Assembly (NCBI RefSeq): GCF_003427025.1
Contig: NZ_QVAI01000016.1
Span: 124,001 to 188,000 of the forward strand
Direction of reading: 5' to 3'
Source: Jiangella endophytica
GTDB taxonomy: Bacteria > Actinomycetota > Actinomycetes > Jiangellales > Jiangellaceae
DNA: 64,000 bases
Under the pieces are notes generated by a model. That model saw only the letters and a program-made list of their open reading frames with translations. It had not been told where the DNA came from and searched no databases. Made by a program: the position numbers and the translations under genes. Below, one piece after another: positions 1 to 64,000 of this stretch. How positions within the stretch are numbered: position 1 is the first letter of the stretch; every line of letters begins with the position of its first letter.

Positions 1-434
1 GCGTGTACCCCGGGGGCCTCACCTACTCCGGGCACCCGCTCGCCTGCGCCGCCGCGGTCGCCACCATCCAGGTCATGGAGCAGAACCGGATCGTGGAGCA
101 CGCGGCCGCGCTGGGCGAGCAGGTGTTCGGCCCCGGGCTCCGGCGGCTCGCGGCCGCCCACGACTGGATCGGCGAGGTCCGCGGCGCCGGCGTGTTCTGG
201 GCGGTGGAGCTGGTCCGGGACGCGGTCACCCGCGAGCCGCTGGTGTCGGCCGGTGGCGACGGCGCCGAGGTGCTGGCCGCGCTGCTCGCCGCGGCCAGGA
301 AACGTGGCCTGCTGGCTCTCGGCAACGGCAACCGGGTCCATCTGGTGCCACCGCTCACGACGACGGCCGACGAGGTGCGGGCGGGTCTGCGGATCCTCGA
401 CGAGGCGCTGAGCGAGGTCCGCGGCGGGTGGTGA
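1..434 (+). CDS. Class III PLP aminotransferase, C-terminal part (truncated by window start)
   Basis: The gene is open at the left edge; the first complete codon is at position 3 and about 143 residues are visible. The stretch YPGGLTYSGHPLACAAAVA near the start is the typical post-lysine segment of class III (omega-amino acid / GABA-type) aminotransferases. The end, with HLVPPLTTTADEVRAGL, is the usual C-terminal small domain. The catalytic lysine lies outside the window, so substrate cannot be judged. The gene ends 3 bases before the stop of the convergent ald gene. It is a different protein from the DgdA encoded nearby. It may transaminate an omega- or beta-amino acid, but that is only family-level inference. 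Confidence 0.85.
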   Translation, partial: VYPGGLTYSGHPLACAAAVATIQVMEQNRIVEHAAALGEQVFGPGLRRLAAAHDWIGEVRGAGVFWAVELVRDAVTREPLVSAGGDGAEVLAALLAAARKRGLLALGNGNRVHLVPPLTTTADEVRAGLRILDEALSEVRGGW

Positions 435-437
435 CGC

Positions 438-1553
438 TCAGACCAGCGCCGCGTCGAACTCCGCGGATTCGATGCCGTGCGCCTCGCCGACGGGCCCGTA
501 GTGGAGCCGGCCCGCGTGGGTGTTGAGCCCCAGGCGCAGTGCGTGGTCGTCGGCCAGCGCCTGACGCCAGCCCTTGCTCGCCAGCGCGACGATGTAGGGG
601 AGCGTCGCGTTGGCGAGGGCCTGCGTCGAGGTCTTCGGCACCGCGCCCGGCATGTTCGCGACGCAGTAGAACGTCGAGCCGTGCACCTGGAACACGGGGT
701 CGGCATGGGTGGTGGGACGGGAGTCCTCGAAGCAGCCGCCCTGGTCGATCGCGATGTCGACGAGCACCGATCCGGGCTTCATCCGAGCGACGAGGTCGTT
801 GGTGACCAGCTTGGGGGCGGCGGTGCCGGGAATGAGGACGCTGCCGATGACGAGATCGGCCTGCCGGACCTGCTCCTCGATCGCGAGCTTGGTGGAGGCC
901 AGCCCGCGGACCCGGTTCTCGTAGCGCCAGAACGTCAGCCGCAGCTTGTCCAGGTCGACGTCCAGCAGCGTGACGTCGGCGCCCATGCCGAGCGCGATGT
1001 TCGCGGCGTTCTGGCCGCTGACGCCGGCTCCGATGATGACGACCTTGGCGTTGGCCACTCCGCCGACCCCACCCATGAGCACGCCCTGCCCGCCCTGTTG
1101 CTTCATCAGGTGGTAGGCGCCGACCTGAGGCGCGAGGCACCCGGCGACCTCCGACATGGGGTAGAGCAGCGGCAGCGCGCCCGACGGCAGCTGCACCGTC
1201 TCGTAGGCGATGCCGGTGACGCCGGCGGCGAGCAACCGCTCGGTCAGCCGACGGTCCGCCGCCAGGTGGAGATACGTGAAGAGCACCAGGCCCTCGCGCA
1301 GGCGGTGGTACTCGGCGGCGACCGGCTCCTTCACCTTGAGCACCAGGTCGGCGCCGCCCCAGACGTCGTCGGCGCCGTCGAGGATCTTCGCGCCGGCCGC
1401 GACGTAGGCGTCGTTGCCGATCGACGAGCCGGCCCCGGCGTCGCGCTCGACGAACACGTCGTGGCCCCGCCGGGTCAGCTCGTCGACACCGGCCGGGGTG
1501 ATCGCCACCCGGAACTCGTTGTCCTTGACTTCCTTCGGGATGCCGATGCGCAT
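438..1553 (-). CDS. ald: Alanine dehydrogenase
   Basis: This 371-residue protein has the full length of bacterial Ald, which interconverts L-alanine + NAD+ and pyruvate + NH3 + NADH. The N-terminus MRIGIPKEVKDNEFRVA is the family signature. Lys75, His96 and Asp270 fall at the same numbers as the catalytic residues known for Mycobacterium Ald. The Rossmann motif GAGVSG is at about residues 175-180. Start ATG lies 1 base after the dgdA stop, with GGAG just upstream inside dgdA, so the two are cotranscribed. Because DgdA consumes pyruvate and yields L-alanine, Ald next to it would regenerate pyruvate and release ammonia. This explains the pairing better than general alanine catabolism does (inference). 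Confidence 0.95.
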   Translation of the reverse strand: MRIGIPKEVKDNEFRVAITPAGVDELTRRGHDVFVERDAGAGSSIGNDAYVAAGAKILDGADDVWGGADLVLKVKEPVAAEYHRLREGLVLFTYLHLAADRRLTERLLAAGVTGIAYETVQLPSGALPLLYPMSEVAGCLAPQVGAYHLMKQQGGQGVLMGGVGGVANAKVVIIGAGVSGQNAANIALGMGADVTLLDVDLDKLRLTFWRYENRVRGLASTKLAIEEQVRQADLVIGSVLIPGTAAPKLVTNDLVARMKPGSVLVDIAIDQGGCFEDSRPTTHADPVFQVHGSTFYCVANMPGAVPKTSTQALANATLPYIVALASKGWRQALADDHALRLGLNTHAGRLHYGPVGEAHGIESAEFDAALV

Positions 1554-1554
1554 G

Positions 1555-2922
<1,368 letters not shown>

Positions 2923-3182
2923 GGCAAGGCATGGGGATAGTGGCCGTGGACACATCGGGCGCGCGGAGCGACGTGGGCCGTCCACCTGCGGCCCAGGAAC
3001 GGGCAGCTGTCAGGGGACGGGGGAGTGCGGGCACAGCCCTGCGTGGCGTCGGGCGTCGGCGTCAACAGCCGCAGTCGCGTTTCGGGCTGTTCGCGTGGTT
3101 CTGGCTGGTGAAGTCGGCTGGGTCGCCGTCGTGACTCGTGAGGCGCACCCGGCGCGCGTGACGACGCCCCCGGGGGCGTACG
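2923..3182. other. Gene-free stretch between dgdA and amidohydrolase
   Basis: About 260 bases (314 counting the dgdA leader) hold no supportable gene. It should contain the dgdA promoter, reading leftwards, with TTGCCA on the minus strand beside the palindrome as a weak -35 candidate. I see no clear -10 and no terminator. Confidence 0.5.
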
Positions 3183-5141
3183 TCAGTCGCCCGCGCGGCG
3201 GTGGGCCAGCTGGGTCATGGGCGCCTGCACCGTGTGCTCGCCGGCGACGTCGCCGGCGATCCGGACGACGGCGTCGGTGGTGCGCTGCACCAGCTCGTCG
3301 CCGTCGCGCTCCAGCGTCCCCGGGACGGGTGGGAGGCCGTTGGCCAGGCCGGCCCGCAGCGACAGCACCGGCCACCGGCCCTGGTCCTCGTCCTGGTCCT
3401 GGGCGCGTCGGACCGCCGCCAGCAGGGCGCTCACCCCGAGGTCGGCGCCGGGCAGCAGCGGCCCGCCGATCTCGACGTCGAGCTCCGAGCCGTCCAGGAC
3501 CGACCAGCGGACGGTGTAGCGATCGCCGTCGCGGCGCACCGACGCCACGTCGACTCCCTCCTCGCGATGCCGCTCGACGTCGGCCGAGACCAGGTACCCG
3601 GCCGTGTCGATGACGGCCGTGCGCGTCTCGACGCCGTGGCGGGTCGCGACCTGCTCGCGCCAGGTGGTCGTGCCGTTGTCCGAGCGGGAGGAGATTCTCG
3701 TGGCGGCCTCGAACTGCCCGAAGTTGCTCCGTTCGAAGTCGCCGACGAGCCGCTCACCGGGCTCGACCGGCCGGAGCCGCGCGCGGTCCGGCTCGGCGTG
3801 GACCAGCGCCTCGACCTCGTCGAGCAGGGCGTCCAGCTGCGGGCGTTCCAGCACCGTCCCGCCCACGACGACGGCGGCCGGGTCCTTCAGCGCGGTGACC
3901 GACGCGTGCGGGTCGCCGGTGACCGCCACCAGGTCCGCGACGAACCCGGCGTCGACGCGGCCGCGGTCGGTCAGGCCGAGATAGTCCGCCGCGCCCCGGG
4001 TGGCCAGGCGCACGAGCTCGGCGCTCGTGTACCCGGCGCCGGTCATCAGCTCCAGCTCCTCGACCAGCGAGGACCCGTGGAAGACGAACGCGTTGTGGGT
4101 GTCGGTGCCGACCAGGACCGGCGCGCCGGCGTCCCGGAGCGCGGCGAGGATGCGCCGGCTGCGCTCGTGGAAGAGGTCGGCGGTGCCCTGCAGTTCGTCG
4201 GGCGTCAGGGCCTGGACGCGGAAGTCGTTCTCGGACCGCCACGTCCGGGCGAGCACGGGATCGGTGAGACGCAGTCGCGGCTCGGTGAAGTCGCGGTGCC
4301 CGAGCAGGCGGTCGAGGACGATCAGCGTGGGGCAGGAGGTGATGTTCTCGGCGGCCATCCGCTGGGCCAGGGCCGCGATCTTGTCGTCGTCGATGTCCGA
4401 CGCGGCCTGGGCGGCCTCGGGGGAGAACCGGTTCCGGCCGCGTCCGTAGCTGAACCCCTGTGCGAAGAACGCGTCGAGCCGCTCCTGGGCGGCCGGGCGC
4501 AGCGAGCCGTACTCGTAGTTGTTCAGGTGCTCGAACCCGGTCTGGCCGCGGTCGATCGCCTGGTGGACGGTGAGCGCCTGCGGGCAGTGCCCGACCAGTG
4601 CCATCCCGGTGTCGCGGCAGGCCTCGCCCAGGCCCTCGAGCGCCTCGCCGGACAGCCACTGATACGCCTTGACCTGCTGGTACCCGAGCTCGGCCCACCG
4701 GTTCACCGCGGCGTGCGCACTGGCGCGATCGGTGATCTGGGCCGAATCCGGCCACACGGTCGTGCCGGGCGCACCCCGGCCGTCGGCCATGGCGGTGCTG
4801 GTGACCAGGTAGGGCCCGAGTTCGGTGCCCTCGGCGACCCGCCGGCGCCAGGCCAGGTGCCACGGCTTGCCGCGCATGTTGCGCACGAGCGTGACGCCGT
4901 GCGCCAGGTAGCCGAGCATGTCGGCCCGGTCCTCGACGTGCACGTGGCAGTCGGCCAGCCCGGGCAGGATCGTGCGGTCCCGCCAGTCGACGACCCGCCC
5001 GGTGATCTGCTGCTCGGCGCGGGGCGCGACCCGGGTGATCCGGCCGTCGGCCACCGTGATCGCCTGGTCCCGCAGCACCCCGCGATCGGTCATCGAGAGC
5101 ACGGTTCCCGCGAGGATCGTCATCGGCGTGGCGTCGTTCAC
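3183..5141 (-). CDS. Amidohydrolase-superfamily metal-dependent hydrolase (dipeptidase/imidazolonepropionase-like) with extra C-terminal domain
   Basis: The protein has 652 residues from a GTG start (VNDATPMTIL), with GGAGG five bases upstream. The first 420 or so residues form a TIM-barrel amidohydrolase. The ligands are all visible: His66 and His68 (CHVHVE), Lys158 (QVKAY, possible carboxylated lysine), His185 (VGHCP), His205 (FEHL) and Asp347 (VGTDTHN). This subgroup includes cytosolic Xaa-Pro and Xaa-Arg/Lys dipeptidases as well as imidazolonepropionase-like enzymes. About 190 further residues (roughly 460-652) are not part of a normal amidohydrolase and I do not recognise them. No signal peptide is seen. 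It is divergent from the M19 gene across operator site B. A dipeptidase role is inferred from context. Confidence 0.8.
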   Translation of the reverse strand: MNDATPMTILAGTVLSMTDRGVLRDQAITVADGRITRVAPRAEQQITGRVVDWRDRTILPGLADCHVHVEDRADMLGYLAHGVTLVRNMRGKPWHLAWRRRVAEGTELGPYLVTSTAMADGRGAPGTTVWPDSAQITDRASAHAAVNRWAELGYQQVKAYQWLSGEALEGLGEACRDTGMALVGHCPQALTVHQAIDRGQTGFEHLNNYEYGSLRPAAQERLDAFFAQGFSYGRGRNRFSPEAAQAASDIDDDKIAALAQRMAAENITSCPTLIVLDRLLGHRDFTEPRLRLTDPVLARTWRSENDFRVQALTPDELQGTADLFHERSRRILAALRDAGAPVLVGTDTHNAFVFHGSSLVEELELMTGAGYTSAELVRLATRGAADYLGLTDRGRVDAGFVADLVAVTGDPHASVTALKDPAAVVVGGTVLERPQLDALLDEVEALVHAEPDRARLRPVEPGERLVGDFERSNFGQFEAATRISSRSDNGTTTWREQVATRHGVETRTAVIDTAGYLVSADVERHREEGVDVASVRRDGDRYTVRWSVLDGSELDVEIGGPLLPGADLGVSALLAAVRRAQDQDEDQGRWPVLSLRAGLANGLPPVPGTLERDGDELVQRTTDAVVRIAGDVAGEHTVQAPMTQLAHRRAGD

Positions 5142-5196
5142 CTGGTCCTCCAGACCTCGGCCGGCACTGGGAGGTCGCCACGCTAGCAGCAAGTTC

Positions 5197-5214
5197 GACC
5201 TATGGACATAGGTC
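5197..5214. promoter_or_regulatory. Operator site B (GACCTA-N6-TAGGTC)
   Basis: Perfect inverted repeat GACCTA-TGGACA-TAGGTC in the 150-base space between two divergent hydrolase genes. It has the same arms and 6-base spacer as the site at 10411, so it could control both directions. Confidence 0.65.
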
Positions 5215-5291
5215 TAACCCTTGCGCCGGGTGGTTGGTTGCCCCAACAATCGACCCATGATGATGCGACGTTGTTTGCCTGGATCTGACCG

Positions 5292-6323
5292 ATGACGGCG
5301 CCGAACGACGAGGCCCTGGTCGTCGACCTGCACAACGACCTGATCCTGCTGGTCGACCACTTCGACCACCGCGGCCGGCCGGAGCACTTCGCCGATTTCT
5401 GGCTGCCCGAGTTGCGGGCGGGCGGCGTGAACGTCCAGGTCCTTCCCGTGTTCGTCGAGGAGCAGTTCCAGTCCGAGGGAGCGCTGCGGCGGACGCTGCT
5501 GCTCATCGAGCGGATCCATCGGCTGGCCTCGCAACACCCCGAGGTGGAGGTCTGCCTGTCCGGAGCGGAGGTCGCGGCGGCCGTGTCCGCCGGCCGGATC
5601 GCGTTCGTGATCGGGCTGGAGGGTGCGCACGCACTCGGCCAGGACCCGGAGCTGATCGGGACGATGTACCGCGTCGGCGCCCGGGTGGTGTCCCTCGCCC
5701 ACCTCGGCCGGACACACCTCGCCGACGGCAGCGGGTTCGACGACAGCTCGCGCGGTGGCCTGACCCCGCAGGGGTTCGAGGTGCTCGCCGAGATGGAACG
5801 GCTGGGGATCGTCTTCGACATCAGCCACCTCGGCGTGGCCGGCGTCGACGACGTGCTGGCCCGGGCGACCCGCCCGCTGCTCGCGACCCACTCGGGCGCC
5901 CGGGCGATCACCGACATGCACCGCAACCTCAGCGACGACCAGATCAAGGGCATCGCCGGCCTCGGCGGCGTGATCGGGGTCGCGGCGGCGATCGCGCCGT
6001 TCATCGACCCGGCCCGGCCGACCGCCGCCCGCGTCGTCGACCACATCGAGCACATCGCGTCGGTCGCCTCGATCGACGCGGTGGGGCTGGGGCCGGACTT
6101 CATCGACGACTACTACGCGGAGGTCTACGGCGGGCGCATGGAGATCATGGGCGTGGACGCGGTCGAGTTCGTGGAGGCCGATGTCCGGCGGCCGTCGGAC
6201 CTCCCGAAGCTCACCGCCGAGATGCTGGCCCGCGGCTTCTCCCAGGCCGACATCGCCAAGGTGCTGGGCGGTAACGCCATGCGCGTCCTCGACCAGGTGA
6301 TGGGCGTCGGTGCGCGTGGCTGA
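5292..6323 (+). CDS. Membrane-dipeptidase family (M19) zinc dipeptidase
   Basis: This 343-residue protein is a canonical M19 (renal/membrane dipeptidase) enzyme, hydrolysing dipeptides and often accepting D- or otherwise unusual C-terminal residues. The five metal ligands are present: His14 and Asp16 (VDLHNDL), Glu110 (GLEGAH), His179 (DISHLG) and His200 (ATHSGA). It has no signal peptide or GPI-type tail, so it should be cytosolic. Start ATG 5292 has only a weak ribosome site. The next gene starts inside its last codons, so the two form an operon. It is not close to the two M19-like proteins further along, which lack the first two ligands. Confidence 0.9.
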   Translation: MTAPNDEALVVDLHNDLILLVDHFDHRGRPEHFADFWLPELRAGGVNVQVLPVFVEEQFQSEGALRRTLLLIERIHRLASQHPEVEVCLSGAEVAAAVSAGRIAFVIGLEGAHALGQDPELIGTMYRVGARVVSLAHLGRTHLADGSGFDDSSRGGLTPQGFEVLAEMERLGIVFDISHLGVAGVDDVLARATRPLLATHSGARAITDMHRNLSDDQIKGIAGLGGVIGVAAAIAPFIDPARPTAARVVDHIEHIASVASIDAVGLGPDFIDDYYAEVYGGRMEIMGVDAVEFVEADVRRPSDLPKLTAEMLARGFSQADIAKVLGGNAMRVLDQVMGVGARG

Positions 6324-7947
6324 GCGTCGCCGGGCGGTGATCGTCGCCGCGCAGCCGGAGGCCGTGGAGGCCGGCGCCGCGATCCTGGAGGCGGGCGGCA
6401 ACGCGGTCGACGCGGCGATCGCCTGTGCCTTCGTGCAGACCGTGGTCGATCCGCTGATGTGCGGCATCGCCGGGTTCGGCAGCCTGGCCGCCTACCTCCC
6501 GCAGCGGGACTTCCACGGCTACTACGACTTCCACGCGGCGGCGCCGAGGGCGGCCCGGCCCGACATGTGGGAGTCGCTCGTCGAGGGCGAGGCGCGCGAC
6601 GGCTTCGGCTTCATCGTGACCGGTCACGTCAACGAGATCGGCTACGAGTCGATCTGCGCGCCGGCGTCGCTGCGCGCGTTGCACACCGCCCACCAGGAGC
6701 ACGGGACGCTGCCGTGGCGCGACGTCCTGGCACCCGCGATCGAGTACGCCCGCGACGGGTGGACGGTGCGCCCGGCCGTGCACGACTTCTGGTCCGACCC
6801 GGGCGCGTTCGGGCACGTGCCCAACAGCGACCGTGCGTCGTTCACCCCGGCCGCCGCCGCTCTGTACCTGCGCCCGGACGGGTCGGCGAAGCGGATGGGC
6901 GACGTCGTGGTGAACCGCGACTATGCCGACGTGCTGGCGGCGATCGCGCGATCGGGCCCCGAACCGTTCTACACCGGCGACCTGGCCCGGGCGATGGTCG
7001 ACGACATCGCCGCCAACGGCGGTCACCTGACGCTGGAGGATCTGGCCGACGTCGCCGTCCGGCGCAACGAGCCCCTGTGGACGACCTACCGCGGCTGGTC
7101 GGTCGCCACGAACCGCCCGCCCGGCGGCGGCGTGCAGCTCGTCCAGATGCTCAACGTGCTCGAGAACTTCGACCTCGAGGCGCTGGGACACAACAGCGCG
7201 GAGTACGTGCGCGTCGTCAGCGAGGCCATGAAGAAGGCGACGGCCGACAAGGACCGCTACGTCGGCGACCCCGCCTTCGTCGACGTGCCGCTCGACCGGT
7301 TGACGTCGAAGGCCTACGCGCGGGGCGTCGCCGACCAGATCGCCGCCGGCGAGAAGATCGCCGTACCGCGGCACCAGGGCCTGGTGGAAGGCGCTGACAC
7401 CACTCATCTCTCGGTGATCGACGCCGATGGGAACTGCGTCGCGATGACGCACTCACTCGGCCTGCCGTCGGGAGTGGTCACCCCCGGGCTGGGCTTCATG
7501 TACAACGGCTGCATGTCCAGCTTCGACCCCCGGCCCGGCCGGGCGGCGTCGATCAGCCCGGGCAAGGCCCGGTTCAGTTCGGTGTGCCCGTCGGTGGTGT
7601 TCGACGACGAGGGGCCGATGCTGGTGATCGGCGCTCCGGGCGGCACCCAGATCGCCATGGGCGTCCTCCAGGCGACGCTGAACGTCCTGGACTTCGCCAT
7701 CCCGATCGCCGAGGCGGTCGCGCTGCCGCGGTTCTCCGCCACCAGCGACGTCATCGACGTCGTCAACCGCGTCCCTCGCGCCGTCCAGGCCGGCCTCGAG
7801 GCGGCCGGGTACGAGGTGGTCCGCAGCCCGCGCAGCTACGGGTTCGGTCTCGTCCACGGGCTGGCTCGCCAGGACGGGCGGTGGCGGGGAGGGGCCGATC
7901 CCGGCGGCGACGGCATGGCCCTGGAGGTGGCGGCGGGCGCGGTCTAG
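6310..7947 (+). CDS. Gamma-glutamyltransferase family protein (Ntn hydrolase)
   Basis: This is a 545-residue GGT-family protein. The autoprocessing site is visible as GADTTHLSVID, with Thr364 the expected new N-terminal nucleophile. The downstream GAPGGTQIA and PRFSA segments are typical of the small subunit. The N-terminus has EAGGNAVDAAIA, also a GGT hallmark. It lacks a signal peptide, unlike secreted GGTs that act on glutathione, so it should be cytosolic. The GTG start at 6310 overlaps the M19 gene by 14 bases. Many GGT-like proteins are not true glutathione hydrolases. Here it may cleave gamma- or other amide bonds in imported compounds, and the substrate is open. Confidence 0.85.
   Translation: MRVAERRRAVIVAAQPEAVEAGAAILEAGGNAVDAAIACAFVQTVVDPLMCGIAGFGSLAAYLPQRDFHGYYDFHAAAPRAARPDMWESLVEGEARDGFGFIVTGHVNEIGYESICAPASLRALHTAHQEHGTLPWRDVLAPAIEYARDGWTVRPAVHDFWSDPGAFGHVPNSDRASFTPAAAALYLRPDGSAKRMGDVVVNRDYADVLAAIARSGPEPFYTGDLARAMVDDIAANGGHLTLEDLADVAVRRNEPLWTTYRGWSVATNRPPGGGVQLVQMLNVLENFDLEALGHNSAEYVRVVSEAMKKATADKDRYVGDPAFVDVPLDRLTSKAYARGVADQIAAGEKIAVPRHQGLVEGADTTHLSVIDADGNCVAMTHSLGLPSGVVTPGLGFMYNGCMSSFDPRPGRAASISPGKARFSSVCPSVVFDDEGPMLVIGAPGGTQIAMGVLQATLNVLDFAIPIAEAVALPRFSATSDVIDVVNRVPRAVQAGLEAAGYEVVRSPRSYGFGLVHGLARQDGRWRGGADPGGDGMALEVAAGAV
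7929..7946 (+). repeat. 18-bp direct repeat, copy 1
   Basis: GGCGGCGGGCGCGGTCTA at the very end of the GGT-like gene, repeated exactly at 8579-8596. The two copies flank the gene-free segment. Confidence 0.55.
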
Positions 7948-8031
7948 ACGAGCGAGTCCGAATGGGCTCGGCCGAGGATCTGCGCTTCGGATGGCGTCAG
8001 TGGCGGCGGCCCGGTCCGGCGATCCGTGCAG

Positions 8032-8078
8032 GATCGCTGCCGCTGGGTGTCATCACCGCTGCCAGAGCGGCAGCGATC
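8032..8078. repeat. Inverted repeat, 13-bp arms
   Basis: GATCGCTGCCGCT at 8032-8044 and its exact complement at 8066-8078, with a 21-base loop. It is a strong stem-loop about 85 bases after the GGT-like stop codon and could act as a terminator for that operon, although no T-run follows. Confidence 0.5.
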
Positions 8079-8370
8079 GACCCCGCTCGGTGCGCCGATC
8101 TCACACGGCCGCCCTCAGCTCAGCCCACCCGGTCCGAACACGATCACCTGCCCCGGCGCAGCACCGCGGTCGTGGCGCGTGCTGGCGATCGATCATCGTC
8201 AACGGTTGGCGACATCATGGTGTCGGCACCGGTTGATGATCATGGACCGAGGCCGGGTCACGTCGCCACCATGGCACCGACGTCGCCATCGAACGCGGCG
8301 ACAGACCACTATCCGTGCGGCGAACCGGTCCGTCCCGTCATCAACTCCCGACATGCCGTCCTCACCATCA

Positions 8371-8404
8371 TCCGGACTCACTCATACAGACGAGTGAGTC
8401 CGGA
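8371..8404. terminator. Candidate bidirectional terminator hairpin
   Basis: TCCGGACTCACTC at 8371-8383 pairs perfectly with 8392-8404 around an 8-base loop. Placed between convergent genes, it suits a terminator for either side. There is no poly-T tail, which is common in actinomycetes. Confidence 0.45.
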
Positions 8405-8578
8405 CCCCGGTGGTCGGTGAGTGTGTGGTGCCGGGCTCACCGGCGCGGGCGCACCTCACTCGCTGCGGGGCCGCCTTGGGCGCCGGTCCGGTCCTGACGC
8501 GGGTGACGTGCTCCGCGCCCGGGTGGGGCGCCCGGTGCGGTGAGTGGAACAGCGCCACCGAACACGGTCACCGGCATC

Positions 8579-8596
8579 GGCGGCGGGCGCGGTCTA
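8579..8596 (+). repeat. 18-bp direct repeat, copy 2
   Basis: Exact second copy of the 18-mer at 7929-7946. It overlaps the last bases of the DUF885 gene, which reads on the other strand. Confidence 0.55.
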
Positions 8597-10267
8597 CGCG
8601 GGCACCTGAGCGATCCAGCGTTCCACCTCGCCGGACAGCACGGTCATGGGCACTGATCCGTTGCCGAGGACGGCGTCGTGGAAGGCGCGGACGTCGAAGC
8701 GCGGGCCGAGGCGGTCGCGGGCGTCCCGCCTCAGTCGCTCGATCTCGAGCCGGCCGGTCATGTAGGCCAGCGCCTGTCCGGGCCAGGCGATGTAGCGGTC
8801 GACCTCGTTGGCGACGTTCTCCGGCGTGAGGGCGCTGTTGGCGAGCATGAAGTCGATCGCCTGCCGGCGGGTCCAGCCGTGGTGGTGGATGCCGGTGTCG
8901 ACGACGAGGCGGCAGGCCCGCCAGGAGTCGAACGACAGCATCCCGAACCGGAACAGGTCGCTGGAGTACAGGTCCATCTCGTCGGCCAGGCGTTCGGCGT
9001 AGAGGCCCCATCCCTCGCCGAAGGCGGGGACGTACAGGTACCGGCGGAACGCCGGCAGGTGGGTGAGCTCCTGTGCGAGAGCGAACTGCAGGTGGTGGCC
9101 GGGCACGCCCTCGTGGAACGCCAGCGTCTCGTACTCGTACCGGGTCCGCGTGCGTGGCGCGTAGGTGTTGACGTTGTACCGGCCCGGACGGCTGCCGTCG
9201 CCCGACGGGGGCAGGTACTCGCCGAGCACGGCGGCCGGCGCCAGCACCTCGTTCATGGGCACCACCGCACACGACGCCGACGCGGTACGGCCGAACCAGT
9301 CCGGCAGCGCGGCGTCGGCCCGGGTCACCGCCGCCCGCGCGTCGGCCAGGATGTCCTCGCCGGAGGAGTAGCGCAGCTCGGGGTCGTGCCGCAGCCGGTC
9401 GACGATCGCGTCGAAGTCGCCGGTGCCGAAGACCCGTTGCCCCAGCCCGGCGTACTCGTCGCGCAACGCCTCGCACAGGTCCAGGCCGAGCCGGTGCAGC
9501 TCCTCCGGCGAGCGCGTCGTGGTCGTGTGCGCCGCGACGGCGCGGGCGTACATCTCGCCGCCGCCGGGCACGTGCAGCAGCCCGCTGCGCTCGTCCGGCC
9601 GGGCCGCCGCCAGGACCGGCCCCGAGAGCGTCTCCAGCAGCGCCGCCAGCGCCGGCCGGACCGACGCCGCCACCAGGCCACGGACCTCGTCCTCGACGGC
9701 GGTGCCGGCCACCATGCCGGCGATGAGGTCGTCCTCGGCGCGGCCGCGCAGGTAGGCGTCCAGCCGTTCGGCGGTCTGCTCGACGCCGCGGCGGGTGGGC
9801 ACCCGGCCGGCGGCCACGCCGTCCAGCGCCCGCTCCCGGGCCTGGCCGAGGTAGCCGGGCACGCCGCGCAGCCGGCGCAGGTAGTTCTGCTGCTCGTCTT
9901 GAGCGGCGACCGAGACGTTGGTCAGCGCGGTGAACAGCAGTGCGCTGGGGGAGGCGTAGCCGGAGACGGCGAACTCCGCATGCCGGTCCTCGTACGGCAC
10001 GGCCTCGGACCGCGCGACGTGGATCAGCACGTCCCGCGTCACCCGGTCGTGCTCGTCGAGCCCGTCCGCCGGGATCCGCTCGGCGCGTGCGGCCAGGTCC
10101 AGGAGGCGCTCGGCCGACGCGAGCTGGGCGGACTCGCCGAGATCGGGCACCTCGCCGTCGAGTCCGGGGATGCCGTGGATGAGCGTGGCCACGAACGGAT
10201 CGGCCGCCGCCAGCGTGGCGAACAGGTGGTCGGACAGCTCGGCGAGGGGGCGGGACGCCGTCTCCAT
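8594..10267 (-). CDS. DUF885 family zinc metallopeptidase-like protein
   Basis: This 557-residue protein carries the DUF885 signature HEGVPGHH (His385, Glu386, His391, His392) and GEGWGLYAE (Glu418). These are consistent with a gluzincin-type zinc site in which two histidines and a downstream glutamate bind metal. Family members behave as cytosolic or lipoprotein peptidases, but few are characterised. No signal peptide is seen here. The start ATG has AGGAG four bases upstream. It is divergent from the kal operon and convergent with the GGT-like gene. A peptidase role fits the neighbourhood; the exact specificity is unknown. Confidence 0.85.
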   Translation of the reverse strand: METASRPLAELSDHLFATLAAADPFVATLIHGIPGLDGEVPDLGESAQLASAERLLDLAARAERIPADGLDEHDRVTRDVLIHVARSEAVPYEDRHAEFAVSGYASPSALLFTALTNVSVAAQDEQQNYLRRLRGVPGYLGQARERALDGVAAGRVPTRRGVEQTAERLDAYLRGRAEDDLIAGMVAGTAVEDEVRGLVAASVRPALAALLETLSGPVLAAARPDERSGLLHVPGGGEMYARAVAAHTTTTRSPEELHRLGLDLCEALRDEYAGLGQRVFGTGDFDAIVDRLRHDPELRYSSGEDILADARAAVTRADAALPDWFGRTASASCAVVPMNEVLAPAAVLGEYLPPSGDGSRPGRYNVNTYAPRTRTRYEYETLAFHEGVPGHHLQFALAQELTHLPAFRRYLYVPAFGEGWGLYAERLADEMDLYSSDLFRFGMLSFDSWRACRLVVDTGIHHHGWTRRQAIDFMLANSALTPENVANEVDRYIAWPGQALAYMTGRLEIERLRRDARDRLGPRFDVRAFHDAVLGNGSVPMTVLSGEVERWIAQVPA

Positions 10268-10410
10268 GAGGCTCCTTCATCAGGCGGCCGGGCCGCTCGT
10301 GGCCCACACCCTAACGCCTTGTTCTATCTAGCAACATGGGGTGATGACGCCAGCTCAAGGTGGCGGGGTCAGTAGTGGCGAACATCATGGTTGAAACAGG
10401 TCGACCATCT

Positions 10411-10428
10411 GACCTACTTGTTTAGGTC
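10411..10428. promoter_or_regulatory. Operator site C upstream of the kal-mutase operon
   Basis: Perfect inverted repeat GACCTA-CTTGTT-TAGGTC, with arms identical to site B. It is 54 bases before the likely kal start. TTGAAA at 10391 could be a -35 element 18 bases before TACTTG inside the repeat, so binding here would cover the promoter (weak promoter call). Confidence 0.65.
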
Positions 10429-10482
10429 TAAATGCTCTACTCTGTCTGCGACAAGGACCCGCCACCTGTCACGGAGGTGTCT

Positions 10483-10881
10483 ATGTTGGAGCCGAGATCT
10501 GTCGACGACCAAGCGCTGATCCGACTTCGCCTGTCGCCCGGCGACGCGCGCTATGCCGGCAACCTGGTCCCCGGGTCGAAGGCGATGGAGATCTTCGCCG
10601 ACCTGGAGACCGAGCTCGCCCTCAAGGAAGGGGGCGACGAGGGACTCTGTGCCGCCTACGACTCGGTCGAGTTCCTCGCCCCGCTTCGGGTGGGCGACTA
10701 CGTCGAGGGCATCGCGCGGGTCACCCGGCGCGGCAACCGCAGCCGCACCATCGAGGCCAGGATCTTCAAGGTCCTCGGGGTCGACGAGAACGGCGTGCTC
10801 GACACCACCGAGCCGGTGCTGGCGGCCACCGCGGTGGCGACGATCGTCGTGCGCACGCACTCCGACACGGGCGTTGCCTGA
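10483..10881 (+). CDS. kal: 3-aminobutyryl-CoA ammonia-lyase-like hotdog protein (Kal)
   Basis: This 132-residue hotdog protein closely resembles Kal of bacterial lysine fermentation, which turns 3-aminobutyryl-CoA into crotonyl-CoA and ammonia. Diagnostic shared segments are IRLRLSPGDARYAGNLV (13-29), GDEGL (51-55), AYDSVEFLAPLRVGDYVE (58-75) and GNRSR (84-88). I chose ATG 10483 because GGAGG lies five bases upstream; an earlier in-frame ATG at 10432 has no ribosome site and overlaps the promoter region. It is first in an operon, and its stop nearly touches the synthetase start. Beta-alanyl-CoA ammonia-lyase is the nearest alternative. The rest of the lysine-fermentation genes are absent, so a different source of 3-aminoacyl-CoA is implied. 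Confidence 0.82.
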   Translation: MLEPRSVDDQALIRLRLSPGDARYAGNLVPGSKAMEIFADLETELALKEGGDEGLCAAYDSVEFLAPLRVGDYVEGIARVTRRGNRSRTIEARIFKVLGVDENGVLDTTEPVLAATAVATIVVRTHSDTGVA

Positions 10882-10882
10882 C

Positions 10883-12370
10883 GTGATCGCCCACCCCGAC
10901 ACGGTCGTCGCGTGGATCGAGGCGGTCGCGCGTGCCCATGGAGGCCGCCCGGCGCTGATCCACGAGGCGGCCACCTGGAGCTACCGGGACCTGTGGTCTC
11001 GTGCGGAGGACGTCGCCCGGCGCCTGCTGGCCGATGGCCTGCGGCCCGGTGACGCGGTCGGTCTCCTCGGCGCGAACGAGCCGGCGTACATCGTGAACTA
11101 CCTCGGGATCGCTCGAGCGGGCGGGACCGCGGTGCCGGTCAACGACCGCCTCGACGGCGCGACGGTCCGCAGCCTGCTCGCCGCGGTCGACGCCACGCGC
11201 GTGTTCGTCGGCAGGGTGGACCCCGGTGTCCGCGACGAACTGGCCGAGACGTTCCAGATCCTCGCCATGCACGGCGACGGCCCGGTGCAGCGCCGGGGCC
11301 GGCTGCCCGTCGCCGGCCCCGGCTCGCCGGCCGCGATCATGCTGACCAGCGGTTCGACCGGCCGTCCGAAGGGCGTCGTCCACGCCCAGGGCACCATGTT
11401 GCACGCGGCACTGCAACTGGCCTCGGCGTTCCCGTTCCGCCCCGACGACCGTTCCGTGGTCTTCCTCCCGCTCTACGCCTGCATCCCGGAGCAGGTGCTC
11501 CCGGTGCTGTGCACCGGCGGCGCGCTGGAGATCCTGCCGCGGTTCGACATCGAGCGCGTCGCCGACGCCTGCACGCGGGCGACGACGTTCGACGCGGTGC
11601 CGACGATCCTGAGCCGGCTCATCGAACACGCGCCGCTGGAGAAGCTCGCCCACCTGCGATGGGTGATGTTCGCGTCCGAGCACATGCCGGTGACGCTTCT
11701 GCACCGCTGGTGGGACGAGCTGCCCGGGGTGGAGACGCACCAGCTCTACGGGATGACGGAGGTGCTGCCGCTGTCGGCGGCGCCGCACCGCCTGCTGCGC
11801 CGGGAACCGTCCACCATCGGGCGGGCGTTCCCGACGACGCTGCTGAGCGTGGAGAGCGGCTCGTCCGGCGGGGCCGCGGACGGCGGCGAGCTGGTCGGCG
11901 CCAGCCCGGCCCGGATGGTGGGGTACTACAAGGACGAGGTCGCCACGAAGGCGGCGCTCGGCCCGGACGGAGCCATGCGGACGGGGGACCTCGGCCGGAT
12001 CGACGAGCGTGGACTCGTCTTCCTGACCGGCCGGAGCAAGGACATCATCATCTCCGGCGGCATCAACATCGCGCCGGCCGAGATCGAGGCCGTCGCCTCC
12101 CGGCATCCGGCGGTCGAACGGGCCGTCGTCGTGGGCGTGCCCAGTGAGCGGTGGGGCGAGACCCCCGTCGTCGTCGCCGTGCCCCGCCCCGGCCAGCCAC
12201 TGACGGCGGACGACCTGCTGAGCCATTGCCGCTCGCTGCTGACCAGCTACAAGCGACCCACCGGTGCGGGCCTGATCGACACGCTCCCGACCACCGGCAT
12301 CGGCAAGACGGCCAAGGACACGGTGAGGAAGATGATCGTGGATGGGAAGATCAACGTTGTTCGAGTCTGA
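10883..12370 (+). CDS. Acyl-CoA synthetase (AMP-forming), copy 1
   Basis: This 495-residue ANL-superfamily enzyme activates a carboxylic acid with ATP and CoA. The phosphate loop MLTSGSTGRPKG is at 153-164, QLYGMTE forms the adenine pocket, and TGIGK near the end carries the catalytic Lys475. GTG 10883 is preferred over longer in-frame readings. It starts one base after the kal stop and gives an N-terminus aligned with the paralogue at 18345. The real substrate is unknown. Sitting between an ammonia-lyase and a B12 mutase, it would have to make the CoA ester that the mutase uses: 2-aminoisobutyrate or 2-hydroxyisobutyrate (inference). Confidence 0.9.
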   Translation: MIAHPDTVVAWIEAVARAHGGRPALIHEAATWSYRDLWSRAEDVARRLLADGLRPGDAVGLLGANEPAYIVNYLGIARAGGTAVPVNDRLDGATVRSLLAAVDATRVFVGRVDPGVRDELAETFQILAMHGDGPVQRRGRLPVAGPGSPAAIMLTSGSTGRPKGVVHAQGTMLHAALQLASAFPFRPDDRSVVFLPLYACIPEQVLPVLCTGGALEILPRFDIERVADACTRATTFDAVPTILSRLIEHAPLEKLAHLRWVMFASEHMPVTLLHRWWDELPGVETHQLYGMTEVLPLSAAPHRLLRREPSTIGRAFPTTLLSVESGSSGGAADGGELVGASPARMVGYYKDEVATKAALGPDGAMRTGDLGRIDERGLVFLTGRSKDIIISGGINIAPAEIEAVASRHPAVERAVVVGVPSERWGETPVVVAVPRPGQPLTADDLLSHCRSLLTSYKRPTGAGLIDTLPTTGIGKTAKDTVRKMIVDGKINVVRV

Positions 12371-13262
12371 CCAGATCGAGACGCTCGTGGCCAAGGGCCG
12401 GCAGGGCCACTGGGCGCCGCTCGCCCGGGCGGTGACCGTGGTCGAGAACAGCCCGCCCTGGGAGGTCTCGATCCCGCGGGCGCCCCGGCCCTGCCACATC
12501 GTGGGCATCACCGGACCGCCCGGCGCCGGCAAGAGCACCCTCACCGGCCGCCTGATCGAGTCCTTCGTCGACGACGGACAGCGGGTGGCGGTCCTCGCGA
12601 TCGACCCGTCCAGCCCGCTCAGCGGCGGCGCGGTCCTCGGCGACCGGGTGCGGATGGAGACGTACCTGACCGGCCGGCCCGGCGTGTTCGTGCGGAGCCT
12701 GGCCAGCCGCGGATCGCACGGAGCGGTCGCCGGGTCCACCAGGAACATCGCCCGGCTCCTGGAGCTGTCCGGCCTGTTCGACATCGTGCTCATCGAGACC
12801 GTGGGCGCGGGGCAGACCGAGGTCGCCATCGTCGAGGTCGCCGACACCGTGCTGCTGGTCACCGTGCCCGGGCTGGGCGACGCGGTGCAGACGATCAAGG
12901 CGGGGCTCATGGAGGTCGCCGACGCCTTCATCGTCAACATGGCCGACCGGCCCGGCGCCGCGGAGACGGCACGGCACCTGCGCCTGGCCGCCGGACGCGT
13001 GGACGCCGTCTACAAGACGGTGGCGATCGAGGGCACCGGAGTGGACCAGGTGCGCGACGGCATGTACGCGCGGTGGCGGTTCCTGCTCGAGGAGGGGCAG
13101 CTGGAGGCGCGCCGCCTGGAGAAGTGGGGTTCGGACGCGGCGCTGGTGGCGGAGGCGTGGGTCGCCGACACCGCCGGAGCGATCGCCCTGGACCCGCACG
13201 CCACCATGCAGGACTCCGTGGACCAGATCTTGAAGGAGGCGTCACGCCGATGGAACCGATGA
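12342..13262 (+). CDS. meaB: MeaB-type G3E GTPase, chaperone of B12 mutase
   Basis: This 306-residue protein has Walker A GPPGAGKST (58-66), the ETVGAGQTE switch segment and a C-terminal dimerisation arm, as in MeaB/ArgK/HcmC-type proteins. These protect acyl-CoA mutases from inactivation and gate adenosylcobalamin loading. It overlaps the synthetase by 29 bases if ATG 12342 is used. TTG 12357, with GGAAG upstream, is an equally possible start and removes five residues. The stop overlaps the mutase start. Its place directly before the large subunit matches dedicated chaperones in 2-hydroxyisobutyryl-CoA and isobutyryl-CoA mutase operons. Confidence 0.92.
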   Translation: MGRSTLFESDQIETLVAKGRQGHWAPLARAVTVVENSPPWEVSIPRAPRPCHIVGITGPPGAGKSTLTGRLIESFVDDGQRVAVLAIDPSSPLSGGAVLGDRVRMETYLTGRPGVFVRSLASRGSHGAVAGSTRNIARLLELSGLFDIVLIETVGAGQTEVAIVEVADTVLLVTVPGLGDAVQTIKAGLMEVADAFIVNMADRPGAAETARHLRLAAGRVDAVYKTVAIEGTGVDQVRDGMYARWRFLLEEGQLEARRLEKWGSDAALVAEAWVADTAGAIALDPHATMQDSVDQILKEASRRWNR

Positions 13263-14938
13263 ACGAGGACGACAAGCGCTGGGACGAGCGCGTCGAAGCC
13301 TGGAAGAGCGGCCGGGTCGCCGCCGACTACGAGCGGATCCCGCCGCGCCGCTCGGAGTACACCACCATGTCCGGTGCGCCGGTCAAGGACATCTACACCC
13401 ATGCCGACGTCCGGCACCTGGACCCCGCCGAGGACATCGGGCTCCCCGGCGAGTACCCCTACACCCGTGGCGTGCACGCCACGATGTACCGGGGCCGGCC
13501 GTGGACGATCCGGCAGGTGGCCGGCTTCGGCCAGGCCGAGGACACGAACAACCGGTACAAGTACCTGCTCAAGACCGGCCAGACCGGTCTCTCGACGGAC
13601 TTCGACCTGCCGACGCTACTGGGCTACGACTCCGATCACGAGGTCTACCGGCGTGAGGTCGGCCGCATCGGGGTCGCCGTCGACACCGTCGTCGACATGC
13701 ACGCGCTGTTCGACGGCATCCCGCTCGACGAGATCTCCACGTCGATGACGATCAACCCGTCGGCCGCCGTGGTGCTGGCCATGTACCGCGTGGTGGCCGA
13801 CGAGCGGGGGATCCCGGGCCAGGTGCTCACCGGGACCACCCAGAACGACATCCTCAAGGAGTACATCGCCCAGAACGAGTTCATCTTCCCGCCGCTCCCC
13901 TCGGTGCAGCTGGTGGTCGACACGATGGAGTACGGCGCCGACGTCATGCCGCGCTTCAACCCGCTCAACGTGTGCGGTTACCACATCCGCGACGCCGGCG
14001 CGACGGCGGTCGAGGAGGTCGGGCTGACGCTGAGCAACGCGCTGTGCTACCTCGAGCACGCGGTCGAGCGCGGCATCGACGTCGACCGGCTCGCGCCGCG
14101 CGTGTCGTTCTTCTGGGACGTGCACAACAACTTCTTCGAGGAGGCGGCGAAGCTCCGTGCCGCCCGCCGGTTGTGGGCGCGGCTCATGCGGGAGCGGCTG
14201 GGCGCCAAGGACCCCAGGTCCTGGCTGATGCGGGCGCACTGCCAGACCGCGGGCGTCTCGCTCACCGCGCAGCAGCCGTACAACAACGTGGCCCGGACCG
14301 CGATCCAGGCCATGGCCGCCATCCTGGGCGGCACCCAGTCGCTGCACACGAACTCCCTCGACGAGGCGCTGTCCATCCCGTCGGAGAGCGCGATCAAGAT
14401 CGCGGTGCGGACGCAGGCGATCATCCTGCACGAGACGGGCGTGGCCGACATCGTCGATCCGCTGGCCGGGTCGTACTACGTGGAGTCGCTCACGTCCCAG
14501 ATCGAGCAGGACGCGCTCGAACTGATCGAGCGCATCGACGCGATGGGCGGCATGATCGAGGCGGTCCAGTCCGGCTACGCGGTCCAGCTGATCTCCGACT
14601 CCGCCTGGGAGCAGCAGGTCAAGGTCGAGAGCAACGACACCATCACCGTCGGCGTGAACGACTACGTCGACGAGAACGAGACCCAGGACATCGAGATCGA
14701 CCGCCCGCTGCCGGGCGTGATGGAACGCCAGATGGACCGGCTCGCCGAGGTGAAGCGGTCCCGCGAGGACCGGCAGGTGAGCGCGACGCTCCGGGCGATC
14801 GAGAAGGCCGCGCCGGACCTGCACCACAACCTGATGCCGCTGATCGAGGATGCCGTGCGCGCCCGGGCCACGGTCGGCGAGATCTGCGACGTGCTGCGCG
14901 GCGTGTGGGGCCACCACCAGCCGTCGACCGTGTTCTAG
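13250..14938 (+). CDS. hcmA: B12-dependent acyl-CoA mutase large subunit, 2-hydroxyisobutyryl-CoA mutase type
   Basis: This 562-residue substrate-binding subunit lacks the B12 domain, which is encoded separately. Key residues fall at the numbers known for Aquincola HcmA: Val90 (IRQVAGF; Ile90 in HcmA, Tyr in methylmalonyl-CoA mutase, Phe in isobutyryl-CoA mutase), Asp117 (STDFD) and Gln208 (YIAQNE; Arg in methylmalonyl-CoA mutase). His245 in GYHIRDAG matches the conserved catalytic histidine. Asp117 binds the substrate hydroxyl in HcmA, so this is neither a methylmalonyl- nor a plain isobutyryl-CoA mutase. Start ATG 13250 follows AGGAGG; a second ATG is nine bases later. With Kal in the operon, the amino analogue 2-aminoisobutyryl-CoA is a plausible substrate. 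The reaction would move the CoA-carboxyl group, giving a 3-substituted butyryl-CoA. Confidence 0.9.
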   Translation: MEPMNEDDKRWDERVEAWKSGRVAADYERIPPRRSEYTTMSGAPVKDIYTHADVRHLDPAEDIGLPGEYPYTRGVHATMYRGRPWTIRQVAGFGQAEDTNNRYKYLLKTGQTGLSTDFDLPTLLGYDSDHEVYRREVGRIGVAVDTVVDMHALFDGIPLDEISTSMTINPSAAVVLAMYRVVADERGIPGQVLTGTTQNDILKEYIAQNEFIFPPLPSVQLVVDTMEYGADVMPRFNPLNVCGYHIRDAGATAVEEVGLTLSNALCYLEHAVERGIDVDRLAPRVSFFWDVHNNFFEEAAKLRAARRLWARLMRERLGAKDPRSWLMRAHCQTAGVSLTAQQPYNNVARTAIQAMAAILGGTQSLHTNSLDEALSIPSESAIKIAVRTQAIILHETGVADIVDPLAGSYYVESLTSQIEQDALELIERIDAMGGMIEAVQSGYAVQLISDSAWEQQVKVESNDTITVGVNDYVDENETQDIEIDRPLPGVMERQMDRLAEVKRSREDRQVSATLRAIEKAAPDLHHNLMPLIEDAVRARATVGEICDVLRGVWGHHQPSTVF

Positions 14939-14958
14939 AGGAACGAGAGGACAACACC

Positions 14959-15384
14959 ATGACATCCGCCTCCGCCAGTCTGCCGCCGCTCAAGGTGGTG
15001 ATCGCCAAGCCCGGGCTCGACGGGCACGACCGCGGTGCCAAGGTCGTGGCGCGTGCGTTGCGCGACTCCGGGATGGAGGTCGTCTACACCGGCATCTATC
15101 AGAGTCCGGAGTCGATCCTGCGCGCGGTCGTCCAGGAGGACGCCGACGTGCTCGGGCTGTCCAGCCTATCCGGCGCTCACCTCGAGTACGCCCGGGATCT
15201 GTGCGCGCTGCTGAAGGAGAACGACCGCCAGGACGTCCTGTTCGTGGTCGGCGGCACCATCCCGCCCGAGGACGCCGAGACGCTCAAGGGTTACGGCGTC
15301 CACGAGGTGTTCGGGCCCGGCACGCCGACCGCCGAGCTCGTCGAGTACATCTCCAGCAACGCGCGACAGGCCCGGCTGGCGTGA
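14959..15384 (+). CDS. hcmB: B12-binding small subunit of acyl-CoA mutase
   Basis: This 141-residue cobalamin-binding domain shows the full base-off/His-on signature: DGHDRG with His23 as lower cobalt ligand, SSL (68-70) and GG (98-99). It starts 20 bases after the large-subunit stop with GAGAGG upstream, and ends overlapping the P1 peptidase start. Separate A and B subunits are the rule for 2-hydroxyisobutyryl-CoA and isobutyryl-CoA mutases, whereas methylmalonyl-CoA mutases carry the domain fused. No cobalamin riboswitch is seen upstream of the operon. Confidence 0.93.
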   Translation: MTSASASLPPLKVVIAKPGLDGHDRGAKVVARALRDSGMEVVYTGIYQSPESILRAVVQEDADVLGLSSLSGAHLEYARDLCALLKENDRQDVLFVVGGTIPPEDAETLKGYGVHEVFGPGTPTAELVEYISSNARQARLA

Positions 15385-16481
15385 CGGTCCGGTCGCGCGA
15401 TCTCGGGATCGTGATCGGTGGCCTCCCGACCGGCCGGCACAACGCGATCACCGACGTCCCGGGCGTGCGGGTGGGCCACCATGCGGTGCACACCGGCGAC
15501 GGGCCGCTGGTGGTCGGGGAGGGCCCGGTGCGCACCGGGGTGACCGTCGTCGAGCCCCGGCCGCAGGTCTGGCGCTCGCCGGTCTTCGCCGGCTTCCACC
15601 GGCTCAACGGCAACGGCGAGATGACCGGGTTGCCCTGGATCCGGGAGAACGGGCAGCTCACCACGGCCATCGGCCTGACCAACACCCACTCGGTCGGGGT
15701 GGTCCGCGACGCGATCGTCGCCCGGCTGCACCGGGAACGGGGCGACGACGAGCTCTACTTCCACCTCCCGGTGGTGGCGGAGACGTACGACGGCATCCTG
15801 AGCGACATCAACGGCCAGCACGTCACGGCCGCCCACGTCGACGCGGCCTTCGACGCCCTGTCCGGCGGGCCCGTCGCCGAGGGCTCGGCCGGCAGCGGCA
15901 CGGGCATGATCTGCCACGAGTTCAAGGGCGGCATCGGCACGTCGTCGCGGGTCGTCGGCGACACCTACACCGTCGGCGTCCTCGTGCAGGCCAACCACGG
16001 CCGGCGTGGGCGGCTGCGGGTGAACGGCGTACCGGTCGGCGAGCGGATCCCCACCGACGACGTGCCGTCGCCGTTCGACGCGGTGGTGCGGGCGGCCCGG
16101 GGCAGTGGATCGATCATCGTGCTCATCGCGACGGACGCGCCGCTGCTGCCGCATCAGTGCGAACGGCTGGCCCAGCGCGGCGCCCTGGCCATCGGGCGGA
16201 CCGGCGGGTCCGGCGAGAACGGCAGCGGTGACCTGCTCCTGGCGTTCTCCACCGGCAACGAAGGTCTTCCCCGGGTCGGTCTGGTGGAGCCGGGACCGGA
16301 CGAGGTCGACCTGCGGATGGTCAGCAACGCGGTGATCAACGGGCTGTTCGACGCCGTCATCGACGCCACCGAGGAGGCGATCCTCAACGCCATGGTGGCC
16401 GCGCCGACCGCTGTCGGACGCGACGGGATCACCGCGCACGCCCTGGACCACGACCGCCTCCGCGAGGCCTACGCCGGGTGA
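15381..16481 (+). CDS. P1 family (DmpA/BapA-like) aminopeptidase
   Basis: This 366-residue Ntn-fold peptidase of family S58 (P1) starts at GTG 15381, overlapping the hcmB stop. The self-cleavage site is GSG|SIIVLIATDAPL, with Ser244 the nucleophile (Ser250 in DmpA). Tyr136, Asn205 (QANHG) and Ser282 match other DmpA active-site residues, while Asp284 stands where DmpA has Glu290. DmpA and BapA remove N-terminal D-, beta- or small residues that normal aminopeptidases refuse. A peptidase inside a CoA-mutase operon is unusual. It suggests the amino acid fed to the mutase pathway comes from peptides, such as an N-terminal Aib residue (inference). Confidence 0.9.
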   Translation: MTVRSRDLGIVIGGLPTGRHNAITDVPGVRVGHHAVHTGDGPLVVGEGPVRTGVTVVEPRPQVWRSPVFAGFHRLNGNGEMTGLPWIRENGQLTTAIGLTNTHSVGVVRDAIVARLHRERGDDELYFHLPVVAETYDGILSDINGQHVTAAHVDAAFDALSGGPVAEGSAGSGTGMICHEFKGGIGTSSRVVGDTYTVGVLVQANHGRRGRLRVNGVPVGERIPTDDVPSPFDAVVRAARGSGSIIVLIATDAPLLPHQCERLAQRGALAIGRTGGSGENGSGDLLLAFSTGNEGLPRVGLVEPGPDEVDLRMVSNAVINGLFDAVIDATEEAILNAMVAAPTAVGRDGITAHALDHDRLREAYAG

Positions 16482-16553
16482 GGCACCCCGGCGTCCACCG
16501 AAGCGCACTCATCCCCGAGAGCCTCCGCCGACCGAGGCAGAGAGGGCGGGCCG

Positions 16554-18332
16554 ATGCCAGCCACCGAACCGAACGCCGAGCCGAAGGCCGGATCTGACAC
16601 AGGCACGCCGTCCACCGTGGCCGCGGCGATCGCCGAGTACCTGTGCGGCCAGGGGATCGAGCGGGTGTTCAGCCTGCCCGGCTCGCACATGAAGCCGATC
16701 TGGGCGGAACTGGCCGAACGAGGGGTCCGGATCGTGACGGCGCGGCACGAGGTCGCCGCCGTGCACATGGCCCAGGCGGAGGCCGACCTCCGGCACAGGC
16801 TCGCCGTCGCGATCGTGACGACCGGGCCCGGGCTCACCAACGCGGTCACCGGGATCGGGTGCGCCTTCCTCGCCGGCTCGCCGGTGCTCGTGATCTCGAC
16901 CCGCCCGCCGGACGAGCAGGCGGGCATGGGCGCCCTGGAGGAGATCGACCAGGCGGCGATCGTCCGGCCGGTCTGCCGGGCGGTCGAGGTGGTCCGGTCC
17001 CGCCGGCACGTCGTCGACCGGCTCGACCGGGCCGTGAGCGCGGCGCTCGGCGACGACGGCCCCAGCGGCCCGGTGTACGTGGAGTTCGGCTCCGAGCTGC
17101 TGCGTCAGGCGGCCGCTCCGCTCTACACGACCTATCCGCGTCGCACGCGAGCGCGGCGACCACCCGACCCCGCCGCCGTCGGCCGTGCCGTCGACGCGAT
17201 CGCGGCCAGCCGGCGGCCGCTGGTGCTCGCCGGTCGCGAAGCGCTCACCGTGCCCGGTCCGCTGGCCGAGTTCGTGCGCACGACCGGTGCCCTGTACCTC
17301 GACACGCGGGCGAGCCGGGGAGCCCTGTCGGAGGACATCCCCTCCTTCGTGCCGGCGGCACGCGCCCGGGTGATGGCCGAGGCCGACCTGGTGATCACGG
17401 TCGGCCGGCAACTGGACTTCGAGGCGGCGTACGGGTCGCCGGCGGTGTTCACCGCTGCCGAGCGGTTCCTGCGCATCGGCCGGAACTCCGAGGAGGTCCA
17501 GGCCAACCGTCGCGGCGACGTCGAGCTGCGCGCCGACCCGCGCTCCGCCCTGGACGCCCTGGTGACGGCCGGCGCGGAGCCGGTGGACCTGGATCGCGAG
17601 TGGCGCGAGGACGTCATGCGCGGCAACGCCGGCAAGCGGCGCCGGCTGGGCGAGACCATGCGAGCCCCGGCCGCGGTCGCGGACGACGGGCTCCATCCGC
17701 ACGAGGTCATCCGCGCGCTGAACGAGCACATCGACGACGCCGCGATCGTGATCGTCGACGGCGGAGACATCCTGTCGTGGTCGCGATCGAGCCTGAACAC
17801 GCCCACCTACCTGGACCTGGGGCCGTTCGGATGCCTCGGCGTGGGCGTCCCGTTCGCGGTCTCGGCCTCGCTCAACCACCCGGACCGCACGGTCGTCGCG
17901 CTCGTCGGGGACGGCGCCCTGGGCTTCAACGTCATGGAGCTGGAGACCGCGGTCCGCGAAGGAGCACGTGTCGTCGTCGTCGTGGCCGACAACAGCGCGT
18001 GGAACATCGAGCGCGCCGACCAGGTCCTGCACTACCAGGGGCAGGTCATGGGCACCGAGCTCGGGCCCTGCGCCTGGGACCGGCTCGCCGAGAGCCTCGG
18101 TGTCGCCGGATACCGCGCCGACAACGCGGACGAGCTGGACGCGGCGCTCGGGGCGGCCTTCGCGCACGCTCCCGCCCTGGTCGCCGTCCGGGTCTCCCGC
18201 GAGCCGATCTCCCCGGACACCAGGAGCGGCCTGGCCCTGGTGCCGGAATACCACGTGCTCACCGCCTGGGACGAGGCGGAGCAGGCGTGGCTGTCGGGTC
18301 CGCGGCATGGGGACGTCGAATCGCACCGGTGA
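16554..18332 (+). CDS. ThDP-dependent 2-hydroxyacyl-CoA lyase-like enzyme
   Basis: This 592-residue thiamine-diphosphate enzyme has the POX/oxalyl-CoA decarboxylase architecture. Glu66 (ARHEVAAVH) activates the cofactor, and the Mg-ThDP motif runs from GDG 452-454 to Asn480. The segment after it, DNSAWNIERADQ, is more like actinobacterial 2-hydroxyacyl-CoA lyase than acetolactate synthase. The actinobacterial lyase from Actinomycetospora cleaves 2-hydroxyisobutyryl-CoA to acetone and formyl-CoA. The gene follows the P1 peptidase after 72 bases, and the second synthetase begins 12 bases after its stop. I infer a 2-hydroxyisobutyryl-CoA (or related tertiary hydroxyacyl-CoA) lyase. Oxalyl-CoA decarboxylase or a glyoxylate carboligase relative remains possible. 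Confidence 0.78.
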   Translation: MPATEPNAEPKAGSDTGTPSTVAAAIAEYLCGQGIERVFSLPGSHMKPIWAELAERGVRIVTARHEVAAVHMAQAEADLRHRLAVAIVTTGPGLTNAVTGIGCAFLAGSPVLVISTRPPDEQAGMGALEEIDQAAIVRPVCRAVEVVRSRRHVVDRLDRAVSAALGDDGPSGPVYVEFGSELLRQAAAPLYTTYPRRTRARRPPDPAAVGRAVDAIAASRRPLVLAGREALTVPGPLAEFVRTTGALYLDTRASRGALSEDIPSFVPAARARVMAEADLVITVGRQLDFEAAYGSPAVFTAAERFLRIGRNSEEVQANRRGDVELRADPRSALDALVTAGAEPVDLDREWREDVMRGNAGKRRRLGETMRAPAAVADDGLHPHEVIRALNEHIDDAAIVIVDGGDILSWSRSSLNTPTYLDLGPFGCLGVGVPFAVSASLNHPDRTVVALVGDGALGFNVMELETAVREGARVVVVVADNSAWNIERADQVLHYQGQVMGTELGPCAWDRLAESLGVAGYRADNADELDAALGAAFAHAPALVAVRVSREPISPDTRSGLALVPEYHVLTAWDEAEQAWLSGPRHGDVESHR

Positions 18333-18344
18333 GGTGGTCAGCAC

Positions 18345-19817
18345 ATGGTCAGAACCCTGTTGTCGCACATCGGCGCCGTGGTGCGGGCCCACCCGAACGA
18401 TCCGGCGCTGATCGGCGACGGTGAGACCTGGTCGTACGGGCAGTTCTGGTCCCGCACCGAGGAGCTGGCCCGCGGGCTGCTCGGCCTCGGACTGCGACCG
18501 GGCGAGCCGGTCGGGATCATCGGATGGAACGAGCCGGCGTACATCGCCGCCTACCTGGGCATCATGCGGGCCGGGCTCGTCGCGGTTCCCGTCAACACGA
18601 TGCTCGACCTCGCGTCGATCCGCGACCAGCTCGACCTCGTCGGCGTACGGACCATCGTCGTCGGCCGGGTGCCCGCCGAGATCCGGGAGGGGCTCCAGGA
18701 CTCCCATCGGCTCCTGGAGCTGTCCGCGCCGCCACGCGGGCCGTCGGGTCCGGCGCTGCCCCGGATCGCGCCGGACGCCACCTGCAAGATCATGCTCACC
18801 AGCGGCTCGACCGGACGACCGAAAGGCGTCGAGCACACGCACGGCTCCATCTTCCACACGGCGCTGCAGATGGCGACGGCGCTGCCGTTCGACCGCAGCG
18901 ACCGCGGCCTGGTGTTCCTGCCCCTCTACACCTGCATCCCCGAGCACGTCCTGCCGACCCTGTGCGCCGGCGGATCCCTGGAGGTCCTGCCCGGCTTCGA
19001 CGTCGACCGGGTCGCCGACGCCTGCACCAGGGCGACGACGTTCGACGCCATACCGACGATCCTCAGCCGGCTCCTCGAGCACGCGCCGCCGCGGAAGCTC
19101 GCCGGGCTCCGGTGGATCCTCTTCGCCTCCGAGCCGATGCCGGCCCACCTGCTCCGGAGGTGGTGGGACACGTTTCCCGGGGTGGAGACGCACCAGTTCT
19201 ACGGGCTGACGGAACTGGTGCCCGTCACCGTCGCGTCGCACGCCATGCTGCGCGCCGAGCCCACGACCGTCGGGCGGGCCTTCCCGACGACCGAGCTGAC
19301 GCTCGACCCGTTGGAGGGCCACGAGGACGGCGGGGAGATCCTGGCCGCCGCCCCCAGCCGCATGCGCGGGTACTTCGGCGACGCCGAGGCGACGAACGGC
19401 GCGCTGACGGCGACCGGCGCGTTGCGCACCGGGGACATCGGCCGGGTCGACGACCGTGGACTGGTCTTCCTGACCGGACGGCTCAAGGACATCATCATCT
19501 CCGGCGGCTTCAACGTCGCTCCGGCCGAGATCGAGGCGGCGGCGTTCGGCCACGGGGGCGTCCAGGAGGCCATCGTCGTGGGGGTGCCGAGCGCTCGGTG
19601 GGGCGAGACCCCGGTGGTCGTGGCCGTGCCGAAACCGGGCAGCGGCCTCACCGCGGAGGGCCTGCTCCGGCACTGTCGTGAGGCGCTGCCGGGCTTCAAA
19701 CGGCCGTCGGCGGCCGCGCTGGTGCCGAGCCTGCCGGTCACCGGGATCGGCAAGGGCGACAAGGCCGCGGTGCGGCGGCTGATCGCGGACGGGGTGATCG
19801 ACCTGGTCGGTGCCTGA
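18345..19817 (+). CDS. Acyl-CoA synthetase (AMP-forming), copy 2
   Basis: This 490-residue paralogue of the synthetase at 10883 shares long blocks such as WNEPAYI-type, FLPLYTCIPE, TTFDAIPTILSRL and KDIIISGG. It has MLTSGSTGRPKG at 150-161 and catalytic Lys470 in TGIGK. GAGGTGG lies before its ATG. Having one synthetase beside the mutase and one beside the lyase suggests two different acids are activated, for example the amino and the hydroxy analogue of isobutyrate (inference). It ends 5 bases before the convergent GntR gene stop. Confidence 0.9.
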   Translation: MVRTLLSHIGAVVRAHPNDPALIGDGETWSYGQFWSRTEELARGLLGLGLRPGEPVGIIGWNEPAYIAAYLGIMRAGLVAVPVNTMLDLASIRDQLDLVGVRTIVVGRVPAEIREGLQDSHRLLELSAPPRGPSGPALPRIAPDATCKIMLTSGSTGRPKGVEHTHGSIFHTALQMATALPFDRSDRGLVFLPLYTCIPEHVLPTLCAGGSLEVLPGFDVDRVADACTRATTFDAIPTILSRLLEHAPPRKLAGLRWILFASEPMPAHLLRRWWDTFPGVETHQFYGLTELVPVTVASHAMLRAEPTTVGRAFPTTELTLDPLEGHEDGGEILAAAPSRMRGYFGDAEATNGALTATGALRTGDIGRVDDRGLVFLTGRLKDIIISGGFNVAPAEIEAAAFGHGGVQEAIVVGVPSARWGETPVVVAVPKPGSGLTAEGLLRHCREALPGFKRPSAAALVPSLPVTGIGKGDKAAVRRLIADGVIDLVGA

Positions 19818-19822
19818 CGACC

Positions 19823-20800
19823 TCAGCCCGCGTGGGCGGGCGCGGGCGCCTGACCGAGCGACGGGGCCGCGCCGCGCTTGAGCTCCTGCATGTCGCGGAC
19901 GACGTCGCTGACCATGCGGATGGACGCGGCGTCGAGGACGTTGCCGAACTCCATGACGTGCACCCGGCCCTCGAGCTGTTCCCTCAGCTCGCCCATGCCG
20001 TCGGGGATCACGACGAGATCGACGCCCTCGAGGTTCTTGTCCTCGATGCCGTCGAGCACCTCGATGTTCTTGATGCCCGAGTCGCGCAGCGAGTCGCGGA
20101 CGGTGATGGCCTGCTCGTCGGTGCGGTACCAGATGCCGACCGTCCCGTTCCGCGCCACGGAGGCGATCTGGACGAGCGTCTGGACGTGCGGCGCGACGAC
20201 GATGGCGACGATCTCGGTGTTGGGGCGGCGCATGAGCGCGCGCACCTCGGCGAGGTGGAAGAACGTGGTGAGGACGAGGTCGGCGCGCTCCTCCTCGGGC
20301 TCGAAGGTGCCCAGGACCAGCGGCCGCACCTTGACGCCGATGTTGGCCTCGAGCTCGTTCGCGAAGTACTTGGCGCGGTCGGCGTTGCACTCGACGAAGG
20401 AGACCTTCAGGAGGTCGTCCTCGGCGCGCAGCGCCAGGCTCATGACCAGCGACTGGATCTCGGCCGCCGACAGGCCGAGCTCGATGCATTCACGGGTGGC
20501 CGCCTCGAGCAGCTGCCGGGCCTGATCGCGGGCCAGCGAGCCCTCGCGCTCGGGGCCGGGCCCCACGACGATCGTCCCACTGCGTCCGCGCCCCTCGACC
20601 AGGCCGATATCGCCGAGTTCGGCATAGGCCCGAGCGACGGTGTTGCGGTTGATGTGCAGGTTGTCGGCGAGCAGGCGGGCGCTGGGGAGGGCCTGGCCGG
20701 GTGCGAGGTCGCCAGTCTCGATCATGAACGACAACTGCGTGACGATCTGCCGGTAGATAGGCACATCGGAGTGCAGACTCACCTGAATCTTCTCGACCAC
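19823..20800 (-). CDS. GntR-family transcriptional regulator (YtrA-like N-terminus, large effector domain)
   Basis: The protein has 325 residues from a GTG start with GGGAGAG upstream. Residues 10-80 are a GntR winged helix (PIYRQIVTQLSFMIE, LPSARLLADNLHINRNTVARAY). The remaining 240 residues look like an alpha/beta ligand-binding domain rather than the FCD or UTRA type. It is placed between the CoA operon and the transporter operon. The YtrA-type HTH and the presence of TAT-N4-ATA-like palindromes make it the best candidate for binding the GACCTA-N6-TAGGTC sites (inference). A half-site GACCTA lies near 20869 in its own upstream region. Confidence 0.85.
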   Translation of the reverse strand: MVEKIQVSLHSDVPIYRQIVTQLSFMIETGDLAPGQALPSARLLADNLHINRNTVARAYAELGDIGLVEGRGRSGTIVVGPGPEREGSLARDQARQLLEAATRECIELGLSAAEIQSLVMSLALRAEDDLLKVSFVECNADRAKYFANELEANIGVKVRPLVLGTFEPEEERADLVLTTFFHLAEVRALMRRPNTEIVAIVVAPHVQTLVQIASVARNGTVGIWYRTDEQAITVRDSLRDSGIKNIEVLDGIEDKNLEGVDLVVIPDGMGELREQLEGRVHVMEFGNVLDAASIRMVSDVVRDMQELKRGAAPSLGQAPAPAHAG

Positions 20801-21050
20801 TGCTCGCTCTCCCTCTGCGGAAGGACGTATCCGCCCAGCACAAGTACACCACTGCCTGCGGCGTCGAGTCGACCTAACCGTCCGAGCTTAATGGCATGGG
20901 CGTGAGTCGTCACCCCGTCCTGGCCACGGATCGGGGCCGGACGGCTGGACGTGGGCGTCCACCGGACGCCGTCGCTGGTGACGGCGGCGGGCCGGGCGCT
21001 CACCCCAGCATCACGGCACCGGGCACCGCGCCGGAGCCTGTGACATTTCA

Positions 21051-21067
21051 GCCTAAGGCAATAGATC
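21051..21067. promoter_or_regulatory. Operator-like site, variant (GCCTA-N6-TAGATC)
   Basis: GCCTA-AGGCAA-TAGATC keeps the CTA-N6-TAG core of the perfect sites but has degenerate outer bases. Confidence 0.35.
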
Positions 21068-21218
21068 TGAATCGGCCCGAGCGATCAACTCCCTGTGTCG
21101 CACACGTTACCGGTGAGGTGCCGTGATGCGTCGAGCTCGCTGCTGGCAGCGCCAGCTGTGTCGGCCGGAAGTCAGGCGGGTTGCCTGGATATCGACTACC
21201 TGTCTCGGGCTTCCGTTA

Positions 21219-21241
21219 GACCACTCAACTAGGTCTTGACA
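21219..21241 (+). promoter_or_regulatory. Imperfect operator site D with overlapping -35 box
   Basis: GACCA-CTCAAC-TAGGTC resembles the operator with one base missing in the left arm. It runs directly into TTGACA at 21236-21241, a good -35 hexamer. The -10 is weak (AATGCT, 17 bases on). A bound repressor would touch the -35 of the binding-protein array. Confidence 0.45.
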
Positions 21242-21331
21242 GTCATAAGCAATCAGACAATGCTGTGCTCCACGTTACGACATGGGCCAGCTAGACACAG
21301 GCTGGAGCGAACGAGAACCAGGCTCTTCGCG

Positions 21332-21350
21332 GAGTCCCGTGAAGGGACTC
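21332..21350 (+). other. 5'-leader hairpin
   Basis: GAGTCCC-GTGAA-GGGACTC, a perfect 7-bp stem in the leader of the first binding-protein gene, 34 bases before its ATG. It may affect mRNA stability or translation. Confidence 0.35.
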
Positions 21351-21384
21351 GGATTCTCTGCCACGACAACCGAATGGTGTTGAG

Positions 21385-23052
21385 ATGTCCGAGACGAACC
21401 GTGTTCCGAAGCGCGGACGGCGCCGCGTGCAGATCATGTCGTGCGCCATCGGCGTCACGCTGCTCGCGGCGTGCGCCGGTGGCGGCGGCGGTGGCGGCGC
21501 CGGCGACCAGGATCCGGCCAGCGGCGGTGCCGGGCCGGCCACGACAGCCAGGACGGTGGACCCGGGCCAACCGGTGTCGGACCAGCAGATCCCGCACCTC
21601 AACGTGGGCCTGGCCGGCAAGGTGACGCTCGTCGACCCGGCGGAGAACATGGAGTCGGGTCTGTTCGTCAACCAGCTCGGCCTGGAGCCGCTGCTGCGGA
21701 TCGACCCGGAGGGTCAGCTGCAGCCCTGGCTGGCGACCGAGTGGGAGCAGGTCAGCGACACCGTCTACGAGTACACGCTGCGCGAGGGCGTGACGTTCTG
21801 GGACGGCACCGAGCTGACCGCCGAGGACGTCAAGTACTCCTGGGACCACGTACGGGCGCCGGAGAGCCGGCGGGCCAACTACTTCACCACGGTCGACACC
21901 ATCGAGGTCGTGGACCCGTACACGGTGCGGGTCACACTGACCCAGCCGGACGCGTCGTGGCAGTACGTGCCGGCGATGTGGTACTCGGTGATCTTCCAGA
22001 AGACGTTCGCCGAAGAGGCCGGCGACGCCTTCGGCCAGCCCGGCACCCTGCTGGTGGCGACCGGTCCGTGGAAGTTCGACAGCGTCAACCCGGCGACCGG
22101 GATGGAGCTGTCGGCCCACGAGGACTACTGGGGTGGCAAGCCCCCGGTCGACCGGATCTCGATCAAGGCCTTCGCCGACGACAACAGCATGGCGCTGGCG
22201 CTGCGTTCCGGGGCGATCGACATCACCCCGACGGTGGCCGGCCCCACCGGCTTCGACGCCGCCGCCGGCGGCAACTCCGTCACGACGGTGCCGACCTGTG
22301 CCAACACGCTGCTCAGCATTCCCACGCAGAGTGAGCCGTGGAACGACGTGCACGTGCGCCGCGCGGTCGCGTACGCGATCAACCAGGAGGACATCATCGC
22401 GGCGGCCCAGGGCGCCGCGGCCGGACCGGCCGAGCACGTGATCTCGGAGCGGCTGCTGCAGACGCTCGGTTCCGGTGAGGAGATCGACGCGGCGCTCGAG
22501 GGCGTGGCGACCTACTCGTTCGACGTGGAGGCCGCCAAGGCCGAGATGGCGCAGTCGTCGGTCCCGGACGGGTTCAGCTACGACCTCACGGTGGTCGCGG
22601 CGTCGGCCGCCATCGCCGAGGTGATCGCCGCTCAGCTGAGCGAGATCGGCATCGACATCACCGTCGCGGTGCTCCAGGACACCGCGTACTACGCCGCCCT
22701 CGGCGAGGACGAGAAGCCGTTCACGTTCTTCGCGACCGGTCCCTGCTCGCCCGACCCGAGCTGGGCCGCCCTGTTCGTGGACACCGACGAGGCCGGGCAG
22801 CCGGTCGGACTGAACTTCGCCGAGTACGCGCCGCCGGAGGTGACGCAGCTGCTCGCCGACGGGCTGCTGGAGCAGGACCCGCAGGAGCGGCTGGGCATCT
22901 ACGCGGAGGTGCTCCGGCACCTGGGCGAGGACGTTCCCTACGTGCCGCTCTACGCCGAGGGCAACACCTACGGCTCGACCGATTACGACCTGGTCGAGTT
23001 CAGCAGCTTCTGGTCCAACCTGCCCTGGGTGCTGAACCTCGTCCCCAAGTAG
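21385..23052 (+). CDS. Peptide ABC transporter substrate-binding lipoprotein 1
   Basis: This 555-residue SBP family 5 (DppA/OppA) protein has a basic N-terminus, a hydrophobic stretch and lipobox LAAC with Cys30, so it is anchored outside the membrane. Typical segments are EPLLRIDPEGQLQPWLATEW, LREGVTFWDGTELTAEDV and GTGPW-like GPWKFDS. It is the first of four tandem paralogues. It shares 120 bases of identical DNA (21666-21785) with copy 2 (23381-23500), a sign of recent duplication or gene conversion. The ribosome site is weak. It delivers oligopeptides to the permeases encoded downstream. Confidence 0.93.
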   Translation: MSETNRVPKRGRRRVQIMSCAIGVTLLAACAGGGGGGGAGDQDPASGGAGPATTARTVDPGQPVSDQQIPHLNVGLAGKVTLVDPAENMESGLFVNQLGLEPLLRIDPEGQLQPWLATEWEQVSDTVYEYTLREGVTFWDGTELTAEDVKYSWDHVRAPESRRANYFTTVDTIEVVDPYTVRVTLTQPDASWQYVPAMWYSVIFQKTFAEEAGDAFGQPGTLLVATGPWKFDSVNPATGMELSAHEDYWGGKPPVDRISIKAFADDNSMALALRSGAIDITPTVAGPTGFDAAAGGNSVTTVPTCANTLLSIPTQSEPWNDVHVRRAVAYAINQEDIIAAAQGAAAGPAEHVISERLLQTLGSGEEIDAALEGVATYSFDVEAAKAEMAQSSVPDGFSYDLTVVAASAAIAEVIAAQLSEIGIDITVAVLQDTAYYAALGEDEKPFTFFATGPCSPDPSWAALFVDTDEAGQPVGLNFAEYAPPEVTQLLADGLLEQDPQERLGIYAEVLRHLGEDVPYVPLYAEGNTYGSTDYDLVEFSSFWSNLPWVLNLVPK

Positions 23053-23102
23053 TGGTCCGTTGCCGGTCGAACACCCGTGGTCGTGAGACGAGGAGTGAGC
23101 GC

Positions 23103-24770
23103 ATGTCCGAAACGACGAGAACCAGGCACGGACGCGGGGCGCGGATCGTGTCCTGTCTGCTCACCACCGCGCTGCTCGCGGCCTGCGCCGGGAACGGCCC
23201 CGCGGGTGAGGACGGCGCCGGCGACGGGGCGGCCGGGGGCGGCGAGCGGCCGGCGGACACCGCGCGGACGGTGGACCCCGGTCAGCCGGTCTCGGACGAG
23301 CACATCGATCAGCTCACGGTCGGCATCCCCGGCAAGGTGACGCTCGTCGACCCGGCCGACAACATGGAAGCGGGTCTCAACGTCAACCAGCTCGGCCTGG
23401 AGCCGCTGCTGCGGATCGACCCGGAGGGTCAGCTGCAGCCCTGGCTGGCGACCGAGTGGGAGCAGGTCAGCGACACCGTCTACGAGTACACGCTGCGCGA
23501 CGGTGTGACGTTCTGGGACGGCACCGAGCTGACCGCCGAGGACGTCAAGTACTCCTGGGATCATCTGCGGGCGCCGGAGAGCCGGCGAGCGACGTACTTC
23601 GCGGCAGTCGACACCATCGAGGCCGTCGACGCCGGCACGGTGCGGGTGACCCTGAAGCAGCCGGACGCGTCGTGGCAGTACACGCCGGCCATGTGGTACT
23701 CGGTGATCTTCCAGAAGACGTTCGCCGAACAGGCCGGGGACGCCTTCGGCCAGCCCGGCACCCTGCTCGTGGCGACCGGTCCGTGGAAGTTCGACAGCGT
23801 CAACCCGGCCAGCGGGATGGAGCTGTCGGCCTACGAGGGCTACTGGGGCGGCGAGCCGCCGATCGACCGGATCTCGGTGAAGTCGTTCGCCGACGACAAC
23901 AGCATGGCGTTGGCGCTGCGCGCCGGTGAGATCGACATCGCACCCGTCGTCAGCGGGCCGACCGGCTTCGACGCCGCCGCCGGCGGCAACACGGTCACGA
24001 CGGTGCAGACGTGCGGCACCGCTCGGATGAGCCTGCCGACACGGCGCGCGCCGTGGGACGACGTGCACGTGCGCCGGGCGGTCGCACACGCGATCAACCG
24101 GGACGACATCGTCGCCGCCGCCCAGGGGGCCGCGGCCGGACCCGCGGTGTACGCGATCGCTCCGCAGCTGCTCCAGACGCTCGGCACCGAGGCGGAGGTC
24201 CAGGCCGCGCTGGAGGAGGTCGAGACGTACCCTTACGACCTGGAGGCCGCCGAGGCCGAGCTGGCGCAGTCGTCGGTCCCGGACGGGTTCAGCTTCGACC
24301 TCACCGTTCCCCCTGCCTCCGCCGCCATCGCCGAGGTGATCGCCGCTCAGCTGGGCGAGATCGGGATCGACATCGCCGTCGAGGTCCTCCCGGACACGGC
24401 CTGGTACGCCTCGCTCCGCGAGGACGATCGCCCGTTCACGTTCTCCGCGACCGGGGCGTGCACGCCGGACCCGGACTGGGACTCGCTCTTCTTCGACACC
24501 GACGCGTCCGGTGAGCCGATCGGGCTGAACATGGCCCAGTACTCCTCACCGGAGGTCACCGCCCTCTGGGCCGAGGGCCTGCTGGAGCAGGACCCGGCGC
24601 AGCGGCTGCGGATCTACACGGACCTGCAGAAGCAGGTCGCCGAGGACGTCCCCTACATCTCCCTGTTCGCCGAGGGGACGACGTACGCCTCCACCACGTA
24701 CGACCTCGTCGAATACAACAGCTATTTCTGGATGAACCTGCCCTGGGCGCTGAACCTGGTGCCGAAATGA
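23103..24770 (+). CDS. Peptide ABC transporter substrate-binding lipoprotein 2
   Basis: This 555-residue paralogue has exactly the length of copy 1. I place the start at ATG 23103 (MSETTRTRHGRG) because AGGAG lies seven bases upstream; an upstream reading from 23052 has no ribosome site. The lipobox is LLAAC. It is closest to copy 1: the region around EPLLRIDPEGQLQPW is identical at DNA level. The ligand-facing second half is more divergent, consistent with altered peptide preference (inference). Confidence 0.93.
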   Translation: MSETTRTRHGRGARIVSCLLTTALLAACAGNGPAGEDGAGDGAAGGGERPADTARTVDPGQPVSDEHIDQLTVGIPGKVTLVDPADNMEAGLNVNQLGLEPLLRIDPEGQLQPWLATEWEQVSDTVYEYTLRDGVTFWDGTELTAEDVKYSWDHLRAPESRRATYFAAVDTIEAVDAGTVRVTLKQPDASWQYTPAMWYSVIFQKTFAEQAGDAFGQPGTLLVATGPWKFDSVNPASGMELSAYEGYWGGEPPIDRISVKSFADDNSMALALRAGEIDIAPVVSGPTGFDAAAGGNTVTTVQTCGTARMSLPTRRAPWDDVHVRRAVAHAINRDDIVAAAQGAAAGPAVYAIAPQLLQTLGTEAEVQAALEEVETYPYDLEAAEAELAQSSVPDGFSFDLTVPPASAAIAEVIAAQLGEIGIDIAVEVLPDTAWYASLREDDRPFTFSATGACTPDPDWDSLFFDTDASGEPIGLNMAQYSSPEVTALWAEGLLEQDPAQRLRIYTDLQKQVAEDVPYISLFAEGTTYASTTYDLVEYNSYFWMNLPWALNLVPK

Positions 24771-24885
24771 CGGCGCCGTCCGGATCTCCGGACGCGCGGT
24801 CCGTCCCCGAAGCAGACGACGTCTCTGCTGGATCCGAACCCGTTGCTGTTCACGCGTGGCGTGATCTCAGACGAGGAGTGAGCAC

Positions 24886-26538
24886 ATGTCCGGATCGACC
24901 AGGAACAGGGGATGGCGGCGGGCGCGGGTCGCGTCCTGTCTGCTCGGCGCAGCCGTACTGGCGGCGTGTGCCGGCAACGGACCGGCCGACGACGACCCGG
25001 CCAGCGGCGACGGCGAGCACCCCGGCGCCACGGCCAGGGACGTCGATGCAGGGAAGCCGGTGTCCGACGAGCCCATCCCGCACCTCACCGTCGGCATCTC
25101 GGGCCAGGTGCCGCTGGTCGATCCGGCGCAGAACGTCATGTCGGGTCTGTACGTCAACATGAACGCGCTGGAGCCGCTGCTGCAGGTCGACGCGGACGGG
25201 AAACTCGAGCCGTGGCTCGCGGCCGACTGGGAGAAGGTCAGCGACACGGTCTACGAGTACACGCTGCGCGAGGGCGTCAAGTTCTGGGACGGCACCGAGC
25301 TGACGTCGGACGACGTGAAGTACTCCTGGGACCAGATGGCGCCGGCGGCCGACGGGACGAGCACGATGTTCGCGGCCGTCGCGAGCATCGAGGCGCCGGA
25401 CAAGTACACGGTCCGGGTGACGCTGCACCAGCCGGACGCGTCGTGGCAGTACGTGCCCGCGATGTACTACGGCGTCATCTACCAGAAGGCGCACGCCGAG
25501 CAGACCGGCGAGGAGTTCGGGCGCCCGGCCACGCTGGCGGTGGGGACCGGCCCGTGGAAGTTCGACAGCCTCAATCCCACCAGCGGGATGGAGCTGTCGG
25601 CGCACGAGGACTACTGGGGCGGGAAGCCGCCGATCGACCGGGTCTCGGTCAAGTTCTTCACCGACGACAACAGCATGGCTCTGGCGATGCGGGCCGGTGA
25701 GATCGACATCGCGCCGGGCATCGGCCAGCCCGAGGGCTTCGCCGCCGCCGCCGGCACGGCGAGCACCTACACGACGGCCACCTGCGCGACGTCGCTGGTG
25801 AGCATGCCGACGCGGACCGCGCCGTGGGACGACATCCACGTCCGCCGGGCGGTGGCGCACGCGATCAACCGCGACGACATCATCGCCTCGACCCAGGGAC
25901 GGGCGGGGGCGCCGCTGCACACGCTGATCTCACCGCAGCTCTTCGAGTCGCTCGGATCCTCCGACGAGGTCGAGGCGGCGCTGGAGGAGGTCGAGACCTA
26001 TCCGTTCGACCTGGAGGCGGCCAAGGCCGAGCTGGCGCAGTCGTCGGTCCCGGACGGGTTCAGCTACGACCTCACCATTCCCGGCGGCTCCTCCGCCACC
26101 GCCCAGGTGGTCTCGGCCCAACTGGCCGAGATCGGCATCGACGCCCCGGTCAAGGTCATCCCGGACACCGCGTGGTACGGGATGATCGCCGAGCGCGACC
26201 CGATGTTCACCTTCACCGAGACCGGCGCCTGCACACCGGACCCGGACTGGGACTCGATCTTCCTGCGCACCGACGACGCGGGTGAGCCGATCGGGCTGAA
26301 CCTGGCCCAGTACACGCCGCCCGAGGTCAAGGAGCTGCTCACCGAGGGGTTGCTGGAACAGGACCCGGCCGAGCGGTTGCGGATCTACACGGAGCTGTCG
26401 AAGCAGGTCGCCGAGGACGTTCCCTACGTGCCCGTGTACGCCGAGGGCAACACCTACGCGTCGGCCGACTACGACATCGTCGAGTACGACAGCTTCTGGA
26501 TGAGCTTCCCCTGGCTGCTGAACGTGGTGCCGCGATGA
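24886..26538 (+). CDS. Peptide ABC transporter substrate-binding lipoprotein 3
   Basis: The third paralogue has 550 residues and begins at ATG 24886 with GAGGAG nine bases upstream. Its N-terminal signal ends in lipobox VLAAC. It differs from copies 1 and 2 around LLQVDADGKLEPWLAADWEK and in the acidic linker after the cysteine. The stop overlaps the start of copy 4 (ATGA). It is separated from copy 2 by 115 bases that look like a duplicate of the preceding spacer type, with the same GAGGAGTGAGC ribosome site. Confidence 0.93.
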   Translation: MSGSTRNRGWRRARVASCLLGAAVLAACAGNGPADDDPASGDGEHPGATARDVDAGKPVSDEPIPHLTVGISGQVPLVDPAQNVMSGLYVNMNALEPLLQVDADGKLEPWLAADWEKVSDTVYEYTLREGVKFWDGTELTSDDVKYSWDQMAPAADGTSTMFAAVASIEAPDKYTVRVTLHQPDASWQYVPAMYYGVIYQKAHAEQTGEEFGRPATLAVGTGPWKFDSLNPTSGMELSAHEDYWGGKPPIDRVSVKFFTDDNSMALAMRAGEIDIAPGIGQPEGFAAAAGTASTYTTATCATSLVSMPTRTAPWDDIHVRRAVAHAINRDDIIASTQGRAGAPLHTLISPQLFESLGSSDEVEAALEEVETYPFDLEAAKAELAQSSVPDGFSYDLTIPGGSSATAQVVSAQLAEIGIDAPVKVIPDTAWYGMIAERDPMFTFTETGACTPDPDWDSIFLRTDDAGEPIGLNLAQYTPPEVKELLTEGLLEQDPAERLRIYTELSKQVAEDVPYVPVYAEGNTYASADYDIVEYDSFWMSFPWLLNVVPR

Positions 26539-28184
26539 CGGTCGCCCGGCGCCGGTCCCTCGCCTTGACGACGGTCGCTCTGCTGGGCGCGGCCGCGGTC
26601 GCGGCCTGCTCCGGTGGCGGGGCCGGTGGCTCCGCGGGCAGCGGAGCCACGCATCAGGTGCCGCAGGTGGCCGGGCCGGGCGAGTCCGTCACGGATACCG
26701 AGATCCCGCAGCTCGACGTCGGCCTCTCCGGCGCCGTGAACACCCTGGACCCGACGCTGCGCAGCGACAGCGGCATCTACGTCCAGCCGCTGGGCATGGA
26801 GGCGCTGCTGCGGATCGGCCCGGACGGCGAGCTGCAGCCGTGGCTGGCGAGCGAGTGGGAGCAGGTCAGCGACACGGTCTACGAGTACACCCTGCGCGAG
26901 GGGGTGACGTTCTGGGACGGCACGGAGCTGACGTCCGAGGACGTGAAGTACTCCTGGGAGTACCTGGCGGCGCCGGAGAGCCGGCGGGCCAACTTCTACT
27001 CGTCGGTCCAGAGCATCGACGCGCCGGACGAGCGCACGGTCCGCGTGACCCTGAAACAGCCCGACGCGTCGTGGCAGTACACGCCCGCGATGTTCTACGC
27101 GATCGTCTTCCAGAAGGAGCACGCGGAGCAGAACGCCGCCACGTTCGGGCAGCCCGGCACCCTCGCCATCGGCACCGGGCCGTGGAAGTTCGACAGCCTC
27201 AACCCCACCAGCGGGATGGAGCTGTCGGCGTACGAGGACTACTGGGGCGGGGAACCGCCCGTCGAGCGGGTCTCCGTGACGTTCTTCGCCGACGACAACA
27301 GCATGGCGCTCGCCCTGCGTGCCGGTGAGATCGACATCGCGCCGCTGGTGAACGGCCCGGAAGGGTTCGACGCGGCCGCGGGCGGGGGCACGGTGACGAC
27401 GGTGCCGACGTGTGGCACGGCGCTGCTGAGCCTGCCGACCCAGACCGCGCCGTGGGACGACGTGCACGTGCGCCGGGCGGTCGCGTACGCGATCAACCGC
27501 GAGGACGTCGTGGCCGCGACGCAGGGGCGGGCGAGCGGGCCGCTGGACCTGTTGATCTCCCCGATCCTGATGCGCCCACTCGGCTCCGACGACGAGGTCC
27601 AGGCGGCGCTGGACGAGGTGGAGAGGTATCCGTACGACCCGGAGGCCGCCGCGGCGGAGCTGGCCCGGTCCGGGTCGCCCGACGGTTTCAGCGCCACGAT
27701 TCCCGCCTACCCGGGCGCCGAGGCCGCGACCCAGGTGATCGCCGCGCAACTGGCCGAGCTCGGTATCGATCTGCGGATCGACCCTGTCGGCGACACCGAG
27801 TGGTTCGGCGCCGTCTCCGGGCCGCCGGACCAGCGGCCGCTGACGTTCTCCGAGACGGGCGCCTGTTCCCCCGATCCGAGCTGGAACGACATCTGGCTGG
27901 GCTCGGCGAACCTGGCCCAGGGCTCGACGAACGTGGCGAACTGGGCGCCCGCTGACGTGGACCAGCTGCTCGCCGCCGGGCTGGCCACCCAGGACCCGGC
28001 CGAGCGGCTGGGGATCTACACGAACCTGCTGCATCGGCTCTCCGAGGACGTTCCCTACGTGCCGCTGTACGCCGAGGGCACGACGTACGCCTCGACGACG
28101 TACGACATCGCCGGTTACGGGAGCTTCTGGTACAGCACGCCGTGGGTGTTGAACGTCGTCCCCCGAACGGACGGGGCGTCATGA
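26535..28184 (+). CDS. Peptide ABC transporter substrate-binding lipoprotein 4
   Basis: The fourth paralogue has 549 residues and overlaps copy 3 by 4 bases. It has lipobox VAAC with Cys25. It shares LREGVTFWDGTELTSEDVKYSW and GPWKFDSLNPTSGMELSA with copy 3 but is the most divergent in the C-terminal lobe (FSATIPAYPGAEAATQ). Four binding proteins feeding one permease pair would widen the peptide range of the importer (inference). Confidence 0.93.
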   Translation: MTVARRRSLALTTVALLGAAAVAACSGGGAGGSAGSGATHQVPQVAGPGESVTDTEIPQLDVGLSGAVNTLDPTLRSDSGIYVQPLGMEALLRIGPDGELQPWLASEWEQVSDTVYEYTLREGVTFWDGTELTSEDVKYSWEYLAAPESRRANFYSSVQSIDAPDERTVRVTLKQPDASWQYTPAMFYAIVFQKEHAEQNAATFGQPGTLAIGTGPWKFDSLNPTSGMELSAYEDYWGGEPPVERVSVTFFADDNSMALALRAGEIDIAPLVNGPEGFDAAAGGGTVTTVPTCGTALLSLPTQTAPWDDVHVRRAVAYAINREDVVAATQGRASGPLDLLISPILMRPLGSDDEVQAALDEVERYPYDPEAAAAELARSGSPDGFSATIPAYPGAEAATQVIAAQLAELGIDLRIDPVGDTEWFGAVSGPPDQRPLTFSETGACSPDPSWNDIWLGSANLAQGSTNVANWAPADVDQLLAAGLATQDPAERLGIYTNLLHRLSEDVPYVPLYAEGTTYASTTYDIAGYGSFWYSTPWVLNVVPRTDGAS

Positions 28185-28251
28185 GCGGCCCGTGACCGGC
28201 TCCCGGCCGACCCGGAGATTCCCGACGCGTGACACGACTCGAGAGGTGATC

Positions 28252-28296
28252 ATGATCAAGCCCGTACGGTCCGGCGCGGTGAGGACGCTGCGATGA
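28252..28296 (+). CDS. 14-codon mini-ORF before the permease, possibly translational coupler
   Basis: ATG 28252 is preceded by GAGAGG with a five-base spacer, a better ribosome site than that of the permease itself. It encodes MIKPVRSGAVRTLR and ends at TGA 28294-28296, which overlaps the permease ATG (ATGA). It could couple permease translation. It may also be chance in GC-rich DNA. Confidence 0.35.
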   Translation: MIKPVRSGAVRTLR

Positions 28297-29258
28297 CCGG
28301 CCGCGCCATCCTGCTGATGATCGGCAAACGCCTGGTCGCGTTGGTGGTCCTGGTCGCGATCCTGTCGTTCCTCGTCTTCTCCCTGGTCCACATCGCCCCG
28401 GGCACCGCCGTCGACGCGTATCTGGGCGGCAAGCCGGCCACACCGGAGCTGGTGCAGCTGCTGACGGAGCGGTACCACCTCGACGAACCCTTCTTCACGC
28501 AGTACTGGCTGTGGCTGAAGGACGCGCTGGTCTTCGACTTCGGCGAATCGACGCTGACGACGCTGCCGGTCACCGACGAGATCGGGATCCGGCTGGGACC
28601 GTCGGCGTTCCTCGCCGTCTACGCCTACGTCCTGACGATGATCCTCGGCGTCGTGCCCGGGATCATCGCCGCGCTGCGCCAGCGGAAGCTGCTCGACCGC
28701 GGCCTGGTGGCGGGAGCGGTCGTGGCGCTGAGCACGCCGCCGTTCGTGATGGGGATCCTGCTGCTGTACCTGTTCGCCGTCCTGGTGCCGATCTTCCCGG
28801 CCGCCGGCCGCGGCGAGGGGTTCTTCGACCAGCTGTGGCACCTGACCCTGCCCGCGCTGGCCCTCGCTCTGTGCGTCGCGGCGTTCCTGCTGCGGCACAC
28901 CCGCGCCTCGATGATCAACGTGCTGGACCAGGACTACATCATGTTCGCCCGGGCCCGCGGCCTGAGCTGGGGTCACGTGCTGGTCCGGTACGCGTTCCGG
29001 AACGCTCTGATCCCCGTCGTGACGGTCTCCGGGGCCCTGCTCGCGTTCTTCTTCGCCGGCGCCGTGTTCGTGGAGGCGACCTTCTCCCTGGGCGGCATCG
29101 GCGAGCTTCTGGTGCAGTCCGCCCAGACGAGTGACATGCCGATGATCCAGGCCCTGGCGATCCTCATCGCGGTGCTGATCGTCCTGTCCAACCTGCTCGC
29201 GGACCTCGCCTACGTGGCGATCGACCCGCGGATCCGCTTCGAAGGGAGGTCGGCATGA
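28293..29258 (+). CDS. Peptide ABC transporter permease (DppB-like)
   Basis: This 321-residue membrane protein has an N-terminal helix (LVALVVLVAILSFLVFSLV), a periplasmic loop, then five further hydrophobic segments. The EAA-type loop, around ARARGLSWGHVLVRYAFRNALIP, contacts the ATPase. The ERYHLDEPFFTQYWLW and GELLVQSAQTSDMPM segments are standard for DppB/OppB. It overlaps the mini-ORF upstream and the second permease downstream (ATGA). Confidence 0.93.
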   Translation: MTGRAILLMIGKRLVALVVLVAILSFLVFSLVHIAPGTAVDAYLGGKPATPELVQLLTERYHLDEPFFTQYWLWLKDALVFDFGESTLTTLPVTDEIGIRLGPSAFLAVYAYVLTMILGVVPGIIAALRQRKLLDRGLVAGAVVALSTPPFVMGILLLYLFAVLVPIFPAAGRGEGFFDQLWHLTLPALALALCVAAFLLRHTRASMINVLDQDYIMFARARGLSWGHVLVRYAFRNALIPVVTVSGALLAFFFAGAVFVEATFSLGGIGELLVQSAQTSDMPMIQALAILIAVLIVLSNLLADLAYVAIDPRIRFEGRSA

Positions 29259-30121
29259 CCGAGGCAGCCGTCACGGCGCCGCAGCAGCTGACCCGACGCC
29301 GGACGAAGAGCCGCCCGCCGCTCCTGATCGGCCTGTGCCTCGGGTTCATGACGCTCGTCCTGATCGTGGCGGTCTTCGGTGCGGCGCTGGCGCCCCACGA
29401 CCCGGCCCAGCAGAACGTGCTCGGCAGCCTGGCGCCGCCGAGCGCCGAGCACTGGCTCGGCACCGACGGCCTGGGGCGCGACGTGTTCTCCCGGATGCTG
29501 GCCGGAGCGCGGTCCGCGATCATGGGGCCGCTGGTCATCGCCGTCGTCGCCATGATCTGCGGCAACCTGCTCGGACTCCTGGCCGGCTACCGCGCCGGGC
29601 TCGTCGACTCGCTGTTGATGCGCTGGGTCGACCTGATGGTGGCCATCCCGTCGCTGCTGATCATCATCGTGGTGGCCGGTGCTCTGGGCGGCGGCTACTG
29701 GCTGGCCGTCGCGTTGCTGACCCTGCTCACGATCCCCACCGACGCCCGCGTCATGCGCGCCGCCACGCTCGAGCAGGTGCCGCGTCCGTACGTCGAGGCG
29801 GCGAAGACACTGGGTGTCTCGAACGGCCGGATCATGGTGCGGCACATCTGGCCGAACATCGCCGCGACCGCCGTCGCGAACTCGGTCATCATCTTCGCCG
29901 GGTCGCTCGTGGCCATCGCCGGCCTGTCCTTCCTCGGCCTCGGCGCCGAGCCGGGCACCCCCGACTGGGGCCAGATGCTGTCGGAGAACCAGCCCCTGCT
30001 GTTCACCAACCCGGTCGCGAGCATCGCGCCCGGCATCGCCATCGCTCTCACCGCCACGGCGGTGAACCTGATCGGCGACTGGGTGTACGAGAAGATGTCG
30101 AGGCGAGGAGCAGCCCGTTGA
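29255..30121 (+). CDS. Peptide ABC transporter permease (DppC-like)
   Basis: This 288-residue protein has the DppC/OppC pattern: an N-terminal cytoplasmic tail and first helix (LLIGLCLGFMTLVLIVAVF), then HWLGTDGLGRDVFSRMLAGAR and the EAA loop AAKTLGVSNGRIMVRHIWPN. GLSFLGLGAEPGTPDWGQML is the typical C-terminal segment. It overlaps its neighbours by four bases on each side. Confidence 0.93.
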   Translation: MTEAAVTAPQQLTRRRTKSRPPLLIGLCLGFMTLVLIVAVFGAALAPHDPAQQNVLGSLAPPSAEHWLGTDGLGRDVFSRMLAGARSAIMGPLVIAVVAMICGNLLGLLAGYRAGLVDSLLMRWVDLMVAIPSLLIIIVVAGALGGGYWLAVALLTLLTIPTDARVMRAATLEQVPRPYVEAAKTLGVSNGRIMVRHIWPNIAATAVANSVIIFAGSLVAIAGLSFLGLGAEPGTPDWGQMLSENQPLLFTNPVASIAPGIAIALTATAVNLIGDWVYEKMSRRGAAR

Positions 30122-31998
30122 GTCCCCACACCGAGCCCACGCTCACCTCGGACCGTCCCGTCCTCGAGGTCGAAGGCATGCGGATCGAGCGCACCGATAT
30201 CGGCGCCCCGATCGTCACCTCGCTGGACCTGCAGCTGGCCGCGGGGGAGAGCATCGGCATCGTCGGCGAGTCCGGCAGCGGGAAATCGATGAGCGCGAAG
30301 GCCCTCATCGGCCTCCTGCCGGAGGGTGTCGTCGCGAACGGGACCGCCCGGTTCGACGGCCAGAACCTCCTCGGCCTGTCCGAACGGCAGTGGCGCAGCA
30401 TCCGAGGCCGCCAGATCGGCATGATCATGCAGGACCCGTTCACGATGCTGAACCCGGTCATGCGCTGCGGCCGGATCCTGGAGGAGTCGTTGCTCCCCGA
30501 ACGGCGGCTGAGCCGCGCCGAGCGGCGAGCCGAGGCGATACGGCGGCTCGCCGAGGTGGGCATCACCGACGAGTCCGTCGTCGAGCGGTACCCGTTCCAG
30601 CTCTCCGGCGGCATGCGCCAGCGCGTCGCGATCGCCGCGGCGCTGGCCCGGGACCCGAAGATCCTGATCGCGGACGAGCCTTCGACGGCGCTGGACGTGG
30701 TCACGCAGCGCGAGGTCCTGGCCCTGATCAAGAGGATCCAGGCGGCGCGGGGCATGGCGCTGATCCTCATCACCCACGACCTGCGGGTCGCGTTCGCCAC
30801 CTGCGACCGGATCCAGGTCCTCTACGCGGGCTCGCTGGTCGAGACGGGCCGAGCGGACGACGTGCGCGAGCTTCCTCAGCATCCGTACACCCAGGGACTG
30901 CTGCTCTCCGAACCTCCGGCCGACCGCCGGGTACGCCAGCTCGTCGCCATCCCGGGCTCGGTCCCGTCGGCGGCCGACGTGCAGGACCGCTGCTCCTTCG
31001 CGTCCCGGTGCCGGTGGGCCGAGGACGTGTGCCGGGACGGGGTGCCGCCGCTGGCCGAGGTGGGCGACGACCGCCACTCGCGCTGTGTCCGGCTGCCGGA
31101 GATCGGGGCCGAGATGGCCACGCTGCTCAGCAAGAGCGAGGAGCGCGTCGTGGTGCCGGCCGAGGCCCGTTCCGACGGTGCGCTGATCGATGTCGTGAAC
31201 ATCGAGAAGGTCTTCGAGAGCGGGGGCCGCACCGTCACCGCCGTCGACGACGTGTCGATCTCGGTCCGCGAGGGCGAGAGCGTCGGGATCGTCGGGGAAT
31301 CCGGGTCGGGTAAGACCACGATCGCCCGGATGCTGGTCGGGCTCGAATCGCCGTCCGGCGGCGAGATCGTGATCGACGGCATCCCGGTCCGCAGCTGGAG
31401 GGCCTTGTCCCCGCGCGATCGCCGCAAGCTCCGGCAGACCGTACAGACCGTGTTCCAGGATCCCTACTCGAGCCTCAACCCGATGCGGACCATCGGCTGG
31501 GCGCTCAAGGAGGCGATCACCACCCACGACCGCGGCGGCGGGAACGTCGAGGGCCGGGTCGCCGAGCTCCTGGAGTCCGTCGGCCTGTCGGCGGGCTACG
31601 CCCAGCGCCGTCCGTCGTCGCTGTCCGGCGGCGAGCGCCAACGCGTCGCGATCGCGCGGGCGCTGGCGGTGGAGCCCCGGGTGCTGATCTGCGACGAGCC
31701 GGTGTCGGCGCTGGACATGTCGGTCCAGGCGCAGATCCTGAACCTGCTGCAGGAGGTCCGCACCGAACGCGGGATCAGCTGCCTGTTCATCACGCACGAC
31801 CTGTCCATCGTGCGGCATGCCTCGGAGTACCTCTACGTCATGCACCACGGCAAGGTCGTCGAGTCCGGGCCGACCGAGTCGGTGCTCGACAACCCGGCCG
31901 ACGAGTACACCGCCCAGCTGCTCAACTCCGTCCCGCGCCCGGAGGGCCAGTGGCTCGCCACCGGAGACGCCGACGAGATGGCCGCGACGCGGGGCTAG
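30118..31998 (+). CDS. Fused peptide ABC transporter ATPase (DppD-DppF in one chain)
   Basis: This 626-residue protein combines two ABC ATPase domains. Domain 1 has Walker A GESGSGKS (50-57), signature LSGGM (162-166) and Walker B ILIADEP (182-188). It is followed by an oligopeptide-transporter C-terminal segment with CSFASRCRWAEDVC (292-305). Domain 2 has GESGSGKT (393-400), LSGGE (502-506) and ICDEP (524-528). Start TTG 30118 has AGGAG seven bases upstream and overlaps the permease stop. The second transporter in the window uses two separate ATPases instead. Confidence 0.93.
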   Translation: MSPHTEPTLTSDRPVLEVEGMRIERTDIGAPIVTSLDLQLAAGESIGIVGESGSGKSMSAKALIGLLPEGVVANGTARFDGQNLLGLSERQWRSIRGRQIGMIMQDPFTMLNPVMRCGRILEESLLPERRLSRAERRAEAIRRLAEVGITDESVVERYPFQLSGGMRQRVAIAAALARDPKILIADEPSTALDVVTQREVLALIKRIQAARGMALILITHDLRVAFATCDRIQVLYAGSLVETGRADDVRELPQHPYTQGLLLSEPPADRRVRQLVAIPGSVPSAADVQDRCSFASRCRWAEDVCRDGVPPLAEVGDDRHSRCVRLPEIGAEMATLLSKSEERVVVPAEARSDGALIDVVNIEKVFESGGRTVTAVDDVSISVREGESVGIVGESGSGKTTIARMLVGLESPSGGEIVIDGIPVRSWRALSPRDRRKLRQTVQTVFQDPYSSLNPMRTIGWALKEAITTHDRGGGNVEGRVAELLESVGLSAGYAQRRPSSLSGGERQRVAIARALAVEPRVLICDEPVSALDMSVQAQILNLLQEVRTERGISCLFITHDLSIVRHASEYLYVMHHGKVVESGPTESVLDNPADEYTAQLLNSVPRPEGQWLATGDADEMAATRG

Positions 31999-32032
31999 GC
32001 ACGCCGTACGCCGATCGAATGGAGGAAGCAAC

Positions 32033-33031
32033 GTGATCAACAGCTACGTCGGTGGCGTCATCTACGACGTCATGGCCAACCACGGCATCCCGGGCAACAA
32101 GGCGGAGGTGCTGCGCTCCACCTACATCCCGCGGTGGCGTGCGGGCGGTCTCGAGGCCGCCGTCGTGCAGGTCTCGAACTGGCCGTCCATCAACGCCTAT
32201 TTCGCGGAGATCGACCGCTCCGAGGGCGAGATCACGTACTGCAGGACGCGGGCCGACTTCGACAACCGCCCGGAGGGATCGTTCGGCCTGTTCCTCTCGC
32301 TGGAGGGCCACGGGTCGTTCGCGGGCGACTTCGAGGCGCTGCACACGCTGTCCGAGCTCGGCGTCACCACGTTCACGTTCTCGCACAACCTGCAGAACCT
32401 GCTCTGCACCGGCAGCAACGAGCGCTTCGGCGAGGGCGGTTTCAGCCATCTCGGCAAGCAGACGCTCGAGGAGCTCGAGTCCCTGCCGATGATGATCGAC
32501 CTCGTGCACATGTCGCGGGCGTCGTTCTGGGACGCGCTCGACCTCTACGACGGCGACCTGTTCGTGTCGCACTCCAACGCCGACGCGCTCTGCCCGCACC
32601 CGCGGAACCTGACCGACGACCAGATCAAGGCGGTCGCCGAGCGCAACGGCACGATCGGGCTCAACACGTTCCGCGGCTACGTGTCGCCGGAGCCGCTGAA
32701 GGCGACGCTGTCGGACCTGCTCGACCACGCGATGTACATGTACGACATGGTCGGACCGGAGCACCTCAGCATCGGCGCCGACTACTGCGAGTCACCCGTC
32801 GAGATGCTGCTGCCCGTGCTGGACCTGATCGACCCCGACGGCGCCCACGGCATCAAGGGCCGCGGCCGCGAGCTGTACACGTACGGCCCGGAGGGTCTGG
32901 AGGACGCGAGCAACCTCGGCGCGATCGCCACCGGCCTGGCCGAGCGCGGCCTGACCCCGGACGAGGTCGACCTGGTCTGCGGGGAGTCCTACCTGCGGAT
33001 GCTCGAGCGGTCGCGCCCGTCGAAGCCCTGA
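32033..33031 (+). CDS. M19-like (membrane dipeptidase family) protein lacking the HxD ligands, copy 1
   Basis: The protein has 332 residues from GTG 32033 with GGAGGAA upstream; the same length as the copy at 37099 supports this start. The M19 fold is recognisable by SLEGHGS (Glu91), DLVHMSR (His159), FVSHSNADA (His180) and LSIGADY. The N-terminal His-x-Asp that normally binds the first metal is replaced by INSYVGGVIYD. No in-frame upstream extension contains it. It may use one metal ion, or may not be a classical dipeptidase. It is last in the first transporter operon, which suggests work on imported peptides. Confidence 0.82.
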   Translation: MINSYVGGVIYDVMANHGIPGNKAEVLRSTYIPRWRAGGLEAAVVQVSNWPSINAYFAEIDRSEGEITYCRTRADFDNRPEGSFGLFLSLEGHGSFAGDFEALHTLSELGVTTFTFSHNLQNLLCTGSNERFGEGGFSHLGKQTLEELESLPMMIDLVHMSRASFWDALDLYDGDLFVSHSNADALCPHPRNLTDDQIKAVAERNGTIGLNTFRGYVSPEPLKATLSDLLDHAMYMYDMVGPEHLSIGADYCESPVEMLLPVLDLIDPDGAHGIKGRGRELYTYGPEGLEDASNLGAIATGLAERGLTPDEVDLVCGESYLRMLERSRPSKP

Positions 33032-33648
33032 TGCGGGGTCAGCGGGCAGTCGCCGCAGTAGCCGCCGGGCCGGGCGCGGTAGAACAGGCAGCAGCTGGCG
33101 CGCCGGTGGGTGTTCGGGTCGAGCCGGTTCGCCAGCAGCGGGTGGGCGAGCGCCTCCTCGGCCAACGACATCGCCGCGGGGCCCAGGACGGTGCCCGCGC
33201 CGCGCGCGGCCGACGCTGCGTTGCCCCACAGGGCGCCGGGAGCGATCCAGCGGCTCCAGGCGTGGGCCAGCGGCCCCAGCTGGCGGTCCACCACCTCCTC
33301 GGCGGGCGTGCCGCCGGGGCGCGGCGCGGAGCAGTGCAGTGTCAGCGTGCCGGCGGAGCTGGACCAGCCCAGAACGTCCGGGTCCAGGTCGAGGCTGCGG
33401 CCGGTGAGCTCGGCGGTGCCGAGGGCGAGGCACCACAACCGGGCGGCGTAGCCGAGGAAGAGGGTCGAGACCGCGACCCGGGCCTCGCCGGTGCCGATCC
33501 GGTGGCCCAGTTCGTCGACCAGCGCGGTCGTGACGTCCGGGCGACGCAGGTCCGACGTGGGACGCCCGCCGGCCTCGGCGCCGACGCGCAGGACGTAGGT
33601 CGGCGTGCGGTCGCGGACCAGGCGTACCGCCGCCTCCATGTCGCACAT
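32989..33648 (-). CDS. FhuF-like [2Fe-2S] ferric-siderophore reductase family protein
   Basis: This is a 219-residue protein. Its C-terminus carries Cys186, Cys187, Cys198 and Cys201 in the CCx10Cx2C arrangement typical of FhuF, which binds a 2Fe-2S cluster and reduces iron in siderophores. I take ATG 33648 with AGAAGGG six bases upstream; a TTG two codons earlier is possible. The gene overlaps the end of the M19-like gene by 43 bases on the opposite strand. It has no evident link to the peptide genes and no siderophore gene is near. Confidence 0.75.
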   Translation of the reverse strand: MCDMEAAVRLVRDRTPTYVLRVGAEAGGRPTSDLRRPDVTTALVDELGHRIGTGEARVAVSTLFLGYAARLWCLALGTAELTGRSLDLDPDVLGWSSSAGTLTLHCSAPRPGGTPAEEVVDRQLGPLAHAWSRWIAPGALWGNAASAARGAGTVLGPAAMSLAEEALAHPLLANRLDPNTHRRASCCLFYRARPGGYCGDCPLTPHQGFDGRDRSSIRR

Positions 33649-33698
33649 GGTCAACCCTTCTCGTCACGCTGCGGTAGCTCAATGTAAAGCACATCCTA

Positions 33699-33727
33699 TT
33701 GACGCTCTATTGACATAGTCGTACAGT
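33699..33727 (+). promoter_or_regulatory. Promoter of the S10 peptidase operon with embedded operator site F
   Basis: TTGACG (33699-33704) and TACAGT (33722-33727) are spaced by 17 bases, a good sigma-70-type promoter 31 bases before the ATG. Between them lies CTA-TTGACA-TAG (33707-33718), the core of the operator seen elsewhere, so a bound repressor would exclude RNA polymerase. Confidence 0.5.
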
Positions 33728-33758
33728 CCAAACACCGCCGACCTCTTGGGAGACATCG

Positions 33759-35255
33759 ATGCCGGAAGCCGCGACCACTGAGCCCACCGCCGCCGAGGCC
33801 GACAAGGTCGCGGACGCCAAGCCGCTGGAGGACCAGCAGTTCGTCAGCCGGCACGCCGTCACCATCGGCGGCGAGCGGATCCAGTACACGGCCAAGACCG
33901 GCCGCCTCGTCATGCACGACGACGACGAGCAGGGCAAGCCGAAGGTCGCCATCTTCTACACCGCCTACCTGCGCGACGAGGTGTCGTCGAGCCGGAACCG
34001 GCCGCTGGTGTTCGTGTGGAACGGCGGCCCGGGCTCGTCGACGATCTGGCTGCACATGTACAGCTACGGCCCGCGCCGCGTCGTGTTCGAGGGCGACCCG
34101 CTGGTCGACGCCTCGCGGTGGGAGCTGAAGGAGAACGAGCACTCGCTCCTCGACGTCGCCGACCTGGTGTTCCTCGACCCGCCGAGCACCGGCTTCAGCC
34201 GGACCGCCCCCGGCGTGGATCCCAAGGAGTTCTACGGGATCGAGGTCGACGCCGCCGTGGTCGGCGACTTCGTGCTGGAGTTCATCGCCCGCGAGGGCCG
34301 CGGCGACAGCCCGATCGTGCTGTTCGGCGAGAGCTACGGGACGCTGCGGGCGCCGGCGGTGGCCGACTACCTGCAGCAGGTGCCGGGGCTGTTCGTCGAC
34401 GGCGTCATCCTGCTGTCCTCGCTCATGGACGTCGCGGGAACGACCTTCGGCGTGGGCGTCAACAACGGCCCGGTCGGCCAGCTGCCCAGCTACGCGGCGA
34501 CCGCCCTGTACCACGGCGTCATCTCCGGCGACCTGGCGACGGTCGTGGCGGAGGCCGAGGACTTCGCCCTGAACGAGTACTCCGTGGCCCTGCTGAAGGG
34601 CAGCCGGCTCACCGCCGCCGAGGAGCAGCGCATCGCCACCCGGCTCTCCGAGCTGACCGGCATCTCGGCCGACTACTTCCTCCGGGCGAACCTGCGGGTG
34701 ACCCTCTGGCGGTTCATGAAGGAGCTGCTGCGCGACCGGGGACGCACCGTCGGCCGGCTCGACACCCGCTTCACCGGCGTCGACTCCGACTCCGCCGGCG
34801 AGGCGTTCGAGAACGACCCGAGCTACACGGCGCCCACCGGCGCGGCGACGGCCGCGCTGACCAAGTACCTGCGGGGCGATCTCGGCTGGGACGCCGACCG
34901 GCCGCTGCTGTACCGCCACATCCGGCCGCGCTTCGAGTGGAAGCACCGCGAGAGCGAGCAGATGGGCATCTGGACGCCCCAGCTGGAGGTCGCCACGCTG
35001 CTGCGCGGAGCGATGTACCGCTCACCCCACCTGAAGGTGTTCCTGCTCAGCGGCTACTACGACCTCGGCACGCCGTTCTTCCCGGCCGAGCTGACGTTCG
35101 ACCACCTGCACCTGCACCCGGACGTGGCGGGCAACGTCACCAAGAAGCGCTACGAGTCCGGGCACATGATCTACCTGCACGAGCCGTCGCTGGCCCAGAC
35201 CCGTGCCGACCTGGTGGAGTTCCTCGCCTCCGTCCGGACGGGCATCGGTGCATGA
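33759..35255 (+). CDS. Serine carboxypeptidase (S10 family)
   Basis: This 498-residue protein has all S10 landmarks: WNGGPGSSTIW (oxyanion and C-terminal carboxylate binding), FGESYGTLRAP with nucleophile Ser192, GYYDLGTPF with Asp435 and ESGHMIY with His469. S10 enzymes remove C-terminal residues at acidic pH and are usually secreted. This one has an acidic, non-hydrophobic N-terminus and no signal peptide, so it appears cytosolic. It is first in an eight-gene operon behind an operator-controlled promoter. The next gene overlaps its stop (ATGA). Confidence 0.92.
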   Translation: MPEAATTEPTAAEADKVADAKPLEDQQFVSRHAVTIGGERIQYTAKTGRLVMHDDDEQGKPKVAIFYTAYLRDEVSSSRNRPLVFVWNGGPGSSTIWLHMYSYGPRRVVFEGDPLVDASRWELKENEHSLLDVADLVFLDPPSTGFSRTAPGVDPKEFYGIEVDAAVVGDFVLEFIAREGRGDSPIVLFGESYGTLRAPAVADYLQQVPGLFVDGVILLSSLMDVAGTTFGVGVNNGPVGQLPSYAATALYHGVISGDLATVVAEAEDFALNEYSVALLKGSRLTAAEEQRIATRLSELTGISADYFLRANLRVTLWRFMKELLRDRGRTVGRLDTRFTGVDSDSAGEAFENDPSYTAPTGAATAALTKYLRGDLGWDADRPLLYRHIRPRFEWKHRESEQMGIWTPQLEVATLLRGAMYRSPHLKVFLLSGYYDLGTPFFPAELTFDHLHLHPDVAGNVTKKRYESGHMIYLHEPSLAQTRADLVEFLASVRTGIGA

Positions 35256-37102
35256 CGGCCGGCGCGCTGTCCGCGGCGGACGTGTTCGCGCCGGCCCGGG
35301 CGTTCAACTGGCTGCGCGGTGACGGCGACGCACTGCTGTGGACCGAGACCCGGCCGGCGCAGGCCCGCACGGTCGTGGTCCGCTGGGAACCGGGTGCCGA
35401 GCCGGTCGACCTCACCCCGCCGGGGCGGTCGAGCAGCAACATCGTCGGCTACGGCGGCATCCCGTACGGCGTCGCGCCGGACGGCGACGTGCTGCTGTGC
35501 GACAGCGAGGACCAGCGCGTCCACAGCGTGCGGCGCGGCGTCGCGGTGACCCCGGCGGCGCCGGGCAAGACCGTCCGCTGGAGCGACTTCGTGGTGAGCG
35601 GCGAGCATCTCTACGCCGTCCGCGAGCAGCACCACGACGACGGCCGCATCGCCAACGAACTGGTGCGGGCGCGCCTGGACGATGAGGAGGACCCGGTCGT
35701 CCTCGACGCCGGCCACGACTTCGTGGGCTCGCCGCGGGTGTCGCCCGACGGGACCAGGATCGCCTGGATCACCTGGGACCACCCGCAGATGCCGTGGGAC
35801 GGCACGCGGCTGTGGGCCGCCGGCCTCGCGCCCGGCGGCATCGGCCCGGCGACCCTCGTCGCCGGTTCGGCCGGCGAGTCCGTCCTGGAGCCCACCTGGA
35901 CGCCGGACGGCGAGCTGCTCTTCCTCAGCGACCGCACCGGCTGGTGGAACCTCTATCGCGCTGGTGGCACGGCGCCACTGGTGAGCATGGAGGCCGACAT
36001 GGGCGGGCCGGTGTGGTTCCTCGGCCTGCGCAGCCTCGACGTCTTCGCCGACGGCCGGCTGGTGGTGAAGTGGACGATCGACGGTGTCGAGCACCTGGGC
36101 ATCCGGCACCCCGACGGGCGGCTGGACGAGATCGCGACGCCGTACACGCAGTTCGTCTCGCCGACCGTCGTGGGCGACCGGATCGCCGTCATCGCCGCCG
36201 GGTACCGGCACGCTCCCGCGGTGGTCCTGCTCGACCCGGCGACCGGCGGGGCCGGTGAGGTGGTGCGCGACAACGGCACCCAGGCGCCCGCGACCATCGC
36301 GGTGCCGGAGGCGATCACCTATCCGACGACCGACGGCGCGGTGGCGCACGCCTTCTGGTACCCGCCGACCGTGCCCGTCGACGGCCCGCCGCCGCTGATC
36401 GTCAACTGCCACGGCGGCCCCACCGGCCACGTCGTGCCGGTGCTCGACCTGCGCCAGCAGTACTGGACCAGCCGCGGGTACGGCTACCTGGAGCTCAACT
36501 TCCGCGGCAGCAGCGGCTACGGGCGCGCCTACCGCGATGCCCTCAAGGGCACCTGGGGCGTCGTCGACGTCGACGACGCCGTGGCGGGTGCCGAGTACCT
36601 CGTGGCCAAGGGGCTGGCCGACGGGTCGCGGCTGGTGATCCGCGGCCTCAGCGGAGGTGGCTGGCTGACGTTGTGCGCCATGGCCTTCCGCGATGTGTTC
36701 GCGGCCGGCGGCAGCATGAACGGCGTCGCCGACGCCTACAAGATGGCGACGGACACGCACAAGTTCGAGTCCCGCTACCTCGACTCGCTGATCGGACCGT
36801 TGCCGGAGACGAAGGAGCTCTACGCCGAGCGCTCGCCGGTCACGGCGGCCGAACACATCACGGCGCCGCTGATCCTCCTGCAGGGAGAGGCCGACAACGT
36901 GGTCCCGGCCGACCAGGCCGAGGCGATCGCCGTGGTGCTGCGTGAGCGCGGCGTCGAGCACGAGCACCACGTCTACGCGGGCGAGGGCCACCTGTTCGCG
37001 AAGGCCGAGAACCTCGTCCACGCCCTCGAGGCCGAGCGGGACTTCTACGCCCGCGTCCTGGCCACGGCGGGCTCGTCAGCGCCAGAAGGAGCAGCGAGAT
37101 GA
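35252..37102 (+). CDS. S9 family peptidase (acylaminoacyl-peptidase/DAP-like), copy 1 of S9C type
   Basis: This 616-residue protein has an N-terminal beta-propeller (about 1-360) and a C-terminal alpha/beta hydrolase. The catalytic triad is Ser467 (RGLSGGGW), Asp548 (GEADNVV) and His580 (EGHLF). The [11 protein letters not shown] segment is typical of S9C enzymes, which release N-acylated or free N-terminal residues from short peptides. The elbow GLSGGG is less common than GGSYGG. ATG 35252 overlaps the S10 stop; the next gene overlaps its own stop. No signal peptide. Confidence 0.9.
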   Translation: MTAGALSAADVFAPARAFNWLRGDGDALLWTETRPAQARTVVVRWEPGAEPVDLTPPGRSSSNIVGYGGIPYGVAPDGDVLLCDSEDQRVHSVRRGVAVTPAAPGKTVRWSDFVVSGEHLYAVREQHHDDGRIANELVRARLDDEEDPVVLDAGHDFVGSPRVSPDGTRIAWITWDHPQMPWDGTRLWAAGLAPGGIGPATLVAGSAGESVLEPTWTPDGELLFLSDRTGWWNLYRAGGTAPLVSMEADMGGPVWFLGLRSLDVFADGRLVVKWTIDGVEHLGIRHPDGRLDEIATPYTQFVSPTVVGDRIAVIAAGYRHAPAVVLLDPATGGAGEVVRDNGTQAPATIAVPEAITYPTTDGAVAHAFWYPPTVPVDGPPPLIVNCHGGPTGHVVPVLDLRQQYWTSRGYGYLELNFRGSSGYGRAYRDALKGTWGVVDVDDAVAGAEYLVAKGLADGSRLVIRGLSGGGWLTLCAMAFRDVFAAGGSMNGVADAYKMATDTHKFESRYLDSLIGPLPETKELYAERSPVTAAEHITAPLILLQGEADNVVPADQAEAIAVVLRERGVEHEHHVYAGEGHLFAKAENLVHALEAERDFYARVLATAGSSAPEGAAR

Positions 37103-38097
37103 TCAACATCTACGTCGGCCCCACCATCGCCCACGTGATGGAGGGGCACCGGGCCGACCGGCACGCCCAGATCCTGCGCGAGAACTATCTGGAGGCGTGG
37201 CGGGCCGGCGGCCTGACCGGGGCCATCATGCAGATCTCCGACTGGAGCACCATCGGCATGCTGCTGTCGGAGGCGCGCCGCTCCGAGGGCGAGATCACGT
37301 TCTGCACGTCCCGGGCCGACTTCGACAACCGTCCCGAAGGGTCGTTCGGCCTGTTCATCTCGTTCGAGGGCTACGGCGCGCTGGTCGGCGACTTCGAGGC
37401 CCTCGAGACCATGTCCGAGCTGGGCGTCACCACGTTCACGTTCTCGCACAACATGCAGAACCTGCTGTGCACCGGCTGCAACGAGCGCTTCGGCGAGGGC
37501 GGCTTCAGCCACCTCGGCAAGCAGGTGCTCAAGGAGCTGGAGTCGCTGCCGCTCATGGTGGACCTCGTGCACATGTCGCGGGCGTCGTTCTGGGACGCGC
37601 TGGACATCTACGACGGCGACATCTTCGTCTCCCACGCCAACGCCGACGCCGTCTCCCCGCACCGGCGCAACCTGACCAACGAGCAGATCAAGGCCGTCGC
37701 CGCGCGCAACGGCGTCATCGGCATCACCACCTACCGCGGCTACGTCACCGAGGACCCCTACAAGGCGACGCTGTCGGACGTGCTCGACCACGCCATGCAC
37801 ATCTACGGCCTGGTCGGCGCCGAGCACCTGGCGATCGGGGCGGACTACTCCGGCTCGCCCATCGAGATGATCTCGGCCGGCCTCAAGCAGGCCGACCCGG
37901 ACAACGCCTACGGGCTGAACGAGATCGGCCCGGACGTCTACGCCGTCGGGCCCGAGGGCATGGAGGACGCCAGCCGCCTCGGCAACCTCGTCGAGGGCCT
38001 GCGCGAACGCGGCCTCGACCAGGCCGAGCTCGACCTCGTCAGCGGCGGTTCCTATCTGGCGATGCTCGAGCGGGCCCGGCCCGAGACGGCGAGGTAG
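37099..38097 (+). CDS. M19-like protein lacking the HxD ligands, copy 2
   Basis: The protein has 332 residues, the same length as the copy at 32033 and clearly its paralogue (shared ADFDNRPEGSFGLF, FTFSHN, NERFGEGGFSHLGKQ). It keeps Glu90, His158 and His179 but starts MINIYVGPTIAHVM in place of the metal-binding His-x-Asp strand. The ATG overlaps the preceding peptidase stop, so the start is well fixed and the motif is truly absent. Two such copies in separate peptide operons suggest a retained, specialised function rather than decay. Confidence 0.82.
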   Translation: MINIYVGPTIAHVMEGHRADRHAQILRENYLEAWRAGGLTGAIMQISDWSTIGMLLSEARRSEGEITFCTSRADFDNRPEGSFGLFISFEGYGALVGDFEALETMSELGVTTFTFSHNMQNLLCTGCNERFGEGGFSHLGKQVLKELESLPLMVDLVHMSRASFWDALDIYDGDIFVSHANADAVSPHRRNLTNEQIKAVAARNGVIGITTYRGYVTEDPYKATLSDVLDHAMHIYGLVGAEHLAIGADYSGSPIEMISAGLKQADPDNAYGLNEIGPDVYAVGPEGMEDASRLGNLVEGLRERGLDQAELDLVSGGSYLAMLERARPETAR

Positions 38098-38104
38098 ACG
38101 CGTC

Positions 38105-39994
38105 ATGACCGCACCGAGGGTGATCGACGTCGAGGAGCTGTTCGCCGACCCGGAGTTCTCCGGCGCGTCGATCTCGCCCGACGGGAAACGCCTCGCCTAC
38201 CTGGCGCCGTGGAGCGGGCGGACGAACGTCTGGGTCCGCGGCATCGACGAGGAGCACGAGGACGCCGTGTGCGTCACGCACGACGCGCGACGCGGCATCA
38301 AGACCTACTACTGGACCGACTCCCCGCGGTGGCTGCTGTACCTGCAGGACACCGACGGCAACGAGGACTGGCACCTCTACCGGGTGGACCTCGACGCGCC
38401 GGACGAGCCCGCCGTCGACCTGACGCCGCTGCCGCCCGGGTCCCGGGTCATGGACGTGTCGCCGATGTCGTCGCTGCCGGGCACGGTCGTGGTGTCGATG
38501 AACCGCCGGCACATGTTCGTCGACGCGTTCCGCGTCGACATCGCCACCGGCGAGACGACCCTGCACCGGGAGAACCCCGAGTCCGCGGGGCACTTCCTGT
38601 TCGGCCGGGCGGGCGAGGTCTTCTACTCGCGGATCGCCGAGGTCGGCGTGTGGGAGTTCTCCGCGGTCGACGAGCAGACGGGTGAGCTGCGCCCGTTCCA
38701 CCGGGCCGGCGGCCCGGAGTACCCGATGGGCATCTACCCGGCGCACGTCGCGGCCGACGGCAAGGGCCTGCTCGTCGGCGCCTACCAGGGCACCGACGAC
38801 CTGCGCCTGGTCCGGGTCGACGCCGAGACCGGCGCCGAGACCGTGGTCGCGGCGCTGGACGGCCACAGCCTCTGCACGATGGGGTACGTCGCGCGCACCT
38901 ATCCGCCCACCCTGTTCACCAGCCGGCGCACCGGCGAGGTCCTGGCCGCGCGGTTCGTGGGCGAGCGTCCGGAGCTCCAGGTGCTCGACCCGCACTTCGC
39001 GGACGTGTACGCGGAGCTGTCCAAGCTGTCCGACGGCGTGCTGGCGGCGGTCTCGTCGGACGAGTCGGAACAGCGGTGGGTCGCGACGTTCACGCACGAC
39101 CGGGAACCGGGCCTCACCTACTACTACGACCACGGCACGCGCGAGAGCCGGCTGCTGTTCCGGCCGTACCCGCGGCTGGACCCGGCGGAGCTGGCGCCGA
39201 TGACGCCGGTCGCGTTCCCGGCGCGCGACGGGCTGCCGCTGCACGCGTTCCTCACCCTGCCCGTCGGCGTCGAAGCCGCCGGCCTGCCGCTGATCCTGAA
39301 GGTGCATGGCGGACCCTGGTGTCACGACTCCTGGGGGTTCGACCCGCAGATCCAGTTCCTGGCCAACCGCGGCTACGCCGTGCTCCAGGTGAACTTCCGC
39401 GGCTCGTCCGGGTACGGCGCGAAGCACATCACCGCCGCGATCAAGGAGTTCGCCGGCGCCATGCACGACGACCTGATCGACGCGGCGAACTGGGCCGTCG
39501 AGCAGGGCTACGCCGACCCGGCCCGCATCGGGATCTACGGCGGGTCCTACGGCGGCTACTCGACGCTCGTCGGGGTCACGGTCACCCCGGACTTCTTCGC
39601 CGCGGCGGTCGACTACGTCGGCATCTCCAGCCTGCCGAACTTCATGCGCACGCTGCCGGAGTTCCTGAAGCCGCTCATCGGCAACAGCTGGTACCGCTAC
39701 GTCGGCGACCCCGAGGACCCGGCGCAGGAGGCCGACATGCTCACGCGGTCGCCGATCACCATGGTCGACCGCATCCGGACCCCGCTGCTCGTCGTCCAGG
39801 GCGCCAACGACTCCCGGGTCGTCAAGGAGGAGGCCGACAACATCGTCGGCGCCCTCCGCGCGCGAGGGGTCACGGTCGAGTACATCGTCGCCGACGACGA
39901 GGGCCACGGGTTCCAGAACCCCGAGAACCTCGTCGCGATGTTCCACGCCATGGACCGCTTCCTCGCCGAGCACCTCGGCGGGCGGTCGTCGTGA
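38105..39994 (+). CDS. S9C family peptidase (acylaminoacyl-peptidase-like), copy 2
   Basis: This 629-residue protein has a WD-like propeller with [16 protein letters not shown] repeats, followed by the peptidase domain. The triad is Ser481 (GGSYGGYS), Asp569 (GANDSRV) and His601 (DEGHGFQ). HGGPW and [12 protein letters not shown] are family hallmarks. It is the tandem partner of the next gene, with the same residue numbering. Such enzymes often remove N-acetyl- or formyl-amino acids or act as dipeptidyl or oligopeptidases. Substrate cannot be read from the sequence. Confidence 0.92.
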
Positions 39995-41889
39995 CCGCCC
40001 CGGGACCGATCGAGGTCGAGGAGCTGTTCGCCGACCCGGAGTTCTCCGGCGCGTCGATCTCGCCCGACGGGACGCGGCTGGCCTACCTGGCGCCGTGGAG
40101 CGGGCGGACGAACGTCTGGGTCCGCGGCATCGACGAGGAGCACGCCGACGCGGTGTGCGTGACACACGACGACCGGCGGGGCATCAGGCGCTACTTCTGG
40201 ACCGACTCCCCGCGGTGGCTGCTGTACCTGCAGGACACCGACGGCAACGAGGACTGGCACCTGCATCGGGTGGACCTCGACGCGCCGGCCGAGCCCGCGG
40301 CGGACCTGACGCCGATGGCCCGCGGGTCCCGGGTGATGCACGTCGAACCGTTCAAGGCCGTGCCCGGCAGCGTCCTCGTCTCGATGAACCGCCGGCCGCT
40401 GGACGTCGACGTGTTCCGGATCGACGTCGCCACCGGCGAGACGGTCCTGCACCGGGAGAACCCGGACCGCAGCGGCGGGTTCGTCTTCGGGCCCGGCGGC
40501 GAGGTCGTCGCCCAGTCGCAGGCCGACGACGGGACGTTCGAGTACCACGCCGTCGACGCGGCGACCGGCGAGCGTCGCCTGTTCCACCGGCAGGGCGGCC
40601 CCGAGCATCCGCTCGGTGTCCACCCGACCCGGATCACCCCCGACGGCGGCGGGCTGCTCGTCGGGTCCTACCAGGACTCCGACGACCTGCGGCTGGTCCG
40701 CGTCGATATCGCGACCGGCGAGCAGACCACCGTCGCGGGCCAGCCCGGGCACAGCCTGTGCATCGCCGAGGCCGTCTCGCCCGCGGCGCCCGCGACCCTG
40801 TTCACCAGCCGGCGCACGGGAGAGGTGCTCGCGGCGCGGTTCGTGGGCGACCGGCCCGTGATCCACGTCGTCGACCCGGGGTTCGCCGAGGTGTATGCGG
40901 CGCTCTCGAAGCTGTCCGACGGGGTGCTGGCGGGGCTGTCGTCGGACGAGTCGGAGCGGTGGTGGGTCGCGACGTTCGCCCACGACCGCGAGCCGGGCCT
41001 CACCTACCTCTACGACCACGAGACAGGCCGGAGCCGGCTGCTGTTCCGGCCCTACCCGCGGCTGGACCCGGCGGAGCTGGCGCCGATGACGCCGGTCGCG
41101 TTCGCGGCGCGCGACGGGCTGCCGCTGCACGGCTTCCTCACCCTCCCGGTCGGCGTCGAGCCCACCGGCCTGCCGCTGGTGCTGTACCTGCACGGCGGCC
41201 CGTGGTTCCACGACGTGTGGGGCTACAACCCCACCGCTCAGTTCCTGGCGAACCGCGGCTACGCGGTGCTCCAGGTGAACTTCCGCGGGTCGTCGGGCTA
41301 CGGCCGGCGGCACACCACGGCGGCGATCAAGGAGTTCGCCGGGGCGATGCACGACGACGTCATCGACGCCGCGGACTGGGCGGTGAAGCAGGGTTACGCC
41401 GACCCCGCCCGCATCGGCATCTTCGGCGGCTCGTACGGCGGGTACTCGGCACTGGTCGGGGTCACGGTGACGCCGGACTACTTCGCCGCGGCGGTCGACT
41501 ACTGCGGCATCTCCAGCCTGCCGAACTTCATGCGCACGCTGCCGGAGTTCCTGCACCCGCAGATGGTGAACAACTTCCTGCTCTACTGCGGCGACCCCGC
41601 CGACCCCGAGCAGGAGGCCGACCTGCTGGCCCGGTCGCCCATCACGATGGTCGACCGCATCCGGACGCCACTGCTGGTCGTTCAGGGCGCCAACGACGTC
41701 CGCGTGGTCAAGGCGGAGTCCGACGCCATCGTCGAGGCGCTGCGCGCCCGCGGCGTCGCCGTCGAGTACCTCGTCGCCGACGACGAGGGGCACGGCTTCC
41801 AGAACCCGGAGAACGTCATGACGATGTACCGCACCGTCGAACGCCATTTCGCCGTCCACCTGAGCGGACGCGGGGAGGACCAGCCGTGA
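39991..41889 (+). CDS. S9C family peptidase (acylaminoacyl-peptidase-like), copy 3
   Basis: The protein has 632 residues from GTG 39991, overlapping the previous stop (GTGA). It is a close duplicate of copy 2: the first 50 residues after the start are almost the same, and Ser481, Asp569 and His601 fall at the same numbers. Differences concentrate in the propeller and near the oxyanion region (YCGISSLPN versus YVGISSLPN). Tandem duplication with divergence implies subdivided substrate ranges (inference). Confidence 0.92.
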
Positions 41890-43523
41890 ACGATACCGAC
41901 TACGACGTCATCGTCGTGGGCGCCGGCTCCGCGGGCGCGGCGCTGGCCTCCCGGCTGACCGAGGACGAGGGCCGCGGGGTGCTCGTCCTCGAGGCCGGCC
42001 CCGACTACCGCTCGGCCGACGCGCTCCCGGAGATCCGCAGCATCGAGCCGATGATCGTCCAGCCGACCGCGACCCTGCTGAACACCCACATGTTCCCGGG
42101 ACTGCTGGCCGCGCGGACGCCCGTGCAGGACCGGCTGCCGTACGCGCGCGGCCGCGGCGTCGGCGGCAGCTCCGCGGTCAACGGGCTGTTCGCGATCCGG
42201 GCGACCGTCGAGGACTTCGACGGCTGGGCCGCCGCGGGCTGCGCCGGCTGGGGTCACGACGACCTCCTGCCGCTGCTGCGCCGGCTCGAGAACGACCTGG
42301 ACTTCGGCGACGAGCCGTACCACGGCGGCGACGGGCCGATCCCGATCACCCGTCCGCGGCACGAGGACTTCGCCGCCGTCGACGCCGCCGTCGACCGGGC
42401 CGCCCGGCGGCTGGGTCACCCGTGGGCGCCGGACCACAACGCGCCGGGCTCGACCGGGGTGTCGCCCTACGCGCTCAACAGCTTCGGCACGGTCCGGGTC
42501 TCGACCAACGACGGATACCTCGAACCGGCGCGCGACCGTCCCGGCCTGCGCGTCGTGGGCGACGCGCTGGTCGACCGCATCCTGTTCGAGGGGAACCGGG
42601 TGACCGGCGTGCGCGCGATCGTCGGTGGTGCTCCGGTCGAGTTCCGCGCCGCCGAGGTCGTCGTGTCCGCCGGCGCCATCCACTCGCCGGCGGTGCTGCT
42701 GCGCTCGGGCGTCGGCCCGGCCGGCGAGCTGCGCGACGCCGGCATCGCTTCCGTCGCGGACCTTCCGGTCGGGCGCGGCCTGCAGGACCACCCGAGCATC
42801 GCGCTGGGCCTCGGCCTGCACCAGGAGGTCGACTACCGCGGCGTGCCCATGCGCGGCCAGGTCTGCGTGCGGTTCACCACCGGTGTCGGGGGCGAGGCCA
42901 ACGACGCCATGATCGCGGTGACGGGCGCGCTGGGCCTCGGCGTGCCGGCCGCCGGCGTCGTCGGCTGGGTCAACCGGGTCACCTCGACCGGCTCGGTCCG
43001 GCTCGCCTCCACCGACCCGGCCACCGACCCGCTGGTCGACTTCGACCTGCTGTCGCACCCCGACGACCTGCAGAGGTTCCGCGCCGTGACCGAGGAGCTG
43101 CGGTCCTTCGCCGCGCAGCCGGAGCTGGCGGCGATCGCGTCGGCCATGAGCCTCGGCAACCTCGGCTCCGTGAACGCCGACCCGGCCGAGGCCATGTCCG
43201 ACGACGAGTTCGCGCGCTTCGCCCTCGCTTCCGTGAGCGACACGGTGCACGCGACCGGATCATGCCGCATGGGCGCGCCGGACGACCCGCAGGCCGTGGT
43301 CGACCCGCACGGCCGCGTCCTCGGCGTCGACGGCCTGCGCGTGGCCGACGCGAGCATCCTCCCGTGGGTGCCACGGGCGAACACCAACCTGACCGCGATC
43401 CTCGTCGGCGAGAAGGTCGCGGCATCGATGCGTGCGGAGGTCACAGCCCAGGGAGGCTCGGGCGGTCCGGGCCTTTCGCCGAATGGAGTGATGGAGGTGG
43501 CGCCGCATGAGCCGACCGTCTGA
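41886..43523 (+). CDS. GMC-family FAD-dependent alcohol oxidoreductase
   Basis: The protein has 545 residues from GTG 41886, overlapping the peptidase stop. The dinucleotide motif GAGSAG is at 12-17, the GMC signature around [13 protein letters not shown], and the catalytic pair His455 ([10 protein letters not shown]) and Asn499 (RANTNLT) has the usual 44-residue spacing. The family oxidises primary or secondary alcohols to aldehydes or ketones (choline, glucose and others). It overlaps the aldehyde dehydrogenase start, so the two probably act in sequence. Being inside a peptidase operon, the likely alcohol is released from a peptide, such as a C-terminal amino alcohol (inference). Confidence 0.9.
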
Positions 43524-44955
43524 TGTCACGGTGAGCGGTCACGACTGCACGATCCGGGAACTGGTGGGCACGACGTCGGCGATCCCGGCGGAGACCCTGG
43601 ACCCGGTCCTGACCGACGCCGACACGGGGCGGGAACTGCACCCGCAACTGGCCAGCTCCGCCGCGAGCGTCGACGCGGCCCTGGCCACCGCGTGGGCGGC
43701 GCACACCGACGGGACCTGGTTCGGGCTGCCGCGCGCGGAACGCGCGGCGGCCCTGCGAGCGCTGCGTCTCGAGCTGCAGGGCCGCATCGCCGAGATCGCC
43801 CGGGTCGACGCCCAGGACACGGGGGTGCCGCAGACGACGATCACCGCGTTCGCCGGCGCCGTGGCCATGCTCCTGGACGCCGGCGCCGCGCAGATCGAGG
43901 AGGGGTTCGGCCACGTCGAGCAGGCCACGTCGGCCGGTGCGAGCGACCAGTGGCGGCTCCCGTGGGGCCCGGCCGCGGTGTTCCTCCCGTGGAACGCTCC
44001 GGCCCATCTGGCGATGGTCAAGACCGCCGACGCCCTGACGGCCGGCTGCCCGGTGATCATCAAACCGTCGGAGTGGGCGCCGCACTTCACCGGGATCTTC
44101 GCCGACGCGGTCCAGGCGACCCTGCCCGCGGGCGTCGTGCAGATCGTCCACGGCGGCAGCGAGGTCGGCGCCTCCCTGGTCCGCGACGAGCGGGTCGCCG
44201 CCGTCTCCTACACCGGCGGGGTGGCCGGTGGCACCGCCGTGGCGCAGGCCTGCGCGGCGCAGCTCAAACCCGTCGACCTCGAGCTGTCCGGCAACAACCC
44301 GGTCGTGGTGCTCGCGGGTGAGGACCCGGCGACGGTGGCCGAGCACGTCGTCACGGCGATGCTGACCCTGAACGCGCAGTACTGCGTCGCGCCGCGACGC
44401 ATCATCGTCCCCGAGGCCGAGGCGCAGGGCTACCTGGACGCGTTCGCGACCGTCCTCGACGCGCTGACCATCGGCGGCACGGCCGACCCCGCCACCCAGC
44501 TGGGTCCGCTGGCACACGAGCCGCATCGCCGCCGGGTCGAGGAGCAGCTCGCCCAGTTCGCCGCGCGCGGCTGCGAGGTGCGCCGATACGGGAAGGTGCC
44601 GGAGTCCGGAGGCCACTTCGCCGCGCCGGCCGTGGTGGTCGCCGACAGCGCCCCGGACCTCCGCGAGGAGATCTTCGGGCCCGCCCTGCTGGTCCGGACG
44701 TACCGGGACCTCGACGAGGCGGTCACCATCGCGAACGACCACTCCTACGGCCTGGCCGGCTACGTGTTCGCCAGCGATCGCGATGCCGCCCGTGACGTGG
44801 GCCGCCGGTTGCGCGCCGGCCTGGTGCGGCTGAACTCGCCCTACGGCCCGCCCGACTCCGACCCGGTGATGGGCATGTGGGGCAGCAGCGGCATCGGGCA
44901 GATCGGATCAGGGCAGGGACCGCAGTTCTTCACCGGCGCCCGGTACGTCGGCTGA
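43507..44955 (+). CDS. Aldehyde dehydrogenase
   Basis: This 482-residue NAD(P)-dependent ALDH has Glu259 (LELSGNNP), nucleophile Cys293 (NAQYCVAP) and EIFGPALLV. It overlaps the GMC gene by 17 bases and has GGAGG before the ATG. The C-terminus is somewhat shorter than in classic 490-500-residue ALDHs, and the cysteine loop has Tyr-Cys-Val in place of the common Val-Cys-Thr. It would oxidise the aldehyde made by the GMC enzyme to an acid. Confidence 0.9.
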   Translation: MSRPSDVTVSGHDCTIRELVGTTSAIPAETLDPVLTDADTGRELHPQLASSAASVDAALATAWAAHTDGTWFGLPRAERAAALRALRLELQGRIAEIARVDAQDTGVPQTTITAFAGAVAMLLDAGAAQIEEGFGHVEQATSAGASDQWRLPWGPAAVFLPWNAPAHLAMVKTADALTAGCPVIIKPSEWAPHFTGIFADAVQATLPAGVVQIVHGGSEVGASLVRDERVAAVSYTGGVAGGTAVAQACAAQLKPVDLELSGNNPVVVLAGEDPATVAEHVVTAMLTLNAQYCVAPRRIIVPEAEAQGYLDAFATVLDALTIGGTADPATQLGPLAHEPHRRRVEEQLAQFAARGCEVRRYGKVPESGGHFAAPAVVVADSAPDLREEIFGPALLVRTYRDLDEAVTIANDHSYGLAGYVFASDRDAARDVGRRLRAGLVRLNSPYGPPDSDPVMGMWGSSGIGQIGSGQGPQFFTGARYVG

Positions 44956-44972
44956 CTCGAGGAGTGAACGTC

Positions 44973-47258
44973 GTGACCACGGATCTTGCCGCCCGCTACG
45001 CCCGGGCCGAGGCACTGCTGCCGCACCACTTCAAGAAGCTGGTCGACGCGCCGCGGGTGAGCCCGGTCTGGATCCGGGACACCGAGACGTTCTGGTACCG
45101 CAGGACGACCGCGAACGGCTCCGAGTTCGTCCTGGTCGACGCGGTGGCGGGCACGAAGCGGCCCGCGTTCGACCACGCCCGGCTGGCGAAGTCGCTCAGC
45201 GGTGTCGTCGACGACGAGCTCGATCCGGCAGCGCTTCCGTTCGTCGCGATCGACCTCGTCGACGGTGCGGTCCAGGTCGTCGTCGGCGACCGGCGCATCG
45301 AGGTCTCGCTCGACACCTATGCGGCAGCCGTCGTCGGCCCGGCCCACCCGGCCGAGGTCCGCTCGCCCGACGGCCGCTGGTCCGTCGGCGTGCGCGACCA
45401 CGATCTGTACATCCGCGACACCGCGACCGACGAGGAGCGGCGGCTCACCACCGACGGCGTCGAGTCGTACTCCTACGGCTCGATGAACGACGCGGTCGCG
45501 TCGCTGGTGATGCAGGAGAACCTCGGCTTCACCCTGCCGCCGCAGGTGGTGTGGTCGCCGGACTCGAGCCGGTTCGTCACCCACCGGCTCGATCAGCGGG
45601 GCGTCGAGCTCATGCACCTGGTGCGTTCCACACCGGCGGACGGCGGGCGTCCCACGCCCATGAGCTACCACTACCCGCTGGTCGGTGACGAGACGATCGC
45701 CACGGCCGAGTTCGTCGTCTTCGACGCGGCGACCGGGACGGCGACGTGGTCGGCGGCCGGGCCGATCCCGACGCCGTTCGTGCCGACCATCGCCTACGGG
45801 TTCCTCTGGTGGAACGACGACGGCACCAAGATCCACTGGGTGTGGGGTGATCGTGGCGACAAGACGTCCAGGGTCCGCGAGCTCGACCCGCGGACCGGGG
45901 CGGACACCGTGCTCGTCGAGGAGACCAGCAAGACCCAGATCCTGTACGCGCCCCACCACCACGAACGCAACGTCAAGGTGCTGAGCTCGGGCGAGGTGCT
46001 GCTGTGGTCAGAGCGCAGCGGCTGGGGCCACCTGTACCTGCACCGCCCCGATGGCGCCGTCACCACGGTCACGTCAGGTGACTGGCTGGTCCGCAGGATC
46101 GTGAGCGTCGACGAGCGGGCCCGGCGCGTCGTCTTCACCGCGGCCGGTCGTGAGCCCGGTGCCGACATCTACCTGCAGGAGCTCTACTCGGTGTCGCTGG
46201 ACGGTGGCGAGGTCACGGCCATCACGTCCGACGGACTCGACCACGACTGCCTGCCGTCGAGGTCCGGGAGGTTCTTCGTCGACGTCACGTCCCGGATCGA
46301 CGTCCCCGCGGTATCGGTGCTGCGCGACGGGTCCACCGGCGAGGTGGTGACGGACCTCGAGCAGGCGGACGCGGCGGCCCTCTACGCCGCGGGCTGGACA
46401 CCGCCGGAACGCGTCGTCGTCAAGGCGGCCGACGGCGTGACCGACCTCTACTGCGCCATCTACACGCCGTTCGACTTCGACCCGTCGCGGAAGTACCCCG
46501 TCCTCGACGAGATCTACGCCGGCCCGCAGGTGTCGACCACGCCGCTGCGGTTCCCGCTGTCCGGCGGCGCCCTGACCGGTTCGCGCCACGGGCACGTGTT
46601 CGCCGCGCTCGGCTTCGCCGTCGTCGCCGTCGACGCACGGGGGACCGCGCTGCGGCACAAGGCGTTCCAGGACCACGAGCGCCTGCACGGCGTCGGCCAG
46701 TACGTCGACGACCACGTCGCGGCGATCACGCAGCTTGCCGAGACCCGGCCGTGGATGGACCTGGACCGCGTCGGCATCTTCGGCCACTCCGGCGGCGGAC
46801 TCGGGTCCGCCAGGGCGCTGCTGCAGGCCCCCGACTTCTTCAAGGTCGCGGTCTCGTCGTCGGGCGACCACGACGACAAGACCTACCACGCATGGTGGGG
46901 GGAGAAGTTCTTCGGCCGGCCCGACGAGTTCGACTACGCGACCCATTCCAACGCCTCGCTCGCCGGCAACCTGAAGGGCAGGCTCTTCCTGGTGCACGGC
47001 GAGATGGACGACAACGTCACGCCTCATCTGACGATGCGGCTGGTGGGCGCCTTGATCGCGGCGAACAAGGACTTCGACCTGCTCATCGTCCCGAACGCCG
47101 AGCACTCCTTGATGGTGCATCAGGAGTACTGGCTCCGGCGGCGCTGGGACTACCTCGTCCGTCACCTCATGGGCGAGACGCCCCCGGCGTACCGCATCGC
47201 GGACATCCCGCTGGATGCCGAGGTCCTGGCCTCCCTGGGCGCCTCGCCCTTCCGCTGA
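44973..47258 (+). CDS. S9B (dipeptidyl-peptidase IV-like) family peptidase, copy A
   Basis: The protein has 761 residues from GTG 44973 with GAGGAG upstream. The N-terminal DPP IV-type propeller covers about 1-490, and the hydrolase domain has Ser606 (GHSGGGLGSA), Asp679 (GEMDDNV) and His711 (NAEHSLM). DPP IV enzymes remove N-terminal Xaa-Pro or Xaa-Ala dipeptides. The elbow GHSGGG differs from the usual GWSYGG, which may alter the S1 pocket. It is last in the S10 operon and paralogous to three tandem genes at 57-64 kb (common start TTDLAxRYARAEALLPHH). No signal anchor, so cytosolic. Confidence 0.9.
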   Translation: MTTDLAARYARAEALLPHHFKKLVDAPRVSPVWIRDTETFWYRRTTANGSEFVLVDAVAGTKRPAFDHARLAKSLSGVVDDELDPAALPFVAIDLVDGAVQVVVGDRRIEVSLDTYAAAVVGPAHPAEVRSPDGRWSVGVRDHDLYIRDTATDEERRLTTDGVESYSYGSMNDAVASLVMQENLGFTLPPQVVWSPDSSRFVTHRLDQRGVELMHLVRSTPADGGRPTPMSYHYPLVGDETIATAEFVVFDAATGTATWSAAGPIPTPFVPTIAYGFLWWNDDGTKIHWVWGDRGDKTSRVRELDPRTGADTVLVEETSKTQILYAPHHHERNVKVLSSGEVLLWSERSGWGHLYLHRPDGAVTTVTSGDWLVRRIVSVDERARRVVFTAAGREPGADIYLQELYSVSLDGGEVTAITSDGLDHDCLPSRSGRFFVDVTSRIDVPAVSVLRDGSTGEVVTDLEQADAAALYAAGWTPPERVVVKAADGVTDLYCAIYTPFDFDPSRKYPVLDEIYAGPQVSTTPLRFPLSGGALTGSRHGHVFAALGFAVVAVDARGTALRHKAFQDHERLHGVGQYVDDHVAAITQLAETRPWMDLDRVGIFGHSGGGLGSARALLQAPDFFKVAVSSSGDHDDKTYHAWWGEKFFGRPDEFDYATHSNASLAGNLKGRLFLVHGEMDDNVTPHLTMRLVGALIAANKDFDLLIVPNAEHSLMVHQEYWLRRRWDYLVRHLMGETPPAYRIADIPLDAEVLASLGASPFR

Positions 47259-47415
47259 TCACCGGGCGCGGCCACCACCGCCCCCGCGCCGCCCCCGCCG
47301 CGCCGCCCCCCGCTCCGCGCCGCCCCGCCCCGCTCCGCGCGCGCCGCCCCGCGCCGCGCCGCCCCGCCCCCGCCGCGCCGCCCCGCGCCGCCGCCCCGCT
47401 CCGCCCCCGCCCCAG

Positions 47416-47484
47416 TTGATCTTGGAGTTGTTCGGCGCTGGCGGGCGAAATGTCCGATAGATGGCCGAAGTACTCCAAGATCAA
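47416..47484. repeat. Long stem-loop with TTGATCTTGGAGT arms
   Basis: TTGATCTTGGAGT (47416-47428) pairs perfectly with 47472-47484. An inner TTCGGC (47431-47436) pairs with GCCGAA (47464-47469), so the stem is interrupted only by two bases on each side. The loop holds AAATGTCCGATAGAT. The arms look like a dispersed actinomycete palindrome and could serve as terminator for both converging operons. Confidence 0.65.
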
Positions 47485-47499
47485 CGTGGGCGGGGGACT

Positions 47500-47592
47500 G
47501 GGGCGCGGGCTGCGCGGGGGCGGTGGGACGGCGCTGGGGCGCGGGCTGCGCTGGGGGCGGTGGGACGGCGCTGGGGGCGGGGGACGGCGCCG
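47500..47592 (+). repeat. GC-rich tandem repeat, unit about 36-37 bp
   Basis: GGGGCGCGGGCTGCG begins at 47500 and again at 47536, each followed by GGGGGCGGTGGGACGGCGCT with one base of variation. A partial third unit follows. This is a direct tandem repeat on the G-rich side of the stem-loop. Confidence 0.6.
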
Positions 47593-47614
47593 GGCGGGGG
47601 AGGGCGCCGGGCGC

Positions 47615-48256
47615 CTACGGGTGCGCGAGGTGGCGTTCCATCAGCGCCTCGGCGGCCACGTCGTCGCCCGCCTCGATCAGGTCGACGAGTTCGAGGTGCT
47701 CGGTGGCGGCGGCCACGAGCGCGCCCTGCTCGATGAGCGGGGCGAGCGAGGCCAGGCGCGTCTGGTCGCACAGCCTGGCGATCAGGTCGACGAGGCGCTG
47801 GTTGCCCGCGTAGTCGAGGAGCCTGAGGTGGAAACGCCGGTCGCCTTCGTTGTACGCGATCAGGTCGCCGGCGCTCGCGCGGTCGGCGACCTCCTGGGCG
47901 AGCCGGCGCAGGACGGGGACGTCACGGCCGGGGATCGACGCGATCGCGCGGCGTACGGCCGGTGGCTCGAGCAGCAGGCGCAGGTCGGTGATCTCGTCGA
48001 GGTCCTGCTCCGACACCTCGGCCACCCGGAACCCCTTGTTCGGGACCGCCGACATCAGCCCTTCGCCGACCAGGTCGAGCAGCGCCTCGCGCACCGGCGT
48101 CGCGGAGATCCCGAAGTGCTGCCCGAGACTCGGCGCGGAGTACACGGCGCCGGGCTCCATCTCGCCGGAGACGATGGCCGTGCGCAGGGCCCGGGCGACG
48201 CTCACCCGCAATCCCTCCCGCTTGGGGATCGCGGCGAACGTTGGCGTCGACGTCAC
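47615..48256 (-). CDS. GntR family, FadR/FCD-type transcriptional regulator
   Basis: This 213-residue protein has a GntR winged helix at about 15-75 (RTAIVSGEMEPGAVYSAPSLGQHFGISATPVREALLDL) and an FCD ligand domain from about 90 (LRLLLEPPAVRR, RFHLRLLDYAGN, HLELVDLIEAGD). It is the last gene of the minus-strand transporter operon, 6 bases after the dehydrogenase, and likely controls that operon in response to an acid or CoA-linked metabolite. It differs from the YtrA-like regulator at 19.8 kb. Confidence 0.9.
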   Translation of the reverse strand: MTSTPTFAAIPKREGLRVSVARALRTAIVSGEMEPGAVYSAPSLGQHFGISATPVREALLDLVGEGLMSAVPNKGFRVAEVSEQDLDEITDLRLLLEPPAVRRAIASIPGRDVPVLRRLAQEVADRASAGDLIAYNEGDRRFHLRLLDYAGNQRLVDLIARLCDQTRLASLAPLIEQGALVAAATEHLELVDLIEAGDDVAAEALMERHLAHP

Positions 48257-48262
48257 GGCCGG

Positions 48263-49069
48263 CTACTTCGGGGGTAGCCGCACGCCGCCGTCGACCCGCA
48301 CCACCGACCCGTTCATGTAGGGGTTCGTCAGGCACTCCAGCACCATGCGGGCGACCTCGTCGGGCCGGCCGAGCCGCTTGGGGAAGAGCACCGACTGGCC
48401 CAGCCGGGCCTTGAACTCCTCGGCCTGCTCGCCCACGCCGTAGATCGGCGTGTCGACGAGCCCGGGCGCGATCGTGTTGAGCCGGATCCCGCTGACCGAC
48501 AGGTCGCGGGCGACCGGGAGCGTGAGGCCCACGATGCCGCCCTTGGACGACGAGTACGCGGCCTGGCCGATCTGGCCGTCGAACGCGGCCACGCTCGCGA
48601 ACGCGACGATCGCACCCCGTGCCCCGTCGGCGTCGGCCTCGTTGCGGCTCATCGCGGTGGCGGCGAGGCGGATCGTGTCGAAGGTGCCGATCAGGTTGAC
48701 CCCGAGGACCTTGGTGTACAGCTCGAGGTCGTGGGCCGAGGCGAACTCGCCGTCGCGGCCGATGGTCCGCTGGGCCGGCGCGAAGCCGGCCGAGCAGACC
48801 ACCGCGCGCAGCGGTGCCAGCTCGACGGCCCGTTCGACGGCGGCCTGGACCTGCTCGGTGCGGGTCACGTCGACCTCGACGAAGACGCCGCCGATCTCGT
48901 CGGCCAGCGCGCTCCCCTTGGCCGCCTGGAGGTCGGCGACGACGACCGTCGCGCCGGCCGCCGCGAGCCGCCGGGCGGCGGCCGCGCCGATGCCCGACGC
49001 GGCACCGGTGACCAGTGCGGACGCTCCCGTCAGCGCTGCGGTCCCGGGGTCTGTGGCATCACGGGTCAT
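48263..49069 (-). CDS. Short-chain dehydrogenase, 3-hydroxyacyl-CoA dehydrogenase type 2 (HSD10)-like
   Basis: This 268-residue SDR has TGAASGIG (21-28) and catalytic Ser159, Tyr172 and Lys176. It resembles animal HSD10 (3-hydroxyacyl-CoA / 2-methyl-3-hydroxybutyryl-CoA dehydrogenase) in [34 protein letters not shown] and the end [14 protein letters not shown]. Start ATG 49069 overlaps the hydrolase stop; the longer reading frame upstream is not a gene. It could oxidise (S)-3-hydroxybutyryl-CoA, the product of a 2-hydroxyisobutyryl-CoA mutase or of crotonyl-CoA hydration, to acetoacetyl-CoA. That link to the 10-19 kb operon is inference. Confidence 0.85.
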
Positions 49070-50766
49070 GACTCGATCTCCAATCGGATCCGCGACGGCC
49101 GCTCGCCGCCGTGGAAGACGCTGTTGTGCGCCACGCGTGGGTCGGCCTGCGTGGCGATGGGCTCGAACGTGTTCAGGTTCCGCGCGAACCACGGGAACTC
49201 CGAGCTGGCGAGCACCAGCCTGATCCGGTGGCCCGGCCGGATCGTGTGGAACATCGGGGTCAGCTCGATCGAGTAGCGCTCGACCGCGCCGGGCGTGACG
49301 GCCTCCGGCGCCGACAGGTCGTTGCGGTGCGACGCACGCAGGCAGCCCCAGGCCACGCAGAGCGCCCGGCCCTCCTCGTCGACGTCGGCGAGCTTGACGT
49401 GCCACTCCGTGTCCTCGCCGTCGGTGGACGCCCACAGCTCGACCTCGCCCCAGCCGCGGATGGTCACGGCGTCGTCGAACCGCTCACTGGTCCAGGACAC
49501 GACGCCGGGCTGGGCCTCGAGCTCGACGAGGTCCAGGTCCGGCTCCAGGGGCAGGTTCTCCAGGTCGACGCTCAGGCCGTTGGGCGACATCGGGTCGTAG
49601 CGGTAGCTCTGCGACCCCGCCGTGCCGGGGGCGGCGCCGAGGGAGGCGTCGTCGCCGAGGTAGAGGCTGAGCGCCTCGGTGCCGCCCTTCCAGGACGGCC
49701 GCACCTGCCACGACTTCGCGCCGGGGTCGTAGAGCTGCACCCGCGGCTCGTCGTCGACACCGTTGTGCTGGCCGCGCAGGAACCGGTCGAAGAACCGCAG
49801 CTGGATGCCGGCCATGTCGACGGTCCCGCCGGGGTACTCGATGCCCTTGTACGTGCTCGTCGGGTAGTACGACGACACGTGGCTCCACGGCCCGACGAGC
49901 AGCCACTGCCGGTCGCGGGCGGGGGAGTGCGCCACCATCTGCTCGTAGTGGTGGAACGCGGCCTGGATGTCCTCGCGGTCGTGCCAGCCGGTGACGTGCA
50001 GCGTCGGCACGTCGAAGGTGTAAGCGCCGTCGAAGCGGCGGCCGCGCCACACGTCGTCGAGGGCGTCGTGCTCCATCCACTCCGCCCACCCCGGGCCGGC
50101 CGTGTCGAGGGCCTCGCCCATCGCCTGGACCGGGAGCAGGTCGAACAGGGCGGGCACGTCCAGGCTGGAGTCCATGATCCGGCGCCGGACGGCCGCCCAC
50201 CACCACACGAAGAACAGCTGGAAGCAGCCGAACGTGTACGGGATCTCCTGCTGCCACCGGCCGGCCGCGGAGAACGGGGTGGCCGCCCGCAGGTGCGGCG
50301 GGTTCTGGCTGACGGTCGCCATCGTGGTCCACCCGTCGTAGCTCAGGCCCTCGGCGCCGACCGCGCCGTCGCACCAGTCCTGCGCCGCCACCCACTCGAC
50401 GACGTCGTGCCCGTCCTGCGCCTCGGTGATGGTGAACGGGTGCCACAGTCCTTCGGACTTCCCTCGCCCGCGGACGTCGTACCGGACGTGGACGTAACCG
50501 GCCTCGACCTTCCGGCTGATGTCCGCCGGCATCCCGGCGTCCTTGTTGTAAGGGGTCCCGCGCACGATCGCCGGTGCGGGGAGGACCGCGGCCGCCGGCA
50601 GGTGCACGGTGGCCGCGAGCTCGACGCCGTCGCGCATCGGGATGCCCGCCTCGAACGATCTCGGCGCCGCCGGATCGACCTGCCGATAGGCGTCGAAGAC
50701 GTCGCGTGGAGCGCGGTCCGGGGTCGGCGCTCCGAACGGCGCGCGTCCGAGGGTCCCGTACGTCAT
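49066..50766 (-). CDS. CocE/NonD family hydrolase (S15 Xaa-Pro dipeptidyl-peptidase type)
   Basis: This 566-residue protein has an alpha/beta hydrolase domain with [12 protein letters not shown], nucleophile Ser142 (EGLSYDGW), Asp263 (GWHDRED) and His296 (GPWSHV). A C-terminal jelly-roll follows (from about 350), as in X-Pro dipeptidyl-peptidase, cocaine esterase and alpha-amino-acid ester hydrolases. ATG 50766 has GGAGGAG four bases upstream and overlaps the ATPase stop. Being in a peptide transporter operon, an Xaa-Pro-type or N-acyl peptidase role is more likely than esterase. Confidence 0.9.
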
Positions 50767-51608
50767 CGCGTGCTCCTCCGCTTCGGTGACCGGTGGTCCT
50801 GGTCGAGATCGAGGTCCAGGTCCAACGGCGGCAGGTCCGTCGCCGCCGCGAGAAGGGTCCTGGTGAAGTCCGCCGACGGCTCGGACAACACGCGGCCGAC
50901 AGCGCCCTCCTCGACGATCCGCCCGTCGGCCATCACGGCCACGCGGTCGCACAGCTGCCTGACCACGGCGAGGTCGTGCGAGATGAACAGCATGGTCAGG
51001 CCCAGGTCACGCTGGAGCCGCTTCAGCAGGAGCAGCACCGAGGCCTGGATGGAGACGTCCAGCGCCGACACGGGTTCGTCGGCGACGAGCAGCGACGGGT
51101 TGACGGCCAGCGCCCTCGCCACCCCGAGCCGCTGGCGCTGGCCACCGGAGAAGGCGCGGGGACGTTGATCCAGGGCGCTGCGGGGCATGCCCACCAGGTC
51201 GAGCAGTTCGGCCGCCCGCTTCACCGCGGCGGCGCGACTGCCGGCGAGGCGGTGCACGCGCAGGATCTCGACCAGTGCGGCGCCGATCGTCATGCGCGGG
51301 TTGAGGCTGCTGTACGGGTCCTGGAAGACCATCTGGATCGCCCGGCGCTGCTCGCGGTTGCGGGCCGGGTCCAGCGGCGACCCGGCGAACGAGATGGAGC
51401 CGCGGGTCGGCTTCTGCAACCCGGCGACGCACTTGGCCGTGGTCGACTTGCCGGACCCCGACTCGCCGACGAGGGCGAACGCCTCGCCGGGACGCACGGA
51501 GAAGTCGATGCCCCGGACGGCGTGGATCCTGCCCCGGTCGCCGCCCCAGCCACGACCGGAGCCGAACGTCACCGCCAGATCCCGCACCTCGAGCAGCGGT
51601 TCAGTCAT
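50763..51608 (-). CDS. Peptide ABC transporter ATPase (DppF-like)
   Basis: The protein has 281 residues from ATG 51608 with GGAGG five bases upstream. Walker A GESGSGKST is at 48-56, MVFQDPYSSLNPRM is the Q-loop, FSGGQ (153-157) the signature and LLVADEP Walker B. It ends in a run of Asp and Leu. It lacks the long C-terminal oligopeptide segment present in its partner. It overlaps both neighbours. Confidence 0.93.
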   Translation of the reverse strand: MTEPLLEVRDLAVTFGSGRGWGGDRGRIHAVRGIDFSVRPGEAFALVGESGSGKSTTAKCVAGLQKPTRGSISFAGSPLDPARNREQRRAIQMVFQDPYSSLNPRMTIGAALVEILRVHRLAGSRAAAVKRAAELLDLVGMPRSALDQRPRAFSGGQRQRLGVARALAVNPSLLVADEPVSALDVSIQASVLLLLKRLQRDLGLTMLFISHDLAVVRQLCDRVAVMADGRIVEEGAVGRVLSEPSADFTRTLLAAATDLPPLDLDLDLDQDHRSPKRRSTR

Positions 51609-52608
51609 GGTGTCCTCCCGCCATGGCGGCCAGCACGGAATGGCGCCGGCAGGAGGTCGAGCGGTCGTCGTCGACCGGGACGAGCTCGATCTCGCTCCGG
51701 CACGCGGGCTCGGCGTACTCGCATCGGGGGGCGAACGCGCAGCCGGGCAGCTCCTCGCCGCGTTGCGGCGGGTTGCCGGGGATCGCCCGGAGGCCGTCGA
51801 TGTCGCGGTCACGGGTGGGGACGGCCCGCAGCAGCGCCAGGGTGTACGGGTGGCGCGGACGGCGCAGCAGCTCCGCCGTGGGTCCCTCCTCCACCACCTG
51901 GCCCGCGTACATCACCGCGATCCGGTCGCAGATGCGTGCCGCCACGCCGAGGTCGTGCGTGACGAAGACGATCCCGATGCCGAGGTCGCGAACGAGGTCC
52001 GTCAGCAGATCGAGGATCCTGAGCGTGACGGTGGCGTCCAGGGCGGTGGTCGGCTCGTCGCACAGCAGCAGCGACGGGTTCCCGGCCAGAGCGATCGCGA
52101 TGACCACGCGCTGGCGCATCCCGCCGGACAACTGGTGCGGGAACTGCCGGTAGCGCCGAGCGGGCTCGGGGAAGCCCACCCGCTCCAGCAGCTCGATCGC
52201 CCGGGCCTTCGCCTGGGACCGGGAGAGGTCGCCGTGCGCCAGCGCGGCCTCGGCGATCTGCCGCCCGATCCGCATCGTCGGGTTCAACGCCGTCATCGGT
52301 TCCTGGAAGACCATGCCGACGGTCGCGCCGCGCAGCTTCCGCAGCGTCTGCGGGCCGGCCTTGACCACATCGACCCGGTCGACCTCGATGTCGCCCCCGG
52401 CGACGGTGACGCCCGTGGGCAGCAACCCCGCGATCGCCCGCAGGGTCAACGACTTCCCGGACCCGGACTCGCCGGCGATGCCGACCACCTCGCCGCGGGC
52501 CGCGTCCAGCGACGCGCCGCGCACCACGTCGTGGGCCTCACCGCCGACCCGCAGCCGCAGGTCCCGGACGGACAACAGACGCCGGTCCGCGACGTCGGGC
52601 CGGCTCAC
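51601..52608 (-). CDS. Peptide ABC transporter ATPase (DppD-like)
   Basis: The protein has 335 residues from GTG 52608 that overlaps the permease stop. Walker A is GESGSGKS at 46-53, the signature LSGGM at 160-164, and LLLCDEP Walker B. It has the C-terminal oligopeptide/dipeptide segment with CAFAPRCEYAEPAC. The frame stays open far upstream, but that part lies inside the permease gene and is not coding. Confidence 0.92.
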   Translation of the reverse strand: MSRPDVADRRLLSVRDLRLRVGGEAHDVVRGASLDAARGEVVGIAGESGSGKSLTLRAIAGLLPTGVTVAGGDIEVDRVDVVKAGPQTLRKLRGATVGMVFQEPMTALNPTMRIGRQIAEAALAHGDLSRSQAKARAIELLERVGFPEPARRYRQFPHQLSGGMRQRVVIAIALAGNPSLLLCDEPTTALDATVTLRILDLLTDLVRDLGIGIVFVTHDLGVAARICDRIAVMYAGQVVEEGPTAELLRRPRHPYTLALLRAVPTRDRDIDGLRAIPGNPPQRGEELPGCAFAPRCEYAEPACRSEIELVPVDDDRSTSCRRHSVLAAMAGGHHD

Positions 52609-53492
52609 TGGGCGTTCCACTTCTGCGAGAGCCCGTCGGCGATCAGCGACAGGCCGAGTCCCGCGGCGCAGATGGCCAGGCCGGGGAAGACGGCCAGCCA
52701 CCAGTGCGTGGTGAAGTAGGGCTGGGCGTCGGCGATCATGGTGCCCCAGTCCGGCGCCGGCGGTGGCACACCCAGCCCCAGGAAGCCGAGCGCGGTGATG
52801 AACAGGATGATGGCGACGGCGTCGGACATCGCGAAGGTCACCGGCTGCGCGATGATGTTGCGCAGGATGTGCCGTCCGAGGATCCGCCACGTCGGCAGCC
52901 CGCTCACCCTGGCCGCGAGCACGTAGTCCAGTGATCGCTCGCGGCGGACCAGGTCTCTGGCCAGGCGGGCGTAGGAGACCCAGCTGACCAGCGTGACCGC
53001 CACGATGATCGTCGGGATGCCGGGGCCGAGGATGAACACGAGGGCGATCAGGAGGACCAGCACGGGGAAGGCGAAGACGACGTTGACCACCCCGGTGACG
53101 ACGCGGTCGACGATCCCGCCCCGATACCCGGCGATCGTGCCGATCGCGACGCCGATGACCAGCGGGAGCAGCACCGCGCCGACGGCGACGAAGAGATCGG
53201 TCCGGGCGGCGTACAGGAGCCGGGACAGGATGTCGCGGCCCAGCGCGTCGGTCCCGAGCAGGTGACCGTCCGTACCGGGCGGAGCGAGGGCGTTGGGGAT
53301 GTCCTGACGGGTCGGGTCGGCCGGCGACAACACGCCCGCGAAGAGCGCCGCGAGCATCATGGCGCCGATGATGACCAGGCCGATCGCCAGCGACGCGTCG
53401 GCGCCGCGCGGTGAGCGCCGCCGCAGTCGTTTCGACCGCCGCTCGTACCACGACGCCACGCGGGTGCGGGACAGGCTGCTGCTGACGCTCAT
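52605..53492 (-). CDS. Peptide ABC transporter permease (DppC-like)
   Basis: This 295-residue permease has a basic cytoplasmic N-terminus, first helix ASLAIGLVIIGAMMLAALFAGV, GTDALGRDILSRLLYAARTD and the EAA loop VSGLPTWRILGRHILRNI. GFLGLGVPPPAPDWGTMI is the typical end. ATG 53492 has GGAGG four bases upstream and overlaps the DppB-like stop. Confidence 0.93.
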   Translation of the reverse strand: MSVSSSLSRTRVASWYERRSKRLRRRSPRGADASLAIGLVIIGAMMLAALFAGVLSPADPTRQDIPNALAPPGTDGHLLGTDALGRDILSRLLYAARTDLFVAVGAVLLPLVIGVAIGTIAGYRGGIVDRVVTGVVNVVFAFPVLVLLIALVFILGPGIPTIIVAVTLVSWVSYARLARDLVRRERSLDYVLAARVSGLPTWRILGRHILRNIIAQPVTFAMSDAVAIILFITALGFLGLGVPPPAPDWGTMIADAQPYFTTHWWLAVFPGLAICAAGLGLSLIADGLSQKWNAQ

Positions 53493-54430
53493 TGGACCTC
53501 CACCCGGGGGTCGATCAGCGCCTGCGCCAGGTCGCCGAGGACGTTGACGAAGACGACCAGGACGGCCAGCACGAGCGTGACGGCCTGGACGAGCGGGAAG
53601 TCCCGGGCGTCGATCCCGGTCAGCATCAGGTCGCCGAGGCCGCCGAGGCCGAAGACCCGCTCGATCACGAGCGTGCCGCCGATGAGGAAGCTCACGTTCA
53701 CCGTGAGCACCGTGACCGACGGCGCGAGGGCGTTGCGCAGGAGGTGCCGCATCCGGATCTGGTGCGGCGTCAGCCCCTTGGCCCTGGCCGTCGTCACGAA
53801 GTCGGACTCGGTGACCCGCAGCACCTCGGCGCGCAGGCTCCGGACCACGAGCGGGGTCATGCCGGCGGCGATGGTCAGGCTCGGCAGGAACAGCGACTCC
53901 ATGTGGCCGAGGAAGCCCGGCTCGACGCCGGCGGCCGGCAGCAGCAGCCAGTTCACCGACACCACCTCGATCAGCACCAGCCCCAGCCAGAATCCCGGCA
54001 CGCCGAGGCCGACGACCGAGATGACCCGGACGACCCGGTCGCGCAGCGCCGCCGGACGCGACGCCGCCCACAGCGCCAGCGGCACGGCGAACAGGCAGGC
54101 CAGGACGGCCGCGTACACGATCAGCCACAGGGTGACGGGCAGCCGGGCGGCGATCAGGTCGCCGGCCGACTGGCCGAAGCGCAATGACGTGCCGAGGTCG
54201 CCGCCGAGCAGCCGCTCCATGAACAGCAGGTACTGCTCGTGCAGCGGCTGGTCCAACCCCCACTGGCTGTGCAGCGCGTCGATCGCGTCAGGGGTCGCCC
54301 GCGGCCCGAGCGCGGTCTGGGCCGGGTCGCCCGGCACCAGATGGATCAGGACGAAGACCACCAGCGTCACGCCGAGGAGGACCGGCACGGCCTGCAGCAG
54401 GCGGCTGACGAAGAACCTCGCGAAGGCCAT
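53489..54430 (-). CDS. Peptide ABC transporter permease (DppB-like)
   Basis: The 313-residue permease starts MAFARFFVSRLLQAVPVLLG, with the first helix and LIHLVPGDPAQ typical of DppB. The EAA loop is ARAKGLTPHQIRMRHLLRNA. It begins 3 bases after the binding-protein stop, so all transporter parts are in one transcript. It is only distantly similar to the DppB-like protein at 28.3 kb, so the two transporters were not recently duplicated. Confidence 0.93.
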   Translation of the reverse strand: MAFARFFVSRLLQAVPVLLGVTLVVFVLIHLVPGDPAQTALGPRATPDAIDALHSQWGLDQPLHEQYLLFMERLLGGDLGTSLRFGQSAGDLIAARLPVTLWLIVYAAVLACLFAVPLALWAASRPAALRDRVVRVISVVGLGVPGFWLGLVLIEVVSVNWLLLPAAGVEPGFLGHMESLFLPSLTIAAGMTPLVVRSLRAEVLRVTESDFVTTARAKGLTPHQIRMRHLLRNALAPSVTVLTVNVSFLIGGTLVIERVFGLGGLGDLMLTGIDARDFPLVQAVTLVLAVLVVFVNVLGDLAQALIDPRVEVQ

Positions 54431-54433
54431 CGC

Positions 54434-55990
54434 TCACTCCCGGAATCCGGTGTCGGCCAGCCACGGGACACCGGTCATGGGGACCTCGTAGCCGACCACG
54501 TCGGCCCGCCAGGCCCAGATCCACGGCTGGTAGCCGAGCACGACCAGGCTGCGGTCGTCGTACACGACCTGCTGGATCCGCGCGTACAGGTCGCTTCGGG
54601 TCTGCTGGTCCACCGCCTGCTTGGCCGCCTCGAGGAGAGTGGCCACCTCGTCGATCTCGCCGCCCGTCCAGAGCGCGTTCAGGTCGACGTAGTAACCGAT
54701 GACCTCCAGCGGATCGATGATGTCGCTGGTCATGGTGAAGAGGGTGGCGTCGTAGCGGCCCGCGCCGACCTCGGCGAGGACGGTCGCGCCGTCGAGCTGC
54801 TCGATGGTCACGGTGAAGCCGACGTCCTCGAGATTCTCCTGGATGATCTGCGCGGTCAGGTTCGCGTACGTGCCGCCCGCGGAGATCGAGAGGGTGAAGT
54901 GCGGGTCCGCGCCGTCGGCGACCGCCTCGGCGAGCAGCTCCTCGGCGCGCTCCGGATCACGGGTGACCGGCTCGAGTGACTCGTCGTGGAAGTCCAGGGC
55001 GGGCGCGAGGAAGGATCCCCCGAGCTCACCGACCCCGTCGCCCGCCGCCGCGAGGATGTTGTCGCGGTGGATCGCGAGGTCGACGGCCTCCCGGAGCCGC
55101 GGGTCGGCGAAGGCGCCCGACTCCTGGTTGAGCAGCAGGTAGTTCGGGAACGCCATCGCGAACTCGCCGACGACCGTCGCCGGCGCCTCGTCCAGCGCTG
55201 CCAGCTGCGGCCGGGGCGGTGTCGCGATGATGTCGAGGTCGCCACCGCGCAGCTGCTGGGTCCGGTTGCTGTCGCTGGGCACCGCCTCGAAGACGATGCT
55301 GTCGAGGTAGGGACGCCCGGGAACCCAGTAGGACTCGTTGCGCACCAGCGTGATCCGCTGCCCGCTGGTCCACGACTCCAGCCGGAACGGCCCGGTGCCG
55401 ATGGGGTGCTGCCCGAACTCCTCCGGGGTCATGCCGGCGAGGTCGGCGGGCACGACCGGGGCGAACGGCAGCGAGAGGCTGGCCTCCAGCGCGGGGGAGG
55501 GCACCGACGTCGTGACCACGACCGTCGACGGCGAGGTCGCCTCGACCGTCTCGATCTCGGCGAACATCGACACCCACGCCTCGGACTGCCGCACCGTGTC
55601 GATGCTGTACACGACGTCGTCGACGGTCATCGGGGTGCCGTCGGAGAACGTGACGCCCTCGCGGAGCCGGAACGTCCAGGCGGTGAAGTCGGCGTTCGCC
55701 TCGCTGCTCTCGACCAGCCAGGGCACGACCTCGCCGTTCTCGTCGGTCCGGAACAGGGTCTCGAGGATCTGGGCGAAGACGCGTGCGGAGTTGTTGTCGA
55801 TCGCGGTGTAGGGGTTCAGCGCGGACGCTTCCCGCTCGTCGGCGATGTGCAGCGTGCCGCCCGTCGCCGGGGTCGCGGTGGGGTCGGCCGCGACCGGCTC
55901 CGTGGCCTCGCCGGCCGAGCACGCCGCGAGGGCGAGGGCCGCCGTGGCCACGGCCAGGACCGTGCGTACCTGCCGTGCGACGTGGATCAC
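54434..55990 (-). CDS. Peptide ABC transporter substrate-binding lipoprotein 5
   Basis: This 518-residue SBP family 5 protein has lipobox LAAC with Cys24. It has LREGVTFSDGTPMTVDDVVYS, HPIGTGPFRLESW and a C-terminal WIWAWRADVVGYE. It is clearly diverged from the four-copy array at 21-28 kb. The start is GTG 55990 with GGGAAG five bases upstream. It is first of an eight-gene minus-strand operon that runs to the FadR-type regulator. Confidence 0.92.
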   Translation of the reverse strand: MIHVARQVRTVLAVATAALALAACSAGEATEPVAADPTATPATGGTLHIADEREASALNPYTAIDNNSARVFAQILETLFRTDENGEVVPWLVESSEANADFTAWTFRLREGVTFSDGTPMTVDDVVYSIDTVRQSEAWVSMFAEIETVEATSPSTVVVTTSVPSPALEASLSLPFAPVVPADLAGMTPEEFGQHPIGTGPFRLESWTSGQRITLVRNESYWVPGRPYLDSIVFEAVPSDSNRTQQLRGGDLDIIATPPRPQLAALDEAPATVVGEFAMAFPNYLLLNQESGAFADPRLREAVDLAIHRDNILAAAGDGVGELGGSFLAPALDFHDESLEPVTRDPERAEELLAEAVADGADPHFTLSISAGGTYANLTAQIIQENLEDVGFTVTIEQLDGATVLAEVGAGRYDATLFTMTSDIIDPLEVIGYYVDLNALWTGGEIDEVATLLEAAKQAVDQQTRSDLYARIQQVVYDDRSLVVLGYQPWIWAWRADVVGYEVPMTGVPWLADTGFRE

Positions 55991-56029
55991 CCACTTCCCG
56001 AAGGCTCCCGGAGACGGCCGCTGAGGCCG

Positions 56030-56044
56030 TTCTAGTGCCTAGAA
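56030..56044. promoter_or_regulatory. Palindrome TTCTAG-N3-CTAGAA upstream of the second transporter operon
   Basis: Perfect inverted repeat with 6-bp arms, 40 bases before the binding-protein start on the minus strand. Its arms differ from the GACCTA-type operator, so it may be the site for the FadR-type regulator encoded at the end of this operon (inference). Confidence 0.45.
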
Positions 56045-56161
56045 GACAGAGTCGATCTGGGCATAATTCACTATCAAGAAGCCTCCGTCAACGACGAACG
56101 CGTCGTTCCCAGGTGGATGAGGAGAGACCTAGCGTGGTCGCTTCTGTTGGGGTAATCTGCG

Positions 56162-56175
56162 CCTACTTCACTAGG
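56162..56175. promoter_or_regulatory. Operator site G (CCTA-N6-TAGG) upstream of the S12 operon
   Basis: CCTA-CTTCAC-TAGG, the inner part of the island-wide operator with conserved spacing, 15 bases before the TTG start. TAATCT at 56153 is a possible -10 directly upstream, so the site would overlap the transcription start. Confidence 0.5.
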
Positions 56176-56190
56176 TGAAAGGGTGCGCCG

Positions 56191-57303
56191 TTGAGTGCCG
56201 TCGACATCCCCGGCCTGGTGGCCGGCATCGAGAAAGACGCCGAGGAGTACCTCTCCACCCGCCCCGAGGCGACGCTGACGATCGGCTTGACGGTGCGGGG
56301 CGAGCGCCACATCCGGGCCCTGCGCGCGCCGGGCGCCGAGCAGGCGCCGCTGCCCGGCCCGGACACGATCTACGAGATCGGGTCGGTCTCCAAGGTCTTC
56401 TCCACGACGGTCCTGGCCATGCTGGAGGCCCAGGGACTGATCGCCCTGGACGACCCGATCGGCGCGCACCTCCCGAGGGAGCTCCGGCTCCCGGAGCACA
56501 TCGCGTCGATCACCATCGAGCAGCTCGCCACCCACAGCTCCGGACTCGGCTCCGTGGGGGCGATCCACCAGGGACTCATCGACGAGGAGTTGCGCGGGAC
56601 CGAGCCGCCGTTCGGCACGTACACCCACTACCTGCGCTACAAGAAGGAACACCTCTACGCCGACCTCGAGACCGCCGAGCTGACCTATCCCACGGGCCAG
56701 GGTTGGACCTATTCGGTCATCGGTATGGGGACGCTCGGCCACATCCTGGAGCTGGTGGCCGGCAAGCCGTACGAGGAGCTGCTGAAGGAGACGGTCTGCG
56801 CGCCCCTGGGTCTCGCGGACACCGGCTACACGCTCTCCTCGGAGCAGCAGGGCCGCATGATGTACGCCTACGACGCGTCGGGGCAGCCGTGCCCGAACTG
56901 GTACCACGACGTGATGCTCCCGCAGGGCGGACTGCGTTCGACGGTGAACGACCTGCTCACGTTCGTGGAGGCCAACCTCGCCGCCGACGCGGGCGGCTCG
57001 ACGCTGTCCCGGGCCATGCGCCGGGCCCGGGAGCAGTACTTCGCCGTTCCCGGCGGGTTCACCATGCCCGACGGCAGCGACGTGCCCGACTTCGTCCAGG
57101 GCCTGGGCTGGCGCGGGCTGGACCACCCGGAGGGCCTGGCCTGGTGGCACGGCGGGACGACGCTCTTCTACCTCGCGTCCGCCGGCGTCGACGACCGCGC
57201 CGGCGTCGGCATCGCCACGGTGTACTCCGGCCGCCGGGCTCTCGTCGAGCGCGACGAGCTGCATGCCCTCGAGCGGGAGTGGTTCCTCCGGGCCTGTCAG
57301 TGA
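56191..57303 (+). CDS. Serine hydrolase of the beta-lactamase class C / S12 peptidase family
   Basis: The protein has 370 residues from TTG 56191 with AAAGGG eight bases upstream. The S-x-x-K motif is SVSK with nucleophile Ser65 and Lys68. Tyr174 lies in TYSV, so the usual Asn of the YxN motif is replaced by Val. HGG (320-322) replaces KTG, as in esterases and D-aminopeptidases. There is no signal peptide, so it is not a periplasmic beta-lactamase. In front of three S9B peptidases, a D-aminopeptidase, aminopeptidase or peptide-esterase role is likeliest (inference). Confidence 0.87.
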   Translation: MSAVDIPGLVAGIEKDAEEYLSTRPEATLTIGLTVRGERHIRALRAPGAEQAPLPGPDTIYEIGSVSKVFSTTVLAMLEAQGLIALDDPIGAHLPRELRLPEHIASITIEQLATHSSGLGSVGAIHQGLIDEELRGTEPPFGTYTHYLRYKKEHLYADLETAELTYPTGQGWTYSVIGMGTLGHILELVAGKPYEELLKETVCAPLGLADTGYTLSSEQQGRMMYAYDASGQPCPNWYHDVMLPQGGLRSTVNDLLTFVEANLAADAGGSTLSRAMRRAREQYFAVPGGFTMPDGSDVPDFVQGLGWRGLDHPEGLAWWHGGTTLFYLASAGVDDRAGVGIATVYSGRRALVERDELHALEREWFLRACQ

Positions 57304-57327
57304 CCGATCTTCTCCCGAGGAGTTGTT

Positions 57328-59595
57328 GTGACGACGACCGATCTGCGCGCACGGTACGCCACGGCCGAGGGCCTGTTGCCGCACCACCTCCGGGGGCTGA
57401 TCACCTCGCCCCAGGTGCAGCCGGGCTGGATCCCCGGCACCGAGACGTTCTGGTACCGGAACGTGACGAGCGACGGCGTCGAGTTCGTCCTCGTCGACGC
57501 GGAGACCGGGACCAGGCGTCCGGCGTTCGACCACGCGCGCGTGGCCGCCGCGCTCGGCGACGTGCTGGGGGACGAGGCGGACCCGAAGGCGCTGCCGTTC
57601 GCCTCGATCGAGCCGCGTGACGGCGCGGTGCGGGTGGCCGTCGGGGAGCAGCTGATCGAGATCTCCCTCGACGCCTACGAGGCGAGGATCCTCGGCCCGG
57701 TCCGGATGGGCGAGGCGCCGTCCCCCGACGGGCGCTGGGCGGTGTTCCGGAGCGACCACGACCTGTACCTGCGCGACACCGTCACGGGCGCGGAGCGCCG
57801 GCTCACCACCGACGGGGCGGAGGCGTACGCCTACGGCGGGACGAACGACCAGGTCGCGGCCTTGGTGATGCAGGAGAACCTCGGCCTCATCCCACCGCCG
57901 CAGGTGGTGTGGTCACCGGACTCGACCCGGTTCGTCACGCACCGGCTGGACCAGCGCGGCCTCGACTTCATGCACCTCGTCCGTTCGGCGCCGTTCGACG
58001 GCGGCCGCCCGCGGCTGCTGTCGTACCGCTACGGGCTCCCCGGCGACGAGGACCTTCCGACCGCGGAGTTCTTCGTGTTCGACGCGGCCACCGGCGAGTC
58101 GGTCCAGGCGAAGTGCGAGCCGGTCTTCATGCCGTTCGTGCCGGCGATCACCTACGGCTGGGTGTGGTGGAGCGAGGACGGGTCCGCCGTGCACTGGCTC
58201 GCCAACGACCGCGGTGACCACAACGTCGCCCTCTCCCGGCTCGATCCCGGCAACGGCGAGGTGAGCGTGCTGGTCGAGGAGAGCAGCAGCTCGCAGATCC
58301 TCTACGGCCCGCAGCAGATGGACCGCAACGTCCGCACGCTCTCGACGGGCGAGGTGCTGTGGTGGTCGCAGCGCTCCGGCTGGGGGCACCTCTATCTCTA
58401 CGGCGCCGACGGCACGGTCAGCACGCTCACCTCGGGCGACTGGCTGGTGCGCGACGTCGTCGCCGTCGACGAGGACGCCCGTCGCATCCTCCTCACCGGC
58501 GCCGGGCGCGAGCCGGGGTCGGACCCGTACCTGCGGCAGCTGTACTCGGTGTCGCTGGACGGCGGTGAGCCCACGGCCGTCACCGCCGACGGTCTCGACC
58601 ACGACCCCCGGCCGTCGCCCTCCGGCCGGTTCCTCGTCGACGTCGCCGCCCGCTGGGACGTCCCGGCGGTGTCGGTCCTGCGCGACCGCTCCGGCGCCGT
58701 GGTGCTCGAGCTGGAGCGGGCCGACGCCTCCGCCCTCGACGCGACCGGCTGGACCGCGCCGGAACGCGCCGTGGTGAAGGCCGCCGACGGCGAGACCGAC
58801 CTGTACTGCGCCGTCTACCGGCCGCACGACCTCGACCCGGACCGGACCTACCCCGTCCTCGACTGCGTCTACCCGGGGCCGCAGATGTCCTGTGCCCCGC
58901 TGCGCTTCCCGTTGTCCGGCGGCCCGAACGTCGGCGCGTCGATGGCGTTCAACGTCCCGGAGAGCTTCGCGGCGCTCGGGTTCGTCGTCGTGGTCGTGGA
59001 CGGGCGGGGCAGCGCCATGCGCTCGGCCGCCTTCCAGGACCAGGCCCGGGTGGCCGGCGGCACCGCCTTCGTCGACGATCACGTCACCGCGATCGAGCAG
59101 CTCGCGCGGACCCGCCCCTGGATGGACCTGGGCCGCGTCGGGATCTACGGGTACTCCGCGGGCGGGTACGCGTCGGCCCGGGCGTTGCTGCAGGCACCGG
59201 ACTTCTACAAGGTCGCGGTGTCGTCGGGCGGCAACCACGACAACCGGGTCAACCACTCCTGGTGGGGCGAGAAGTACTTCGGCCTGACGGACGACTTCGA
59301 CTTCGCCGCGCAGGCGAACGAGTCGCTGGCCGAGAACCTCGCGGGCCGGCTGCTGCTGGTGCACGGCGAGATGGACGACAACGCCACGCCGCACGGCACG
59401 ATGCGCCTGGTCGACGCGCTCATCAAGGCCAACAAGGACTTCGACCTGCTCATCGTGCCCAACGCCGACCACCACCTGATGGTGAACCGGGCGTACTTCC
59501 TGCGCCGCCGGTGGGACTACTTCGTGCGGCACCTGATGGGCGACACGCCACCGCCGTACCGCGTCGAGGACGTCCCGATCGAGGTCTACCGGTGA
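57328..59595 (+). CDS. S9B (dipeptidyl-peptidase IV-like) family peptidase, copy B
   Basis: The protein has 755 residues from GTG 57328 with GAGGAG five bases upstream. The triad is Ser610 (GYSAGGYASA), Asp683 (GEMDDNA) and His715 (NADHHLM). The DPP IV N-terminal propeller holds SPDGRWAV and WSPDSTRFVTHRLDQR repeats shared with its three paralogues. The elbow GYSAGG differs from the GHSxGG of the other copies. It follows the S12 gene by 24 bases in the same operon. Confidence 0.92.
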   Translation: MTTTDLRARYATAEGLLPHHLRGLITSPQVQPGWIPGTETFWYRNVTSDGVEFVLVDAETGTRRPAFDHARVAAALGDVLGDEADPKALPFASIEPRDGAVRVAVGEQLIEISLDAYEARILGPVRMGEAPSPDGRWAVFRSDHDLYLRDTVTGAERRLTTDGAEAYAYGGTNDQVAALVMQENLGLIPPPQVVWSPDSTRFVTHRLDQRGLDFMHLVRSAPFDGGRPRLLSYRYGLPGDEDLPTAEFFVFDAATGESVQAKCEPVFMPFVPAITYGWVWWSEDGSAVHWLANDRGDHNVALSRLDPGNGEVSVLVEESSSSQILYGPQQMDRNVRTLSTGEVLWWSQRSGWGHLYLYGADGTVSTLTSGDWLVRDVVAVDEDARRILLTGAGREPGSDPYLRQLYSVSLDGGEPTAVTADGLDHDPRPSPSGRFLVDVAARWDVPAVSVLRDRSGAVVLELERADASALDATGWTAPERAVVKAADGETDLYCAVYRPHDLDPDRTYPVLDCVYPGPQMSCAPLRFPLSGGPNVGASMAFNVPESFAALGFVVVVVDGRGSAMRSAAFQDQARVAGGTAFVDDHVTAIEQLARTRPWMDLGRVGIYGYSAGGYASARALLQAPDFYKVAVSSGGNHDNRVNHSWWGEKYFGLTDDFDFAAQANESLAENLAGRLLLVHGEMDDNATPHGTMRLVDALIKANKDFDLLIVPNADHHLMVNRAYFLRRRWDYFVRHLMGDTPPPYRVEDVPIEVYR

Positions 59596-59621
59596 CCGGG
59601 CACGGACCTGAGGAGGACGTC

Positions 59622-61889
59622 ATGACCACCGATCTCGCCACCCGCTACGCCAGGGCCGAGGCCTTGCTGCCGCACCACGTGAAGGACCTGGTCCGCACGC
59701 CACGGGTGACGCCGCACTGGATCGGCGGCACCGAGACCTTCTGGTACCGGACCACGACGGCCGAGGGCGTGCGGTTCGTCGTCGTCGACGCCGAGGCGGG
59801 CACGAAGCGGTCGGCGTTCGACCACGAACGGCTCGCCCGCGCGCTCGGCGACGTCCTGGGCGAGGAGTTCGACCCGGCCGCCCTGCCGTTCCTCTCCGTC
59901 GACCTGCTCCACGACGGCGCGGTGCGGGTGGTCGCCGGGAAGCGGCGGATCGAGGTCTCGCTGGACGACTACACCGCCACGATCCTCGGCCCGGCCCACC
60001 CGGGCGAGACGCCGTCGCCGGACGGGCGCTGGGCCGTGGGGATCCGTGACCACAACCTCTACCTGCGCGACACCGCCACGGACGAGGAGCGCCGGCTCAC
60101 CACCGACGGCGTCGAGGCGTACGACTACGCGACGATGACGGACTCCAGCGCCGCCCTGGTGATGCAGGAGAACCTCGGCTTCACGATGCCGCCGATGGTG
60201 GTGTGGTCGCCGGACTCCACCCGGTTCGTCACGCACCGGCTCGATCAGCGCTCGGTCGGGTTCATGCACCTGCTGCGGTCCGCGCCGCCGGAGGGCGGCT
60301 TCCGGCCGAGGCCGATGACCTATCGCTACGCCGTCGTGGGCGACGAGGACGTCGCCACCACGGAGTTCCTCGTGTTCGAGGCCGCGACGGGCGCGGTGAC
60401 GCCGGCCCGGTGCGAGCCGATCCTGGCCCCGCTCGTCCCCGCCATCCCGTACGGCCAGCTGTGGTGGAGCGCGGACGGCGCGACGGTCTACTTCCTCTCC
60501 AGCGACCGCGGCGACCACACCGTCCGCCTGCACGAGCTCGACCCGGGGACCGGCGAGGTCACCGTGCTCGTCGAGGAGACCAGCACCTCGCACATCCTGT
60601 ACGGCCCGCAGCAGCAGGACACCAACATCCGGGTCACGTCCGCGGGCGAGCCGCTGTGGTGGTCGCAGCGCAGCGGGCACGCCCACCTCTACCGGTACGG
60701 CCGCGACGGCTCCGCCACCACCCTGACGTCCGGCGACTGGACGGTCCGCCACGTCGTGTCGATCGACGAGGACGCCCGACGGGTCGTGTTCACCGGCGCC
60801 GGGCGCGCGCCGGGCTCGGATCCGTACCTGCAGGAGCTGTACTCGGTGTCGCTGGACGGCGGCGAGCTCACCGCGATCACGTCCGACGGCCTCGACCACG
60901 ACGCCACCCCCTCGCCGTCCGGGCGGTTCTTCGTCGACAACGCCTCGCGGTACGACGTCGAGACCGTATCCGTGCTGCGCGACTCGACCGGCGCCGTCGT
61001 GCTGGAGCTGGAGCAGGCCGACGCGTCGGGCCTGTACGCGGCCGGATGGTCGCCCCCGGAGCGCGTCGTGGTGAAGGCCGCCGACGGCGTGACCGACCTC
61101 TACTGCGCGATCTACAAGCCGCACGACTTCGACCCGTCGGCGACGTATCCCGTGGTCGAGGAGATCTACCCGGGTCCGCAGATCTCCACCGCGCCGCTGC
61201 GCTTCCCGGTGTCCGGGGGCGTACTGACAGGGGAGCGCAACGCGGCGGGGTTCGCGGCACTCGGCTTCGTCGTCGTGGCGGTCGACGGGCGGGGGTCGGC
61301 CCTGCGCGGCAAGGACTTCCAGGACTTCGGCCGCCGCGGTCTCGAGGGTGAGTTCGTGGGCGATCACGTCGCGGCGATCAAGCAGCTGGGCGCGACCCGG
61401 CCGTGGATGGACCTGGACCGGGTCGGCATCTTCGGACACTCGGCCGGCGGCTACGCCTCGACCAGGTGCATGCTGCTCGCACCCGACTTCTACAAGGTCG
61501 CGGTCTCGTCGGCCGGCAGCCACGACAACCGCCCGAACCATGTGTGGTGGGCGGAGAAGTTCTTCGGCTCGCCCGACGAGTTCGACTTCGCCGCCCAGTC
61601 CAACCCCGCCCACGCCGCGAAGCTGACGGGCAAGCTGCTGCTGGTGCACGGCGAGATGGACGACAACGCCACGCCGCACCTGACGATGCGCCTGGTCGAC
61701 GCGCTGATCAAGGCCAACAAGGACTTCGACCTGCTCATCGTCCCCAACGCCGAACATCGCCTGATGATCGGCGCCGCGTACTGGCAGCGGCGGCGCTGGG
61801 ACTTCTTCGTCCGGCACCTGATGGGCGCGACGCCGCCCGCGTACCAGATCGCCGAGATCCCGGTCGACCCGGAACTGCTGGGGGCCTGA
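59622..61889 (+). CDS. S9B (dipeptidyl-peptidase IV-like) family peptidase, copy C
   Basis: The protein has 755 residues from ATG 59622 with AGGAGG five bases upstream; the longer open frame upstream lies inside copy B. The triad is Ser607 (GHSAGGYAST), Asp680 and His712 (NAEHRLM). It is very similar to copies A and D in the hydrolase domain (VVKAADGVTDLYCAIYKPHD). It is 26 bases from copy B and part of a tandem array. Confidence 0.92.
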   Translation: MTTDLATRYARAEALLPHHVKDLVRTPRVTPHWIGGTETFWYRTTTAEGVRFVVVDAEAGTKRSAFDHERLARALGDVLGEEFDPAALPFLSVDLLHDGAVRVVAGKRRIEVSLDDYTATILGPAHPGETPSPDGRWAVGIRDHNLYLRDTATDEERRLTTDGVEAYDYATMTDSSAALVMQENLGFTMPPMVVWSPDSTRFVTHRLDQRSVGFMHLLRSAPPEGGFRPRPMTYRYAVVGDEDVATTEFLVFEAATGAVTPARCEPILAPLVPAIPYGQLWWSADGATVYFLSSDRGDHTVRLHELDPGTGEVTVLVEETSTSHILYGPQQQDTNIRVTSAGEPLWWSQRSGHAHLYRYGRDGSATTLTSGDWTVRHVVSIDEDARRVVFTGAGRAPGSDPYLQELYSVSLDGGELTAITSDGLDHDATPSPSGRFFVDNASRYDVETVSVLRDSTGAVVLELEQADASGLYAAGWSPPERVVVKAADGVTDLYCAIYKPHDFDPSATYPVVEEIYPGPQISTAPLRFPVSGGVLTGERNAAGFAALGFVVVAVDGRGSALRGKDFQDFGRRGLEGEFVGDHVAAIKQLGATRPWMDLDRVGIFGHSAGGYASTRCMLLAPDFYKVAVSSAGSHDNRPNHVWWAEKFFGSPDEFDFAAQSNPAHAAKLTGKLLLVHGEMDDNATPHLTMRLVDALIKANKDFDLLIVPNAEHRLMIGAAYWQRRRWDFFVRHLMGATPPAYQIAEIPVDPELLGA

Positions 61890-61921
61890 CGGCCGCATCA
61901 CCCACCCCGAGGAGCGTTCGC

Positions 61922-64000
61922 ATGAGCACCGAGCTGGCCGCCCGCTACGCCAGGGCAGAAGCCCTGCTGGCCCACAACCTGAAGAAGCTGATCCACTCCC
62001 CGCAGGTCACGCCGCACTGGATCCGGGACACCGAGACGTTCTGGTACCGGAACCAGACGGCCGAGGGCGTGCGGTTCGTGGTCGTCGACGCCGAGGCCGG
62101 CACGAAGGAGCCGGCGTTCGATCACGAGCGGCTCGCGGCGGCGCTCGGTGAACTCCTCGACGAGGAGTTCGGTCCGGCCGAGCTCCCGTTCTTCGGGATC
62201 GAGATCGCGGACGCGAGCGTGCGCGTCGTCGTCAAGGAGCAGCGGATCGAGGTCGCGCTGGACGACTACAGCGCCACGATCCTCGGCCCCGCACACGGGT
62301 CCGAGACCCGGTCGCCGGACGGGCGCTGGGCGGTGGGGCTGCGCGACCACAACCTCTACCTGCGCGACCTGACCACCGACTCGGAACGGCAGCTGACCAC
62401 GGACGGAGCGGAGGCGTTCTCGTACGGGACGCCGCCGGACGCCAGTGCGAGCCGGGTGATGCATGAGAACCTGGGCTTCACCGCGGCGCCGCTGGTCGCG
62501 TGGTCGCCGGACTCGACGCGCTTCCTCACTCACCGGCTCGACCAGCGCGACCTCGAGCTGATGCACCTCGTGCGCTCCGCGCCGCTGGACGGCGGCCGGC
62601 CGACGGCGATGACCTACCGCTACGCGATGGTGGGCGACGAGCACGTCGCGACCGCCGAGTTCTTCGTCTTCGACGCCGAGACCGGGCGGGCCACCCAGGC
62701 CAAGGGCGAACCGGTGCCGATGGACTACGTCTCGGCGATCGCGCTCGGCCACGCGTGGTGGGGCGACGACGGCACGAAGGCCTACTGGCTGTCGGCGAAC
62801 CGCGGCGGCCACACGGCCCGGCTGCACGAACTGGACCCCTCGACCGGCGAGGTCTCGGTGCTCCAGGAGGAGTCCAGCGACACCAACGTCCTGCACGGTC
62901 CGCAGTTCACCGATCGTCACGTCAAGGTTCTGGCCTCCGGCGAGGTGCTGTGGTGGTCCGAGCGCACCGGCTGGGGGCACCTCTACCTGTACGCACCGGA
63001 CCGCTCGGTCCGCACCGTCACGGCGGGCGACTGGCTGGTCCGCGCGATCGTGAGCGTCGACCAGCAGGCCCGGCGGGTCCTGTTCACGGCCGCGGGGCGT
63101 GAGGCGGGCGCGGACCCGTACCTGCAGGAGCTGTACTCGGTGTCGCTCGACGGTGGCGATGTCACGGCCGTCACCGCCGACGGTCTCGACCACGACCCGC
63201 GGCCGTCGCGGTCGGGCCGGTACTTCGTCGACGTCACCTCGCGGGCGGACGTCCCGGCCGTCTCGGTGCTGCGCGACGCGGCCGGCGCCGTGGTGCTGGA
63301 GCTGGAGCGGGCCGACGCGTCGGCCCTGTATGCAGCCGGCTGGACGCCCGCCGAGCGCGTGATCGTCAAGGCGGCCGACGGCGTGACGGACCTGCGCTGC
63401 GCGATCTACAAGCCGCACGACTTCGACCCGTCCGCGACGTACCCCGTGCTGGACGAGATCTATCCGGGCCCGCAGATCTCCACCACGCCGCTGCGCTTCC
63501 CGCTGTCCGGCGGCGTCATGACGGCCGAACGGCACGCGGCCACCTTCGCCGCCCTCGGGTTCGTCGTCGTGGCCGTCGACGCGCGGGGGACCGCGATGCG
63601 TGACCGGGCCTTCCAGGACCACGTGCGCCTGGGCGGCGGCGAGTACGCCGACGACCACGCCGCCGCGATCCGGGAGTTGGCGAAGACCCGGCCCTGGATG
63701 GACCTCGAGCGCGTCGGCACCTACGGCCACTCCGGCGGCGGCTACGCGTCGACGCGGTGCCTGCTGCTGGCGCCGGACCTCTTCAAGGTCGCGGTGTCGT
63801 CCGCGGGTGACCACGACGACCGCATCTACCACGCCTGGTGGGGCGAGCGGTTCTACGGCCTCGCCGACGAGTTCGACTTCGCCCCGCGCTCCAACGTCGT
63901 GCTGGCCGGCAACCTCGAGGGCAAGCTGCTGCTGGCGCACGGCGGCATGGACGACAACGTCACGCCGCACCTGACGCTGCGGCTGGTGGACGCGCTCATC
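61922..64000 (+). CDS. S9B (dipeptidyl-peptidase IV-like) family peptidase, copy D (cut by window end)
   Basis: The frame is open from ATG 61922 (GAGGAG eight bases upstream) to the window edge, giving 693 codons of an expected 755 or so. Ser604 (GHSGGGYAST) and Asp677 (GGMDDNV) are visible; the histidine lies beyond the edge. The strand before the aspartate reads AHGGMDD where the other copies have VHGEMDD. The N-terminus (MSTELAARYARAEALL) marks it as the fourth paralogue. Confidence 0.9.
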   Translation, partial: MSTELAARYARAEALLAHNLKKLIHSPQVTPHWIRDTETFWYRNQTAEGVRFVVVDAEAGTKEPAFDHERLAAALGELLDEEFGPAELPFFGIEIADASVRVVVKEQRIEVALDDYSATILGPAHGSETRSPDGRWAVGLRDHNLYLRDLTTDSERQLTTDGAEAFSYGTPPDASASRVMHENLGFTAAPLVAWSPDSTRFLTHRLDQRDLELMHLVRSAPLDGGRPTAMTYRYAMVGDEHVATAEFFVFDAETGRATQAKGEPVPMDYVSAIALGHAWWGDDGTKAYWLSANRGGHTARLHELDPSTGEVSVLQEESSDTNVLHGPQFTDRHVKVLASGEVLWWSERTGWGHLYLYAPDRSVRTVTAGDWLVRAIVSVDQQARRVLFTAAGREAGADPYLQELYSVSLDGGDVTAVTADGLDHDPRPSRSGRYFVDVTSRADVPAVSVLRDAAGAVVLELERADASALYAAGWTPAERVIVKAADGVTDLRCAIYKPHDFDPSATYPVLDEIYPGPQISTTPLRFPLSGGVMTAERHAATFAALGFVVVAVDARGTAMRDRAFQDHVRLGGGEYADDHAAAIRELAKTRPWMDLERVGTYGHSGGGYASTRCLLLAPDLFKVAVSSAGDHDDRIYHAWWGERFYGLADEFDFAPRSNVVLAGNLEGKLLLAHGGMDDNVTPHLTLRLVDALI

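Follow-up and report, generated by a model that had tools for sequence, protein, structure and literature searches.

The last two genes of an eight-gene set on the forward strand of the window, the 64,000-nucleotide stretch of Jiangella endophytica DNA that was analysed, encode a ThDP-dependent acyl-CoA lyase of the AcHACL family (16554..18332, 592 aa, an open frame assigned by family and fold matches) and its partner Acs2, an AMP-forming acyl-CoA synthetase (18345..19817, 490 aa, AMP-binding family). They are preceded, in this order, by a KAL-like hot-dog protein that is a divergent relative of 3-aminobutyryl-CoA ammonia lyase (10432..10881, with a probable start at 10483, where the alignment of four of the five other Jiangella copies begins), the first synthetase Acs1, a paralogue of Acs2 (10883..12370, 495 aa, GTG start), a MeaB-type GTPase (12342..13262; Pfam MeaB, with a TIGR00750 score of 239.1 just below the cut-off of 240.75), the large (13250..14938) and the B12-binding small subunit (14959..15384) of a B12-dependent acyl-CoA mutase, and an S58 (DmpA/BapA-type) aminopeptidase that overlaps the 3' end of the small-subunit gene (15381..16481). 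Since the intergenic distances from the KAL-like gene to Acs2 are 1, -29, -13, 20, -4, 72 and 12 bases, a single operon including the mutase is likely, with lyase and Acs2 as its end. The five other Jiangella genomes examined carry the eight genes in identical order, and the operon occurs in 6 of 12 Jiangella genomes. The original prediction of a lyase and a second synthetase in one operon with the mutase is thus borne out by the open frames, the gene spacing and the conserved order. A promoter scan found none, and five terminator-like sites were read as no evidence: two lie within the mutase gene, a further two at or ahead of the start of the KAL-like gene and one past the operon.

A GntR-family regulator (19823..20800, reverse strand) converges with the operon, followed by an oligopeptide-type ABC uptake system with four tandem SBP-like proteins and two permeases (21385..30121, forward strand; binding proteins 1 and 4 and permease 1 were scanned with Pfam, the others judged by eye). 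Further downstream lie a GMC oxidoreductase (MftG/choline-dehydrogenase-like, under the cut-offs) and an aldehyde dehydrogenase (41886..44955, forward strand), which are kept together with a peptidase array in five other Jiangella. On the reverse strand at the opposite end, a 2,2-dialkylglycine decarboxylase (DGD, 1555..2868) matches 1d7r with 603.2 bits, whereas its best non-DGD match reaches 237.8. DGD converts Aib and pyruvate to acetone, CO2 and L-Ala (PMC7782822), and the adjoining alanine dehydrogenase (438..1553, reverse strand; TIGR00518 531.3, above 391.85) would regenerate the pyruvate. Of 12 Jiangella genomes, 6 have DGD, exactly those with a lyase above the cut-off and a KAL match; DGD and lyase are no more than about 14 kb apart in all six, and in one (G006) DGD adjoins the GntR gene.

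Family scans covering part of the window's open frames found no formyl-CoA handling enzyme, which agrees with the original prediction. This absence is uninformative, since the study on A. chiangmaiensis, in its accessible part, likewise reports no specific enzyme for formyl-CoA (PMC7176365). Formate dehydrogenase-like genes occur in 11 of 12 Jiangella genomes, none above the cut-off, and their distribution is equally uninformative because the one genome without them (G012) has the lyase. A scan for PF02332 diiron monooxygenases, which could oxidize acetone, matched none of the 12 Jiangella genomes and likewise failed to match in the control, so that the zero count does not point to an absence.

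The lyase does resemble actinobacterial 2-hydroxyacyl-CoA lyase, as had been predicted. It scores 612.2 bits with the equivalog NF058623 (NCBIfam 2-hydroxyacyl-CoA lyase, cut-off 600), its best PDB match is AcHACL (7pt1, E 5.5e-127, 43% identity), and the 16 best PDB matches of its AlphaFold2 model (mean pLDDT 86.5 from a 25-row alignment; only 60-80 in the lid region) are all AcHACL chains with TMq 0.89-0.91. Two comparisons gave dN/dS values of 0.20 and 0.22. Assignments as oxalyl-CoA decarboxylase (NF006721 202.7 bits against 557; TIGR03254 186.9 against 739.4) and as acetolactate synthase (TIGR00118 217.6 against 538.35) were rejected.

The active site combines conservation with change. 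Ile485-Glu486 (18006..18011, forward strand as for all codons given here) align with I492-E493 of AcHACL; Ile492, the acid/base Glu493 and the ThDP-activating Glu65 are retained in 87 of 87 aligned rows, and the short-chain pocket is kept with L127, I492 and the C-terminal lid sequence. By alignment, Gln128, Gln41 and Gly43 of AcHACL are replaced by Glu129 (16938..16940), Pro42 (16677..16679) and Ser44 (16683..16685), respectively. Ala stands in place of E256, which in AcHACL helps to fill the ADP site. Gln128 is stated in a 2026 paper to be conserved in all HACL (PMC13327070, accessible text). Among our 87 rows it is present in 79 of 79 outside one clade and replaced by Glu in all eight within it, namely seven Jiangella rows from six genomes and one from a Streptosporangiaceae MAG (locus L040). 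The clade is single and fully supported (100/100) in a 34-row tree (32 of the aligned rows and two outgroups), and its other tested lyases also exceed the NF058623 cut-off of 600 (L038 605.9, L040 668.5). All eight clade rows have Pro at position 41, where the others have Gln (70) or Cys (9). Ser at position 43 occurs in the seven Jiangella rows, and since L040 has Gly there, as do 79 of 79 non-clade rows, G43S is not common to the clade. The two peptide patterns that caught the loci, the best 80 of 257 relatives and many ending at contig edges, cover positions 43, 45 and 46, so that counts at these positions are not independent; positions 41 and 128 lie outside them. The residue signal rests on two lineages. 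In AcHACL, the hydroxyl group on the acyl Cbeta contacts Gly43 as well as a water molecule bound by H44, T88 and Q128, while Q41 holds E493 (PMC13327070, PMC8760513; accessible parts), so the changes at 41, 43 and 128 surround the Cbeta substituent. They suggest that the lyase may have shifted from hydroxy acids to amino acids. Glu is also found at the 128 position in oxalyl-CoA decarboxylase (PMC13327070), so that it need not mean amine binding.

Acs2, 58.6% identical to Acs1, is the predicted second synthetase at the lyase's side. It is FadD-like and not PaaK-like as in the mycobacterial cluster L042, whose ligase we read from its context as a 2-HIBA-CoA ligase; the pairing of the A. chiangmaiensis type, a lyase adjoined by a PaaK-like HCL, is thus not seen here. 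With the L042 ligase as query, rather than the A. chiangmaiensis HCL itself, no match was found at E 1e-10 in the J. muralis locus L039. Acs1/Acs2-like ligases were matched within the available DNA at 69 of the 80 AcHACL-family loci (best 80 of 257), so a nearby AMP-ligase is usual, and outside L039 and L040 their identity is 24-33%. Acs1, Acs2 and the L040 ligase (50.0% identical to Acs1) have in common a Glu (203, 200 and 201, respectively) in the putative acyl pocket, placed by alignment only, that is absent from five compared ligases of other lyase loci.

HcmA (4r3u) is the closest solved relative of the mutase large subunit (E 1.5e-172), which carries Val90 and Asp117 in RQVAGFG...STDFDLPT. 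Asp117 together with Ile or Val at position 90 we take to be the signature of 2-hydroxyisobutyryl-CoA mutases; it cannot separate hydroxy from amino substrates. Ile and Asp are present in the mutases of L041, L042 and L111; the remaining rows listed combine Ala with Tyr or Phe. A search of 396 genomes of the phylum matched the mutase in 60 at E <= 1e-180, and the matches listed, the window itself aside, are 50-54% identical. The first gene of the operon is named KAL-like because its NF052388 score (106.1 bits; 111.8 for the L038 copy) is below the cut-off of 160, which one of two KAL relatives tested passes (L126). Ten KAL and KAL-like sequences, three from Jiangella and seven others, have 22 invariant columns, and nine have the motif GDEGL. 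Among 393 genomes of the class, 75 have a KAL match, six of these being Jiangella. The operon's mutase genes occur in none of 24 other KAL loci of about 2-3.4 kb. Of seven of these loci whose neighbours were inspected, six appear to have lysine-5,6-aminomutase-like neighbours and one (L130) has a decarboxylase-like neighbour; the alpha subunit of lysine 5,6-aminomutase was confirmed by family beside KAL in the three loci tested (L126, L128, L132).

Of the best 80 of 257 relatives, L040 alone joins the Jiangella loci in the Glu clade. Its lyase is adjoined by a GntR relative 58% identical to the Jiangella regulator and followed immediately by a RidA-like gene, and the locus also carries a DGD-like gene (54%) and glutamine-synthetase-like and C26 genes. 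There is no mutase in the 10 kb flanks of the L040 lyase, and each of the four mutases found in the genome carries Ala where Asp117 would be, so that none is of the HCM type. No KAL was matched at E <= 1e-8 in this MAG, whose completeness is not given, with the query that matched in 75 of 393 genomes. A mutase/KAL outlet is therefore not evident in the L040 genome. Across the best 80 of 257 AcHACL-family loci, a mutase lies in the available DNA of eight, and AcHACL-type lyases are found near one in L041, L073, L090 and L111. The combination of lyase and mutase that the original prediction pointed out is thus present, but it is less special than supposed, as one such cluster is also already in print for Mycolicibacterium sp. 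ELW1 (PMC13188929).

Discussion

We infer all substrates and reactions of the following pathway from the observed family identities, likely operon, synteny, co-occurrence with DGD across 12 genomes and residue changes of the clade. The operon looks built for the breakdown of Aib from peptides. In one branch, Acs1 would form Aib-CoA, the B12 mutase would rearrange it to 3-aminobutyryl-CoA, and the KAL-like protein, whose gene supports this series, would release crotonyl-CoA and NH3. Lyase and Acs2 would constitute a second CoA-level branch for alpha,alpha-dialkyl amino acids (Aib, isovaline) imported as peptides. Acs2 would convert a short alpha-tertiary acid to its CoA ester, ThDP in the lyase would add to the thioester carbonyl, the Calpha-Cbeta bond would be split with release of a carbonyl-type product, and the remaining carbanion would be protonated by Glu486 to give formyl-CoA. 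The most likely substrate would be 2-aminoisobutyryl-CoA or 2-amino-2-methylbutyryl-CoA. Cleavage would in that case first yield a ketimine, which hydrolyzes to acetone or butanone and NH3, and the hydroxyl-binding contacts of AcHACL would be replaced by Glu129, Ser44 and Glu486. We put the probability that the lyase acts on an alpha,alpha-dialkyl aminoacyl-CoA, giving ketimine and formyl-CoA, at roughly 0.4. More tentatively, the Glu128 clade could be the first ThDP enzyme to split 2-amino-2-methylacyl-CoA, within a CoA- and B12-dependent route of Jiangella for Aib and isovaline from fungal-type peptides, a route that would differ from the two found in print (DGD and AibH1H2). To our knowledge, the cleavage of an aminoacyl-CoA has no precedent among ThDP enzymes, and a literature search for it returned nothing, although its word-start matching may miss prefixed names (e.g. 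2-); a search for peptaibol degradation by Actinobacteria gave nothing usable.

A close rival, of which we are somewhat more doubtful, is that the enzyme is a canonical actinobacterial 2-hydroxyacyl-CoA lyase and Acs2 activates 2-hydroxyisobutyrate or 2-hydroxy-2-methylbutyrate, with acetone or butanone and formyl-CoA as products; the operon would then serve two substrates, an amino acid by the mutase and a hydroxy acid by the lyase. AcHACL converts both hydroxy esters (PMC7176365), with an efficiency of about 11 per s per mM on 2-hydroxyisobutyryl-CoA (PMC8760513), as far as the accessible texts go. NF058623 labels both Glu-clade types 2-hydroxyacyl-CoA lyase, which argues against an amino-ester lyase, as do the Glu of oxalyl-CoA decarboxylase and the lack of G43S in L040. 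L127, I492, E493 and the lid are kept, and an AMP-ligase beside the lyase is commonplace in the family. A hydroxy acid might in principle be formed by the GMC oxidoreductase and aldehyde dehydrogenase of the same island, 22 kb downstream. Next to DGD and mutase/KAL, a third route for Aib also seems superfluous, unless its substrate is another amino acid or isomer. On the other hand, the otherwise invariant Gln128 is changed along with its neighbours 41 and 43, the ligases are not HCL-like, no tertiary hydroxy-acid source is evident, and both Glu-clade contexts hold a DGD or DGD-like gene, L040 again being amine/Aib-like. The two substrates of the original prediction thus fare differently: an amino acid via the mutase gains from the KAL-like gene and the co-occurrence with DGD, while a hydroxy acid via the lyase has become less secure.

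Two further readings appear unlikely. Another ThDP reaction, be it oxalyl-CoA decarboxylation, acetolactate-type chemistry or the cleavage of an unknown acyl-CoA, would fit the Glu at 128 and the Ala in place of E256, but the scores with the respective models are far under their cut-offs, the residue before position 128 is Leu and not Tyr as in OXC, and E493 and the lid are kept. About as unlikely is a reverse series in which the lyase joins acetone, which DGD would supply in Jiangella, and formyl-CoA to 2-hydroxyisobutyryl-CoA for rearrangement to 3-hydroxybutyryl-CoA by the mutase. AcHACL is reversible (PMC8760513, PMC13327070), a ThDP enzyme acting with a B12 mutase has been proposed for acetone in sulfate reducers, with ThDP step and formyl donor unproven (PMC7888143; accessible parts of all three), and the four loci with lyase and mutase would suit such a series. 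Yet no formyl-CoA source is seen, the KAL-like gene points to 3-amino- rather than 3-hydroxybutyryl-CoA, the L040 lyase stands by a DGD-like gene in a genome with no mutase of the required type among the four found, and HCL-like ligases in L090 and L111 (fragment, contig edge) point to 2-HIBA.

The amino-ester lyase that we favour would have AcHACL (PMC8760513) as its nearest known counterpart, with the same fold, adjacent synthetase and C-C lyase logic. It differs in Q128E, Q41P and G43S, in its FadD-like partner and in its operon with KAL-like gene, S58 peptidase and mutase, and DGD nearby. In the isobutylene degrader ELW1, ibc cluster 2 also unites lyase and B12 acyl-CoA mutase, but has a 2-HIBA-CoA ligase and isobutylene genes, and the accessible text mentions neither KAL nor DGD (PMC13188929). 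Compared with HcmAB, the mutase keeps Asp117 but has Val for Ile in RQ(I)AGFG and is coupled to the KAL-like gene, which in turn has its 22 invariant columns in common with seven relatives of the class but, unlike the KAL of lysine fermentation (NF052388), scores below the cut-off and is located beside an acyl-CoA mutase. BvaA/BvaB for beta-valine in Pseudomonas SBV1 likewise combine CoA ligation and ammonia elimination for a transaminase-resistant amino acid; this is a beta-amino acid, though, handled by a PaaK-like ligase and enoyl-CoA-hydratase-type lyases, and no mutase or ThDP lyase is described in the accessible part (PMC4619459). The routes that degrade Aib through DGD or, in Rhodococcus wratislaviensis, AibH1H2 start from the compound that we propose here, and Jiangella has DGD and alanine dehydrogenase, but the accessible text mentions no CoA ester of Aib (PMC7782822).

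Should the enzyme turn out to be an ordinary hydroxyacyl-CoA lyase after all, its Gln-to-Glu change still contradicts the printed conservation rule and offers a ready natural variant for mechanistic work. If our reading is true, the scope of ThDP chemistry would grow to include aminoacyl-CoA substrates, and the reverse reaction could lead from formyl-CoA and ketimines to alpha,alpha-dialkyl amino acids. The island would then represent a testable bacterial route for Aib peptides, comprising uptake, peptidases, CoA ligase, B12 mutase and KAL.

Results

The original prediction set a lyase resembling actinobacterial 2-hydroxyacyl-CoA lyase (HACL) beside a second synthetase. Both open reading frames are real, and the gene calls for the ThDP-dependent lyase (16554-18332, +) and synthetase 2 (18345-19817, +) are near certain. 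Against the NCBIfam model for actinobacterial HACL the lyase scored 612.2 bits, above the cut-off of 600, and it passed no other of the 24 further models listed. Its closest named record is from Jiangella muralis DSM 45357 and its best solved relative is AcHACL of A. chiangmaiensis, whose structures take ranks 1-16 among the structural matches to an AlphaFold2 model of the lyase (mean pLDDT 86.5); the active site lies between two chains and cannot be shown by this single-chain model. The gene after the lyase indeed encodes an AMP-forming synthetase, a paralog (58.6%) of synthetase 1 (10883-12370, +). Placement in the same operon as the mutase is likewise supported: from 10432 to 19817 (+) a KAL-like (3-aminobutyryl-CoA ammonia lyase-like) hot-dog protein, synthetase 1, MeaB, the large and small mutase subunits, an S58 aminopeptidase, the lyase and synthetase 2 follow each other with gaps of -29 to 72 bases, likely as one operon, and a GntR gene is convergent with it. 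The five other Jiangella genomes that were examined show the same gene order.

In the order, 6 of 22 genomes carry the lyase above the cut-off; in the class, 6 of 393 sampled genomes match it at E <= 1e-120. In both cases these are the same six Jiangella. Among the window's genome and 11 other Jiangella, KAL and dialkylglycine decarboxylase (DGD) were each matched in 6/12, namely those with the lyase. The computed chance that two independent 6/12 traits coincide is 1/924, with kinship ignored; the coincidence would also follow if these genomes owed the island to one common gain.

The lyase alignment comprised 87 rows: seven from Jiangella (six genomes), one from a Streptosporangiaceae MAG (L040), 78 from other loci and AcHACL, the loci being drawn from the best 80 of 257 relatives. 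All 87 rows share Glu65, H44, T88, I492, E493 and D496 (AcHACL numbering). At position 128 the eight Jiangella and L040 rows have Glu and the other 79 have Gln; position 41 is Pro in those eight and Gln (70) or Cys (9) elsewhere; position 43 is Ser in the seven Jiangella rows and Gly in L040 and the other 79. There are further differences at positions 39, 45, 46, 61, 89, 256, 293, 415 and a few others. The Glu128 clade is monophyletic in a 34-row tree (support 100/100), where it joins other actinobacterial lyases (98/98).

The L040 lyase is 63% identical to that of the window. Its cluster (2844-15336) encodes, in this order, a ligase, a glutamine-synthetase-like enzyme, an SDR, a C26 peptidase, an ALDH, an R2-like oxidase, the lyase, a RidA-like protein and a GntR relative (58% to the window's GntR gene), followed by a DGD-like enzyme (54%) encoded on the opposite strand. 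The ligase shares 50.0% identity with synthetase 1. Neither a mutase nor a KAL is present in the 21.7 kb of the locus examined. Genome-wide, all four mutase matches have Ala at the Asp117 position, so that none is of the Asp117 type, and KAL is not matched at E <= 1e-8 (the query is positive in Jiangella; completeness of the MAG is not stated). The cluster resembles a distinct pathway for an amine or an amino alcohol. Synthetase 1, synthetase 2 and the L040 ligase share a Glu (203/200/201) in a stretch where five compared ligases from other lyase loci read CHANS. This Glu is assigned to the acyl pocket by comparison with 4-coumarate ligase, and is therefore a lead rather than a test.

The operon mutase resembles HcmA, the large subunit of 2-hydroxyisobutyryl-CoA mutase, and bears Val90 and Asp117, residues with functional roles. 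In mutases that adjoin other lyases (L041, L042, L111) the two residues are Ile and Asp; in the remaining mutases compared, Tyr or Phe is paired with Ala. At 106.1 bits against the KAL cut-off of 160, the operon's first gene is not a member by this test; 22 columns are invariant between it and seven class relatives. Two relatives were scored against the model, L126 passing (170.5) and L130 falling below the cut-off (133.5). Lysine 5,6-aminomutase alpha adjoins the KAL homologue in L126, L128 and L132 by family, and lysine 5,6-aminomutase genes were read by eye beside it in L125, L136 and L139, which suggests that these actinomycetes have a lysine pathway of the anaerobic type; the neighbours in L130 are not of this kind by eye.

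A lyase and a mutase share a locus in eight of the best 80 of 257 relatives (L039, L041, L042, L050, L073, L090, L101, L111), and the PaaK-like ligase of the mycobacterial L042 is matched among them in L042, L050 and L090, plus a fragment at the contig edge in L111. Such pairing is not new: the available part of a report on Mycolicibacterium ELW1 describes both together and the lyase as a possible minor route (PMC13188929). L041 (431-7261, Solirubrobacterales MAG) encodes an AcHACL-type lyase together with MeaB, an HCM-like mutase and an alcohol dehydrogenase of the iron-containing type; no CoA ligase was matched within its 17 kb, and the locus is a candidate for formylation-based use of acetone/isopropanol. 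L073 and L090 hold two AcHACL-type lyases of one Desulfohalobiaceae MAG, each near a B12 mutase, and may be relevant to the enzyme, as yet unproven, that would formylate acetone in sulfate reducers.

Discussion

The original prediction proposed two substrates or two fates, for example an amino acid via the mutase and a hydroxy acid via the lyase. We consider the first likely. The HcmA-like mutase and a KAL-like first gene with KAL relatives make conversion of 2-aminoisobutyryl-CoA to 3-aminobutyryl-CoA and on to crotonyl-CoA and NH3 the natural reading, in which the mutase branch would act on 2-aminoisobutyrate (Aib). A literature search matching word starts found no paper on an aminoisobutyryl-CoA or aminobutyryl-CoA mutase. 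A logical precedent is beta-valine, which, in the part of the source at hand, likewise undergoes CoA ligation followed by ammonia elimination at the CoA level (PMC4619459). An SDR dehydrogenase (48263-49072, -) that passes no NCBIfam model could, as read by eye, serve as a 3-hydroxyacyl-CoA dehydrogenase acting after crotonyl-CoA hydration.

For the lyase we tentatively favor cleavage of an aminoacyl-CoA (probability about 0.4) over the predicted hydroxy acid. RidA-type enzymes hydrolyze imines, and a ketimine product would be in keeping with the RidA-like gene of L040, but enzymes of this type are also found alongside PLP enzymes, DGD among them. According to the accessible portions of two structural studies, Gln128 contacts the thioester oxygen and a water touching the Cbeta-OH, which Gly43 also touches, and Gln41 keeps E493 in place; all HACL are said to conserve Gln128, oxalyl-CoA decarboxylase having Glu there (PMC8760513; PMC13327070). 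From the alignment and these roles we infer that the clade-specific changes surround the group by which hydroxy and amino substrates would differ. A canonical hydroxyacyl-CoA lyase is a close, slightly less probable alternative; a GMC oxidoreductase overlapping an aldehyde dehydrogenase (41886-44955) could make a hydroxy acid, which would count against an aminoacyl-CoA substrate. The available text on A. chiangmaiensis states that no specific formyl-CoA hydrolase was found, a likeness to the window (PMC7176365). Reverse or series use and other chemistry share the remaining odds.

The operon is surrounded by peptide-binding proteins, permeases and a peptidase array (28293-64000 and 3183-10267) with three M19, several S9/DPP-IV-type, S10 and S15 peptidases, gamma-glutamyltransferase, DUF885 and an amidohydrolase, including a second SBP_bac_5 protein (54434-55990). 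The array is partly syntenic in the five other operon-bearing Jiangella, in which its M19-S10-S9-GMC-ALDH part is kept downstream of the operon. The GMC oxidoreductase, conserved with its ALDH inside the array, is MftG-like at 349.7 bits, below the cut-off of 387.45, and the substrate of the pair could be an amino alcohol or a diol. Peptaibols have C-terminal amino alcohols, and the pair could oxidize those of Aib-rich fungal peptides. The part of the source at hand names fungal peptide antibiotics as one natural occurrence of Aib (PMC7782822). The role of the island is likely peptide scavenging, and our guess is that the scavenged peptides are Aib-rich and of fungal origin.
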